IMG/VR virus record: IMGVR_UViG_3300020172_004459
Location: 1 to 36,359 of that record
Length of the DNA: 36,359 bases
Direction: 5' to 3' (one strand)
From: a virus
Shown here: positions 1 to 36,359 of the stretch, piece after piece
Position numbering within the stretch: position 1 is the first letter of the stretch
Layout of the letters: each line of letters opens with the position of its first letter
The notes under the pieces: generated by a model
Told to the model about the DNA's origin: nothing
Seen by the model: the letters and a program-made list of their open reading frames with translations, nothing else
Databases searched by the model: none
Translations under genes and position numbers: made by a program

Positions 1-1
1 A

Positions 2-973
2 GCAGAAATTCGTGCGAAACTTCAAGAAGCACAATCAAAGTCCACAGGACAATCCACCGGCGGTGGAGACAACGCAATTTACCCACATTGGAACATGCAG
101 GAAGGCAAAGAAGCTGTCGTACGTTTCTTACCTGACGGTAATTCTAACAACACCTTTTTCTGGGTAGAACGTGCGATGATCAAACTAGAGTTCGCTGGCA
201 TCAAAGGCGAAACCGATAGTCGTAAAGTACAAGTCCAAGTACCCTGCGTTGAAATGTACAACGATGGCTCAGTCTGTCCAATTCTTTCAGAAGTCCGTGG
301 TTGGTTCAAAGACAAGAGTCTAGAAGAAATGGGTCGCAAGTATTGGAAGAAACGTTCATACATTTTCCAAGGCTTTGTAGTTGAGGACGTTCTCAAAGAA
401 GAAAAAACTCCAGAAAATCCCATCCGTAGATTTATCATCGGACCTCAGATCTATCAGATCATCCGTTCAGCATTGATGGATCCTGAGTTGGAAGAGTTGC
501 CAACTGACTATATGCGTGGTGTAGACTTCCGTATCGCTAAAACATCAAAAGGTGGATTTGCTGACTACTCTACATCAAAGTGGAGCCGTCGCGAACGTGC
601 GGTCTCAGATGCTGACAAAGCAGCCATCGAACAGTTCGGTCTGTTTAATCTATCAGATTTCTTACCCAAGAAACCTACTGATGTTGAGTTAAAGGTTATG
701 AAAGAAATGTTCGAAGCATCTGTAAATGGTGATGCCTATGACATGGACCGTTGGGGACAATACTTCCGTCCAGCAGGAGTAAGTGCTGCGACTGGAGATC
801 CCAATAAACCGGTAGCAAAAGTCGCAGCTTCTGCGGCAGACGAGGACGATGCTCCTTTTGATACTGCTCCGGCTGCCCCAGCTCAAACAGCAGCTCCGGC
901 AGCTGCCAGTAACGAATCGGCTAGTCGTGCGCAAGACATTCTTGCCATGATCCGTAATCGTCAGAAGCAATAA
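2..973 (+). CDS. 32: Single-stranded DNA-binding protein gp32 (5' end outside window)
   Basis: T4 gp32-type ssDNA-binding protein, which coats single strands during replication and recombination. The frame is open from base 2, so the gene starts upstream of the window; an internal ATG at 95 is not the real start because the upstream residues (YPHWNM followed by EGKEAVVRFLPDGN) belong to the conserved OB-fold core. Only two cysteines occur in the region (VPCVEMYNDGSVCP) where T4 gp32 binds zinc with His and three Cys, so the zinc site looks reduced or absent. The C-terminus is an Ala/Pro-rich linker ending in a short basic helix (AQDILAMIRNRQKQ) rather than the strongly acidic T4 tail. It is followed by a hairpin and then uvsX. 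Confidence 0.88.
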   Translation, partial: AEIRAKLQEAQSKSTGQSTGGGDNAIYPHWNMQEGKEAVVRFLPDGNSNNTFFWVERAMIKLEFAGIKGETDSRKVQVQVPCVEMYNDGSVCPILSEVRGWFKDKSLEEMGRKYWKKRSYIFQGFVVEDVLKEEKTPENPIRRFIIGPQIYQIIRSALMDPELEELPTDYMRGVDFRIAKTSKGGFADYSTSKWSRRERAVSDADKAAIEQFGLFNLSDFLPKKPTDVELKVMKEMFEASVNGDAYDMDRWGQYFRPAGVSAATGDPNKPVAKVAASAADEDDAPFDTAPAAPAQTAAPAAASNESASRAQDILAMIRNRQKQ

Positions 974-985
974 CAGCTAAACAGT

Positions 986-1010
986 AGAGTGCGAGTCAAC
1001 CTCGCACTCT
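986..1010 (+). terminator. Hairpin after gene 32, likely terminator or attenuator
   Basis: A perfect 10-bp inverted repeat (AGAGTGCGAG / CTCGCACTCT) with a 5-nt loop lies 13 nt after the gp32 stop, followed only by a weak CTTTA tract. It could be a partial rho-independent terminator or a 3' stabilising hairpin that gives gp32 mRNA a different abundance from uvsX. Confidence 0.65.
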
Positions 1011-1032
1011 CTTTAGACACAGGACAATAATA

Positions 1033-2112
1033 ATGGCAAAAGCATTTGATATTTCTAAATTTAGAAAGTCAATCACTAAGAGCATTGAAGGGCTTAGTAT
1101 TGGCTTTAATGACCCCACAGATTGGGTTTCAACTGGCAATTTCGCACTCAACTACTTGATTAGTGGTGACTTCCATAAAGGAGTTCCGTTAGGCAAGGTC
1201 ACAGTATTCGCGGGCGAGAGTGGCGCAGGTAAGAGTTATATCTGTTCAGGCAATCTTATTAAAGCAGCACAGGCACAGGGAATCTATCCTATCTTGATAG
1301 ATACAGAAAATGCTCTTGATGAGGATTGGCTTAAAGCTCTTGGAGTAGATACCGCTGAAGATAAACTACTCAAACTCAACATGGCAATGATTGACGATGT
1401 AGCTAAAACTATCACAGAATTTGTTGCCGAGTACAAGCAGATGCCCGAGGAGCAACGACCTAAAGTTTTATTTGTGTTAGATAGTTTAGGTATGCTACTA
1501 ACGCCTACGGATGTCAATCAGTTTGAAGCAGGCGATCTAAAAGGCGATATGGGCCGTAAACCTAAAGCACTTACAGCATTGGTTCGCAACTGTGTAAACA
1601 TGTTTGGTTCATTAAATATCGGGCTAGTAGCGACTAATCACACCTACGCAAGTCAAGATATGTTTGATCCAGATGACAAAATTTCCGGAGGACAAGGTTT
1701 TATCTATGCTTCAAGTATTGTTGTGGCCATGAAAAAACTCAAGCTCAAAGAAGACGATGATGGAAATAAGATCACCGAAGTTCGCGGTATTCGTGCAGCC
1801 TGCAAGATCATGAAAACACGCTATGCTAAACCATTTGAAAGTGTGCAGGTTAAAATTCCTTATGAAACAGGTATGAATCCATATAGTGGACTGGTCGACC
1901 TGTTCGAAGCCAAAGGTATGCTCAAGAAAGAAGGAAACAGCTTAGTTTACACAACTAACGACGGAGAGATCATCAAACAATTCCGCAAGGCCTGGGAACG
2001 AAATGAAAATACCGGCCTAGACCTAATGATGCAAGACATTTCTAAACATGGTGAAAAATCCGAATCTGAGATAACTACAACTGTTAAATCCGATTTGGAG
2101 GTCACTGAATGA
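1033..2112 (+). CDS. uvsX: UvsX RecA-like recombinase
   Basis: T4 UvsX homologue: an ATP-dependent strand-exchange protein that forms filaments on ssDNA, loaded by UvsY in competition with gp32. The 359-aa length is close to T4 UvsX. Walker A is GESGAGKS at residues 61-68; the hydrophobic strand LFVLDSLGML is the Walker B region, and ATNHTY plus the SGGQGF segment match the RecA-fold L1/L2 area. The start at 1033 has AGGAC upstream. The 3' end overlaps the next small gene by ATGA, implying translational coupling. Confidence 0.95.
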   Translation: MAKAFDISKFRKSITKSIEGLSIGFNDPTDWVSTGNFALNYLISGDFHKGVPLGKVTVFAGESGAGKSYICSGNLIKAAQAQGIYPILIDTENALDEDWLKALGVDTAEDKLLKLNMAMIDDVAKTITEFVAEYKQMPEEQRPKVLFVLDSLGMLLTPTDVNQFEAGDLKGDMGRKPKALTALVRNCVNMFGSLNIGLVATNHTYASQDMFDPDDKISGGQGFIYASSIVVAMKKLKLKEDDDGNKITEVRGIRAACKIMKTRYAKPFESVQVKIPYETGMNPYSGLVDLFEAKGMLKKEGNSLVYTTNDGEIIKQFRKAWERNENTGLDLMMQDISKHGEKSESEITTTVKSDLEVTE

Positions 2113-2348
2113 AAGAAGATTTGATCGCAGATATTTGGACTCTGGTTATCGAACATATTCCAGAAAAGCATAGAAAAGATCTTGCTGCAGATTTTGTCAA
2201 CACATTACTCGATTATGGCATTAAAGAATCTACATTACAGAGTCTATTAGGTATTGATGACTACTTAGATGGTGCTATAGAATACAGTATCGATGATGAA
2301 GAAATCGAGGAAGAAGATGAAGAATATGGCTACGACGATGAGGAATAA
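2109..2348 (+). CDS. Small acidic protein between uvsX and uvsY
   Basis: A 79-aa protein I do not recognise. The N-terminal 50 residues are predicted helical (LIADIWTLVIEHIPEKHRKD) and the C-terminal 25 residues are nearly all Asp/Glu (IDDEEIEEEDEEYGYDDEE). It starts inside the uvsX stop (ATGA) and ends directly against uvsY, so it is co-translated with recombination proteins. The acidic tail suggests DNA mimicry or interaction with a basic partner, which is inference only. Confidence 0.8.
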   Translation: MKEDLIADIWTLVIEHIPEKHRKDLAADFVNTLLDYGIKESTLQSLLGIDDYLDGAIEYSIDDEEIEEEDEEYGYDDEE

Positions 2349-2804
2349 ATGAATTGGTATGATCGGGTTTCAAAAGATATCTCACAGATTCCAGATGCTG
2401 TGGCATACTATGAGGCTGAGCTTTTAGCAGCAAAACAGGATGCCCGTATAGCAGGAAACATCGAACGTGCTAGTGCATCAATGCCCGGTATCGTAGAGAA
2501 CCGATTCAATCAACTTCAAGAGATTGAAGGTATTTTAGAATATTTGAATATTGAACTAAGACGTCTTCGTAGTCAACACTTTCGTAAATATCTTGAAAAC
2601 TATCAACGTTCTTTAAGCTCTAGAGATTGTGAAAAATTTGTAGAGGGCGAAGCCGACGTTGTAGACTTTGAAAAGATCATCAATGATTTTGCTTTGCTCA
2701 GAAACAAATGGCTTGGTATTATCAAAGCCTTAGATATCAAGCAATGGCAATTGTCAAACATCGTCAAATTGCGTACTGCAGGACTAGAAGACGCTACGTT
2801 ATAA
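2349..2804 (+). CDS. uvsY: UvsY recombination mediator
   Basis: T4 UvsY homologue, the mediator that loads UvsX on gp32-covered ssDNA. At 151 aa it is near the T4 length. The recognisable core is LRSQHFRKYLENYQRSLSSRD, then EGEADVVDF, then LLRNKWLGIIKALDIKQWQ, the most conserved blocks of T4-type UvsY proteins. The start ATG at 2349 follows the previous stop at once and has GAGGA as ribosome site. It ends 5 nt before a convergent gene. Confidence 0.9.
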   Translation: MNWYDRVSKDISQIPDAVAYYEAELLAAKQDARIAGNIERASASMPGIVENRFNQLQEIEGILEYLNIELRRLRSQHFRKYLENYQRSLSSRDCEKFVEGEADVVDFEKIINDFALLRNKWLGIIKALDIKQWQLSNIVKLRTAGLEDATL

Positions 2805-2809
2805 TAAAT

Positions 2810-3016
2810 TTAAGAGTAGCGGCCCCAAGAAATTTTATTCCATATTCTTTCATGTAGATAGTAAAGAATGGCCTTGGCGAAGAGATCTGCTATCCCTACA
2901 GCTGATGATACAACAACATCATTAGTAAGAATAAATGCAATAGTAAATGTAGCAATAGAACCAAAAATACGATAACTAATTGCTTTGACTATTGATCGAG
3001 AATTTTTTTCACTCAA
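2810..3016 (-). CDS. DUF2061-like small membrane protein
   Basis: A short membrane protein with the DUF2061 pattern: SIVKAISYRIFGS, then a hydrophobic hairpin, then YYLHERIWNKISWG. I chose the TTG start at 3016 because it has AAAGGA 7-8 nt upstream, gives the usual length of about 68 aa, and sits against the stop of the upstream kinase gene. An ATG at 3070 would overlap that gene by 62 nt. Function unknown. A second member lies near 34.1-34.3 kb in this window. Confidence 0.78.
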   Translation of the reverse strand: MSEKNSRSIVKAISYRIFGSIATFTIAFILTNDVVVSSAVGIADLFAKAILYYLHERIWNKISWGRYS

Positions 3017-3833
3017 GACCCATTTCCTTTCGAATTTTTGTAGCAGATATAGAATGAGTCTCGGCATCAAATATTTCTTGTTCTATTTTATATCCTACAT
3101 CTCTGCCGTAGGTGATGTTTACTATATTAGGAACAACAACTATTTCATACTGTCCTTGAAATAAAGGATCTAAATCTCTACGGATATTTTCTTTAACTTC
3201 TCCCCAGCTGAAAGGATTAGTTTGATTCCATCCCTGGCAGTCACGAATCATAATGCAGACTTGTCCGGTTTTTTCTATAGCACGTTCAAATAGAGCTCGA
3301 TGACCTGCATGCCATGGCTGCCAACGACCTAACATTTGAACAGTTTCTTTTCTCCAATCAAATTCTGGTCGTCGACGATTGTCTAAAATGTGATTACCAA
3401 TAAACTCAGCCCATTTTTCAGCATTCTGTTCTGTGATACGAAAATCATAGACCTCGGGAGAAACAAACATTTTATTTGTATCTTCAAATCTACCTTTTTG
3501 TATAGTGTCTACCCATATAGTCCAATCTGCTTTGAAATTGTTTCTCATTTCTGGAATAGGGGCAACAAAATCACAGATCACAAAATCAGATTTTGATTTC
3601 TCAGCTAAGTCGTACATTCTATGACTTTGACGAATCCTTCCTTCATAACTGAAATCCCAATCATTAAATTTTTTACGAATATCGTCAGCATTAAACCATT
3701 CTACAATAGGATGGCTACGAGACAACGTTTCGGCATCATACCTATATATAGAAGATTCTAGGAATTTTTTTAGAGCCGTAGCTAGATATGTTTTTCCCGA
3801 ACCGGGCAAGCCCATGATTAAAATTTTTTTCAT
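3009..3833 (-). CDS. P-loop kinase (APS-kinase-like) fused to a nucleotidyltransferase
   Basis: Bifunctional 274-aa protein. Residues 1-150 are a P-loop kinase with Walker A GLPGSGKT at 8-15 and an APS-kinase-like segment (CDFVAPIPEMR, then WTIWVDTIQKGRFEDTN). Residues 165-274 are an HxGH-type nucleotidyltransferase: GRWQPWHAGH at 169-178, NPFSWGE near 206, and SATKIR near 263, a layout close to NMN adenylyltransferases of the NadM/NadR type. Substrates cannot be read from the sequence: adenylylsulfate or a nucleoside such as nicotinamide riboside fit the first half, a mononucleotide the second. AGAGGA precedes the start, and a perfect late-promoter octamer lies 18 nt upstream. Confidence 0.85.
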   Translation of the reverse strand: MKKILIMGLPGSGKTYLATALKKFLESSIYRYDAETLSRSHPIVEWFNADDIRKKFNDWDFSYEGRIRQSHRMYDLAEKSKSDFVICDFVAPIPEMRNNFKADWTIWVDTIQKGRFEDTNKMFVSPEVYDFRITEQNAEKWAEFIGNHILDNRRRPEFDWRKETVQMLGRWQPWHAGHRALFERAIEKTGQVCIMIRDCQGWNQTNPFSWGEVKENIRRDLDPLFQGQYEIVVVPNIVNITYGRDVGYKIEQEIFDAETHSISATKIRKEMGLE

Positions 3834-3851
3834 AGAAGATCCTCTGTGTTT

Positions 3852-3859
3852 TATTTATA
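3852..3859 (-). promoter_or_regulatory. T4-type late promoter (perfect TATAAATA)
   Basis: The minus strand reads TATAAATA, identical to the T4 late -10 consensus. It lies 18 nt before the kinase/nucleotidyltransferase start, leaving a short leader with an AGAGGA ribosome site. Confidence 0.7.
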
Positions 3860-3874
3860 AGCATTATATGGTCA

Positions 3875-3882
3875 GATAAATA
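3875..3882 (+). promoter_or_regulatory. Late-type promoter GATAAATA, start codon at predicted +1
   Basis: GATAAATA matches the T4 late octamer at 7 of 8 bases. Five bases separate it from the ATG at 3888. Because the T4 octamer covers -13 to -6, the A of the ATG falls on the expected +1. There is no Shine-Dalgarno sequence, so the message may be leaderless. It is divergent from the minus-strand octamer at 3852. Confidence 0.6.
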
Positions 3883-3887
3883 TTTGA

Positions 3888-4853
3888 ATGAAAATCTTAG
3901 TTACAGGCGGATTAGGCCTTATTGGTCACAATGTAGTGAAAAAACTAGAACATCAAGGTCACGATGTTGTAATATCGGACACCCGTACCAATTATGGAAT
4001 TATCCCGCAAGAAGAAATAAACTACCTAATCTCAGAAAGATTAAAACATATTCGAACTGATAGAATACACAGAGTAGATATCAGCGATAGAGAAGGAGTT
4101 GACTGGTTGTTTAGACATTATCGTCCAGAAGCAGTCATCCACTTAGCTTCGTTTCCTAGACAAAAAGTTGTGAACTCTGATCCAGCAAAGGGAGCTGAAG
4201 TTATGAGCGAAGGATTGCTGAATCTTCTCGAAGCCGGAGTTAAATACCAGATAGATAGATTCATGTATGCCAGTAGCAGTATGGTCTACGGTGATTTTAA
4301 AGATCATGTCGCTGAAGATGCAGAATGCAGACCGCAAGGGCAATATGGTATTATGAAACTAGCAGGAGAGTGGCTTGTTAAAGATTATTCGCGCCGTGGG
4401 CATTTTGATCATACTATTTTCCGTCCTTCTGCTGTATACGGAGAACTCGATGTTGAAGATCGTGTTATTTCAAAGTTTTTGTTGACAGCTATGCGTGGCG
4501 GAATTCTTAAAGTCAACGGCATAAATGAAACTCTCGACTTTACCTATGTTGATGATGCTGCTAATGGATTTGTTCAGGCATTGTCTACAACTGTTACAAA
4601 AAATAAAACCTACAACATCACTAAAAGCCACAGCAAGACACTCTACGAAGCTGCTAAGTTGGCAGTAAAACTAGCAGGTCAGGGAACTATCGAAGTTAGA
4701 GATAAAGATCAAGATTTTCCCAGTCGCGGAGCCTTAGATATCACTGCTGCTCGTAGAGATTTTTCTTTCGATCCCAAGATAGATATCGAAGAAGGGTTTG
4801 AGCGGTATTATCGTTGGCTAAGTAAATCAGCATATTGGCGAGAAAATTTATGA
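3888..4853 (+). CDS. NAD-dependent sugar epimerase/dehydratase
   Basis: Extended short-chain dehydrogenase of the nucleotide-sugar epimerase type, 321 aa. The nucleotide-binding motif is GGLGLIG at residues 7-13, the catalytic Ser/Thr region is YASSSMVYG, and the YxxxK motif is YGIMK, followed by FRPSAVYG. It probably epimerises or dehydrates an NDP-sugar in the cytoplasm; UDP-glucose 4-epimerase-like and dTDP-glucose dehydratase-like enzymes share these motifs and I cannot separate them. It starts a rightward pair with the next glycosyltransferase (ATGA overlap). Confidence 0.88.
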   Translation: MKILVTGGLGLIGHNVVKKLEHQGHDVVISDTRTNYGIIPQEEINYLISERLKHIRTDRIHRVDISDREGVDWLFRHYRPEAVIHLASFPRQKVVNSDPAKGAEVMSEGLLNLLEAGVKYQIDRFMYASSSMVYGDFKDHVAEDAECRPQGQYGIMKLAGEWLVKDYSRRGHFDHTIFRPSAVYGELDVEDRVISKFLLTAMRGGILKVNGINETLDFTYVDDAANGFVQALSTTVTKNKTYNITKSHSKTLYEAAKLAVKLAGQGTIEVRDKDQDFPSRGALDITAARRDFSFDPKIDIEEGFERYYRWLSKSAYWRENL

Positions 4854-5602
4854 GAACATTCAGAGTAGTTACCAGTCAGCATCGGCCCTATTACGATCTA
4901 ATAGGCAAAGATTGCATTAAAACTTTTTTAGAATTTTGGCCTAAGGAAATTAGTATAGAATTGTGGGCAGAGGGATTTGTTCCCGACATAGAAGATCCTA
5001 GACTAATTGTTAAAGATTATAATAAAGTAAATCCTAGATGCGAAATCTTCTTAGAAAAAATGAGACCTTTTCTGCAAATACATAAACATCATATGAAAGA
5101 AAAGTTTTGGAAGAAAGGTCATGTTGTGCTATCGGCAATGGAAGAATGTGAACAAGACATCTTTATCTGGTTAGACAGTGATGTTATTACTCATGCCAAT
5201 ATTCCTATGAAATTTTTTGAAAAATTGATACCAGAGGATTGTCTATCTGTAGATATTCCTGCTGGTGGAAAAGTTGACGGTAAAGAAGCAGAAACAGGAT
5301 TTTTTATGTTAAACAAGAAACATGAAAAAGCCCGACAGATTATTGACGACTATAGACTCTGCCACACTGATATAGATGCAATGCAGACGGCATCTAGATT
5401 ATTAGAAACTGGTGTGTGGTGGAATGCTATTAAACGAGCTGAATCGCAGGGTGCTAAAACTTTTCACTTTCCTACAGCGGTAAATTCAATCGTTCCCTTT
5501 ATGGCTACTGACCTGAGCAAATATATGCGCCATTGGGTCACACCAAAAAATAAAAATCAATACCAGTCAGGAATTAAAGATAAAACTCTAGAGGAAAGAT
5601 AA
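4850..5602 (+). CDS. GT-A-type glycosyltransferase-like protein (paralogue 1)
   Basis: About 250 aa. The GT-A nucleotide-sugar metal motif appears as IWLDSDV near residue 107. The N-terminus (TSQHRPYYDLIGKDCI, then FLEFWPKEISIELWAEGF) is clearly paralogous to the proteins at 12243-12959 and 12949-13767. The start is ATG at 4850, overlapping the upstream TGA (ATGA); a TTG at 4835 is also in frame. It is probably co-translated with the epimerase and may use its product. Acceptor unknown. Confidence 0.78.
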   Translation: MRTFRVVTSQHRPYYDLIGKDCIKTFLEFWPKEISIELWAEGFVPDIEDPRLIVKDYNKVNPRCEIFLEKMRPFLQIHKHHMKEKFWKKGHVVLSAMEECEQDIFIWLDSDVITHANIPMKFFEKLIPEDCLSVDIPAGGKVDGKEAETGFFMLNKKHEKARQIIDDYRLCHTDIDAMQTASRLLETGVWWNAIKRAESQGAKTFHFPTAVNSIVPFMATDLSKYMRHWVTPKNKNQYQSGIKDKTLEER

Positions 5603-5608
5603 TAGTTA

Positions 5609-5628
5609 AAACTATTGATCAATAGTTT
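5609..5628. terminator. 20-bp perfect palindrome between convergent genes
   Basis: AAACTATTGA/TCAATAGTTT is a perfect palindrome covering the stop codon of the leftward gene and lying 6 nt after the rightward stop. An overlapping smaller repeat (AATAGTT-AA-AACTATT) starts at 5601. It probably acts as an A+T-rich bidirectional terminator; a protein-binding site is the alternative. Confidence 0.5.
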
Positions 5629-6254
5629 ACTGTTCCCCAAAGATTTTTATTTCTTCCACTGTAGTGATCACAATAATTTCCGAAAGTTGTATCGGACGGA
5701 TTCCAATCGTGGGAATTTAAATTATTGTATCTAATATTTAGATCATAAAATAATCTGCTCCATAATCCTTGATCCATAAATTCCCAATCTTTAGAAATAT
5801 ATTCTGATAAAACGACTGCTCTAGTCTTATCTAAAATTTCTCTTGTAAAATACATAAAACCGGTATTGATATATCTATCTCGAGGAATTCCTAATCTTTC
5901 GGCAAGAGCATCAGCATCTCCCGGATCAGTAACTGCACTAAATTTATCTCCTAACAGATCAAAAATATTTGGAGCGTTATCTTTTATAATATAGTCCGAA
6001 TCAAAATATACTATTCTGTCATATTGACTAAAATCATATACTTTTAATTTCTGATATGCAACGTGCTTTCCGCTAGCAGGAACCCAATCATCACTTTTTT
6101 CTATTACATAGTAATCGGCATTACATCTATCGGCATACTTTTTAGCCATACGTTGACTAGTTTCATACATTTCTTTAATATAACCAAAAGTTTTGGCTAC
6201 TTTTTTCTTCCGGTCATTAGGAATATTTAATTGGTATACTAAATTTTTTTTCAT
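5619..6254 (-). CDS. GT8-like glycosyltransferase
   Basis: A 211-aa protein with the features of small GT8-type transferases. Residues near 70-95 read AYQKLKVYDFSQYDRIVYFDSDYII, containing the DxD metal motif. INTGFMYF follows (the family's GxNTG-like acceptor-binding strand), then FMDQGLWSRLF. The start ATG at 6254 overlaps the stop of the purine nucleoside phosphorylase gene (ATGA). It is last in a four-gene leftward operon that begins at 8235. Sugar and acceptor unknown. Confidence 0.78.
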   Translation of the reverse strand: MKKNLVYQLNIPNDRKKKVAKTFGYIKEMYETSQRMAKKYADRCNADYYVIEKSDDWVPASGKHVAYQKLKVYDFSQYDRIVYFDSDYIIKDNAPNIFDLLGDKFSAVTDPGDADALAERLGIPRDRYINTGFMYFTREILDKTRAVVLSEYISKDWEFMDQGLWSRLFYDLNIRYNNLNSHDWNPSDTTFGNYCDHYSGRNKNLWGTVNY

Positions 6255-6952
6255 AGAATACTTTCTAATACGCTAACAATCATAGTTTCAAAACCAGTTT
6301 GCCTTTCTGTCGGGCTCATAGGTTCGTGTTTCCCATTTAAATGATCGCTAACGGTGTTTACAGATAAGGCTTTCTTTTTAAATCGCATAGCAAGACTATA
6401 CAATACATGAGTTTCCATTTCTACTGCTAGTATTCCTAGATCTGCCATTTTTTTCCACCAGTCTTCCTGAGGCTGATAAAAATAATCGTTACTGGTGATT
6501 GATCCTACCCAGTACCTAGTTTCTGTGGGAATGCATTTAACATAGTTACGCAATAGTTGATAGTCTGCACAAGGAGCAAATTGAAATCCAGGTAATATAT
6601 CTTTAGTCATAGCACTGTCGGTGCAGGCAGTCATGGCAACTACGATGTCATTGAGATGTACTTCTTCAGAGATACCTCCACAGCTACCTACTCTGATTAT
6701 ATTATCTACTTGATAGATATTATACAGCTCATGAACATAAATTCCTAAACTAGGCTGACCCATACCGCTAGCCTGCACACTAACGGGTTTGCCTTTATAG
6801 GTTCCGGTATAGCCTAGACAATTTCTCACAGAATTGACAAGTTTAGGATTGTCAAAATATGTTTCGGCAATCCATTTAGCTCTGAGAGGATCACCCGGTA
6901 ATAATACCGTAGATGCATAATCACCGATCTTTGCTTCATTGTGCGGAGTCAT
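6251..6952 (-). CDS. deoD: Purine nucleoside phosphorylase, DeoD type
   Basis: 233 aa, the full length of trimer-of-dimers DeoD enzymes, which cleave purine (deoxy)nucleosides with phosphate to base and (deoxy)ribose-1-phosphate. Visible signatures: TPH near the N-terminus, LLPGDPLRAKWIAE (phosphate and ribose site), IIRVGSCGG, VEMET near 178-182 (ribose contact) and SDH at 202-204 with the catalytic Asp. No key residue seems lost. AAGGTGA precedes the start. It overlaps the upstream nucleotidase gene by 17 nt. The pair suggests the sequence nucleotide to nucleoside to free base during infection. Confidence 0.93.
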   Translation of the reverse strand: MTPHNEAKIGDYASTVLLPGDPLRAKWIAETYFDNPKLVNSVRNCLGYTGTYKGKPVSVQASGMGQPSLGIYVHELYNIYQVDNIIRVGSCGGISEEVHLNDIVVAMTACTDSAMTKDILPGFQFAPCADYQLLRNYVKCIPTETRYWVGSITSNDYFYQPQEDWWKKMADLGILAVEMETHVLYSLAMRFKKKALSVNTVSDHLNGKHEPMSPTERQTGFETMIVSVLESIL

Positions 6953-7517
6953 TTATCACCTTATACAGTTCTTTCCAGTTCATAACACGCTCGCCGTCCC
7001 ATTTCTTGTTATAAGCATGGTCCATAATAACACTTCGGAGACCAACTTGTTGACCGCTAACAGCATGCGATACGCTGTCTTCGATCCAAAAATAATTTTG
7101 ATTTTTATATCTTTCTGCTAGATGATCTAATTTACCTTTGGTAAAATCTAAACTACAGTCTATATAATCAAATATATCTCCGAATAGATGTCTTAGATTT
7201 CTAGCTCTTAGTTTTTGAGCGTACTTGTCGATGTGCAAGCTACTAATAACTTCAAATCTCCAACCGTCGTCGGCTAGTTTTTTAACATATTCTTGCGAAT
7301 CTCTAAAAGGAGGTAAAAACCCAACTGCTCCACTTTCGTTAAATCTTTTAACGCAGTCTAAAGCTTCGTCCTCTGGAATACCATATCTTACTGTTTGATA
7401 AAAAGTATAATCAGTATCGGGTAATCTAAGATAACCTTGTTCGGCCATCCATACATCAAATGCAAAAGCCCAATCTAATAAAACTCCGTCACAGTCAGTG
7501 ATAATTTTTTTATGCAT
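6936..7517 (-). CDS. HAD-family 5'-nucleotidase-like hydrolase
   Basis: 193 aa. HAD motif I is DCDGVLLDW at residues 8-16 (nucleophile and acid Asp); motif II is the Ser in VISSLH; motif III/IV is a Lys region followed by FWIEDS. The small cap and overall length resemble 5'(3')-deoxyribonucleotidases of the NT5C type. It probably dephosphorylates a nucleotide, feeding the adjacent DeoD, although sugar phosphates are possible. It lies between the sugar nucleotidyltransferase (8-nt overlap) and deoD. Confidence 0.8.
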   Translation of the reverse strand: MHKKIITDCDGVLLDWAFAFDVWMAEQGYLRLPDTDYTFYQTVRYGIPEDEALDCVKRFNESGAVGFLPPFRDSQEYVKKLADDGWRFEVISSLHIDKYAQKLRARNLRHLFGDIFDYIDCSLDFTKGKLDHLAERYKNQNYFWIEDSVSHAVSGQQVGLRSVIMDHAYNKKWDGERVMNWKELYKVINDSAQ

Positions 7518-8235
7518 TTCTTATAAAACGAGTTAGTTCTGGCCAGGTTCCTAAATCTATATAATCTTCTACTTCTATACCTTTGCTCAAGTATAGTGGT
7601 GTATTTTTTATTTCATCGACAGTGACTCTTTGACGCAACGTACTTTTTTCCATAAATGCAATACATTGATCGAATGCTCTTTTTCTAAATGCAAAACTAC
7701 ACCAAAAAGCATTAAACCTTTCTAATTTTTCTTCTGGCTTATCTTCATAAGTTTCAATTATGGAATCTTCAGTTACAGACAAAGCTCCTTTGGTTTTAAG
7801 CATTGCAGGATTATTTTCTTTTTTATAAAAAAATGTAAATCCCGTTTCAGTCAAACTCGATTCTATGGCTTTGAATAAATCAACCCCTGGCGATAACTGC
7901 ATTAGTGTATCTGGTAGCAACACTACATTATGTTCACCAAATAGATGCTTGGCGCTTTTTATTGCTCCGGTATATTCTTGCTCGTTGGGATTTTGATAGG
8001 TAAAACTAATATTAAATCTGTCTTTATATTTAGAAAGATATTTGACAATATCCAGTTTGAATTCGTTAAAGACTATTATAAATTCTACGTCTTTTCTACC
8101 GTAATCCTTAAAAAAATCAAATGAAAAGTCAATCAAAGATTGTCCCTCACTGACGCGAAGTATTTCTTTGGAATAAGGTAATCCAAGTCTGCTGCCTTGT
8201 CCTGCAGCCGGGATAATTACTGTAAGTTTGCTCAT
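7510..8235 (-). CDS. Sugar-phosphate nucleotidyltransferase
   Basis: 241 aa, NTP_transferase fold. The signature loop is IPAAGQGSRLG at residues 8-18, followed by YSKEIL (Lys of the pyrophosphorylase motif) and LLPDTLM, equivalent to the metal-binding Asp strand. It should make an NDP-sugar from NTP and sugar-1-phosphate (GlmU/RfbA/ManC relatives); the nucleotide and sugar are not evident. It is first in the leftward operon, lacks a Shine-Dalgarno, and has a CATAAATA octamer ending 5 nt before the ATG. Confidence 0.82.
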   Translation of the reverse strand: MSKLTVIIPAAGQGSRLGLPYSKEILRVSEGQSLIDFSFDFFKDYGRKDVEFIIVFNEFKLDIVKYLSKYKDRFNISFTYQNPNEQEYTGAIKSAKHLFGEHNVVLLPDTLMQLSPGVDLFKAIESSLTETGFTFFYKKENNPAMLKTKGALSVTEDSIIETYEDKPEEKLERFNAFWCSFAFRKRAFDQCIAFMEKSTLRQRVTVDEIKNTPLYLSKGIEVEDYIDLGTWPELTRFIRNA

Positions 8236-8240
8236 AAAGT

Positions 8241-8248
8241 TATTTATG
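8241..8248 (-). promoter_or_regulatory. Late-type promoter CATAAATA, start codon at predicted +1
   Basis: CATAAATA on the minus strand matches 7 of 8 bases of the T4 late consensus. Exactly 5 nt (ACTTT) separate it from the ATG at 8235, so a T4-like start site would be the A of that ATG. Confidence 0.6.
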
Positions 8249-8261
8249 CGCAGTTTATTCT

Positions 8262-8269
8262 ACTAAATA
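8262..8269 (+). promoter_or_regulatory. Possible weak late promoter ACTAAATA
   Basis: ACTAAATA matches the late octamer at 6 of 8 bases and lies 24 nt before the ATG at 8294. TAAAACTA at 8281-8288 also matches 6 of 8 and sits 5 nt from the ATG. Either could serve; both are weak. Confidence 0.35.
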
Positions 8270-8293
8270 TCTTACAATTTTAAAACTAAATCT

Positions 8294-9058
8294 ATGAAAA
8301 CTATTGTTCTAATTACTGGAGGGTTTGACCCTATCCATTCAGGGCACATTGCCTATCTCAACGAAGCTAGAAAGCTAGGTGACATTCTAGTAGTAGGAGC
8401 TAATTCTGATGATTGGCTAAAAAGAAAGAAAGGTAGAGAATTTATGCCTTGGGAAGAACGTGCTAGTGTACTATCGGCAATCAGCGGTGTCGATCGCGTG
8501 ATCAACTTTAACGACGATGATGGATCTGCCAAAGATGCTATCAGGAAGGTAAGAGAACTATATCCTAAAGATAAGATAGTCTTCGCCAACGGCGGAGATC
8601 GAACTGATAATAATATTCCAGAAATGGACATTCAAGATAACGATCTTAAATTTGTCTTCGGTGTAGGCGGATTCCATAAATCAAATTCTAGTTCCTGGAT
8701 CTTACAAGAATGGAAAGCACCTAAGACTGAACGTCAATGGGGTTACTATCGAGTACTACATGAAAATAGTTCAGAAGTTAAACTTAAAGAATTGACTGTG
8801 GAGCCCGGAAAACAACTCAGTATGCAGCGTCATGCTGATCGAGCTGAACATTGGTTTGTCGCAGAAGGCACCGCAACAGTCTATACCATAAACAGAAAAA
8901 GCGATTCAGAACTACTAGGAGTTTTCAATAAATTTCAGCATGTACATATCAATCGCACCGAATGGCATCAACTAGCCAATGAAGGTACAGAGCCGTTGAA
9001 GATGATTGAAATCCAATACGGTGAACGCTGTGTCGAAGAGGACATCGAACGTCGATGA
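8294..9058 (+). CDS. Cytidylyltransferase fused to a mannose-6-phosphate-isomerase-type cupin
   Basis: 254-aa two-domain protein. Residues 1-130 are an HxGH nucleotidyltransferase (TGGFDPIHSGHIAYL at 8-22, a WxxxR-type EERASVL) like glycerol-3-phosphate cytidylyltransferase or the C-terminal adenylyltransferase of HldE/RfaE. Residues 148-250 are a cupin resembling the C-terminal mannose-6-phosphate isomerase domain of ManC: WGYYRVL, LTVEPGKQLSMQRHADRAEHW, VAEGTATV. The pair may activate a sugar or polyol phosphate and isomerise a hexose phosphate. No ribosome site is seen. It ends with an overlap into the next gene. Confidence 0.82.
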   Translation: MKTIVLITGGFDPIHSGHIAYLNEARKLGDILVVGANSDDWLKRKKGREFMPWEERASVLSAISGVDRVINFNDDDGSAKDAIRKVRELYPKDKIVFANGGDRTDNNIPEMDIQDNDLKFVFGVGGFHKSNSSSWILQEWKAPKTERQWGYYRVLHENSSEVKLKELTVEPGKQLSMQRHADRAEHWFVAEGTATVYTINRKSDSELLGVFNKFQHVHINRTEWHQLANEGTEPLKMIEIQYGERCVEEDIERR

Positions 9059-9861
9059 TGAATAACTGGATTTTCCTTAGCAAGGACGGCAAAGATGAAT
9101 ACATCAATATGTTTGCCATGGGCTCTAAAGGAAGGATCATCAATACCGATGATTTTAATTATGATGACAGCGAAGATCCTATAATATTGAGAGGTATTCT
9201 CAAACATAAGATCATGAAAAAATGTTGGCTGTATGGCAGAGACTTTTATTTCATGGACACTGGATATATGGGTAATCTTCCAGGACCTCTGAATCCCATG
9301 GGATGGAAATACTGGCATCGTATAGTAAAAAATGATCTACAACATGACGAAATCATATCAAGACCTGATGATCGATTTCGCAAACTAGCCGTACCTATCC
9401 ATCGATGGAAGAAGGGCGGTCGTAAAATTCTAGTAGCCAAGCCTGATGAAAAGCCTATGAAGTTTTATGATCTAGACCTAGATCAGTGGATGGAAGAAAC
9501 TGTCAATACTATAAAACAATACACTGACCGACCTGTGGTAATCAGAGAAAGAGTCAAGAGTAGAACAGACCGAGTAGTATCTAACACTCTCAAAGAAGCT
9601 CTAGATGATGACGTACATTGCCTGGTGACATTCAACAGTAATTCAGCAACCGAAGCTGTGCTATACGGTTATCCTGCCTTTACTCTTTCATCAACACATG
9701 CTGCTAAGCCTGTGACTAGCCAAGATCTCAGCAAGATCGAAACGCCATTTTACCCAGATAAAGATTTGGTACACAGATGGGCTAGTCATTTGGCCTATGG
9801 TCAATTTCATATCAACGAACTAAAGGACGGCACTGCCTGGAGAATTTTAAATGAACAATGA
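9055..9861 (+). CDS. GT-B-like capsule-type transferase (paralogue A)
   Basis: 268 aa. The C-terminal half resembles GT-B polysaccharide transferases of the capsule or CDP-glycerol type: TIKQYTDRPVVIRER, then CLVTFNSNSATEAVLYGYPAF (loop contacting the donor), then a terminal WASHLAYGQF segment. The same pattern is in the proteins at 11311-12246 and 15229-16062, so these are paralogues. Assignment as glycosyltransferase is from fold-type motifs only. The start ATG overlaps the upstream TGA; ATG 9058 is equally possible. Confidence 0.65.
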   Translation: MMNNWIFLSKDGKDEYINMFAMGSKGRIINTDDFNYDDSEDPIILRGILKHKIMKKCWLYGRDFYFMDTGYMGNLPGPLNPMGWKYWHRIVKNDLQHDEIISRPDDRFRKLAVPIHRWKKGGRKILVAKPDEKPMKFYDLDLDQWMEETVNTIKQYTDRPVVIRERVKSRTDRVVSNTLKEALDDDVHCLVTFNSNSATEAVLYGYPAFTLSSTHAAKPVTSQDLSKIETPFYPDKDLVHRWASHLAYGQFHINELKDGTAWRILNEQ

Positions 9862-11314
9862 TATTTCAACTGTATATGTGGGGTATGATTCCCGAGAAGA
9901 AATTGCCTACAAAGTCTGTGAGTACTCGATACTAAAACATACTCCAGGTGCTGAAGTAAAACCTTTGAAACAACAGAGTCTCAAAGCTGAGAATTTTTAT
10001 TGGAGACCTGCCGATCCTCTCAGCAGTACAGAATTTACCTTCACTAGATTTCTAGTTCCCCATCTACAAAATCATGAAGGATGGGCATTGTTCTGTGACT
10101 GTGATTTTGTATGGGACGGCAATCTATCAGAATTATTTGCCATGGCTGATCCTCAATATGCAGTTATGGTAGTCAAACATGATCATCAGCCCAAGAATGA
10201 AGTTAAAATGGACGGCTGTCAGCAGGCTACCTATCCTAGAAAAAATTGGAGCAGTTGCATTCTATGGAATTGTGCTCATCCATCGCATTTAAAACTATCA
10301 TTGGAAGATATCAATACCAAGCCCGGGGCTTTCCTACACAGATTTCAGTGGTTAGAAGATCACGAGATTGGTGCCCTGGATGTGAAATACAATTTTCTAG
10401 TAGGCTGGAACGATGAAAAAGTTGACGGAAAACCTGTAGCCTATCATTGGACCGAAGGCGGACCTTGGTTTCCAAAATATAGAAACTGCGAATACAAAGA
10501 CATATGGAATCAATACCTTATCGATTATGCTACAGAAATCGGTCGAAACGTTTCTACCATAAACAATCCTATTACTTGGGTTACCAGTTTATCAAGAGAT
10601 TATTGGAATTATGCAGGACAACACACACTACCTAGCTGGGAAAATCTGCCAGGCGAAGTGGTTTTCATCTGGGATGATAAGCCTGTAGATTTAGGGTTCG
10701 GGAGAATCGTAAACTTCTACAAAGAAGTAGTTGGTCCAGGTGATCCTTGGCTGTCTGAAGGAATGGGCGGCACCAAGGCTGACCGATTCTGGAAGAAGAG
10801 TCGAGCTCAGGTATGGGCAGCGAGATCATTTAAAGGGCTAGTTGTATGGATTGACGCAGATATTACTGTCACGGAAAAGATATCTAAGACTAGAGCTTTT
10901 GAATTATTACATCCAGGCGATAAGGTATGGGCCAGCTTAGACTGCGGAGTTGATTGGCCGCACACCGATGACTGCCCTATCGACACTGGCATAGTAGTAT
11001 TCAATACCAAGCATACTGAATTTGATCGATTCATTAAAGATTATTCGCTGACTTGGTATAACGGGGACATTTATAAAGTTCCTCAACCCTACGATCATCA
11101 TGCTGCTAATTTTGTAAGACAAAAATGGGCGATGCATTCGTTCTGTCCTAATTTTAGAAATTGGGCAACAATCCCAGAAGGCTACATCAGCAGATTTGCT
11201 ATGGAAAATAGCAGTCTGAGAAATCATTTTGTTCATCATTTAGGTATAGAAAAAAAAGCCGCATTGAGTCCAGAAAATCCCGATAGAGCAATAAAGAAAA
11301 AAGAGAAAAAATGA
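9851..11314 (+). CDS. Two-domain glycosyltransferase
   Basis: 487 aa with two GT-A-like halves. The N-terminal half (residues 1-230) begins VYVGYDSREEIAYKVCEYSI and has the metal motif as FCDCDFV near 90; TYPRKNWSS and WTEGGPW are typical of GT8-related families. The C-terminal half (about 270-470) has its own strand and DxD motif, VVWIDADIT, followed by PIDTGIVVFN and YDHHAANFV. The end is a Lys-rich tail. Two catalytic centres in one chain could add two sugars in turn. It overlaps both neighbours by 4-11 nt. Confidence 0.8.
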   Translation: MNNDISTVYVGYDSREEIAYKVCEYSILKHTPGAEVKPLKQQSLKAENFYWRPADPLSSTEFTFTRFLVPHLQNHEGWALFCDCDFVWDGNLSELFAMADPQYAVMVVKHDHQPKNEVKMDGCQQATYPRKNWSSCILWNCAHPSHLKLSLEDINTKPGAFLHRFQWLEDHEIGALDVKYNFLVGWNDEKVDGKPVAYHWTEGGPWFPKYRNCEYKDIWNQYLIDYATEIGRNVSTINNPITWVTSLSRDYWNYAGQHTLPSWENLPGEVVFIWDDKPVDLGFGRIVNFYKEVVGPGDPWLSEGMGGTKADRFWKKSRAQVWAARSFKGLVVWIDADITVTEKISKTRAFELLHPGDKVWASLDCGVDWPHTDDCPIDTGIVVFNTKHTEFDRFIKDYSLTWYNGDIYKVPQPYDHHAANFVRQKWAMHSFCPNFRNWATIPEGYISRFAMENSSLRNHFVHHLGIEKKAALSPENPDRAIKKKEKK

Positions 11315-12246
11315 AAATAGTTGCCTATACCGCAGTATTGCCACCTAGCAACAAAAATGTTGAAAAGGGGCAGATACTTTATAACTTTGCACAAGGCGTT
11401 GCTAATTCTGGCGACACTATTGTTGTACACAATGAACCCACAGTAATAGACTCCGACGTGGCGTTGAGTGTTGGCTGGGTACACGAAAACAGCAAAGATA
11501 CTCCCCACCTCGTGTTTAGAAAAAAGATAATTGATCATCAATTGTCACGGAATAAAAAAATACTGCTGGCTGATTCTAATCTGTTCCTTTATAAAAATAC
11601 AGAAAATCCACTACATTATCTTAGATATAGTTTCAACGGAATTTTTCCAAATACAGGCATATACTGTGACGACAATCCAGATCCTTCGAGATGGCTTAAA
11701 ATCAGCAAGGATACTGGAGTCGATCTAAAAGATTATAGAACTACCGGCAGCCATATTCTGTTGTGCTTACAGCGCAACGGTGGTTGGAGCATGGGTGGAT
11801 ATGATGTGGTTGACTGGACCGCACAGACTATCAAAACTATTCGAAAATATTCCGACAGAGAAATTATAATAAGAGCCCACCCCGGTGATAAAGGATCAAA
11901 AAACTACCTCAGTCCAAATAATCTAATCAGAAAGATAGGAATACTAAAAGGTGTGAGATTGTCTAAACCGGAAACTACGCTAGAACGAGATTTAAAAAAC
12001 TGCTGGGCAGTAGTCAATCATAATTCAAGTCCTACAGTAGGAGCAGCTATCGAAGGTTATCCTATATTCGTAACTGATCCTCTAAGAAGTCAGTGTAAAG
12101 ATATAGCAAATCTAGACCTTAGTATGATAGAAAATCCTAACCTACCAGATAGACAGCCATGGATCGAAAGAATTTCCATGTTTCATTGGAAGTTTGACGA
12201 AATCATCAGCGGAGAATGTTGGAATCATATGAGAAAGTATGTATGA
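11311..12246 (+). CDS. GT-B-like capsule-type transferase (paralogue B)
   Basis: 311 aa. The C-terminal half carries the same motifs as the proteins at 9055 and 15229: TIRKYSDREIIIRAHPGD, then AVVNHNSSPTVGAAIEGYPIFVTDP, then LPDRQPWIERISMFHWKFDEIISG. RAHPGD and NHNSS resemble donor-binding loops of capsule (Kdo-transferase-like) and CDP-glycerol transferases. The start is ATG 11311 in an ATGA overlap. Donor and acceptor unknown. Confidence 0.7.
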   Translation: MKIVAYTAVLPPSNKNVEKGQILYNFAQGVANSGDTIVVHNEPTVIDSDVALSVGWVHENSKDTPHLVFRKKIIDHQLSRNKKILLADSNLFLYKNTENPLHYLRYSFNGIFPNTGIYCDDNPDPSRWLKISKDTGVDLKDYRTTGSHILLCLQRNGGWSMGGYDVVDWTAQTIKTIRKYSDREIIIRAHPGDKGSKNYLSPNNLIRKIGILKGVRLSKPETTLERDLKNCWAVVNHNSSPTVGAAIEGYPIFVTDPLRSQCKDIANLDLSMIENPNLPDRQPWIERISMFHWKFDEIISGECWNHMRKYV

Positions 12247-12959
12247 ACATAGAAATCATTACCAGTTTCAACGAAACGTATTATAATCTAATAGGAAAAG
12301 ATTGTGTAGACTCTTGGTTGAAATATTGGCCAAAAGAATTATCATTGACCTGTTATGTAGAAGGTTTTTCTTTACCTGAGAATAAAAGAATTAAACAGAT
12401 AGATTTTTCTTGTCTAGATCCGGCATATGAAATATTTCAAAATACCAAAGGTATAGGAGGACAAGAAAGAAAATTTGCAAAAAAATCTTTCAGCTTCATA
12501 CACGCTATGTATCACAGTACAGCCGATCGAGTAGTATGGCTAGATGCCGATGTAATAACACAAGAAAAGTTACTCTTAGATTTACTATTATCTGTTTTGC
12601 CCAATGATGTCCTAAGCACACATATGGGTGTGACGTATCTTACTAATAAAGATGGAACACCTGGCAGATGGTTCGTTCCTGAAACAGGATTTTTTGCTGT
12701 CAACACTAGACATGTTAAATTTGATCAGTTTAGATCTGAATATCGTAGGAGATTTGTTGATCATGATAGTTCAAACCTAAGAAGATATTATGATAATGAT
12801 GTCTACGGATATGTTGTAGAACAAATCGGAGCAAAAGTATTGGATCTTTGTAAAGATTTTAAGAAACCCTATAAAACACCGTTAAAGCATACAGTGTTAG
12901 GTCCTTATCTACATCATTATAAGGCCAAAGGCGCCAAAGCCGACTACGCTACCGACTAA
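12243..12959 (+). CDS. GT-A-type glycosyltransferase-like protein (paralogue 2)
   Basis: 238 aa from ATG 12243, which overlaps the upstream TGA. Paralogous to the protein at 4850: TSFNETYYNLIGKDCVDSW, KYWPKELSLTCYVEGF, and the metal motif VWLDADV. The C-terminus (LGPYLHHYKAKGAK) differs from the other copies. Last gene of the rightward run from 8294; its stop overlaps the convergent third paralogue by 11 nt. Confidence 0.78.
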   Translation: MNIEIITSFNETYYNLIGKDCVDSWLKYWPKELSLTCYVEGFSLPENKRIKQIDFSCLDPAYEIFQNTKGIGGQERKFAKKSFSFIHAMYHSTADRVVWLDADVITQEKLLLDLLLSVLPNDVLSTHMGVTYLTNKDGTPGRWFVPETGFFAVNTRHVKFDQFRSEYRRRFVDHDSSNLRRYYDNDVYGYVVEQIGAKVLDLCKDFKKPYKTPLKHTVLGPYLHHYKAKGAKADYATD

Positions 12960-13767
12960 TCCAATATTTTTCAGTTCTAGGTTTAATAAAATCTGTTCTA
13001 GCACTTTTTCCAGTGTTTTTGCGATTGCCTTTGAGATGATCAAGATAAGCACCCCATTCGGAGTTTACCAAAGGATGTCCTTCACCTTTGATTAGACCTC
13101 GGCACCAGTCATTCCATTGCCAGTCAGGATGTTGTTTTTTGATTTCTTTACGAACTTCATCAAATACCCAACAGTCGTTCCATTCACTGAATTGAAATAA
13201 TCTGCCTGTATCATAGGCTCTTTGGAATTCAAATAAAAATTTCTGAGTATTAGGATCTCGTAAGTTCATAGAATACAGACCGCATTCTGTAAACTTTTTT
13301 TCTCTGCCTAAAAATCCTAGACCAATATGGGGTTGACTCATCTTTTCGATAAAATGATGAGGTATCGATGTATGACAGACCATGTCTGCATCCATCCAGA
13401 ACAACAGATCAGCGTCTGTATTTTGAGCTGCGTGACAAACAGAATATACCTTATGACTGAAGCGTATAGCATCCCATCGAAACCCTATACCTGGCTGTTT
13501 ACCCTTGCGATCAGCAGGTCCAGTGGCTACTTTTCCCAAAGCTCTAGGATCATTACCCCATTTTTTCTTAAATGCTACTAGGTCGGAGCAGGAGCTGTGT
13601 AGATCTCTTACTACAAGATTCGTTCCCGTTTCAGTAATTTCATGATCTTCGGGATATACATACAGTGTGATATCTGAAGGCCAGTTCTGTAAAAATGTCT
13701 GGATCATTCTCCTTCCATATTTTTCGTAGCCTTCTCTGTGGAAGGTAGTTACCACAGCTTTTTTCAT
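12949..13767 (-). CDS. GT-A-type glycosyltransferase-like protein (paralogue 3)
   Basis: 272 aa. The N-terminus VVTTFHREGYEKYGRRMIQTF then NWPSDITLYVYPEDHE follows the pattern of the copies at 4850 and 12243. The metal motif is FWMDADM near residue 125, followed by GLYSMNLRDP where the others have a GFF(M/A) strand. The start ATG overlaps the upstream gmd stop (TAATG), so it is coupled to GDP-deoxysugar synthesis; a GDP-sugar donor is a reasonable guess. Confidence 0.75.
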   Translation of the reverse strand: MKKAVVTTFHREGYEKYGRRMIQTFLQNWPSDITLYVYPEDHEITETGTNLVVRDLHSSCSDLVAFKKKWGNDPRALGKVATGPADRKGKQPGIGFRWDAIRFSHKVYSVCHAAQNTDADLLFWMDADMVCHTSIPHHFIEKMSQPHIGLGFLGREKKFTECGLYSMNLRDPNTQKFLFEFQRAYDTGRLFQFSEWNDCWVFDEVRKEIKKQHPDWQWNDWCRGLIKGEGHPLVNSEWGAYLDHLKGNRKNTGKSARTDFIKPRTEKYWISR

Positions 13768-14747
13768 TATTTGCTATATCTCTTGATGTCGGCCTCAACC
13801 ATCATTTTAACAAGACCGTCGAAATCTGTGCGACGTTTCCAGCCTAGTACCTTTTCTGCCTTAGTAGGATCTCCACACAAGCTGTGTAATTCTGCAGGAC
13901 GTACAAATGCTGGATTGGTTTCGATGTAGCTTTGCCAATTATCAATACCGGCATATTTAAATGCACGTTCTAATAGATCACCAATAGTATATTGTACTCC
14001 GGTGGCAATAACATAATCACCAGGTTGATCTTGTTGTAGCATCAACCACATGGCTTCAACGAAATCACCGGCAAATCCCCAATCACGTTTCGCATCTAAA
14101 TTGCCTAGCACGATTTTATCTTGTAGACCCATTTTAATACGGGCAACACCGTCTGTGATTTTTCTAGTAACAAATTCTTTTCCTCGAATAGGCGATTCGT
14201 GATTAAACAAAATACCATTCGATGCATGTAGACTATAACTTTCACGGAAATTTACAGTCATCCAGTAAGCATACAACTTAGCAACACCATAGGGACTGCG
14301 CGGCCAGAAGGGAGTTTTTTCGTCTTGCTTTCCGCCTGAAATTTCGATACTGTTTCCAAACATTTCTGAGGTACTGGCCTGATAATATTTGGTATCGGGG
14401 TTGTGCTGTTTAATAGCATTGAGAATGTTTAACACTCCGACGGCATTTACTTCAGTGGTCATTTTGTTGAGATCCCAACTGGCTCCAACAAAACTCTGAG
14501 CAGCAAGATTATAAAACTCGTTTGGACGAATAGATTTCACTAAATGATTCATACAGCCATCGTCTGTGATATCACCAGTAATTAGTTCTAAGTTATTTTC
14601 GATTCCTAGAAATTTAATATTATCGAGATTGGGATTTGAATATCTTTTTACCAGACCGTAGACTTTGTAGTCTTTTTCTAAAAGCAATTTTGCTAAGTAG
14701 GGGCCATCTTGTCCAGTCATGCCCGTAACGAATGCTATTTTTTTCAT
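13767..14747 (-). CDS. gmd: GDP-mannose 4,6-dehydratase
   Basis: 326 aa, slightly shorter than bacterial Gmd. It converts GDP-D-mannose to GDP-4-keto-6-deoxy-mannose, the precursor of fucose, rhamnose and perosamine. Diagnostic blocks: TGMTGQDG at 8-15 (NADP binding), NLAAQSFVGASW, QASTSEMFG (catalytic Ser/Thr and Glu), SPYGVAKLYAYW (Tyr and Lys) and NHESPIRGKEFVTRKI. AGGATC precedes the ATG and an AATAAATA late-type octamer lies 27 nt upstream. No reductase or epimerase for the next step is obvious unless the SDR at 3888 supplies it. Confidence 0.94.
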   Translation of the reverse strand: MKKIAFVTGMTGQDGPYLAKLLLEKDYKVYGLVKRYSNPNLDNIKFLGIENNLELITGDITDDGCMNHLVKSIRPNEFYNLAAQSFVGASWDLNKMTTEVNAVGVLNILNAIKQHNPDTKYYQASTSEMFGNSIEISGGKQDEKTPFWPRSPYGVAKLYAYWMTVNFRESYSLHASNGILFNHESPIRGKEFVTRKITDGVARIKMGLQDKIVLGNLDAKRDWGFAGDFVEAMWLMLQQDQPGDYVIATGVQYTIGDLLERAFKYAGIDNWQSYIETNPAFVRPAELHSLCGDPTKAEKVLGWKRRTDFDGLVKMMVEADIKRYSK

Positions 14748-14774
14748 GGGGATCCTATGCTAAAAAATGTTGAG

Positions 14775-14782
14775 TATTTATT
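14775..14782 (-). promoter_or_regulatory. Late-type promoter AATAAATA for gmd
   Basis: The minus strand reads AATAAATA (7 of 8 to the late consensus), 27 nt before the gmd start, which has an AGGATC ribosome site. It sits inside a GAGTA-ttatt-TACTC-type inverted repeat. Confidence 0.5.
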
Positions 14783-14797
14783 ACTCAAATAACCTCA

Positions 14798-15190
14798 CTA
14801 AATTATTTTATAGATATAGAAATGCTTGAGAATTTCTGTGACATGATAACGATAACTGGCTAAAAACTTGTTATAGTCTTTGGTCACAGGTTCCGAGCCA
14901 CCTATTATAATAAACGGTGAAAATCTTTTCCAAATCGGAGCGATATCCATGATGTGTTGCCGCTTATCTGCGTTTATGACTATGATATCAACGTCAGTCA
15001 GCAGCGTGATTTGATCAAAGTTTTCTCTATAAACAACATTTCCTCGACGCAGAGTCTGTTTGTCGTCTATGATAAAGACTGTTTTATAAAAATCTACCAA
15101 ATCTTCTAAATTACCGAAAGCATCGCCCAATACTAGAACATTTCTAGCTTTCGGATTTAATTTTTTTAGACGTTTTACGAATTTGCTCAT
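14798..15190 (-). CDS. Unknown Rossmann-like protein
   Basis: 130 aa, not recognised. The pattern is alternating beta strands and helices: ARNVLVLGDAFGNLEDLV, KTVFIIDD, VDIIVINADK, FIIIGGSEPVTKDYN. GDAFGN and the DD after a hydrophobic strand recall nucleotide- or SAM-binding folds, but no family can be named. It sits alone between gmd and a divergent transferase, with a GATAAATA octamer 23 nt upstream and no clear ribosome site. Confidence 0.7.
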   Translation of the reverse strand: MSKFVKRLKKLNPKARNVLVLGDAFGNLEDLVDFYKTVFIIDDKQTLRRGNVVYRENFDQITLLTDVDIIVINADKRQHIMDIAPIWKRFSPFIIIGGSEPVTKDYNKFLASYRYHVTEILKHFYIYKII

Positions 15191-15199
15191 AGGATTTAG

Positions 15200-15207
15200 A
15201 TTAAATA
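15200..15207 (+). promoter_or_regulatory. Possible weak late promoter ATTAAATA
   Basis: ATTAAATA matches the late octamer at 6 of 8 bases, 21 nt before the ATG at 15229. It forms a divergent pair with the octamer at 15214 on the other strand; the two face through each other. Confidence 0.35.
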
Positions 15208-15213
15208 CTCTGA

Positions 15214-15221
15214 TATTTATC
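15214..15221 (-). promoter_or_regulatory. Late-type promoter GATAAATA
   Basis: GATAAATA on the minus strand (7 of 8 to the late consensus), 23 nt before the ATG at 15190. Confidence 0.5.
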
Positions 15222-15228
15222 GACAGAC

Positions 15229-16062
15229 ATGCTCTTCAAACTACATCGATCCAACGGCGCACTGAACAGTCCTGCTATTTTTGCAGCAGTAGAACAGGGT
15301 ATTCGTGCGGCTGGTCATAATGTCACAGAATCTCAAGCAGATATCGAAGTTATTTGGTCAGTATTATGGCAAGGACGCATGAAGCCTAATCAGTTGATCT
15401 ACGAACGATGTATAAAAAATAAAAAACCAGTAATGATCATTGAAGTAGGTAATCTAGTTCGAGGGCAGACCTGGCGTTTAAGTTTTGATCATATAAATGG
15501 TCTAGGAAAATTTGCCAATGACCGAAATTTAGACTCTGCTAGACCTAAAAAATTAGGTGTTGAATTAAAACCAGAAAAATTTCATAGGTCAGATAAGATC
15601 CTTTTGGCCTGTCAACATGAACACAGTCTACAATGGCAATCTCAACCAAGGATGGATCGTTGGGCCGAGTTTATGATAGCTAAAATAAGAGAATATACTG
15701 ATAGAAAAATCGTAGTAAGGCCTCATCCAAGATCCCCATTCATGCTGAACGTCAAGGGTATTGAAATTTCTAGACCAAAAGCTGTCAAAGGCAGTTATGA
15801 TAATTTTGATTTTTCTGATGATTTCCACTGCGTTGTGAATCATAATAGCGGCCCGGCCATACAGGCTGCGATGAACGGAACTCCAGTCATAACTGACTCT
15901 ACTAGCTTGGCCTACCCAGTCAGTGGCACATTGTCTAATATCGAATCTATAAAACTACCTGATAGAGAACAGTGGTTTTTGCGTCTTTGTCACACTGAAT
16001 GGACCGTACCTGAGATCGTTTCCGGAGTTCCGATAAGTAGATTGGTTGAATCTCTGAATTAA
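15229..16062 (+). CDS. GT-B-like capsule-type transferase (paralogue C)
   Basis: 277 aa. It shares with the proteins at 9055 and 11311 the block IREYTDRKIVVRPHPRSP, CVVNHNSGPAIQAAMNGTPVITD and LPDREQWFLRLCHTEWTVPEIVSG. RPHP and NHNSGP are the probable nucleotide-sugar loops. It stands last in the sugar cassette, just before the replication block. The upstream stretch has no ribosome site. Confidence 0.7.
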   Translation: MLFKLHRSNGALNSPAIFAAVEQGIRAAGHNVTESQADIEVIWSVLWQGRMKPNQLIYERCIKNKKPVMIIEVGNLVRGQTWRLSFDHINGLGKFANDRNLDSARPKKLGVELKPEKFHRSDKILLACQHEHSLQWQSQPRMDRWAEFMIAKIREYTDRKIVVRPHPRSPFMLNVKGIEISRPKAVKGSYDNFDFSDDFHCVVNHNSGPAIQAAMNGTPVITDSTSLAYPVSGTLSNIESIKLPDREQWFLRLCHTEWTVPEIVSGVPISRLVESLN

Positions 16063-16066
16063 ATCC

Positions 16067-16095
16067 TTGACTTTTTGTTGAGAATTCGCTAAAAT
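16067..16095 (+). promoter_or_regulatory. Strong sigma70-like promoter, start codon at predicted +1
   Basis: TTGACT, 17 nt, TAAAAT: five of six bases match in each hexamer with ideal spacing. Six bases separate the -10 hexamer from the ATG at 16102, placing +1 on the A of the ATG. No Shine-Dalgarno is present. It would drive the whole uvsW operon by host polymerase. Confidence 0.75.
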
Positions 16096-16101
16096 GATAA
16101 T

Positions 16102-17298
16102 ATGTCAAAGCCTTCACACGTAGAAGATATATTTTTAGAATTTTTTGATTTGGTTATACAGGGAAATTTTTCCTTACAGAACCAAGACTTCTCTGCGTCG
16201 TTGAGCTTTCATAAACAGATAACCCTAGGTAATCAACTGACCGCTAATCAAGCGAATTTTCTGCTGAAAATATTGAAAAAATATCAGTCAGATTCTAAAA
16301 TCCACGGACTCGATTACAACGATCAACTGTCACACCCGCTGTGGAAAACAGCTTTTAGGAAATTAGATCTCAGCAAAAAAATATGGATAGAAAATTCACC
16401 AGAGCGTGGGATAGAAATACTTTTAAAATTTCCCTTTTCGTTGAAAGACACCTTTGATAAAGAAATTTCCAGCAGAAGAGACGTTTTTTCTTTAGGAAAA
16501 TGGGATCCAGAAAAAAGACTACGAGTCTTAGAGCTACATGAGTGTAATGTTATTCAGCTCAATGAATTTGTCAACTCACATTCTTTTGAAATAGACGAAA
16601 GTTTTAGATTCTTGGTTAGTCAAGTGGAAGAAATATGGGCCGAACAAGAAGAGCTCATACCTCGTTGCGAAATAGTTCGAGGTAAAGTTGAAATTTTTAA
16701 TTACACTGATGATGCCAAGTCTTTTTTTGAAAAAGCCCGTCAAGAAGATATCAGCAAAGATCTATTTTTAGCCAAAGGCATGGGATACATTCTAAAAAAT
16801 CAAGAAGAGTCGTCGTCGAAATTAGAAAAAATCTGTAGTATCGATCAGAATTTTTTCTGGTTAAAATCTAATTACGATTTTTTTGAAATTTTTTCTAAAG
16901 TCGACGGTGTTTCGGCTGTGGTGTTAGATCGCAATACCAAAGATGTAGTGACTTGGTTGAAAAAATTTGTCGAGGATGCTGACGATTTTGGTATTTCTAG
17001 AAATGACATCAAGATCTGTTTCAGAGAGAGCAGTGATGCGCCTTCGTCTCTGAACTCTTGGATAAAAGAAAATCAGCTGGGCGGAAAAGTAGATCAAGGT
17101 AAGATACTGATATTTTCCCATAAGCCTGCCAAGTGGTTGTTTAAAAATGATATTGATGTTAAAATTATAGCAGTAAACAGTTTTACTCCGGTAAATGAAC
17201 CGTTATGTCAATCATGGATAGATTCACATCCGTGTGTGTTCTATATTGGAGATATTAAACCTACAGCTCCGAGGATGAAAAAGATTGTCAACCTGTAA
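16102..17298 (+). CDS. Large unknown protein upstream of uvsW
   Basis: 398 aa; no family recognised with confidence. It is rich in Lys, Glu and Phe, with no membrane segment or signal peptide. The N-terminus reads EDIFLEFFDLVIQGNFSL; the C-terminal third (AVVLDRNTKDVVTWLKKF, KILIFSHKPAKWLF, VKIIAVNSF) alternates strands and helices like a degenerate nucleotide-binding fold. It is the first gene of the operon, overlapping uvsW by 14 nt, so a role with the UvsW helicase or DNA replication is a fair inference. Possibly translated from a leaderless mRNA. Confidence 0.8.
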   Translation: MSKPSHVEDIFLEFFDLVIQGNFSLQNQDFSASLSFHKQITLGNQLTANQANFLLKILKKYQSDSKIHGLDYNDQLSHPLWKTAFRKLDLSKKIWIENSPERGIEILLKFPFSLKDTFDKEISSRRDVFSLGKWDPEKRLRVLELHECNVIQLNEFVNSHSFEIDESFRFLVSQVEEIWAEQEELIPRCEIVRGKVEIFNYTDDAKSFFEKARQEDISKDLFLAKGMGYILKNQEESSSKLEKICSIDQNFFWLKSNYDFFEIFSKVDGVSAVVLDRNTKDVVTWLKKFVEDADDFGISRNDIKICFRESSDAPSSLNSWIKENQLGGKVDQGKILIFSHKPAKWLFKNDIDVKIIAVNSFTPVNEPLCQSWIDSHPCVFYIGDIKPTAPRMKKIVNL

Positions 17299-18739
17299 AA
17301 TCATTATCAAAGACGAAGTCAACATCAAGTGTGATGGTTTGGCCGTTGAAGCACGGAGAAAAATTGTCAACAAACTAAAATACGATCTTCCCTATGCTCG
17401 ACACATGCCAGCCTACAAGCTAGGTCGATGGGACGGCACAAAAACATTCTTTGGAATAGGTGGAAATGGTTATCTTGCACACCTAGATGTGATCTTGCCT
17501 ATAATCGAAGAAAGCGGATATGATATCGAAATCGAGGATCTACGTCATCCTATTAAACTAGATCTACAGGCCATTGATGAAAATTATTGGGCTAATCAAG
17601 GAAAGACCTGGCCAGAAGGTCACTTAGAAGCAGGCAAACCAATAGTGCTGAGAGACTATCAATACGATGTCGTAAATAAGTTTTTAGAAAATCATCAAAG
17701 CCTACAAGAAGTGGCTACCGGTGCAGGTAAGACTATAACTACTGCTACACTCAGTCACTTGTGCGAACCATACGGGCGCACAATGGTAATCGTTCCTAAT
17801 AAATCACTGGTTGTTCAAACCGAAGAAGATTATCGTAACCTAGGACTAGACGTTGGTGTTTACTTTGGCGATCGCAAAGAATTAAATCGTACACACACTA
17901 TCTGTACATGGCAGAGCCTAAACGTGTTAGATAAAAAAAGCTATGACGATGATACGCTGTCATTAGCTGAATTCTGCGAAGGAGTCGTGGCAGTAATTAT
18001 CGACGAAGTTCATCAGGCCAAAGCAGAAGTATTGACAAAATTACTAACGCAGAATTTTAAAAACTGCGTAATTAGATGGGGATTGACGGGAACAGTACCT
18101 AAAGAACAATGGGAATTTCAAAGCCTATTAGCCAGCATCGGGCCAGTGATTAACCGAGTCACTGCCTATGATCTCCAACAGAAAGATGTTCTGGCGAATC
18201 TAGAAATCAATATTTTACAGACCAATGACGTTCAGGTATTTAGAAGCTATCAAGACGAACACACATATCTAGTCACAGATCAGACTAGACTGGCGTGGAT
18301 GGCTGAAAAAATCAAAGAAATTTCACTTAGTGGAAATACACTAGTGTTAGTTGGAAGAATAGAAACCGGAAAATTTTTAACTGATAATCTTGTCGATTCT
18401 GTTTTTATCAGCGGTGCAGTAAAATTAGACGACCGAAAGGAAGAGTATGATGAAATTAAAACAAGTGATGGCAAGATTATTGTGGCGACTTATGGTGTGG
18501 CCGCTGTGGGTATTAATCTCCCAAGGATTTTTAATCTGGTTCTTGTTGAACCCGGAAAGAGCTTTGTCCGCGTTATACAAAGCATTGGGCGAGGCATTAG
18601 AAAGGCAGAGGATAAAGACTTCGTACAAATCTGGGATATCACCTCAGCCTGCAAGTATGCTAAAAGGCATCTCACCGAACGTAAAAAGTTCTATAAAGAA
18701 GCCAAATACCCCTTTACATTGACCAAGGTATCAGTATGA
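17285..18739 (+). CDS. uvsW: UvsW DNA/RNA helicase
   Basis: SF2 helicase of the T4 UvsW type, which unwinds R-loops and branched recombination intermediates and helps switch replication to the recombination mode. 484 aa. An N-terminal DNA-binding domain contains GRWDGTKTFF; Q-motif-like LRDYQYDVV; Walker A ATGAGKT at 144-150; DEVH at 240-243; LTGT; the C-terminal RecA domain ends in QSIGRGIRK. I place the start at TTG 17285, with GAGGA 9 nt upstream, because no earlier in-frame ATG exists before the conserved N-terminus. Confidence 0.94.
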   Translation: MSTCKIIIKDEVNIKCDGLAVEARRKIVNKLKYDLPYARHMPAYKLGRWDGTKTFFGIGGNGYLAHLDVILPIIEESGYDIEIEDLRHPIKLDLQAIDENYWANQGKTWPEGHLEAGKPIVLRDYQYDVVNKFLENHQSLQEVATGAGKTITTATLSHLCEPYGRTMVIVPNKSLVVQTEEDYRNLGLDVGVYFGDRKELNRTHTICTWQSLNVLDKKSYDDDTLSLAEFCEGVVAVIIDEVHQAKAEVLTKLLTQNFKNCVIRWGLTGTVPKEQWEFQSLLASIGPVINRVTAYDLQQKDVLANLEINILQTNDVQVFRSYQDEHTYLVTDQTRLAWMAEKIKEISLSGNTLVLVGRIETGKFLTDNLVDSVFISGAVKLDDRKEEYDEIKTSDGKIIVATYGVAAVGINLPRIFNLVLVEPGKSFVRVIQSIGRGIRKAEDKDFVQIWDITSACKYAKRHLTERKKFYKEAKYPFTLTKVSV

Positions 18740-19443
18740 TTTTTAATTTTTTAAACAAAGAAAAGATCAAGTTAGATGCATATACCATAGTCGGCGATCT
18801 TATCGATGTAATACCTCCTACTCTTAGTAAAAATAATTTGCCAGAATGGTACAGCAGATTGCCCAAGGGCGGTGAAATACCTAATGTCAGACACTGTTCA
18901 GGATTTAAAGACTTACACAATGAAGGAATATTGATAAGAGCATGGTCGGACATGGAAATTGAAATTAGTCCAGACGAGTCCGTAGCATTTGATGTAGCCT
19001 GTAAGGATGAACTAAAAGATCCCATCGAAAGACATGATATTAAAAATCAAGCCACTGGGGCTTGGCCCGGATATACTAATCTCAAATTGGTTTCACCTTG
19101 GTGGTTCAAATGTAACAAGCCTGTAAAGTGGGCTATGTTACCGCCAGTGTGGCATACCAAAGATCCGCTAGATTGGATGGTGGTTCCTGGTATGTTAGAA
19201 TTTAAATATCAACATGCCACCAATGTCAATCTGCTGTTTAAATTAAAATCGGAGCCATTTATGGTACGTATCAAAGCAGGACAGCCCTTGGTTCACATGG
19301 TTCCTATGTTCGACGAGCCATGGGAATTAGATGTAAAAGCCATGGATATCAGCGATTGGAAACGACATTTCGCTCGCTGGAATCATAGTTTCGATCTGGT
19401 CTATCAAAAAACCAGAGCACTTGTACAAAAGAGATCACAATGA
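18736..19443 (+). CDS. Unknown protein after uvsW
   Basis: 235 aa, ATGA overlap with uvsW. No confident family; the middle (ATGAWPGYTNLKLVSPWWFKC, MLPPVWH, WMVVPGMLEF) with many Trp and Pro suggests a beta-rich fold and recalls a DUF6065-like pattern, a weak impression. Conserved placement in the replication operon suggests a phage-core role, but none can be assigned. Confidence 0.75.
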   Translation: MIFNFLNKEKIKLDAYTIVGDLIDVIPPTLSKNNLPEWYSRLPKGGEIPNVRHCSGFKDLHNEGILIRAWSDMEIEISPDESVAFDVACKDELKDPIERHDIKNQATGAWPGYTNLKLVSPWWFKCNKPVKWAMLPPVWHTKDPLDWMVVPGMLEFKYQHATNVNLLFKLKSEPFMVRIKAGQPLVHMVPMFDEPWELDVKAMDISDWKRHFARWNHSFDLVYQKTRALVQKRSQ

Positions 19444-19946
19444 GAATTTTAACATTAAACAACCGAGCATTTGACTTAAACGAATTACCAGACGAGGTAG
19501 ACGAAGATACTAGATTTTCAGTCTTAGATAACAGTAATCCGCATGATCCAGATTTCTTTTTTATGCCTTTAATTTTTCTAGAATCGTTTAACAGTCCAGC
19601 GATTTTATTGAAAGTCGGAGGACACGAAGTGCAGATGCCTCTAGATTGGTGCATGGTAGTAGGAGACAAAGAGTGCGGATTAGATCCAGAAGTCCTGCCG
19701 TTGACCAGTATCAACGAACGAGGGTTTGATGCATTTGTATTCAATCCTATCGGAGGATTTCGAGCAGAGTACATGTCTATAGAAATAGTCAACATATATC
19801 AAGACGTTCGCTGGTATTTTCCTAAAATGAAAAATGGACAATTACTCACTGTACCATTGCACGAAGGAGAAAATCCTCCTTGCGTGTTTTTCGTCAAAGA
19901 AGTCAGTAGACAGAGCGAAATATTACAGTTACATAAACTAATATAA
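19440..19946 (+). CDS. Unknown acidic protein
   Basis: 168 aa, overlapping its upstream neighbour by ATGA. Not recognised. It is acidic in the first third and beta-rich, with PLTSINERGFDAFVFNPIGGF and RWYFPKM as its most distinctive stretches. No catalytic motif, zinc site or membrane segment seen. Confidence 0.72.
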   Translation: MRILTLNNRAFDLNELPDEVDEDTRFSVLDNSNPHDPDFFFMPLIFLESFNSPAILLKVGGHEVQMPLDWCMVVGDKECGLDPEVLPLTSINERGFDAFVFNPIGGFRAEYMSIEIVNIYQDVRWYFPKMKNGQLLTVPLHEGENPPCVFFVKEVSRQSEILQLHKLI

Positions 19947-19955
19947 AGGAATTCT

Positions 19956-20312
19956 ATGAAAGCAGGAAAAGTATGGGGTCAAACAGAACTCCTTGAAGCC
20001 AACGGTGTATTAGAGTTTCATCGTATTGAAGCCAAGAAAGGCGGCACATGTTCAAAACACAAACACAAATTTAAGTGGAATGGATTCTTTGTAGAAAAAG
20101 GAGAAATGATCATTCGTGTTTGGAAAAATAACTACGACTTAGTTGACGAAACACTACTAAGAGCAGGTGAATACACAAAAGTAGCACCTGGAGAATTTCA
20201 TCAGTTTGAAGCAGTAACTGACTGTGTTGCCTTCGAACTTTATTGGGCAGAGTTTGACCACGACGACATTGAGCGTGAAACTGTAGGATTTGCAAAAAAT
20301 GGGAAATCTTAA
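19956..20312 (+). CDS. Cupin-domain protein
   Basis: 118 aa single cupin. Motif 1 is visible as GGTCSKHKHKFKWNGFFVEKGE (two His and a Glu as metal ligands) and motif 2 as GEYTKVAPGEFHQFEA (His). The metal-binding set looks complete, so a metal-dependent sugar or small-molecule enzyme or binder is likely. AAAGGA precedes the ATG. It resembles the cupin half of the fusion at 8294 only in fold. Confidence 0.8.
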   Translation: MKAGKVWGQTELLEANGVLEFHRIEAKKGGTCSKHKHKFKWNGFFVEKGEMIIRVWKNNYDLVDETLLRAGEYTKVAPGEFHQFEAVTDCVAFELYWAEFDHDDIERETVGFAKNGKS

Positions 20313-20565
20313 ACCTGGAGCATCTTATCGGTATCGATTAGATCGAGGCACAGTATATGCACAAGACAAAGACACTCTCGACGAAGAGGCTATTGGTTGG
20401 GAGTATGACTCGCGAACAGAAGACGGTAGACCTTTGATCGACCACATTCGTGATGATAAACTTTGGGGAGACATTCGACGAGCTGCTAAAACGAACCCTC
20501 TCTTGCAAGAAGCGTTAGATCGTGCTAAAATAATATACGAACTGAGCAAAAAAGATGAGCAATGA
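20299..20565 (+). CDS. Conserved-looking small phage protein
   Basis: 88 aa from ATG 20299; a TTG at 20290 is also in frame. The pattern is LKPGASYRYRLDRGTVYAQD, IGWEYD, then an Arg/Lys-rich helix ending LDRAKIIYELSKKDE. It has the look of a protein common in T4-type marine phages, from memory, with no known function. It overlaps both neighbours by 11-14 nt. Confidence 0.72.
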   Translation: MGNLKPGASYRYRLDRGTVYAQDKDTLDEEAIGWEYDSRTEDGRPLIDHIRDDKLWGDIRRAAKTNPLLQEALDRAKIIYELSKKDEQ

Positions 20566-21019
20566 ATTTAAACTAAAAGACATTCTTGCAGCCATTGATC
20601 TTGACGGCAAGGAAGTCTGGGATGAACTCACCGACGAGCAGAAAAAAAGTGTGGTGTTTTTTACCTTGAATAGATATATTTCAAATGTGCAAGGAAGCCG
20701 AGAATTAAAAGAACACTATCTCCTAGTAGGAAACGAAAGATTTAATAAAAATCTTTTCTCAGTCATGAGCAAACATCCGAAACTTACATGGCAACTAGCA
20801 TGTTCTTGTAGCCACGAAAGTCGAAAGATTCAGTATCATGAATGGTTAGGAGTGAAAAAAGAAAAAAATAAAAAGGTTTCTTTTCTCGCAGAACTTTTTC
20901 CTAACATGAAAATCAGCGATGTTGAAACGCTAGCAGAGATAACCACTGATAAAGAAATCAAACAATATTGTGAATCATTAGGTTGGGATAAAAAACAGAT
21001 ACATGCAATCAAGCTATAA
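20555..21019 (+). CDS. Unknown phage protein
   Basis: 154 aa, mostly helical, basic. Distinctive blocks: FKLKDILAAIDLDGKEVWDELTDEQKKSVVFFTLNRYIS, KHPKLTWQLACSC and FLAELFPNMK. I cannot assign it; by position beside the zinc-finger protein and UvsW it may be a replication accessory factor. It does not resemble T4 gp62. Confidence 0.72.
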   Translation: MSNEFKLKDILAAIDLDGKEVWDELTDEQKKSVVFFTLNRYISNVQGSRELKEHYLLVGNERFNKNLFSVMSKHPKLTWQLACSCSHESRKIQYHEWLGVKKEKNKKVSFLAELFPNMKISDVETLAEITTDKEIKQYCESLGWDKKQIHAIKL

Positions 21020-21686
21020 ATGCGAATATTGCCAGAAAGAGTTTGTCAAAGAAAAAACTTTGGCTGTGCATGTCTGCGAACAAAAACGTAGACACTTGAG
21101 CAAAACAGAAAAACATGTTCAGGCTGGCCTGTTGACATATCAGAGATTTTATGATATAACACAAAAAGGCAAGAATAAAAAAACATTCGATGATTTTGCT
21201 GAAAGTCCGTACTATACTGCCTTTGTAAAATTTGGTAGTTTTTTAGTCAACACTTCACCGGTATATCCAGAAAGGTTTATTGACTTTGTTATAAAAAGCG
21301 GAGTGAAGTTAGATCACTGGTGCCGAGATGAGTTGTATTATACCTATGTTACTGATTTGATCAAATCGGAGCCTGCTGACGGAGCGATCCAGAGATCTAT
21401 TAAAACTATGATGGACTGGGGTGACAGCAATACGGCATCATGGGAACATTATTTTCAATATGTAAATCTAAATCGAGCCACACATGATATTAGAGAAGGA
21501 TTAGTTAGTCCTTGGTTAGTGTTAAATACCAAGTCAGGCAAAGATATGTTAAAACGTATGAATGATGAACAGTTAGAAATCATTTCCCCGATTATCGATC
21601 CGCAACATTGGATGCGTAGATTCAAATCATTGCCTGCTGATGTAGAATTAGTCAAAGATATCATCAAGGAGGCTAAGATACTGTGA
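21003..21686 (+). CDS. Zinc-finger protein, probable DNA-associated
   Basis: 227 aa. The N-terminus is a C2H2/C3H-type finger: YKCEYCQKEF, 9 residues, then HVCEQKRRH (Cys at 7 and 10, His and Cys near 23-25, further His). The remainder is helical with TFDDFAESPYYTAFVKFG and VSPWLVLN. A single finger at the N-terminus of a helical phage protein suggests nucleic-acid binding, but the target is unknown. The start ATG 21003 lies inside the upstream gene. Confidence 0.78.
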   Translation: MQSSYKCEYCQKEFVKEKTLAVHVCEQKRRHLSKTEKHVQAGLLTYQRFYDITQKGKNKKTFDDFAESPYYTAFVKFGSFLVNTSPVYPERFIDFVIKSGVKLDHWCRDELYYTYVTDLIKSEPADGAIQRSIKTMMDWGDSNTASWEHYFQYVNLNRATHDIREGLVSPWLVLNTKSGKDMLKRMNDEQLEIISPIIDPQHWMRRFKSLPADVELVKDIIKEAKIL

Positions 21687-21913
21687 TGACCCGAAAACCT
21701 AAAGAAGAACCAGTTGTAGAAGAGTTAGCAGAAAATGAAGAATTTATTTCAAGAGATGATATTGACATCGAAGTAATGAGTACCTATGATGATCAGCCAG
21801 CAGTCTATGTTAAATTCACAGGATTTGACGATGAGGAAGATGCAGAAGAGTATGCTAATTTTTTAGCAGAAACGCTTCCTTTATTATTATTTGAAAGCAC
21901 GAGATTACAGTAA
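21686..21913 (+). CDS. Small acidic protein
   Basis: 75 aa. The ATG at 21686 overlaps the upstream stop as TGATG; GTG 21683 is the alternative. Strongly acidic (EEPVVEELAENEEF, DDEEDAEEYANFL). Unknown function; it immediately precedes the mini-DnaE gene (TAATG overlap), so the two are co-translated. Confidence 0.75.
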   Translation: MTRKPKEEPVVEELAENEEFISRDDIDIEVMSTYDDQPAVYVKFTGFDDEEDAEEYANFLAETLPLLLFESTRLQ

Positions 21914-22491
21914 TGCCTGACATTGATATAGATTTTGTTGACAGAGAACAAGCACTGAGCCTATTCAATGCGACGGTCGCCAGCAGGATCGATAATGATA
22001 GATTAATCAAACATAATACTGGAATATATCTACATAAGGTTCCTGTGGATCCAATCTCGGGACTTTGTTCTATAGACTACGAGTCGGCCGAAGAACAAGG
22101 TTACTTTAAAATAGATTTTCTAAACGTAGGTATGTATAAAGGAGTTCGCGACGAAGAGCATCTTATTCAATTGATGAATACAGAACCTTTATGGGATCTT
22201 CTAGAACAAGACGACTTTAGTAATCTGCTTTTTCATGTAAACGGACACGGTTCGATACTAAGACAAATGAAACCTAAAAGCATAGAACAATTGGCAGCGA
22301 TTATCGCAATGATACGCCCGGCCAAAAGACATCTAATAGGAAAATCGTGGGACGATGTAATAATAGAAGTTTGGACTAAGCCTACGAACAAAGAATACTA
22401 TTTTAAGAAAAGTCATGCCACAGCCTATGCAGTAGCCATAGTTGTGCAGATGAACCTAATCTGTGAAAGCATTAGTTATGGGTATCAATAA
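21913..22491 (+). CDS. Miniature DnaE-like (DNA polymerase III alpha) protein
   Basis: 192 aa. Its three conserved blocks match bacterial DnaE in order. PDIDIDF at residues 2-8 equals the DnaE PDxDxDF motif holding two catalytic Asp. YFKIDFLNV around 64-72 equals VKFDFLGL, with the third Asp (68). VNGHGSILRQMKPKSIEQLAAIIAMIRP equals the fingers block, and KKSHATAYA around 165-173 equals NKSHAAAYA. About 60 residues replace the roughly 150 between the catalytic motifs of DnaE, and there is no PHP, tau-binding or OB domain. A phage with a T4 layout is expected to have its own family-B polymerase, so the role is unclear: accessory, decoy or terminal transferase. Confidence 0.75.
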   Translation: MPDIDIDFVDREQALSLFNATVASRIDNDRLIKHNTGIYLHKVPVDPISGLCSIDYESAEEQGYFKIDFLNVGMYKGVRDEEHLIQLMNTEPLWDLLEQDDFSNLLFHVNGHGSILRQMKPKSIEQLAAIIAMIRPAKRHLIGKSWDDVIIEVWTKPTNKEYYFKKSHATAYAVAIVVQMNLICESISYGYQ

Positions 22492-22985
22492 TGGCTAAAA
22501 TAAAGAACCCATTGCCGATGACCGTAGAGTGGAAAGGATCTAATGGTAGAGAATTTTATCTTGACAATCAGATCAAAAAAAATAAATGGTCTATCGGTGC
22601 AGAAGTTGGTGTAAGATTCGGGAGAACTTTATTTTATCTCTTAGACAACAATCCTAGACTACAAATGTATGCTATAGATATAGATATCTCTCAATTTTAT
22701 TCTTCTCAGATAAAGGAAAAATACGGAGATCGTATTATCGCATTAGAAGGAAATAGTTCTCTAGTAGCTGAACATATTCTTACAAAATTAGATTTTGTTT
22801 TTATAGACGGAGCACACAGTTATAAGGCTGTGATGAAAGACTTAAAAGCCTATGCTCCAAAAGTCAAACAAAAGTGCGGATTGCTAGGGCATGATATCGA
22901 TTATCCATCAATACAGAAAGCATTGAAAGATTCTTCAATAGATTATGAAGTTGGGCCGGATAACGTATGGCAGCAAAAAATCTAG
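22491..22985 (+). CDS. Class I SAM-dependent methyltransferase
   Basis: 164 aa. SAM motif I reads IGAEVGVRFGRTLFYLL, followed by MYAIDIDI (acidic end of strand 2), FIDGAHSYKAVMKDLKAY (motif IV with Asp and His, as in Methyltransf_24 and TylF-type O-methyltransferases) and GLLGHDIDYPSI. Likely an O-methyltransferase on a sugar or small molecule. It begins TAATG after the mini-DnaE and ends in a terminator shared with a convergent gene. Confidence 0.82.
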   Translation: MAKIKNPLPMTVEWKGSNGREFYLDNQIKKNKWSIGAEVGVRFGRTLFYLLDNNPRLQMYAIDIDISQFYSSQIKEKYGDRIIALEGNSSLVAEHILTKLDFVFIDGAHSYKAVMKDLKAYAPKVKQKCGLLGHDIDYPSIQKALKDSSIDYEVGPDNVWQQKI

Positions 22986-22994
22986 CTGCTTTTT
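22970..22994 (+). terminator. Rho-independent terminator
   Basis: A GCAGC/GCTGC stem with a 10-nt A-rich loop is followed by five T residues (22990-22994). It overlaps the methyltransferase stop and closes the uvsW operon. The stem is short. Confidence 0.55.
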
Positions 22995-23353
22995 CTCACT
23001 AACGTAATTGATTTACGTTTAATACGTTTTACAATAATATCGTTTAGGCTAGTACAGGGACCTAAAACTACCTTTACATCTTTAGTGCTAAAATTTCTAA
23101 TAGCGTATCTAAAGTCTATTATATCTTTGTTTAAGAAGATATTGATAGGAATCTGTCTGTTAGATTCCCACCACCAAATTTCGCCTAGTTCTAAAAACTT
23201 TTTCTTTTCATCGTCAGAGCGTATGCTGGCGTAATCATACATACTAGTCACCTGAGCATCTTGGTTGATAACGATGCCCACATACTCTTGGGCTACATGT
23301 GTTAAAACCGATATAAAAGGAAAATTTTCCTGTAAGTTTTCTGTGATTCTCAT
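22982..23353 (-). CDS. Unknown phage protein
   Basis: 123 aa from ATG 23353; an in-frame TTG at 23386 is less likely because it would run into the divergent gene. The order is RITENLQENFPFISVLTH, VGIVINQDAQVTSMYDY, LGEIWWWESNRQIPINIFL, KVVLGPCTSLNDI, ending basic. It looks like a conserved T4-type marine phage protein, from memory; no function known. It is the only leftward gene in the replication block. Confidence 0.72.
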   Translation of the reverse strand: MRITENLQENFPFISVLTHVAQEYVGIVINQDAQVTSMYDYASIRSDDEKKKFLELGEIWWWESNRQIPINIFLNKDIIDFRYAIRNFSTKDVKVVLGPCTSLNDIIVKRIKRKSITLVRKSS

Positions 23354-23354
23354 A

Positions 23355-23362
23355 GATAAATA
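23355..23362 (+). promoter_or_regulatory. Late-type promoter GATAAATA
   Basis: GATAAATA (7 of 8 to the late consensus) lies 18 nt before the ATG at 23381, which has an AAAGG ribosome site. It fits late expression of a structural-type gene placed among early replication genes. Confidence 0.6.
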
Positions 23363-23380
23363 TTGCAAAGGTAAGCTAAC

Positions 23381-24211
23381 ATGCAACTAAATTCTGTTTA
23401 TTTATATCCAAACAAAGTCGATGTATTTACTAATTCTTTGGCTACCTGGCAAAAAGAGAGGTATCGCAGAGTGTATAATCGAAACTTAAAAATCTATCGT
23501 GGGTGTGATAACCGTGTTGATCTTCAGGTAAGAAATTCAGATGAAAAATCGCAGGATATATCAACTAGACCTTATATAGTGTTTAATCTTATCAATAAAG
23601 AAACTCAAGAACTTGTTCTGCAAAAAGACTGTGAAATCGCCAGTGCAAGTGGCGGTAAAGCCTATGTTATTATTACTGAGATAGAAATGACGGCTATTGA
23701 AACAGGGTATTATCATTTTTCTCTGCATTCAGAAACTAGAACAATGGTCGGCAATTATCACACTGTATCAGCCAGAACCCCATTATATGTTGATTCGCAG
23801 TACGGCACATTTGGCATTGTTGAAGTTGGGCAACATCTAATGGGAGAACCCTTAGATAGTCTTAGAATTGATGAATTCAAAGAAGTTATAGTCAGTGCAT
23901 CGGCCACTGTAGTAACTGACAAGCATTATTTCAGCAGTATAATAGATGCTAAACCTAATTTAACTGTACCGGCTTCTGTACATACGTTTCAGTTTAATAT
24001 GAGTAGCTATCATGGCGAAATTGAAGTTCAAGCCAGTCAAGACGAGGGAGCTGACCCTCAAGTTTGGGCAACTGTATCTACTACAACTGCCGATAACGAT
24101 TCGATACTTTATGGAAACGTTATTGGCAAATATAGTTGGTTTAGAATTAAACATACGCCCGATTTAACTCAAAATAACCCAGGAAGCCTTGACGAAATAT
24201 TGTACAGATAG
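23381..24211 (+). CDS. Probable virion structural protein
   Basis: 276 aa. The N-terminus (VYLYPNKVDVFTN, RVYNRNLKIYRGCDNRVDLQVRNSDEK) and YVDSQYGTFGIVEVG resemble proteins annotated as virion structural in T4-type cyanophages. The beta-rich composition with an Ig-like C-terminal half (FQFNMSSYHGEIEVQASQDEG) supports a tail or baseplate role. The late promoter in front agrees. The assignment rests on memory of family patterns, not a search. Confidence 0.6.
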   Translation: MQLNSVYLYPNKVDVFTNSLATWQKERYRRVYNRNLKIYRGCDNRVDLQVRNSDEKSQDISTRPYIVFNLINKETQELVLQKDCEIASASGGKAYVIITEIEMTAIETGYYHFSLHSETRTMVGNYHTVSARTPLYVDSQYGTFGIVEVGQHLMGEPLDSLRIDEFKEVIVSASATVVTDKHYFSSIIDAKPNLTVPASVHTFQFNMSSYHGEIEVQASQDEGADPQVWATVSTTTADNDSILYGNVIGKYSWFRIKHTPDLTQNNPGSLDEILYR

Positions 24212-24217
24212 TATAAT
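24189..24217 (+). promoter_or_regulatory. Strong sigma70-like promoter, start codon at predicted +1
   Basis: TTGACG, 17 nt, TATAAT: the -10 hexamer is perfect and five of six -35 bases match. It lies at the end of the structural gene. Six nt separate the -10 from the primase ATG at 24224, the same geometry as at 16067-16102. No clear ribosome site. Confidence 0.78.
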
Positions 24218-24223
24218 AGGTTT

Positions 24224-25252
24224 ATGACCCTGGTCGTAGACAAATTTCGTTTATTATTACCTCCTAGAACAAAATCCAGCCCCAGCGGTTGGACATCGTT
24301 TAACGCTCCCTGCTGTCAGCATCGAGGACATAAACCAGATACTAGAAAGCGGGCAGGCATCCGCTTTGACGGTAATGGTATAGTTTATAATTGTTTTAAT
24401 TGTAAATTTTCAACAGGATGGCAACCTGGATCACCGTTTGGTGAAAAGATGAAAACCCTAGCTCGATGGATGAGCGCAGGCGAAGATCTGATTAAAGAAC
24501 TAGTATTTGAAGCTCTTAAAACCGAGGGCGAAGAATATCATCCTGAACAACAACAACCTAAAATAGAATTTACAGATAAAGAACTGCCCGAAGGAGCTAT
24601 GTCTTTGTTAGATTGGGTCAACAGTGATTATTTCAAAGATATTAGTCAAGAACTAGAACCGGTGATTTCCTATATCGTTAGCCGAGGTCATGACCCGTTC
24701 GATGGTAACTTTTTTTGGAGTCCGTCTCCCGGTTACGAAAGTCGAGTAATTATTCCTTTTCGTTGGCAAGGACGTATAGTCGGTAATACTGCAAGAAAAA
24801 TTACTGTAGGTAAACCAAAATATCTTTCCGATCATCATAGTCATTTTGTTTTTAACTTTGATCAACAGTCCGAAGATCAGAGATACACATTTGTTTGCGA
24901 AGGCCCGTTCGATGCTCTTAGTATTAGCGGAGTAGCCCTTCTCACTAACGATATAGCTGAGCAACAGGCTAGGATAATTACTAGTCTAAGCAATGAAGTT
25001 ATAGTAATCCCAGATCAAGATCGTGCAGGTCTCGCACTGTTTGATAGAGCCAGCGAATTAAATTGGGCTGTGGCGATGCCTACATGGGATTCCGATGTTA
25101 AAGATGTTGCTGAAGCTGTACAGAGATATGGTAAACTATTTGTTGTAGTCGATGCCATTAAAACCGCACAGCGAGGCACTATTAAAATCAATATGGCCAA
25201 GAAGCAACAAGAACAAAAAATTGAGAGAGCAGAATATGAAAAAAATAATTGA
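24224..25252 (+). CDS. 61: DNA primase, T4 gp61 type
   Basis: 342 aa. It synthesises RNA primers with the gp41 helicase. An N-terminal zinc-ribbon: Cys30/Cys31, His33/His36, Cys57 and Cys60 (CCQHRGH, then NCFNC). The Toprim core shows VCEGPFDALS with the catalytic Glu and VIVIPDQDRAG with the metal-binding Asp pair. A Lys/Gln-rich C-terminus overlaps a 37-aa gene. Its own strong promoter suggests early expression. Confidence 0.92.
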   Translation: MTLVVDKFRLLLPPRTKSSPSGWTSFNAPCCQHRGHKPDTRKRAGIRFDGNGIVYNCFNCKFSTGWQPGSPFGEKMKTLARWMSAGEDLIKELVFEALKTEGEEYHPEQQQPKIEFTDKELPEGAMSLLDWVNSDYFKDISQELEPVISYIVSRGHDPFDGNFFWSPSPGYESRVIIPFRWQGRIVGNTARKITVGKPKYLSDHHSHFVFNFDQQSEDQRYTFVCEGPFDALSISGVALLTNDIAEQQARIITSLSNEVIVIPDQDRAGLALFDRASELNWAVAMPTWDSDVKDVAEAVQRYGKLFVVVDAIKTAQRGTIKINMAKKQQEQKIERAEYEKNN

Positions 25253-25349
25253 TATCTTACTTTGGCCATGGCGAAAGTACCAACAAAATAAGGCATGGAA
25301 AAAACGTCTAGCAGAATTAAAAAAGCGTGATCCATTTATCTACAAATGA
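25236..25349 (+). CDS. 37-aa basic protein between primase and carbamoyltransferase
   Basis: Very short gene from ATG 25236 with GAGAG-type sequence upstream; it overlaps the primase by 17 nt and the next gene by ATGA. The product has an amphipathic N-terminus (IIDILLWPWRKY) then a basic helix ending KKRDPFIYK. The ending looks conserved in T4-type marine phages, from memory. Perhaps a peripheral membrane peptide; function unknown. Confidence 0.72.
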   Translation: MKKIIDILLWPWRKYQQNKAWKKRLAELKKRDPFIYK

Positions 25350-26326
25350 TCACCTGGGGAATAAACGCTCTCAATCACGATGCCAGCATATCAGTGTTTG
25401 CAGGTGACGAGTTTAAATTACATCAACGTGCTAGTGAATTTTCTGGAAAACGGGGAGACGATCAGCTCAATTCAGATCTAGTTCGAGCTGCTATAAATGC
25501 TAGTAATGGTCAAGGACCTAGTGAGATCGTTTGGTATGAAAAACCACTACTAAAGAAATTTAGACAGATTAGAGCAGGTCAATGGAATTGGGCGTTTGAT
25601 CGTAACGAACTACCGAAAAGATATCTGTCTAAATTTGCTCTACGATATCCTAAGATTATATATGGTGATCATCATAGGAGCCATGCAGCCGCAGGATTTT
25701 TTACCAGCCCTTTTGAAACAGCCACGGTAGTAGTATTAGATGCTATCGGAGAATGGGAAAGTGCTACAATATGGCGAGGTCAAGGCACTAAATTAGAAAA
25801 GGTATGGAGTAGGTCTTATCCTACCAGCCTTGGTATTTTTTACAGCGCCTTTACTGATCTCATAGGATTGAAACCGACTGCTGAAGAACATATATTACAG
25901 GCTCTTAGTGAAAAGGGCGATAGAGAAAGGTTCTATCATAGAATTAAAAAATATTGGCGTTCAGATTGGACTCTTCGCACTAATCTACATAAAGGTGTTC
26001 GAGATTGGCCTTATGACATTCGCCAAGAGGATCATGCAGATATTGCTGCGGCTGTTCAGCGTGTGTTTGAAGAACAAGCGTTAGAAGTATTTTCTTGGGC
26101 AGATCGATTAGCACCTAACGAAAATATTGTGTATATGGGAGGCTGTGCGATGAACAGTCTGTTCAATCAACAATACTTAGAAGATAGGTATCGAGGCATA
26201 TGGAGTTTACCTATTCCTGGAGATGCCAGCAGTGCAATTGGCTGTGTGCTTTATCATAAAAAACTGAGACTATCATACAAAGGTGATCTTGCAAAACACA
26301 TCAAGATCAAGTATAATAAGCAATGA
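25346..26326 (+). CDS. Carbamoyltransferase, N-terminal domain only
   Basis: 326 aa, related to the NodU/CmcH/TobZ O-carbamoyltransferases. The ASKHA/Kae1-like domain is recognisable: ITWGINALNHDASISVF, YGDHHRSHAAAGFFTSPF (metal-binding His), VVVLDAIGEWES, MGGCAMNSLFNQ and PGDASSAIGCVLY. Family members run to about 550 aa with a C-terminal YrdC-like domain that makes carbamoyl-adenylate; here the chain ends just after the Kae1-like domain. It may carbamoylate a sugar using a partner protein. Confidence 0.88.
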   Translation: MITWGINALNHDASISVFAGDEFKLHQRASEFSGKRGDDQLNSDLVRAAINASNGQGPSEIVWYEKPLLKKFRQIRAGQWNWAFDRNELPKRYLSKFALRYPKIIYGDHHRSHAAAGFFTSPFETATVVVLDAIGEWESATIWRGQGTKLEKVWSRSYPTSLGIFYSAFTDLIGLKPTAEEHILQALSEKGDRERFYHRIKKYWRSDWTLRTNLHKGVRDWPYDIRQEDHADIAAAVQRVFEEQALEVFSWADRLAPNENIVYMGGCAMNSLFNQQYLEDRYRGIWSLPIPGDASSAIGCVLYHKKLRLSYKGDLAKHIKIKYNKQ

Positions 26327-26937
26327 TGGATAGAAATAATCTTTATGTCTGTGGAAACCAATTCGTTCTGGACTGCGAATATGCAGACTATGAAGATTTT
26401 TTAGATATGATTCCTGACAGTCCGGGATTAGATTACAGTAGCGAAACGTCGGCATTTAATGCCGGACAGTATCCTATGTGGAGAGATCCTGTAGCATCAA
26501 AAGCGATCAACCATCGACAATACACAGATGACGAGCTAGTTCAAAATTCTCGTTGGAATACTGCTTTTGAGAAATTGATAAAATGGACTCAAAAAAAACT
26601 TGCTGCAAATCGAATTTATACAGAAATAGTCCCTGCAGTCAGTTGGATGATGGATTATCGAGAACACGGATGGCAGACTGTACACAGTCACGGAAGAAAG
26701 TGTATCAGTCAAGTTCTGTATACAGAAGCCAGTGTTGATCAAACAGACGACGGAAAAAGTTTTCTACATGGAGCTATGTTTGCATTTATGAATGACGGAC
26801 AACCACCGTTCTATCGAGCTTTTCCTGCCAAGGCCGGCCAGTGTATAATAATAAAAGGAGATGTATTCCATGGAGTTTATCCGGTGAAACTAACACCGCG
26901 TAGATGTCTAGTAGTGGACTATTTGATATTACAATGA
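26323..26937 (+). CDS. 2OG-Fe(II) oxygenase-like protein
   Basis: 204 aa. A probable double-stranded beta-helix core: WQTVHSHGRKCISQVLYTE (HxH/HxD-type ligand region), then AGQCIIIKGDVFHGVYPVKLTPRRCLVVDYL (distal His and 2OG-binding Arg). The spacing fits the 2OG-Fe(II) oxygenase families frequent in marine phages. The ligand triad is read by eye. It overlaps both neighbours by ATGA, ahead of the helicase. Confidence 0.6.
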   Translation: MMDRNNLYVCGNQFVLDCEYADYEDFLDMIPDSPGLDYSSETSAFNAGQYPMWRDPVASKAINHRQYTDDELVQNSRWNTAFEKLIKWTQKKLAANRIYTEIVPAVSWMMDYREHGWQTVHSHGRKCISQVLYTEASVDQTDDGKSFLHGAMFAFMNDGQPPFYRAFPAKAGQCIIIKGDVFHGVYPVKLTPRRCLVVDYLILQ

Positions 26938-28358
26938 TAAAAGATTACGGAACAGAAGTACAAAAATTATATCTTGAACTAATGCTGGCAGATGCTGAAG
27001 TATTTGTTAGATGTCAAGGTATATTTGATCATACTTTATTTGATCGAAAATTACAGGATGCTGCAGAGTTCATCAATGAATACGCTAAAAAATATTCAGT
27101 TCTGCCAGACTATGAAATGGTCAATGCCACATGCAGAACAGATCTTCATCGTCCAGAGGAAGCCAAAGAAGGGCATCTCGAATGGCTTATGGATGAATTT
27201 GAATCCTTTACTAGGCACAAAGCTCTAGAACGTGCGATCATCGATAGTGCAGATCTGTTAGAAAAGAATGACTACGGTGCTGTTGAAGTCATGATCAAAG
27301 AAGCAGTTCAGATTGGTCTAGCCAAGGACATGGGCACTGATTATTTCGCTGATCCTAGAAGTCGATTGCTACGCATCAAAGACAAAAATGGTCAGATCAG
27401 TACTGGATGGCCCAGTCTTGATCGCAGGCTGTTTGGTGGTATGAACAGAGGTGAATTGAATATATTTGCGGGCGGATCAGGTGCAGGTAAGAGTTTATTC
27501 TTGGCTAATCTCGGAGTGAACTGGGCATTGCAAGGATTAAATGTAGTCTATCTTACTCTTGAGCTCTCGGAAGATCTAGTCTGTATGCGTATGGATGCAA
27601 TGACTACTGGTATCCATACCAAAGAAATTTTCAAAGAACTAGATGATGTGGAAATGAAAGTTCGGATCATAGGAAAGAAATCAGGAGCATATCAAGTCAA
27701 GTATATGCCCAGCGGTAAGACTGCCAATGACATTCGTGCATATCTCAAAGAGTATGAAATCAAAACTTCTAGAAAGGTAGATGTACTGTTAGTAGACTAT
27801 CTAGATTTGCTCATGCCAATCTCTAAGAAAATTTCACCTGCGGACTTGTTCATCAAGGACAAATATGTCAGTGAAGAACTGAGAAATCTAGCTGTAGAAC
27901 GTCAATGTATATTGGTCACAGCCGCACAGTTAAATCGAGGTGCTGTAGAAGAAGTTGAGTTCGATCACAGTCATATCTCGGGCGGTCTGTCAAAGATACA
28001 GACTGCGGATAATGTGTTTGGTATCTTTACTAGTAGAGCAATGCGTGAAAGAGGAAGATATCAAATACAGTTGATGAAGACACGTTCTAGTTCCGGCGTT
28101 GGACAAAAAGTAGATCTTGAATTCAATCTTGAAACTTTAAAAATTACAGATCTACCCGAAGACGAACAAGAGCATAGTGGGGCTACTTCTAGAGGAGCCA
28201 GCAGTATCATTGACAGTATTAAAAATCGCAGTACCGTACAAACAGTCGATGATGCCAGCGATCCCAGCAAAGGTATCAGCATAGGAAAAGTCAGAGCCAA
28301 TGTAGAGAGTACCAAGCTGAGAGAAATTCTCAACAATATGAACAGCGATGAAGAGTAA
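26934..28358 (+). CDS. 41: Replicative DNA helicase, T4 gp41 type
   Basis: 474 aa DnaB-superfamily hexameric helicase that unwinds the fork 5' to 3' with the primase. The N-terminal helical domain (1-135) is followed by a RecA-like motor: Walker A AGGSGAGKS at 179-187, YLTLELSEDLV, Walker B VDVLLVDYLDLL, and TAAQLNRGAVEE with SHISGG. I place the start at ATG 26934, which overlaps the preceding TGA; ATG 26904 would overlap by 34 nt. Confidence 0.93.
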   Translation: MIKDYGTEVQKLYLELMLADAEVFVRCQGIFDHTLFDRKLQDAAEFINEYAKKYSVLPDYEMVNATCRTDLHRPEEAKEGHLEWLMDEFESFTRHKALERAIIDSADLLEKNDYGAVEVMIKEAVQIGLAKDMGTDYFADPRSRLLRIKDKNGQISTGWPSLDRRLFGGMNRGELNIFAGGSGAGKSLFLANLGVNWALQGLNVVYLTLELSEDLVCMRMDAMTTGIHTKEIFKELDDVEMKVRIIGKKSGAYQVKYMPSGKTANDIRAYLKEYEIKTSRKVDVLLVDYLDLLMPISKKISPADLFIKDKYVSEELRNLAVERQCILVTAAQLNRGAVEEVEFDHSHISGGLSKIQTADNVFGIFTSRAMRERGRYQIQLMKTRSSSGVGQKVDLEFNLETLKITDLPEDEQEHSGATSRGASSIIDSIKNRSTVQTVDDASDPSKGISIGKVRANVESTKLREILNNMNSDEE

Positions 28359-28593
28359 GAAGGTTTTACTAACTAGTTGGGAATGGACCACCGACGAGGC
28401 AGCCCATAATCTAGATATAGATTGGCCGAGAGTCCAGAGAAATATAGGATCTGATCATTTGAAATGGTTGTTAGCACAAGATAAAGAATCCTGTCAATTA
28501 CTGCTAGAAACTAACAGTACCTGTATTAAATTAGTAGCAGAATTCTATAATGAACATATACTCACAACCTATCATCTAATGTGGGCTAAATAA
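28348..28593 (+). CDS. Small unknown protein
   Basis: 81 aa with a helical, Trp-containing composition (LLTSWEWTTDEAAHNLDIDWPRVQRNIG), overlapping the helicase end by 11 nt. Not recognised. Position directly after the helicase suggests a replication accessory, inference only. Confidence 0.7.
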   Translation: MKSKKVLLTSWEWTTDEAAHNLDIDWPRVQRNIGSDHLKWLLAQDKESCQLLLETNSTCIKLVAEFYNEHILTTYHLMWAK

Positions 28594-28596
28594 TGG

Positions 28597-29313
28597 ATGC
28601 GCATTACAGAACTGCTAGAATCCAAAAATTACGTCACAGTCAACAGCAGATTAAATCCTAAACTCTGGGATGGTGATCAGCTAAGACCGGAAGTCGAATC
28701 TAAATTAAAAGAAATCGCCCGAGCTTTTGAAGATTTTATCGGAGTCGATATCAAGGTTATAGATTATACAATAACCGGATCTAATGCCAATTATACTTGG
28801 ACTGCATATTCAGATCTTGACCTACATCTTATAGTTCCCGGCACTCCCAGCGAAGAAGAACGAGAATTGTTTTCAGCAAAAAAGAGTCTTTGGGCTGAAC
28901 AACGTGATATTACTATTCGAGGACTTCCGGTAGAATGTTATGTGCAAGGTGATAAAGAAGAACACCATAGCACTGGAGTGTATAGCATAGCTAACAATCA
29001 ATGGCTGGTCGAACCAAAGAAAATAAAACCGGAAGTAGATGATAGTGCCGTGGAAGCTAAGAAAGATGCTGTACTTGCTGCCGTAGAGCAGGCGCTAATC
29101 TCCAACGATCTCAACAAGTTGCGCTCAGTAAAAGACAAGATTACGCAGATGCGTAAGGCAGGACTAGCTCGCGCCGGGGAATGGTCAGTGGAAAATCTAG
29201 TGTTTAAGATCCTACGCAATCTAGGACTAATCGATCAGATCACTGATAAAATCAGAGAACTAGAAGATCAAGAACTTAGTCTAGAACAGTCACAGACTAA
29301 TAATCAGTATTAA
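28597..29313 (+). CDS. Pol-beta-type nucleotidyltransferase
   Basis: 238 aa. The N-terminal half shows the minimal nucleotidyltransferase signature: ITGSNANYTWTAYSDLDLHLIV around residues 58-79 (GS motif and DxD metal ligands), then VECYVQGDKEE as the third-acid strand. The C-terminal half is helical. It may nucleotidylate tRNA, protein or small RNA; the substrate is unknown. Last gene of the rightward block; the stop overlaps the convergent oxygenase by 17 nt. Confidence 0.78.
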   Translation: MRITELLESKNYVTVNSRLNPKLWDGDQLRPEVESKLKEIARAFEDFIGVDIKVIDYTITGSNANYTWTAYSDLDLHLIVPGTPSEEERELFSAKKSLWAEQRDITIRGLPVECYVQGDKEEHHSTGVYSIANNQWLVEPKKIKPEVDDSAVEAKKDAVLAAVEQALISNDLNKLRSVKDKITQMRKAGLARAGEWSVENLVFKILRNLGLIDQITDKIRELEDQELSLEQSQTNNQY

Positions 29314-29878
29314 AACTCAATGTAATTCTTGATCGAGTTTGGTTGACTTCTGTTGAATGTTCAAGCCAGCTAGGAAACAATATCAATAATCCTGTTTCGC
29401 AGGGCATGTCTATGAAATTAGCACTAACAGAATTTTCTGTTCTTACATCTTCGTGCATTCTTAGTGATGCTAACGGACTGTAAAATCTTAAAGCAGCACT
29501 GCCTTCGTCGGCATGTAGATATAATGCTCCGGATACCACGCTCATCTCGTGACGATGATTATCTACTCGTTGACCAACACCAAGGTCGTTGAACCAGCTA
29601 TTAGTGATCTTTACTGAGGCCACTCCTAGCTCACTGACATAATCGTTGACTGACTCTTGTAGGCGAGACCGAATGCCTGCGAATCTGACATCATTTAGAA
29701 TGTTTTTTTCAGTACCGTAACTGCTGACTGCGCCCGGTAAAAGTCGATGTGATTCGGTTTTTTCTGTAGATATGAAATCAGCAAGGCCCTTGATATCGGG
29801 ATCCTTGCTGAAGTCGTAGTGTGCTATCAGTGTGGGAAATAATGCAAACTTGTTCAAGTTACTCGTTTCTGCTGCCAA
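29297..29878 (-). CDS. 2OG-Fe(II) oxygenase
   Basis: 193 aa; resembles putative 2OG-Fe(II) oxygenase family 5. Motifs: FPTLIAHYDF at the start, SWFNDLGVGQRVDNHRHEMSVVSGALYLHA (iron ligands), then GLLILFPSWLEHSTEVNQTRSRITLSFN (third His and Arg for 2OG). Such phage enzymes are abundant in marine T4-like viruses but substrates are mostly unknown. It overlaps the downstream end of the Bax-inhibitor gene by 20 nt and is probably translated from its mRNA. Confidence 0.85.
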   Translation of the reverse strand: MAAETSNLNKFALFPTLIAHYDFSKDPDIKGLADFISTEKTESHRLLPGAVSSYGTEKNILNDVRFAGIRSRLQESVNDYVSELGVASVKITNSWFNDLGVGQRVDNHRHEMSVVSGALYLHADEGSAALRFYSPLASLRMHEDVRTENSVSANFIDMPCETGLLILFPSWLEHSTEVNQTRSRITLSFNTDY

Positions 29879-30548
29879 ACAACTGTAATAGATTTAAGAA
29901 GATGTTGATGAAATCCATATAGAGAGTCAATGCTCCAAGAACTTCTAGTTTACCATCATTTTCCATAGTGACCATGTTACGGATGTTCTGTGTGTCATAG
30001 GCTGTCAGCCCTAGAAAGATCACAATAGCCACGGCTGAAATCACCATAGTCATTACTGAACTGCCGATAAAGATGTTGATGATGCTGGCTATGATAATAG
30101 CAATCAGTCCCACGAACATGAACTGTCCCATGCTGGTTAAATCACGTTTAGTAAAATAACCATAAAAACTCATAACAGCAAACAACACCGCGGCTGACAT
30201 GAACGCTGAGAAAATACTGGTTGCTGTATAGACTACGAAAATAGCACTGAAGCTGAGACCCATTAGAGCCGCAAACCCGTGCAAGAATGCAGTCAGTGTA
30301 GATTTGCTCATCTTGTCAAAGGCAAACCCTGCGACCAATATCACCACCAGGGGGGCAAACATCACGATCCATTTCATGGCACCCGTGAATAAAAACGCCA
30401 TCAGTGCAGGCGAACTGGATACCAATAGGCTAACGATCATGCTGGTCAACACAGCTAGGCCCATATGTTTATAAACCCTGGCCATGGCTTCATTGATCTG
30501 TGAAGCAGAACGCCATACTGCGGATCCTGCATAAGATGTATCGAACAT
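29859..30548 (-). CDS. Bax inhibitor-1 family (TMBIM/YccA/YetJ) membrane protein
   Basis: 229 aa, about seven transmembrane segments from residue 28 to the C-terminus. The signature is in the last third: FLGLTAYDTQNIRNM, then LYMDFINIFLNLLQLFG, holding the two conserved Asp of the pH-sensing, calcium-leak centre known from BsYetJ. The N-terminal 27 residues are cytoplasmic. AAGGAG precedes the ATG and a perfect consensus sigma70 promoter lies upstream, so strong early expression is expected. Bacterial relatives interact with membrane proteases (YccA with FtsH), giving one possible phage role. Confidence 0.9.
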   Translation of the reverse strand: MFDTSYAGSAVWRSASQINEAMARVYKHMGLAVLTSMIVSLLVSSSPALMAFLFTGAMKWIVMFAPLVVILVAGFAFDKMSKSTLTAFLHGFAALMGLSFSAIFVVYTATSIFSAFMSAAVLFAVMSFYGYFTKRDLTSMGQFMFVGLIAIIIASIINIFIGSSVMTMVISAVAIVIFLGLTAYDTQNIRNMVTMENDGKLEVLGALTLYMDFINIFLNLLQLFGSRNE

Positions 30549-30562
30549 AAATTTCTCCTTGA

Positions 30563-30580
30563 ATAAACTGAGTAGTTTAT
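30563..30580 (-). repeat. Inverted repeat at the Bax-inhibitor transcript start
   Basis: A perfect 7-bp inverted repeat (ATAAACT/AGTTTAT) with a 4-nt loop begins next to the -10 hexamer, covering the predicted start site and leader. It could be an operator or a 5' hairpin protecting the mRNA. Confidence 0.5.
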
Positions 30581-30609
30581 ATTATACTATAATTGTATTT
30601 AACTGTCAA
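30581..30609 (-). promoter_or_regulatory. Perfect consensus sigma70 promoter for the Bax-inhibitor gene
   Basis: Minus strand TTGACA, 17 nt, TATAAT, identical to the E. coli sigma70 consensus in both hexamers and in spacing. It has a leader of about 25 nt with AAGGAG. The -35 lies 2 nt from the end of the SGNH gene. Confidence 0.85.
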
Positions 30610-30611
30610 CC

Positions 30612-31487
30612 TTATTTGTCCAGTTGAAATGTCTTTAGACCCATTCTTTTGGCCCAGGGTATCTTGGGAGCGAACTGATCTCGGAATCTGCGATTATGCT
30701 CGAATGTACAGACATCCAATTCTTTCTTGACAAACTCCTCGTCTTGTAGACTGTGAGGCTTTAGTAGGCCTTTGATGAATCCTTCAGTGAGATCGGGCGC
30801 AGTATCCGTTTCAAAAGCTGTGATGATCTTGTTGGCTAAGATCGTGTGATTGCTGAGACACAGGTGATTATATCTGCAGTCTAGCCCGTACCAATATTTG
30901 GCATCTCTATCGCTGTCAGGATCTTCGAACTCCCACTGCTGTACGTCGTCCATGATCACCCCTTTGGCCAACATAAACTCTGACCATTCCACAGCTTGAT
31001 CTAGATCCTGGCTAAAACACTTGATAACCAAAGGTCTGCGTAGGCCACGTTTTAAGATCTGATAGCAGAGATAGCCAAAACGATTATTGATGTTCATTAG
31101 ATCCAACTGAGGACGCTGTATGTGTTTGATATACATCATTATCGCTGTGGTTTCTTCTTTGGTAGCGTGTTCGTCTAGATCTATGATATTGGTGTTGGTC
31201 AGCCCAGGCAATCGATCTATAAACCACATCCTTGAAGGATGTGTGAGAGTGACGATCAGATAGTCCTCGGGTGTCATTTCATATTCTAACCATGCCTGCA
31301 GATGCGTCCAAATCCAATCTTGGCTGGCACCCATGAGACTGGCATTGCGTACTTCTATTTCACAGCCATGCTGTTCGCTGAGACGATCTCTGATCAATCT
31401 AGTGTAGATAGGAGGATCCGACTGATCCTGGGGTAAAGGCGGTACTGAAAAACTGTCGCCTATGATATAGAGTTTAGGGTTAGTCAT
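30612..31487 (-). CDS. SGNH-hydrolase-like protein (copy 1)
   Basis: 291 aa. Block I is IIGDSFSVPPLP (GDSx with the nucleophile Ser), a block II/III-like NASLMGASQDWIW follows, and block V is suggested by LDCRYNHLCLSNH (Asp and His). SGNH enzymes are esterases, lipases or O-acetyl-transferring enzymes; here it may modify surface polysaccharide or serve in the virion. A similar protein is at 34491. No clear ribosome site at ATG 31487. Confidence 0.72.
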   Translation of the reverse strand: MTNPKLYIIGDSFSVPPLPQDQSDPPIYTRLIRDRLSEQHGCEIEVRNASLMGASQDWIWTHLQAWLEYEMTPEDYLIVTLTHPSRMWFIDRLPGLTNTNIIDLDEHATKEETTAIMMYIKHIQRPQLDLMNINNRFGYLCYQILKRGLRRPLVIKCFSQDLDQAVEWSEFMLAKGVIMDDVQQWEFEDPDSDRDAKYWYGLDCRYNHLCLSNHTILANKIITAFETDTAPDLTEGFIKGLLKPHSLQDEEFVKKELDVCTFEHNRRFRDQFAPKIPWAKRMGLKTFQLDK

Positions 31488-31530
31488 AATATATTGTATG
31501 TATCAATTCAGCCATTTTATGCGCTTTTTC

Positions 31531-31560
31531 TTGACTCCTGTTAAATACATATATTATAAT
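31531..31560 (+). promoter_or_regulatory. Strong sigma70-like promoter, start codon near predicted +1
   Basis: TTGACT, 18 nt, TATAAT (perfect -10). Seven nt separate it from the ATG at 31568, so transcription should start at or next to the ATG; no Shine-Dalgarno is present. Confidence 0.72.
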
Positions 31561-31567
31561 ACTATCT

Positions 31568-32002
31568 ATGCTGAGTATAATCAACACTGTTACTGAAGAA
31601 TTGGTAAGCCTGCTCAAGGATGACCCTGTGCGCCCAGAAATACCTGCGGCAGAGCGTGTGGACAGCCAGGGCAGGGTTTTCGTCTTGAAAAATGATCAAG
31701 GAGAACCCATGGCAGTGACCTGTGTGAAGTTTCTAGCAGAAATCCCCGAGACCGTGGAAGATCTACAGCAGATCAGCAAAGACACCACTACCGCAGTGTT
31801 CTATACCATTTGGAGTTATGCCCAGGGTGCGGGCCGTGAATTGATCACAGCAGCAAGATCAAAGATTGAACAGGAACAGCCTGAAGTCAAGACATTCGTG
31901 ACCCTGAGTCCTAAGACAGAAATGGCTCGTAGATTCCACCTCAAAAACGGTGCTGAGATCTACAAAGAAAATCCCACTACCGTAAACTATCTCTACCGCT
32001 GA
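31568..32002 (+). CDS. GNAT-like protein with malonyl-CoA-decarboxylase-type motif
   Basis: 144 aa. The C-terminal half contains VFYTIWSYAQGAGRELI and VKTFVTLSPKTEMARRF, a pattern like the GNAT catalytic region of malonyl-CoA decarboxylase (FYSISN, then LKTFxTLSPIPGF). That would make it an acyl-CoA-binding protein, but the catalytic residues are not all identifiable. It stands alone on the plus strand in a leftward region, with its own promoter. Higher G+C than the replication genes. Confidence 0.65.
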   Translation: MLSIINTVTEELVSLLKDDPVRPEIPAAERVDSQGRVFVLKNDQGEPMAVTCVKFLAEIPETVEDLQQISKDTTTAVFYTIWSYAQGAGRELITAARSKIEQEQPEVKTFVTLSPKTEMARRFHLKNGAEIYKENPTTVNYLYR

Positions 32003-32008
32003 TCAGCG
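31997..32008. terminator. 12-bp palindrome at abutting convergent stops
   Basis: CGCTGA/TCAGCG is a perfect palindrome made by two back-to-back TGA stops. It may fold as a hairpin in both transcripts, but there is no T run, so termination is uncertain. Confidence 0.35.
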
Positions 32009-32212
32009 TGTCAATCTGGGCTTGGCGCCCACGGTGTAGAGTTCAACTTCAGGATTCCAAGTTTCACGGCTACGCTGGCTCTGTGATTCAGCTAGGGCCT
32101 GTGCAGCTGCCATGGCCTGGGAATAGTCAGTGAAGACACGGCCTGAGAGATCCTGTTGCTGTATTCTAGTACCGGTGCCCATTTTACGGGCCATGATTTT
32201 GTATGCTTGCAT
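32003..32212 (-). CDS. Small unknown protein
   Basis: 69 aa, basic and Gln/Ala-rich (FTDYSQAMAAAQALAESQSQRSRE), with a short beta-like start and an EVELYTVG strand. GAGGAG lies at normal spacing before the ATG and a GATAAATA late-type octamer further up, so it is a credible late gene. No family recognised. Confidence 0.7.
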   Translation of the reverse strand: MQAYKIMARKMGTGTRIQQQDLSGRVFTDYSQAMAAAQALAESQSQRSRETWNPEVELYTVGAKPRLTR

Positions 32213-32231
32213 CTCTTGCTCCTCGCTGATG

Positions 32232-32239
32232 TATTTATC
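32232..32239 (-). promoter_or_regulatory. Late-type promoter GATAAATA
   Basis: The minus strand reads GATAAATA (7 of 8), 19 nt before the ATG at 32212, leaving room for the GAGGAG ribosome site. Confidence 0.55.
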
Positions 32240-32269
32240 GCGGAGCTCTGCGATTTTTCACAGCCGTAG

Positions 32270-32836
32270 TTATTTGACCCGGTAATTTATGGTTAGTACC
32301 ACTCGCTCTTCATGCTCCGAAGGCGATGTAGAACTGTGGAAATGTTCCCCAGGAAAATCAAACCATAGATTGGCTGTGGGGCGCTGCCGGAACCATTCTG
32401 TGTAGTTCTTGCTTTCGTGGCGCTGCTCAAAGACCACAGTGTCTCCACTGGAATCTGCAGGGTAGAATATGCCTGTGCGGTGCGGTCCTGCGATGTCTAT
32501 GTGTGGAGAGTGCTGTATGGCGTGGGGTGTACGGGTACACAGGCCCAGTCGTATTCTGCTGATATCCTGTAGCTGCTGTCCGTTGCGATCACAGGCAGTC
32601 ATACAGATGTGTGTGCAGAGTTCAGCGAGATTTGATATTGGCTCACCTTCTTTGACTATCAAGTGGCTGAATGATCCCGCATACTCTCTGATGGTTTCTA
32701 GGTCAGTGGGATCAGCGGTAAATGGTAGATAGTACCAGTGTATGGCATTGTCTAGAAGCCTTGCCTGGGCGAACTCAAACTGATTGCGACCCAGTAGATT
32801 TTCTACGATATTGATTTTTCCGTCATATTTGCTCAT
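32270..32836 (-). CDS. 2OG-Fe(II) oxygenase-like phage protein
   Basis: 188 aa. The C-terminal half carries HSPHIDIAGPHRTGIFYPADSSGD (HxD iron ligands), then LWFDFPGEHFHSSTSPSEHEERVVLTINYRV (distal His and Arg), the arrangement of a jelly-roll 2OG-Fe(II) oxygenase. Such a protein recurs in T4-like marine phages, from memory. It is divergent in sequence from the one at 29297. A CATAAGTA octamer (6 of 8 to late) lies 4 nt before the ATG. Confidence 0.78.
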   Translation of the reverse strand: MSKYDGKINIVENLLGRNQFEFAQARLLDNAIHWYYLPFTADPTDLETIREYAGSFSHLIVKEGEPISNLAELCTHICMTACDRNGQQLQDISRIRLGLCTRTPHAIQHSPHIDIAGPHRTGIFYPADSSGDTVVFEQRHESKNYTEWFRQRPTANLWFDFPGEHFHSSTSPSEHEERVVLTINYRVK

Positions 32837-32849
32837 ACACTACTTATGA

Positions 32850-33074
32850 TCAGTCTAACAGTGTGCGTATGATTCTTGACTGTTCGGGATACTGCAGAAG
32901 CCATAGATCGCTGTACCAGGGATTTGAAAACAGCAGCCACCAATCTGCGGGTATGGCCGCATTGTAGACCTCAGTGTTGACCCATGATCTGGGCCAGTAT
33001 CTGACCCACTGCGACCAAAGCTGTAACTGCTGTATCTGATACTCATCAAAAGGTTCCAGATATACCAGCAGCAT
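32850..33074 (-). CDS. Possible small Trp-rich protein
   Basis: 74 aa with ten Trp and many Tyr and Leu (LQLWSQWVRYWPRSW, WWLLFSNPWYSDLWLL). It fills the gap between two leftward genes, but ATG 33074 has no ribosome site, and an overlapping frame (32855-33049) is also open. Moderately likely real; no family. Confidence 0.5.
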   Translation of the reverse strand: MLLVYLEPFDEYQIQQLQLWSQWVRYWPRSWVNTEVYNAAIPADWWLLFSNPWYSDLWLLQYPEQSRIIRTLLD

Positions 33075-33120
33075 GATGATCTAAACTAGTCTAGAAGCAG
33101 TGGGCTAGGATCAGCTGAAC

Positions 33121-33735
33121 TCATTTTTTCGTCCTGCTCAGCATGTTGGCGGCGATCATCAACATGGCACGAGTGCGGTCTAGATCAGCAGGCTGTTCCT
33201 TCCAGCCCACTGTGATCTGACCGATGAATCTTGTGTTGTCTGGAGGAACGCTGATCCTGCAGCCGTATCTCATGCCTTGGTCGATGTACCACAGCCCAAT
33301 CTCGCTCTGGGCCGTGAGATATTCTCCGCAGGGCGTTTCACCGGCCATGAGGGCCACCACATCACGATTGTTGGCAGCGTTGGCGGAAAACAAGCCCACA
33401 TCTATGCCTTCCTTGGTCTTGTCTCGACCTTCGCGAGTGTAAGCACGATACAATACTCTTGTGCCCAGCATGGGGTTGACCTTGAACACAGCCACCACTT
33501 CGGCCTGGGTGTATTTGAACAAGTGTTTGACAGCATCATCCAAGCGGTCGTCCGCTATCTCTGGCAGTCGCTGGTGCTCTTTGTAGGCACCCAGCAAGAT
33601 CTCTTGGTTCTTGTAAAGCATGACCCCGGTGAATCCCACCACGGCCATGATCAAGATGGCCACGAGTTTGAACGGCGAGTCTACATAGGCCAGGATCTTG
33701 GCCAACCAGTCTGTGGATTCACGCCGTTGTGTCAT
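33121..33735 (-). CDS. Single-TM protein, T4-holin-like topology, possible GAF-like domain
   Basis: 204 aa. A basic N-terminus, one transmembrane segment at about 23-41 (KLVAILIMAVVGFTGVMLY), then a soluble domain (VKHLFKYTQAEVVAVFKVNPM, ISVPPDNTRFIGQITVGW) with a GAF-like feel. This size and topology resemble T4 holin T (218 aa, one N-terminal TM and a large periplasmic domain), but I see no sequence identity to prove it. The ATG overlaps the stop of the upstream 48-aa gene (TAATG). Confidence 0.7.
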   Translation of the reverse strand: MTQRRESTDWLAKILAYVDSPFKLVAILIMAVVGFTGVMLYKNQEILLGAYKEHQRLPEIADDRLDDAVKHLFKYTQAEVVAVFKVNPMLGTRVLYRAYTREGRDKTKEGIDVGLFSANAANNRDVVALMAGETPCGEYLTAQSEIGLWYIDQGMRYGCRISVPPDNTRFIGQITVGWKEQPADLDRTRAMLMIAANMLSRTKK

Positions 33736-33881
33736 TATAACATCGGTGGGGGCACCGTGGGATTGTCAGATCTAGGAGCTTCTTGCTGTGGCGGACTAGG
33801 TACCACGGGCTGCGGAGCACGTTTGTTCTGTGCGGCTGTGGCTCGATCTCGTTGAGCTTGATCTCGTGCGGTCTTTGCCAT
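33735..33881 (-). CDS. 48-aa Pro/Ala-rich small protein
   Basis: ATG 33881 to TAA 33737-33735. The product starts MAKTARDQAQRDRATAAQ and ends Pro-rich (PVVPSPPQQEAP, then TVPPPML). Its stop overlaps the next ATG as TAATG and its start lies 1 nt after the upstream stop, the tight packing expected of a real gene. The Ala/Gln helix plus Pro tail suggests a structural or linker protein; unknown. Confidence 0.68.
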   Translation of the reverse strand: MAKTARDQAQRDRATAAQNKRAPQPVVPSPPQQEAPRSDNPTVPPPML

Positions 33882-33882
33882 G

Positions 33883-34089
33883 TTAGCTAGCAGCACTGGG
33901 TACAACATTTAGCTCGTAGGGCATTTTGCCGGGTTTTGAGGGATCGTGTGCAGGATGTTGAGCCTGTACGCCTACACCCTGGATGTAACTGATGTCTTGA
34001 TCGTCCATGGAGATATCCTGTGCAGAGAATTCTGGTGCTGTGAATGCTGCCTGTTTGTCAGCGGCAGCGAGTCGGGTTTGTTTGGCCAT
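33883..34089 (-). CDS. Small unknown protein
   Basis: 68 aa, starting MAKQTRLAAADKQAAF, similar in style to its 48-aa neighbour (MAKTARDQAQ). The middle is acidic (DISMDDQDISYIQG). AAGGAG precedes the ATG. It heads a run of three overlapping leftward genes. Confidence 0.72.
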   Translation of the reverse strand: MAKQTRLAAADKQAAFTAPEFSAQDISMDDQDISYIQGVGVQAQHPAHDPSKPGKMPYELNVVPSAAS

Positions 34090-34116
34090 GTTCTAGCTCC
34101 TTTTAGCTTATTTAGC

Positions 34117-34329
34117 TCAGTGATCCTGTCGTCCCCACTGTATCCTAGCCCATATGCGATCATAGACATAGAATGATGTCATCCATATGGCATTGATGAT
34201 CAGTGTGGGGATCAGTGCAGATTCTAGACTCTGACCTGAGACCAGCAGCATTATGTAGGTGGTGATCAAGACCCATATGCGATATATGACTGTTTTGACT
34301 AGGCTGCGTCTGCGAGTTTCGTAGATCAC
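34117..34329 (-). CDS. DUF2061-like small membrane protein (second copy)
   Basis: About 70 aa from GTG 34329, which overlaps a short upstream ORF stop as GTGA; a TTG at 34368 gives 83 aa. The family pattern is clear: RRRSLVKTVIYRIWVLITTY, hydrophobic hairpin, then YVYDRIWARIQWG. Closely parallels the protein at 2810-3016 (SIVKAISYRIFGS, HERIWNKISWG). Function unknown. Confidence 0.78.
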   Translation of the reverse strand: MIYETRRRSLVKTVIYRIWVLITTYIMLLVSGQSLESALIPTLIINAIWMTSFYVYDRIWARIQWGRQDH

Positions 34330-34397
34330 TGTAATAACAGCTCTAGCAGCGTAATGATGTCTACCCAATCTAGGGGAGGTGGAGATGGTGGAAGCAT
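34326..34397 (-). CDS. Possible 23-aa leader peptide
   Basis: ATG 34397 to TGA, giving MLPPSPPPLDWVDIITLLELLL plus one Gln. The stop overlaps the GTG of the DUF2061 gene, which suggests coupling, and the Pro-rich then Leu-rich composition could stall ribosomes. There is no ribosome site and it may be chance. Confidence 0.3.
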   Translation of the reverse strand: MLPPSPPPLDWVDIITLLELLLQ

Positions 34398-34408
34398 ATT
34401 AGTATATA

Positions 34409-34470
34409 GCCCGAAGGGGCCAGCAAAATTTTAAATGCGAAGCATCGCGCGATTTTTCAGCGCGAAGCGC
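34409..34470 (-). repeat. Three consecutive CGAAG/CTTCG-loop hairpins
   Basis: Three short perfect stems share the same loop sequence: GCCC-GAAG-GGGC at 34409-34420, ATGC-GAA-GCAT at 34435-34445 and GCGC-GAA-GCGC at 34460-34470 (plus strand; loops read TTC on the minus strand). A 10-bp palindrome ATCGCGCGAT lies at 34444-34453. They fill the gap after the SGNH gene and may act as terminators or as T4-type mobile stem-loop cassettes. Confidence 0.55.
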
Positions 34471-34490
34471 ACAGCGGTAGATTTTTTCAG

Positions 34491-35354
34491 TTAGGCAAAA
34501 TACCTAGCGTAGACACGATCAGCAAAATTCTCGTGATGTGTGACACTGGGATGCATGTCGTTTTCTGCGGGGGGAATTGAAGGATCGTGTATGACAAAAC
34601 ATGAATCGTGATCCACCTGAAGATCGTACCACGTTCGGGGATCAGGTATCACATAGGGCTCTCGCAGTGTGGGATCAAGCTGACTTCTAGCCTGTTCAAG
34701 TTGATCTAGAATGCTTTCAGGTTCCACACTTAGATGTATGACTCTAGCGCCAGTGGCACGTAAAAACCCATCTGTCATAGATTGTAGAACTAGACTGTTG
34801 TAGTAGCGATTGTAGACACCCATAGGATCTAGATAGGTATACTTAGTGGCCTGCTCTATATAGCGTTGAATATGGTCATCAGTGGGTTTAGAGGCAGTCT
34901 TAGAATGCTCCAGCCCAAACAGCTTGTTAAAGCCCAATATCACAGTTCGCCAATTTAGAGACGGTTCAACAATACTGGCAAATGGCACTGCGGTTCTAGC
35001 GGGCCATTGTAGACTGAGTCTAGATAGATAGGTCCACATCACAATGACTACATCGTCGGGAGCAATGTCTTTGGCTGCGGCTGCACATTGGCGAGCAATC
35101 TGCTGGAAACAGGCACCACGACGGGCATGATTTATCACGGGCACGTTGAGTTGACGACCTAGTTGTGCTGGCCAAGCAAATTTGCTGGGTTGATAAAGAT
35201 GTATGTCGCTCCAATGAATGCCCAATTCCTCAATACGTTGGCTAGCGCGATCACCGGTGAGTGGATCTCCCTTTTCGTCAAGAACGGGTTTAACCACATC
35301 GGGCAATGCAAAACCCTGGGAAATAGAACAGCCAAATACGTGCAGTGTTGTCAT
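34491..35354 (-). CDS. SGNH-hydrolase-like protein (copy 2)
   Basis: 287 aa. It begins LHVFGCSISQGF (GxSxS nucleophile region). NHARRGACFQQIARQCAAAA and VVIVMWTYLSRLSLQW fit the middle of the fold, and the end has DMHPSVTHHENFADRVY (catalytic Asp and His). Related in plan to the protein at 30612. Perhaps an esterase acting on polysaccharide acyl groups; in which compartment is unknown. An AGTAAATA octamer ends 5 nt before the ATG, without a ribosome site. Confidence 0.72.
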   Translation of the reverse strand: MTTLHVFGCSISQGFALPDVVKPVLDEKGDPLTGDRASQRIEELGIHWSDIHLYQPSKFAWPAQLGRQLNVPVINHARRGACFQQIARQCAAAAKDIAPDDVVIVMWTYLSRLSLQWPARTAVPFASIVEPSLNWRTVILGFNKLFGLEHSKTASKPTDDHIQRYIEQATKYTYLDPMGVYNRYYNSLVLQSMTDGFLRATGARVIHLSVEPESILDQLEQARSQLDPTLREPYVIPDPRTWYDLQVDHDSCFVIHDPSIPPAENDMHPSVTHHENFADRVYARYFA

Positions 35355-35359
35355 GTGAA

Positions 35360-35367
35360 TATTTACT
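35360..35367 (-). promoter_or_regulatory. Late-type promoter AGTAAATA, start codon at predicted +1
   Basis: AGTAAATA matches the late octamer at 6 of 8 bases, and 5 nt (TTCAC) separate it from the ATG at 35354, the same geometry as at 3875 and 8241. Confidence 0.45.
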
Positions 35368-35406
35368 AGGGGAAAAGTCTCTAGAGGAGTAAACGTGATC
35401 CTAGCA

Positions 35407-35585
35407 AAATGGGAGTATAGGGGGAAAAAATACTGTGCGTATTTTTCAAAACTCCGGGAATCTAGAGGCTGTGGTGATTTTATAGTGGATTATAGCTGTA
35501 GCCCAAATGGGAGTACAGGGATAAAAATTTGGCTGCGCAAAAAATTTGGGTAGTAACTTTTTCTTTTCAGGGTGGTGATTTTATA
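35407..35585. repeat. Diverged ~100-bp tandem duplication in a non-coding gap
   Basis: The 281-nt gap between the SGNH and lipoprotein genes has two copies of one arrangement. AAATGGGAGTAYAGGG is at 35407-35422 and 35505-35520 (15 of 16 identical), and GTGGTGATTTTATA is at 35471-35484 and 35572-35585 (identical). Spacing between the two motifs is 64 and 67 nt, and the copies are about 100 nt apart. No gene is evident in the gap. Confidence 0.7.
35426..35446 (-). terminator. A+T-rich hairpin in the first repeat unit
   Basis: An 8-bp perfect stem (AAAAATAC/GTATTTTT) with a 5-nt loop. On the minus strand it reads as a hairpin running into six T residues, so it could terminate transcripts arriving from the lipoprotein operon. 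Confidence 0.5.
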
Positions 35586-35635
35586 CCACTACTAGCTAAG
35601 TTAGCACACACTAACATACATACCGGCAGCCACCA

Positions 35636-35854
35636 TCAGCACCTCGGTGATTGGTGCTGCTGGCATGACCTCAGGTGCCCACAGCAGATTCTCTCAGCGG
35701 CACGATCCCATGCGGGGATCTGCTCGAACAGTGCCCGGCCCGGTTTAGGATCGTGCGGCGCATCGCGATGATCTCGCGAGAACCCTGTAGCTGAGCAGCC
35801 TGCTATCAGTGTGCAGATGCTAACTGCAAATACGGCTAATAGTATCTTTGACAT
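35636..35854 (-). CDS. Small lipoprotein
   Basis: 72 aa with a typical lipoprotein signal: MSK, hydrophobic core ILLAVFAVSICTLIA, lipobox LIAGC with Cys at 20 followed by Ser. The mature part is about 50 residues, polar and His/Cys-containing (ERICCGHLRSCQQH). It overlaps the upstream gene by 35 nt. Phage lipoproteins of this kind are outer spanins or superinfection-exclusion proteins; no partner inner spanin is recognisable here. The C-terminal half could be off-frame read-through if a sequencing error exists. Confidence 0.65.
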   Translation of the reverse strand: MSKILLAVFAVSICTLIAGCSATGFSRDHRDAPHDPKPGRALFEQIPAWDRAAERICCGHLRSCQQHQSPRC

Positions 35855-36044
35855 CTTCAGTGATCTCCATGTGTTGGTCCATGACTGCTGCGATCATCAG
35901 CTGATGTACGACCACAGCAGCCTGCTTGTACTCTGGGGGCAGGGCTCGCATCAACTGATCTACTGCGGCCTGTGATTCACAGCTCCAGATCATGTCAGCG
36001 ATCTGCGACTGCTGCCGAGTCAGGCCTTCTAGGGTGATAGCCAT
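35820..36044 (-). CDS. Small helical phage protein
   Basis: 74 aa: LTRQQSQIADMIWSCESQAAVDQLMRALPPEYKQAAVVVHQLMIAAVMDQ. The pattern (QxxIADMIWxC, LPPEY, VVHQLMIAA) looks like a small conserved protein of T4-type marine phages, from memory. It starts directly after the stop of the two-TM protein. No function known. Confidence 0.72.
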   Translation of the reverse strand: MAITLEGLTRQQSQIADMIWSCESQAAVDQLMRALPPEYKQAAVVVHQLMIAAVMDQHMEITEDVKDTISRICS

Positions 36045-36233
36045 TTAGATCTCTTCCCGGACCAGCAGTGTGCCCACCCACAACACGATAAGGCTAGTCA
36101 CAGCAACACCTATGCTGGCTATGAGTTCTGCTGTTTCAAGGCTGTTCTCTACACCGCCTATCGCAAAGCCTGCGCCTAGGATACCGGCAATGATAGCAAT
36201 CATTCCCACTCGAACTTTGATTAGTTCTGTCAT
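36045..36233 (-). CDS. Small two-TM membrane protein
   Basis: 62 aa with two predicted transmembrane helices (about 9-27 and 37-57) separated by an acidic turn (GGVENSLETAE), a class II holin-like topology. AGGAG precedes the ATG and a strong sigma70-like promoter lies upstream. An antiholin, holin or exclusion role is possible. Two-TM small proteins are common in phages, so this is not an assignment. Confidence 0.7.
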   Translation of the reverse strand: MTELIKVRVGMIAIIAGILGAGFAIGGVENSLETAELIASIGVAVTSLIVLWVGTLLVREEI

Positions 36234-36260
36234 TTCTGCTCCTGTTTGTTTAGTGTATGT

Positions 36261-36289
36261 ATTATAGTCTCAAACCGGAAACCCGTCAA
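36261..36289 (-). promoter_or_regulatory. Strong sigma70-like promoter
   Basis: Minus strand TTGACG, 17 nt, TATAAT (perfect -10, five of six -35). It gives a leader of about 21 nt with an AGGAG ribosome site for the gene at 36233. It overlaps the 3' end of the next upstream gene. Confidence 0.8.
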
Positions 36290-36359
36290 GTTTACGGAAA
36301 TAGCTGTAGGGCAAGCCAATTAGGTAGCAGAGGTAGTCTTCATCACCATTGCTGCCTTC
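36270..36359 (-). CDS. C-terminus of an unknown gene entering from the right edge
   Basis: The only minus-strand frame open to the window edge ends at TGA 36272-36270. The last residues are DEDYLCYLIGLPYSYFRKLDGFPV, protein-like in composition. The family is unknown from 29 residues. The promoter for the following gene lies within its end. Confidence 0.5.
   Translation of the reverse strand, partial: EGSNGDEDYLCYLIGLPYSYFRKLDGFPV

Follow-up and report, generated by a model that had tools for sequence, protein, structure and literature searches.

Late-promoter boxes five nucleotides before start codons appear to mark a largely conserved leaderless class of late genes in environmental T4-related phages

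The late transcription of bacteriophage T4 is a textbook system. Its late promoters, served by gp55, gp33 and gp45, consist of the box TATAAATA without a -35 element, and this box, which is also the one considered here, starts at -13 (PMC2988020). In T4, the boxes lie mostly 17-29 nt upstream of start codons, none lies at 5 nt, and a Shine-Dalgarno (SD) sequence is present in 90% of the genes with a box at 15-35 nt. A motif of the same family, NATAAATA, characterizes the late promoters of the cyanophages S-PM2 and Syn9, in which gp55 and gp33 are present (PMC2984593); the Syn9 boxes are located 15-30 nt upstream, with no gene at 5 nt. Messengers with a 5'-terminal AUG and no SD sequence, as proposed below, occur in lambda cI, mycobacteria and mycobacteriophage Corndog, the leaderless promoters of the latter being predicted (PMC4351075). 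Jumbo phages phiKZ and AR9 also have their own late-promoter motif, but they employ a multisubunit phage polymerase and other motifs, and the AR9 leaders are 26-491 nt long (PMC5312081). The lambda and Corndog cases are limited to one gene and to two predicted promoters, respectively, whereas the phages analysed here appear to carry a recurrent class on a T4-type late promoter. The novelty of this class rests only on a full-text search of open-access papers, in which no leaderless late mRNAs in T4-like phages were found.

The window, that is, the whole stretch of 36,359 nt analysed here (IMG/VR record IMGVR_UViG_3300020172_004459), encodes a gp32-like single-stranded DNA-binding protein, UvsX, UvsY, UvsW, a DnaB-type helicase (gp41 in the T4-like gene set) and a primase, and thereby meets the definition of the T4 superfamily by its replication genes. 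Its UvsX is nearest to those of jumbo members of this superfamily, namely Vibrio 2.275.O (68%), Xanthomonas XbC2, Sinorhizobium Phosso and CBB. The window is best explained as part of the genome of a T4-superfamily phage, and to judge from its relatives this is most likely a jumbo phage.

The preliminary description claimed that octamers separated from an ATG by exactly 5 nt, with no SD sequence, mark leaderless late mRNAs. This arrangement was confirmed at three genes of the window, encoding an epimerase, a nucleotidyltransferase-like protein and a protein of unknown function (Table 1). The core TAAATA is not over-represented across the window (27 found, 39 expected). For any one spacer, 0.23 genes would be expected from the upstream rate, compared with three seen (P 0.0018); among 15 hexamers of the same composition at the 5-nt spacer, TAAATA occurs three times, ATAATA once and the other 13 never. 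Correction for 50 spacers gives P of about 0.09, and the window by itself is therefore no proof. The epimerase gene does not carry the case, because its orthologues in other phages, with the same Met start, lie mostly within operons without an octamer. In relatives of the 8235 gene, TAAATA is found 6 nt (L084) or 9 nt (L085-L088, L090) before the start, and the only relative found for the 287-aa gene (L003, 60% identity) has no octamer.

Table 1. Promoter-like elements and associated genes in the window
Feature	Position	Strand	Remarks
Late-promoter octamer GATAAATA	3875-3882	+	Spacer TTTGA, 5 nt to ATG 3888; no SD; leaderless class
NDP-sugar epimerase gene	3888..4853	+	Pfam Epimerase 2.7e-45; predicted leaderless, mRNA from A of ATG
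Late-promoter octamer CATAAATA	8248-8241	-	Spacer ACTTT, 5 nt to ATG 8235; no SD; leaderless class
Nucleotidyltransferase-like gene	7510..8235	-	NTP_transferase 3.4e-6; predicted leaderless; heads minus-strand run 8235-5619
Late-promoter octamer AGTAAATA	35367-35360	-	Spacer TTCAC, 5 nt to ATG 35354; no SD; leaderless class
Gene of unknown function, 287 aa	34491..35354	-	Predicted leaderless
Octamer TATAAATA	3852..3859	-	18 nt to ATG 3833; leadered; SD-like AGAGGA
Octamer AATAAATA	14775..14782	-	27 nt to ATG 14747; leadered; weak SD (GGAT)
Octamer GATAAATA	23355..23362	+	18 nt to ATG 23381; leadered; AAAGG
Octamer GATAAATA	32232..32239	-	19 nt to ATG 32212; leadered; GAGGAG
Octamer GCTAAATA	34109..34116	-	19 nt to ATG 34089; leadered; AAGGAG
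Octamer ACTAAATA	8262..8269	+	24 nt to ATG 8294 (nucleotidyltransferase-type gene); no SD
TTGACT-N17-TAAAAT	16067..16095	+	Sigma70-like; 6 nt to ATG 16102; early/middle promoter, predicted leaderless
TTGACG-N17-TATAAT	24189..24217	+	Sigma70-like; 6 nt to ATG 24224 (primase); predicted leaderless

Other octamers of the window lie farther from the start codon, and the genes behind them had been described as mostly possessing ribosome sites. The direction of this claim is right, as three of the four genes named (3833, 23381 and 32212) have SD-like sequences, but it holds only loosely within the window: the 14747 gene has merely a weak GGAT, and the leadered genes at 8294 and 15190 have none. The spacing before the 14747 gene is preserved in one relative (G001, 26 nt), and the 23381 gene is leadered at 16-21 nt in seven of nine octamer-bearing orthologues, the window gene included. 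All six orthologues of the 8294 gene are leaderless at 5 nt, which makes the window the exception. A TAAATA lying 4 nt before the gene at 28597 was not counted as a promoter site, since its TAA terminates the upstream gene as a stop codon. This compact stop/start junction mimics a box at 4 nt, and its sequence GGCTAAATAATGGATG (window 28581-28599) is conserved in three phages (also L207:14011-14724 and L340:11487-12206).

Relatives (G001-G014) were drawn from IMG/VR via UvsX, the epimerase and a nucleotidyltransferase. All of them are metagenomic contigs, mostly fragments, with computed starts; genes were called by a coding-score method blind to upstream sequence, after which TAAATA-to-start distances were determined. 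The pooled spectrum covers 14 related records with 1582 genes, that is, the window and its relatives with G012 kept apart. TAAATA lies at 4, 5 and 6 nt in 25, 83 and 7 genes, respectively, followed by 10 genes at 7 nt, 6 at 8 nt, almost none up to 15 nt, and a broad peak at 16-30 nt. For such a plot, the preliminary description had predicted a sharp maximum at 5 nt in genes without SD sequences, which is what the relatives exhibit. An unbiased search over hexamers and positions (1228 genes) returned TAAATA at spacer 5 as the strongest upstream signal (68 versus 3.1 expected, z 37). Coincidence in an AT-rich genome, for which the corrected value of the window alone leaves some room, is refuted by this signal and by the conservation among orthologues described below, and can be virtually dismissed. 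Additionally, counts of TAAATANNNNYATG made without any gene caller reached 16 in G013, 24 in G005, 10 in G001, 38 in G012 and 12 in Pelagibacter phage HTVC008M, compared with 0-2 in the reversed control, while the 11-nt version remained at background level. The corresponding counts for Atu_ph07 (10 versus 3) and Mosig (7 versus 2) hint at a few 5-nt sites in these phages.

The contrast in SD content, loose in the window, is very strong in the relatives. SD-like sites occur in 2 of the 83 genes of the 5-nt class, in 119 of the 183 leadered genes and in 646 of the remaining 1307 (P 3e-25 for 5-nt versus leadered genes). The start codon is ATG in all 83 cases, and the base preceding it is a pyrimidine in 77 of them (0.48 elsewhere; P 2e-18). 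In the leadered promoters of T4 and Syn9, the frequency of the pyrimidine-purine step is highest precisely 5 nt past TAAATA (0.49), and the same is true of Vibrio 2.275.O, CBB and Atu_ph07 (0.45), which provides an independent marker of the initiation point. Combined with the box start at -13, these data place +1 on the A of the ATG, a position inferred from the spacing and the Y-1/A+1 step, without RNA data. The clade's own leadered class counts against this inference, since the step shows no sharp preference for 5 nt there (0.28), which suggests that its start point may be looser.

The same arrangement might be read as a translation enhancer, in which an A/U-rich, S1-type or unstructured start region acts on an mRNA that begins farther upstream. 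A/T-rich unstructured start regions can indeed substitute for an SD sequence, and 77% of the genes with a box at 4-6 nt follow a gene on the same strand. However, the motif in question is the late box of T4, its spacing is fixed to one nucleotide, hexamers with the same bases in permuted order are much less frequent at 5 nt, and the same motif serves SD-bearing leadered genes at 16-35 nt. The Y-1/A+1 step also speaks against an enhancer, as does the frequent location of the box right behind a terminator hairpin, with a T5+ run upstream of 22/83 genes of the 5-nt class versus 6/183 leadered ones. Enhancement of translation is thus considered improbable, and transcription starting at the ATG from a late promoter is preferred.

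The boxes have the defining form of T4-type late promoters, being TATAAATA-like with a conserved TAAATA core. TTGACA-like -35 elements show no clear enrichment at 5-nt sites (18/83 versus 11.8 in the control), as such promoters predict. In the relatives, the genes behind the boxes include late genes, encoding terminase, tail-tube-family, head-tail adaptor (Ad2), head and sheath proteins. The gp55 family phrog_234 is observed in longer relatives (G004, G012 and G013) and in cultured ones, including HTVC008M (I899_gp099). The window, itself only 36 kb long, yielded no member of this family, and neither did G001, G005 or other fragments. Host-type -10 boxes (TANNNT), recognized by a host sigma factor and leaderless without being late, represent another possibility, especially as a leaderless TTGACA-N17-TATAAT-N6-ATG class exists in the same phages. 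Nevertheless, sequence and register differ, with TAAATA at 5 nt instead of TATAAT at 6 nt. The weak enrichment of -35 elements argues against it too, and so does the presence of terminase, tail-tube-family, head and adaptor genes in the 5-nt class, together with the tape measure, baseplate and tail completion genes of HTVC008M. This makes a host-type origin of the 5-nt sites very unlikely.

The sigma70-like leaderless class is in itself an addition to the preliminary description. Upstream of genes, TATAAT is enriched at 6 nt (17 versus 1.5) and TTGACA at 29 nt (10 versus 0.6). Full TTGACA-N16..18-TATAAT promoters in the clade form a sharp peak at 6 nt, with 24 genes compared with 4 at 5 nt and 4 at 7 nt, and a second, leadered class at 15-60 nt. 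The arrangement is kept in 7/8 group members at the 16102 gene and in 9/14 at the primase; no sigma70-like promoter at 6 nt was found in T4, Syn9, CBB, Vibrio 2.275.O or Atu_ph07. In other words, leaderless starts are not special to late promoters. In three bacteria-binned genomes, the pattern reached about 2 times and 1.6 times the reversed control in two and fell below it in the third, which is not conclusive. Contigs binned with bacteria gave a mixed host assignment (Pelagibacter, 'Rickettsiales', Methylophilaceae, Neomarinimicrobiota and others) and were uninformative.

Whether a gene is leaderless or leadered is largely a property of the gene. Of 305 orthologue pairs in 30 groups, 243 share the same class, compared with a shuffled mean of 154, and none of 2000 shuffles reached this value; the claim of two classes rather than chance is upheld by this conservation. 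In most relatives, the genes for terminase, a tail-tube-family protein, two head proteins and the head-tail adaptor Ad2 belong to the leaderless class. The sheath gene of the tail is leadered at 30-35 nt with an SD sequence in all eight octamer-bearing clade members, with AGGAG in those listed. Some groups are mixed, the main exception being G005, which is leadered where its relatives are leaderless. As start choice relied on coding score, wrongly assigned starts, with the real ones located downstream behind an SD sequence, also need to be weighed. An SD-led in-frame alternative within 57 nt exists in only 3/83 genes, much as in leadered ones (5/183), terminase orthologues share a common N-terminus, and the RefSeq starts of HTVC008M coincide with the 5-nt starts; such misassignment is hardly credible.

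The terminase gene illustrates the conservation of distance. Most of 80 IMG/VR terminase loci have TAAATA 4-6 nt before the ATG, and the stretch between them varies in sequence and hardly in length. In a terminase tree made by a quick method, with long branches, the 5-nt state is clustered, with several apparent gains or losses. A marine subgroup has the box at 7-8 nt, namely at 7 nt in L370, L372, L375, L379, L383, L386 and L389, and at 8 nt in L390, L402 and other close relatives; 2-nt leaders are possible there. Upstream of many terminase genes (L344-L423), a T-run terminator hairpin abuts the late box and the box abuts the ATG, all within about 45 nt.

The explanation considered highly probable is that of two gene classes, largely conserved, behind one T4-type late promoter. 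The promoter would be a TATA box of roughly [A/G][A/C]TAAATA, read and melted by host RNA polymerase with a gp55-type sigma factor, whose use is inferred, and the sixth nucleotide downstream of this box would be the start point of transcription. In the first class, evolution may have put the start codon at +1, so that the mRNA would begin with AUG, without leader or SD sequence, and would be translated directly on this 5'-terminal AUG, presumably by 70S ribosomes binding there (PMC9031893). In the second, the same promoter would lie 16-35 nt upstream and an SD-bearing leader would be kept. The actual 5' ends and the ribosomal mechanism remain inferred, as do any advantage and the reason why a gene falls in one class. 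One possible reason, an untested idea, is copy number, as the high-copy sheath keeps an SD leader and terminase and adaptor, needed in few copies, are leaderless.

When leaderless translation pays has so far been investigated mainly with individual genes and in bacteria, mycobacteria for instance. Here, a large group of environmental T4 relatives appears to dispense with the leader on certain late genes, terminase included, that form a defined and largely conserved set. The same promoter with and without a leader offers a natural gene set for addressing this question, and when genomes of environmental phages are annotated, the 5-nt rule aids the calling of start codons and late genes. More tentatively, and with slightly less than even confidence, a widespread, mostly uncultivated T4-like branch may run a two-track translation programme, in which box-to-start distance, at sigma70-like and late promoters alike, assigns genes heritably to leaderless or SD-led initiation. 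If true, such a programme would let a phage set the level or timing of expression via ribosome state (70S versus 30S initiation) without a separate regulator.

Cultured phages differ in this respect. No gene with a box at 5 nt was found in T4, Syn9, CBB, Vibrio 2.275.O or 400 kb of Atu_ph07, where boxes lie mostly 15-40 nt upstream, and PA5oct has two such genes along with 44 leadered ones. HTVC008M, cultured in Pelagibacter HTCC1062, resembles the clade in that the box lies exactly 5 nt before nine of its genes, compared with 0.4 expected, although it is smaller (147 kb) and belongs to Kyanoviridae. The nine start codons are at 6280, 7562, 16007(-), 18916(-), 19456, 31132, 49760, 75830 and 142360. 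These genes include the tape measure, DNA end protector, tail tube cap, baseplate wedge, baseplate wedge initiator and tail completion genes. No report of leaderless expression in HTVC008M was found in the open-access literature searched, and as a cultured phage it makes the idea testable now. It also encodes a homologue of ribosomal protein S21 (L495:41228-41431). Finally, G012 (L322-L333) is a 230-kb phage in which the box lies 5 nt before 34 genes and 6 nt before 12, and its portal gene is leaderless, whereas that of T4 is leadered at 28 nt. Outside its octamer classes, only 11-14% of genes have SD sites, which suggests a host that hardly uses SD sequences.

Follow-up and report, generated by a model that had tools for sequence, protein, structure and literature searches.

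The window analysed here, the whole stretch of 36,359 nt of viral DNA, contains two plus-strand genes whose start codons follow directly on a sigma70-type promoter. The first gene (16102..17298, 398 aa) has no family match and immediately precedes a helicase gene (17285), which we take to be of the UvsW type. Its promoter, TTGACT-17-TAAAAT (16067..16101, plus strand; −35 at 16067-16072, −10 at 16090-16095), has the −10 box 6 nt before ATG 16102. The second gene encodes a DNA primase with a predicted leaderless start (24224..25252, plus strand). It is preceded by TTGACG-17-TATAAT (24189..24223, plus strand; −35 at 24189-24194, −10 at 24212-24217), again with 6 nt between the −10 box and ATG 24224, and here the −35 falls within the 3' end of gene 23381-24211. 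The 17-nt spacer of both promoters is within the 16-18 nt range for sigma70 promoters, and their −10 boxes fit TANNNT at a distance of about 12 bp from the start codon. With 6 nt separating −10 and ATG, there is no room for a Shine-Dalgarno sequence between +1 and the start.

A third site, TTGACT-18-TATAAT (31531..31567, plus strand; −35 at 31531-31536, −10 at 31555-31560), is located 7 nt before ATG 31568. These three promoters had been described in the original prediction, and every hexamer, spacer and distance was found as claimed, as were two leadered promoters on the minus strand that had served as comparison. The latter are TTGACA-17-TATAAT (30549..30609; gene 29859-30548) and TTGACG-17-TATAAT (36234..36289; gene 36045-36233), whose −10 boxes end at 30581 and 36261, 32 and 27 nt from the ATG, with AAGGAG and AGGAG in between. 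Gene 31568 had also been counted among the genes that start replication operons; its product carries a malonyl-CoA decarboxylase-like domain and is not an evident replication protein.

We detected a further sigma70-type site that was absent from the original prediction, TTGCAA-17-TATAAT (26289..26322, plus strand), 5 nt before ATG 26323 of a 2OG-Fe(II) oxygenase-like gene upstream of a DnaB-like helicase. Counterparts of this site lie at 7 nt in G004 and 6 nt in G003, and in G006 at 5 nt before the helicase ATG; the distance thus ranges from 5 to 7 nt. Reading frames preceding the four starts (16102, 24224, 26323 and 31568) contain in-frame stops at 16090, 24209, 26317 and 31532. From each stop to its start there are no ATG, GTG or TTG codons, so that an upstream extension from such codons is impossible. 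Late-type motifs are also present. ATAAATA precedes ATG 3888 of an epimerase gene (3876..3890, plus strand) and the ATG of the nucleotidyltransferase-like gene 7510-8235 (8233..8247, minus strand), by 5 nt in each case. The late-like TAAATA lies at the same distance from the ATG of gene 34491-35354 (35352..35366, minus strand).

Conservation of the promoters in relatives

The primase promoter was compared across the best 79 of 177 matches, of which 76 were usable (L017, L033 and L061 were dropped as truncated or because no ATG was found). The −10 box lies 6 nt before the ATG in 75 of the 76 and 7 nt in one; among distinct loci, 30 of 31 have 6 nt. Start and site were picked here as the best scoring within a small range, a choice that favours the pattern. 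The relatives with the 6-nt geometry carry the site with a 17-nt spacer. Among 30 distinct aligned loci, TTGAC and TAnAnT are invariant, and most of the spacer and all discriminator bases vary.

The overlap of the −35 with the upstream gene allowed a test at the level of codons, for which the window was added to the relatives and eleven loci were left out by hand (L017, L033, L059, L061, L063, L064, L065, L067, L068, L077 and L079); of the resulting 30 distinct loci, 25 have the upstream stop at −15. In all 25 distinct loci with the overlap, the Asp codon within the −35 is GAC, whereas elsewhere in the same upstream genes Asp is encoded by 203 GAT and 82 GAC codons. The residue before this Asp varies (V, L, F, I), yet its codon is NTT every time. 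The fixed GAC, together with an NTT that is kept despite residue changes, points to selection on the DNA of the primase −35 (TTGAC).

Homologues of gene 16102 with 37-50% identity were found by tblastn in four of the 11 large records searched (G002, G003, G004 and G006). In each of the four homologues found, as in the window, −10 and ATG are exactly 6 nt apart, with diverged or unrelated spacers. No relatives of this gene were detected by a degenerate-pattern search or by tblastn against cultured phages. In most relatives, gene 31568 is instead preceded by an ATAAATA late promoter and a leader; sigma70 −10 boxes lie at 8-11 nt in a few and at 25 nt in one (G004). The claim that +1 falls on the A of the ATG, by a logic shared with the late class, is thus supported by comparison for 16102, 24224 and the clade, but not for 31568, where the 7-nt distance is not conserved.

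Distance classes, start codons and alternative readings

The window does not exceed shuffled sequences in its overall number of sigma70-like sites (62 versus 55.2, sd 7.5; 46 versus 43.3, sd 6.0); single sites therefore prove little, and it is their position that is informative. Three window sites matching at least 10 of 12 positions have the first ORF ATG exactly 6 nt away; 40 permuted-hexamer sets gave 0.03 on average and never more than 1. One of these three window sites, at 7803 (minus strand), was discounted, as its ATG lies in frame inside gene 7510-8235. With the same measure we counted 7 sites in G002, 8 in G003, 10 in G004, 12 in G006 and 11 in G008, where permuted-hexamer controls, including those of the window, had means of 0.03-1.23 and maxima of 1-4. 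Together, the window and the five large contigs have 51 such sites versus about 4 for permuted motifs, although these cross-contig counts include homologues and are hence not independent. The distances from the sigma70 −10 box to the ATG fall into two classes, a sharp leaderless peak at 6 nt and a leadered class at 18-35 nt.

The late motif behaves similarly, with a sharp leaderless peak at 4-5 nt and a leadered class apart. An ATG at 4-7 nt follows 2 of 8 motifs in the window, which by itself is within the permuted maximum (2), 9 of 32 in G002, 10 of 31 in G003, 22 of 69 in G004, 12 of 49 in G006 and 11 of 42 in G008; permuted motifs reach fractions of 0.02-0.03 on average. T4 late promoters are read by gp55. 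T4 gp55 matches the family phrog_12791, which is present in 15 of the 16 records searched and missing only from the 36-kb window, itself a fragment. The larger relatives thus combine a TATAAATA-like motif near starts with a gp55-type sigma, as in T4-type late promoters.

Start codons at these positions are almost exclusively ATG: 46 ATG, one GTG and two TTG at 6 nt from sigma70 sites, and 54 ATG, no GTG and one TTG at 4-5 nt from late sites. ATA, which is not a start codon, is likewise frequent (16 at 6 nt and 14 at 0 nt), which indicates that base composition near promoters is uneven. In E. coli, leaderless translation requires an AUG start codon. In the putatively leaderless genes, the opening 45 nt are less structured than a stretch of equal length beginning at codon 51, a within-gene comparison that is not specific.

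The promoters might be real but translation might proceed mainly from longer readthrough transcripts coupled to the upstream gene, with leaderless transcripts being minor. The primase ATG is located 12 nt after the upstream stop, such that readthrough transcripts could supply primase too, and gene 16102 begins 39 nt after the preceding gene. Nonetheless, we regard this reading as unlikely since it leaves unexplained why the 6-nt distance is fixed over deep divergence, why GTG and TTG are nearly absent and why a second class is set apart at 18-35 nt. That TATAAT comes to lie beside ATG by chance in AT-rich DNA would fit the unremarkable overall count in the window; however, permuted motifs and reversed or backward patterns yield few sites at equal distance and the sites are common to homologues. 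Chance is thus very improbable, and it is already contradicted for 24224 and 16102 (31568 not among them). Hardly any weight remains for real start codons further downstream and transcripts with normal leaders: gene starts in unannotated contigs are predictions, but the primase relatives align from residue 1 in 76 of the best 79 of 177 matches, the next in-frame ATG, GTG or TTG of the primase is 75 codons in, and the homologues of gene 16102 align from residue 1 (G003, G004, G006) or residue 7 (G002).

Distant phages and known leaderless systems

No excess over controls was found in T4, RaK2, S-PM2 and Atu_ph07. An ATG at 4-7 nt from the late motif occurs for 0 of 65 motifs in T4, 0 of 66 in RaK2, 1 of 59 in S-PM2 and 2 of 102 in Atu_ph07, and scans of 400 kb each of SCTP-2 and Atu_ph07 revealed nothing above control maxima. 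PA5oct, considered as a cultured representative, was rejected as a clear member of the clade: it has five sigma70-type pattern sites (control 0), of which only one lies on an annotated start (exonuclease, 7 nt), whereas at three the annotated start is 19-46 nt further on and one has no annotated gene. Its primase has a GTG 6 nt after TATAAT, an exception outside the clade. S-PM2 has three strict sigma70 pattern sites (control 0), yet no excess at 6 nt. Pattern sites can thus arise without a clade-wide excess. In G005, the late class is present (14 versus 2 in the backward control) with no strict sigma70 pattern sites, and its primase (L070) has TTGACA-17-TAAAAT-6-ATG. A single origin of the trait is compatible with the helicase tree, which supports it weakly (71/56; 70% of 200 bootstrap trees).

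As predicted for this clade, the Thermus phage phiYS40 makes many leaderless mRNAs rather than one, among its middle and late transcripts (PMC3594737). In the phiYS40 programme, most middle and late transcripts are leaderless, host IF2 goes up and IF3 goes down. The host of phiYS40 belongs to a phylum that is rich in leaderless genes (PMC3160421), whereas the clade described here consists of T4-like jumbo phages, in which promoters of the sigma70 type and late promoters of the gp55 type occur together and many genes are leadered; by sequence, about half of the late sites, rather than most, would be leaderless (66 at 4-7 nt versus 83 at 14-30 nt in six contigs). The naturally leaderless lambda cI mRNA (PMC8138138) resembles the present case in having its −10 box 6 nt before the ATG (PRM, TAGATT-6-ATG); however, this is a single gene, whereas each large contig has about 7-12 sigma70 sites and 9-22 late sites. 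The same sequence logic is described for bacterial chromosomes, namely −10 regions adjacent to ORFs in Deinococcus-Thermus (PMC12340547) and TA-led genes, where leaderless genes are recognised by a −10 box some 12 bp ahead of the start codon (PMC3160421); here, the sites are in phages and have strong −35 boxes. T4 shares the ATAAATA late motif and the gp55-related family, but differs in its lack of late motifs with an ATG at 4-7 nt, which make up 24-32% in the five large contigs.

Probable leaderless initiation in the clade

The sequences show a conserved promoter geometry, start codons that are hardly ever GTG or TTG, two separate classes of distance and no excess in more distant relatives. 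Together, these features suggest that a clade of jumbo T4-like phages uses promoters that begin the mRNA at the start codon, an unusual form of protein-synthesis initiation on a large scale. We consider it highly likely that the sigma70 promoters start transcription on or near the A of the AUG, that 24224 and 16102 are expressed from leaderless mRNAs and that the clade makes use of both promoter kinds in this way. RNA polymerase, which we infer to be that of the host, would start on the A of the start codon or no more than one or two bases from it, giving leaderless mRNAs for primase and gene 16102. Since the exact position of +1 can shift slightly, by one or two bases, some mRNAs may carry very short leaders. 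Leaderless starts would arise from sigma70 and gp55-type late promoters beside ordinary leadered genes with Shine-Dalgarno sequences, and ribosomes that recognise a 5'-terminal AUG would initiate on them. Leaderless phage mRNAs as such are known from phiYS40 and lambda cI; the scale and the use of two promoter kinds in T4-like jumbo phages are new, and searches of open-licence PMC papers turned up no account of such phages with leaderless promoters of the sigma70 and late kinds.

The leaderless genes might further form a translational regulon, in which phage bS21 and IF1-like proteins alter the host ribosome to favour 5'-terminal AUGs at some stage. We consider this doubtful. Within the clade, G004-G008 carry bS21, and G001, G004, G005, G007 and G008 carry an IF1-like gene, but neither was found in G002 and G003. 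Moreover, bS21 also occurs in PA5oct, SCTP-2, Atu_ph07 and Phosso, the latter two without a leaderless excess, which weakens bS21 as the explanation, and Phosso also has an IF1-like gene. An IF3-like gene was found only in Atu_ph07, Phosso and RaK2, phages without the excess.

Outside actinobacteria, Deinococcus-Thermus and archaea, leaderless mRNAs are usually regarded as exceptional. A clade that would combine leaderless and Shine-Dalgarno genes under two promoter kinds offers a natural test of the purpose of leaderless initiation, for which compactness, escape from competition with host mRNAs, resistance to defences against normal initiation and timing are candidates. It would also affect gene calling, as the promoter can set the start codon, and might help to explain the presence of bS21 and an IF1-like protein in some of these phages.

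Promoter distances in the window and its clade

The window is a linear IMG/VR virus record of 36,359 bases with a T4-like jumbo phage gene set that includes a UvsX-like recombinase, a single-strand binding protein, a DNA primase, a DnaB-like (gp41-type) helicase and a helicase presumably of UvsW type. No near DNA match to positions 14000–34000 was found in the cultured-phage collection, and relatives of the primase occur in 61 records among cultured phages, with 28–35% identity in the 20 listed (including Atu_ph07, Phosso, PA5oct and SCTP-2). Several genes of sugar-nucleotide or surface-polysaccharide type at 3009–14747 (epimerases, a nucleotidyltransferase, a heptose kinase-like gene) lie amid replication genes. 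Furthermore, a 192-aa protein (21913–22491) matches the phage 'DNA polymerase' family phrog_11778 and carries PDIDIDF, presumably a DnaE-like motif. Its match to the DNA polymerase III alpha finger domain is below the cut-off, and Phosso has an annotated DnaE-like gene upstream of the primase; the protein may be a piece of a C-family polymerase encoded on its own.

The original prediction described three sigma70-like promoters with the start codon on +1 (ATG at 16102, 24224 and 31568, plus strand) and two leadered promoters for comparison (30581 and 36261, minus strand), and we recovered all five sequences at these positions. We found a further candidate, TTGCAA-17-TATAAT-5-ATG (ATG 26323). 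The total of sigma70-like sites in the window is no higher than in shuffled sequence, and the question thus becomes whether their distance to ATG has meaning.

We paired sites scoring at least 10/12 with the first ATG of ORFs of at least 40 codons in the window and five large related contigs, using 40 permuted-hexamer controls. With 6 nt between -10 box and ATG, we observed 51 sites (window 3, G002 7, G003 8, G004 10, G006 12, G008 11), compared to control means of 0.03–1.23 per contig (3.7 in sum; maxima 1–4); one of the three in the window, at 7803 on the minus strand, is an in-gene false positive. A separate second class of sigma70 sites lies 18–35 nt from ATG. Counts at 6 nt were within the control maxima in PA5oct (2), SCTP-2 (3), Atu_ph07 (4), RaK2 (3), S-PM2 (1) and T4 (1).

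The late motif ATAAATA also falls into two distance classes in the six contigs, with ATG at 4–7 nt in 66 cases, at 8–13 nt in 3 and at 14–30 nt in 83. The five large contigs have 9–22 sites each at 4–7 nt compared to permuted maxima of 5–7; the window alone has 2, equal to its permuted maximum of 2. This short distance was found in 0/65 late motifs in T4, 0/66 in RaK2, 1/59 in S-PM2, 2/102 in Atu_ph07, 5/145 in PA5oct (all at 5 nt) and 8/335 in SCTP-2 (7 at 5 nt). Direct pattern counts with backward controls gave the same outcome and added the related contigs G001 and G007; by these counts, G005 has the late class and not the sigma70 class, and S-PM2 has 3 sigma70-type sites vs 0 in the control.

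Conservation at the individual promoters

Before the primase (24224), we examined the best 79 of 177 matches, of which 76 were usable (L017, L033 and L061 were not). The best site per locus lies 6 nt from ATG in 75 of the 76 and 7 nt in one (L059). Among 31 distinct loci (<90% identity over 120 nt), the distance is 6 nt in 30 and the spacer 17 nt in all, with a slight bias as start and site were chosen by top score within a small range. In an alignment of 30 distinct loci, TTGAC and the T, A, A and T of TAnAnT are invariant, whereas conservation is 43–97% at spacer and 37–83% at discriminator positions. The geometry is retained in distant relatives with unrelated upstream sequence (e.g. L058, L063, L066, L071). 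In 25 of the 30, the -35 box overlaps the final codons of the upstream gene. There the Asp codon is always GAC (elsewhere in these genes, GAT 203 vs GAC 82) and the preceding residue (V, L, F or I) always has an NTT codon, although these loci are related by ancestry and the tally is not a number of independent events. Constraint on the protein does not explain this constancy. In PA5oct (MK797984.1, ~145884–145892), the annotated primase start is a GTG directly after TATAAT; alternatively, translation may begin at a second GTG in the same frame, which follows TATAAT by 6 nt.

The product of gene 16102 matched no family, and collection scans returned no relatives. With tblastn, we detected homologues of 37–50% identity in G002, G003, G004 and G006 (4/11 records), directly before the helicase. 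The -10 box is exactly 6 nt from ATG in the window and all four homologues, with spacers of 16–17 nt and diverged sequence. In G001, a strict 6-nt site lies 1.2 kb ahead of the helicase gene, at the position expected for a homologue. For the DnaB-like helicase, the start in the window may be ATG 26934 (ATGATA) instead of 26904, as homologues suggest. In G006, a leaderless promoter directly precedes the equivalent of 26934; in the window, G003 and G004 an oxygenase-like gene intervenes.

Gene 31568 (31568–32002, plus strand) encodes 144 aa with a match to the malonyl-CoA decarboxylase C-terminal domain (E 1.7e-9). The 80 relatives kept out of 585 matching stretches in viral contigs mostly have ATAAATA and a leader, and a few have a sigma70 -10 box at 8–11 nt. 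As the 7-nt distance was found in none of the five large contigs, the case in the window is isolated. Of the three predicted sites with a sigma70 promoter placed at the start codon, two are real and conserved, and in terms of sequence the arrangement extends clade-wide.

Start codons and genes behind the candidate leaderless sites

At 6 nt from sigma70 boxes we counted ATG 46, GTG 1 and TTG 2, and at 4 and 5 nt from late motifs ATG 54, GTG 0 and TTG 1. In E. coli, leaderless mRNAs generally need AUG. ATA, unusual as a start, is also high after sigma70 boxes (16 at 6 nt, 14 at 0 nt), and composition near these boxes is thus uneven.

The leaderless candidates form 25 homologous groups, 24 of which occur in two or more contigs and one of which is the in-gene false positive, and 42 singletons. 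Among 20 representatives, 6 matched no family. Virion proteins, tail tube and head-tail adaptor among them, are part of the late set. To the sigma70 set belong an SbcD-like nuclease and an exonuclease (Rv2179c-like) whose gene directly follows bS21 (G004:33352-33510, G006:15466-15624; L243, L244). Of the IF1-like genes, one (G004:66617-66811) is immediately downstream of a leaderless gene of the sigma70 class and another (G008:241636-241827) immediately upstream of one of the late class. bS21 was found in 9/16 records, IF1-like genes in 6/16 and IF3-like genes in 3/16, several contigs being fragments; this pattern is suggestive, not decisive.

Leaderless starts in phages

In bacteria, leaderless genes can be predicted by an established criterion, a -10 box about 12 bp ahead of the start (PMC3160421), which experiments in Deinococcus support (PMC12340547). 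Middle and late mRNAs of phiYS40 are mostly leaderless (PMC3594737). The paper on jumbo phage AR9 describes phage transcripts as often leaderless, with reference to an E. coli ribosome study, whereas AR9 itself has leaders of 26–491 nt (PMC5312081). The words 'leaderless' and 'promoter' are absent from the main text of a paper on bS21-encoding large phages (PMC9723584), and 'leaderless' from a 2026 jumbo phage review (PMC13282480).

With six nt between a sigma70 -10 box and ATG, +1 would fall on the A, as likewise at lambda PRM-cI, and the start codon would then be read without a leader. We infer this transcription start, the use of host polymerase and the ribosome's initiation mode; the geometry, its conservation, the scarcity of GTG and TTG and the two distance classes are evident in the DNA itself. 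The benefit of a leaderless start may be compactness, as the promoter can lie within the preceding gene; alternatively, it may be a translational switch.

Follow-up and report, generated by a model that had tools for sequence, protein, structure and literature searches.

The 36-kb viral fragment analysed here (hereafter the window) carries on its plus strand, at positions 21913-22491, an ATG-initiated open reading frame of 192 codons that is a real gene under purifying selection, with a median dN/dS of 0.068 among pairs of similar genes of the family. Judging by its motifs, profile matches and predicted fold, the encoded protein is a homologue of bacterial DNA polymerase III alpha (C family) that corresponds to its palm and part of its fingers, and constitutes one half of a split polymerase, namely the C-terminal subunit on the metal and template side, rather than a self-contained shrunken enzyme. 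This kind of polymerase has already been published, as the 'minimal split PolIII alpha' of group 2.2 jumbo phages (Iyer et al., 2021; PMC7824862), and the window provides an additional divergent member. Its existence was predicted in 2021, and the proposal that a single functional active site arises from two distant genes lends itself to direct testing.

Catalytic motifs and reduced architecture

The motifs shared by the 192-residue protein and E. coli DnaE follow one another in the same order in both, all being encoded on the plus strand of the window. PDIDIDF (residues 2-8, positions 21916..21936), with Asp5 and Asp7, aligns to PDFDVDF at E. coli 400-406 and makes up the first palm strand (predicted at residues 4-8), directly 3' of the split point. 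KHNTG (residues 33-37, 22009..22023) corresponds to KHAGG (E. coli 510-514), and KIDFL (residues 66-70, 22108..22122, on a strand predicted at 67-71), which holds the third catalytic residue Asp68 and an invariant Lys66, corresponds to KFDFLGL (553). A fingers-derived block (residues 109-138, 22237..22326), related to DnaE by phmmer and hmmsearch, aligns to positions 50-78 of PF17657 and ends with IAMIRPAK, where RPAK at residue 135 is the counterpart of RPGP at E. coli 639. Finally, KKSHATAY (residues 165-172, 22405..22428) corresponds to NKSHSAAY, whose NKSH lies at E. coli 757. The same series (PDxDxDF, KHxxG, KxDFL, a fingers block ending in RP, and a KSH helix) is common to Pol III alpha of known structure (PDB 2hnh, 4iqj, 7pu7).

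An earlier note on this DNA had described a DnaE-like protein of 192 residues with PDIDIDF, KIDFL, a fingers block and KKSH in DnaE order, and with three catalytic aspartates retained. The alignment to E. coli DnaE bears this out, although the list of motifs, correct as far as it went, overlooked KHNTG/KHAGG. Both catalytic aspartates of the C-family PDxDxDF motif and the one of KxDFL are present, on predicted palm strands, and Asp5, Asp7 and Asp68 are invariant in an alignment of 72 sequences from diverse relatives. The invariant columns of this alignment also include D3, I6, H34, N35, G37 and K66, and likewise R135, P136, K138, K165 and H168. The three aspartates are kept even in the distant members SCTP-2, Vibrio phage 2.275.O, Slicko01, XacN1 and CM1.

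Asp7 and Asp68 lie 61 residues apart, whereas their E. coli equivalents are separated by about 150, in agreement with the spacing of roughly 60 against 150 that had been noted before. The shortening reflects loss of the thumb, which, by the domain boundaries of the 2006 DnaE structures, is inserted between PDxDxDF and KHxxG. Only 31 residues separate these two motifs in the 192-residue protein, versus 110 in E. coli DnaE, so that about 79 residues are absent at the position of the thumb. Another 88 or so residues of the fingers are absent between RPxx and xKSH relative to E. coli, while the block at 109-138 and the KKSH helix are kept. The chain starts at the palm, profile searches gave no PHP match in it, and the PHP and C-terminal domains are missing from both halves of the enzyme. 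Unlike E. coli DnaE, the protein also has no GS motif (GxGRGSxxGS) upstream of PDxDxDF, since it begins at (M)PDIDIDF; in relatives this motif is found in the partner gene.

Kinship with the C family is supported by profiles and by predicted structure. The strongest match is to phrog_11778, the family profile of this half, labelled 'DNA polymerase' (E=2.8e-72 over residues 3-186), followed by phrog_405 (E=5.8e-9), a profile that matches E. coli DnaE along its whole length. The PF17657 fingers profile gave 16.4 bits, under its cut-off of 22 bits, and Pfam alone is therefore insufficient to settle the matter. With a profile of the family itself, nine genuine DnaE proteins all score higher than 450 shuffled sequences. 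A single-sequence phmmer search of the PDB gave weak results, as did an hhalign comparison of the C-half alignment with E. coli DnaE (probability 2.9%), the partner half faring better in the same comparison (88%).

AlphaFold2 predicts both halves with confidence (pLDDT 91.8 and pTM 0.79 for the 192-residue half, 90.7 and 0.69 for the partner). When the predicted folds were searched against the PDB, Pol III alpha entries took every one of the first 12 places for the 192-residue half (best E=4.4e-4, probability 1.00). The partner's sixteen leading hits were Pol III alpha, PolC, or entries titled just 'DNA polymerase'. Above background, both halves match C-family polymerases only. The earlier note had named lack of a significant HMM match to DnaE as a reason to abandon its reading; the profile matches and the fold search show the opposite. 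The TM scores are modest rather than strong (0.3-0.5), as would be expected if large insertions are absent.

The split junction and the partner half

In the complete relatives searched, PF07733 matches the partner gene up to profile position 95-98 only, and it matches the product of 21913-22491 only from about position 86-99 onward. The partner (phrog_11127) is a protein of about 155-200 residues; among 75 sequences recovered by motif, all contain G(V/I/L)GRGSSVAS and 70 end in EFLR. E. coli DnaE reads GPGRGS...FERFLN-PERVS-MPDFDVDF across the corresponding region, FERFLN ending at residue 393 and PDFDVDF starting at 400. Since the partner stops at EFLR and the other half starts at PDIDIDF, the chain is cut, between the counterparts of FERFLN and PDFDVDF, within the short link that joins the GS segment to the catalytic strand.

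A profile joining partner and 192-residue half in native order, with rows paired by their order in the two alignments and not by genome, gives alignments that run across the junction in nine bacterial DnaEs. It outscores the reversed order by 15-20 bits (E. coli 38.5 versus 23.6; best 76.9 versus 56.9), whereas none of 450 shuffled sequences scores above about 5 bits with it. The shrunken C-family core proposed in the earlier note is upheld as regards homology and reduction, but what had been taken for a whole core is half of an enzyme whose GS motif half is a separate gene.

We found more than 550 relatives of the 192-residue protein in viral contigs. A phage collection yielded 103 matching records; in 89 the match spans 80% or more of the query, and most carry the annotation 'hypothetical protein' or 'DNA polymerase'. 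Each half is present in exactly one copy in all ten complete named phages tested (Atu_ph07, Phosso, Paride, RaK2, 121Q, SCTP-2, XacN1, Slicko01, CM1 and Vibrio phage 2.275.O, the record of the last being titled a partial genome). The same holds for all twelve IMG/VR records that reach 345 kb, RaK2 and Atu_ph07 accounting for two of these as well. The two halves are gp411 and gp373 in RaK2, and gp074 and gp316 in Atu_ph07. By record coordinates, the distance between the halves ranges from 11 kb in Slicko01 to over 200 kb in Phosso. Records with one half alone are all of 280 kb or less and are probably fragments. The genome of Slicko01 measures 141 kb, hence the pair is not limited to jumbo phages.

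The window itself contains no suitable ORF with a GS motif, no PF07733 match and no match to the partner alignment, nor did we find a B-family polymerase in it. The pair is thus documented in relatives rather than in this phage itself, although in a fragment of 36 kb neither absence weighs against it. The closest relatives of its protein (79% identity) are on short contigs, and a 270-kb contig (G003, locus L045) whose homologue is 71% identical carries both halves. Identity is 54-56% to Atu_ph07 and 46% to RaK2, and spans 37-57% over the named or divergent members compared. The window protein belongs to a metagenomic lineage in which we found no cultured member.

Among the loci fetched there was no phage form with the two halves fused in one gene, the only ORFs with both motifs being bacterial DnaEs, and a profile scan of bacterial genome contigs for the minimal form gave eight full-length DnaE genes only. 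The one Streptomyces phage match inspected, Danzina, is likewise a full-length DnaE. The search for defence systems returned no match. A DnaQ-like exonuclease was considered as an obligate companion and rejected, because just 9 of 18 records contain one that scores over the cut-off for its family.

Proposed role of the pair and alternative readings

Homology leads us to propose that the 192-residue protein is probably the subunit on the catalytic-metal and template side of a C-family DNA polymerase that consists of two proteins and is devoid of thumb and PHP domain. Its partner, encoded far off near the clamp loader gene, would contribute the GS motif and the helices that hold the triphosphate of the incoming dNTP. 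The two halves would fold together into one Pol-beta-type palm, as in a single DnaE chain, and nucleotide transfer would proceed by the usual two-metal mechanism through Asp5, Asp7 and Asp68, with the small fingers-derived block facing the template. The sequences show homology, colinearity, a complementary split, conserved active-site residues and co-occurrence in relatives, and from these we infer physical assembly, catalysis and biological role of the pair.

With no thumb, such an enzyme should be distributive and need recruitment, which fits gap filling, primer handover or repair; synthesis of short patches at the call of other replisome parts would be the most likely task. A B-family polymerase is encoded in all 17 large records examined, and the presence of this replicase in the same phages makes the C-family enzyme probably accessory. 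In relatives, the partner gene lies near a gp44-like clamp loader gene and the gene of the other half upstream of a primase and a DnaB-like helicase, the latter arrangement being found in the window as well. A fuller picture, in which two distantly encoded proteins form an active site in trans, with neither thumb nor PHP domain, as an accessory to the B-family replicase and possibly with a zinc-finger-like third subunit, is offered tentatively, our confidence in it being somewhat short of even.

The two halves could also assemble and yet have been diverted from template-directed DNA synthesis to another task, for instance template-independent tailing, nucleotide signalling or a supporting part in repair. 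Such a change of function would agree with the absence of the thumb and of half of the fingers, parts that grip duplex DNA, and with the possession of a full B-family replicase; conservation of the fingers block and the KKSH helix, and of a replisome neighbourhood with primase, helicase and clamp loader, argues against it, and we regard repurposing as unlikely, although it deserves consideration. The earlier note had mentioned an accessory nucleotidyl transferase as one possibility. Read as a stand-alone enzyme, the 192-residue protein would bind NTP and metal and transfer nucleotides to DNA, RNA or protein without a partner. The protein does keep all three metal-binding aspartates and is confidently predicted to fold by itself, but its chain is without the triphosphate-binding GS motif, and the half that bears this motif is separately encoded and co-occurs in every complete genome tested, making this reading improbable.

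The decoy that had likewise been suggested, or more generally a catalytically dead scaffold for host or phage replication factors, would suit the small size of the protein and an activity so far deduced rather than demonstrated. A scaffold would nevertheless need none of the residues that are conserved across divergent phages, namely Asp5, Asp7, Asp68, Lys66 and His34 on this half, the metal ligands being invariant, and the GS motif on the partner; we therefore consider it very improbable. The shortening relative to DnaE might raise the suspicion of a degenerate remnant, or of an intron or split intein interrupting the gene. These readings can practically be dismissed given purifying selection (dN/dS about 0.07), halves whose clean ends coincide and abut with no extra sequence to house intein halves, and no fused phage version in any locus fetched.

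Should the halves of the proposed split polymerase indeed restore a single active site, the enzyme would be a C-family polymerase of very small size, with about 360 residues in two chains compared with 1160 in E. coli. It would then be a naturally occurring test case for the parts of Pol III alpha that are required for chemistry, help explain the second polymerase of T4-like jumbo phages that have their own B-family replicase, and represent a two-part enzyme whose activity could be switched on by mixing.

Relation to known systems and genes of the window

The window protein belongs to the same family as that of group 2.2: the proteins are orthologous, with the same two-gene split, distant genes and a B-family polymerase in the same phages. 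The available passages of the 2021 paper (PMC7824862) already describe the partner half as a separate, distant gene in related large phages with a B-family polymerase alongside, and do not give the exact junction residues or the lineage of the window. What we add to that description is where exactly the chain is cut, which half bears which catalytic motif, how often the halves occur together, support from the predicted folds, and one carrier (141 kb) that is not a jumbo phage. A literature search covering few subscription journals returned no experimental study of the pair.

Truncated Pol III alpha had been noticed before, in CBB_328 and Atu_ph07 gp316 (PMC5259590, PMC6102473). Atu_ph07 gp316, near the clamp loader gene, is the GS motif partner half and not the half found in the window, and CBB_328, of 172 residues and four genes from the gp44 homologue CBB_332, is very probably a partner half too. 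The window-type half is a 'hypothetical protein' in many deposited records.

C-family polymerases spread over more than one gene also occur in actinophages (Mycobacterium phage Onyinye gp82/84, Microbacterium phage Potty gp55/56, Gordonia phage Terapin gp65/67). We rejected these as instances of the same split: in the loci of all three phages (L257, L258 and L260) the break separates PHP from palm, around E. coli residues 270-317, and leaves the active site in one chain. In Onyinye and Terapin a small gene lies between the DnaE pieces. The boundaries of phrog_12219, phrog_7513 and phrog_13169 relative to E. coli DnaE (start at 399; end at 397-401) hint that other phage lineages may have DnaE halves of full size that are separated where those of the window family are.

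The T4-like context put forward in the earlier note is confirmed by a replication and recombination set in the window, comprising gp32-like single-stranded DNA-binding protein, UvsX, UvsW, primase and gp41-like helicase genes. The T4 gp61-like DNA primase (24224..25252, plus strand; phrog_47, E=5.1e-28) is placed in the same order in Atu_ph07, Phosso, Paride, RaK2 and 121Q, and the DnaB/gp41-like replicative helicase lies at 26904..28358 (plus strand; phrog_19, E=2.5e-70). In 116 of 121 loci a zinc-finger-like protein (phrog_11058; 21003..21686 in the window, plus strand) is encoded some 1 kb upstream of the gene for the polymerase half, and it is a possible candidate for a partner or third subunit. 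It has an N-terminal C-x2-C...H-x-C stretch and shares 34% identity along its length with its counterpart in Pseudomonas phage Paride. Downstream of the polymerase half, a convergent gene (22982..23386, minus strand) is conserved in 115 of 121 loci, including RaK2 and 121Q. Between the two sits, in the window, a Methyltransf_24-type methyltransferase gene (22491-22985, plus strand; E=6.4e-14) with relatives in only 4 of 121 loci.

The window also encodes a Bax1-I (Bax inhibitor-1/TMBIM family) membrane protein (29859-30548, minus strand; PF01027, E=4.9e-54), an unusual cargo for a phage. A block of sugar and nucleotide genes at 3888-14747 includes two nucleotide-sugar epimerases, a family 8 glycosyltransferase, an NTP_transferase, a heptose kinase/adenylyltransferase-like protein and a PNP_UDP_1 phosphorylase, a content that suggests surface-sugar modification.
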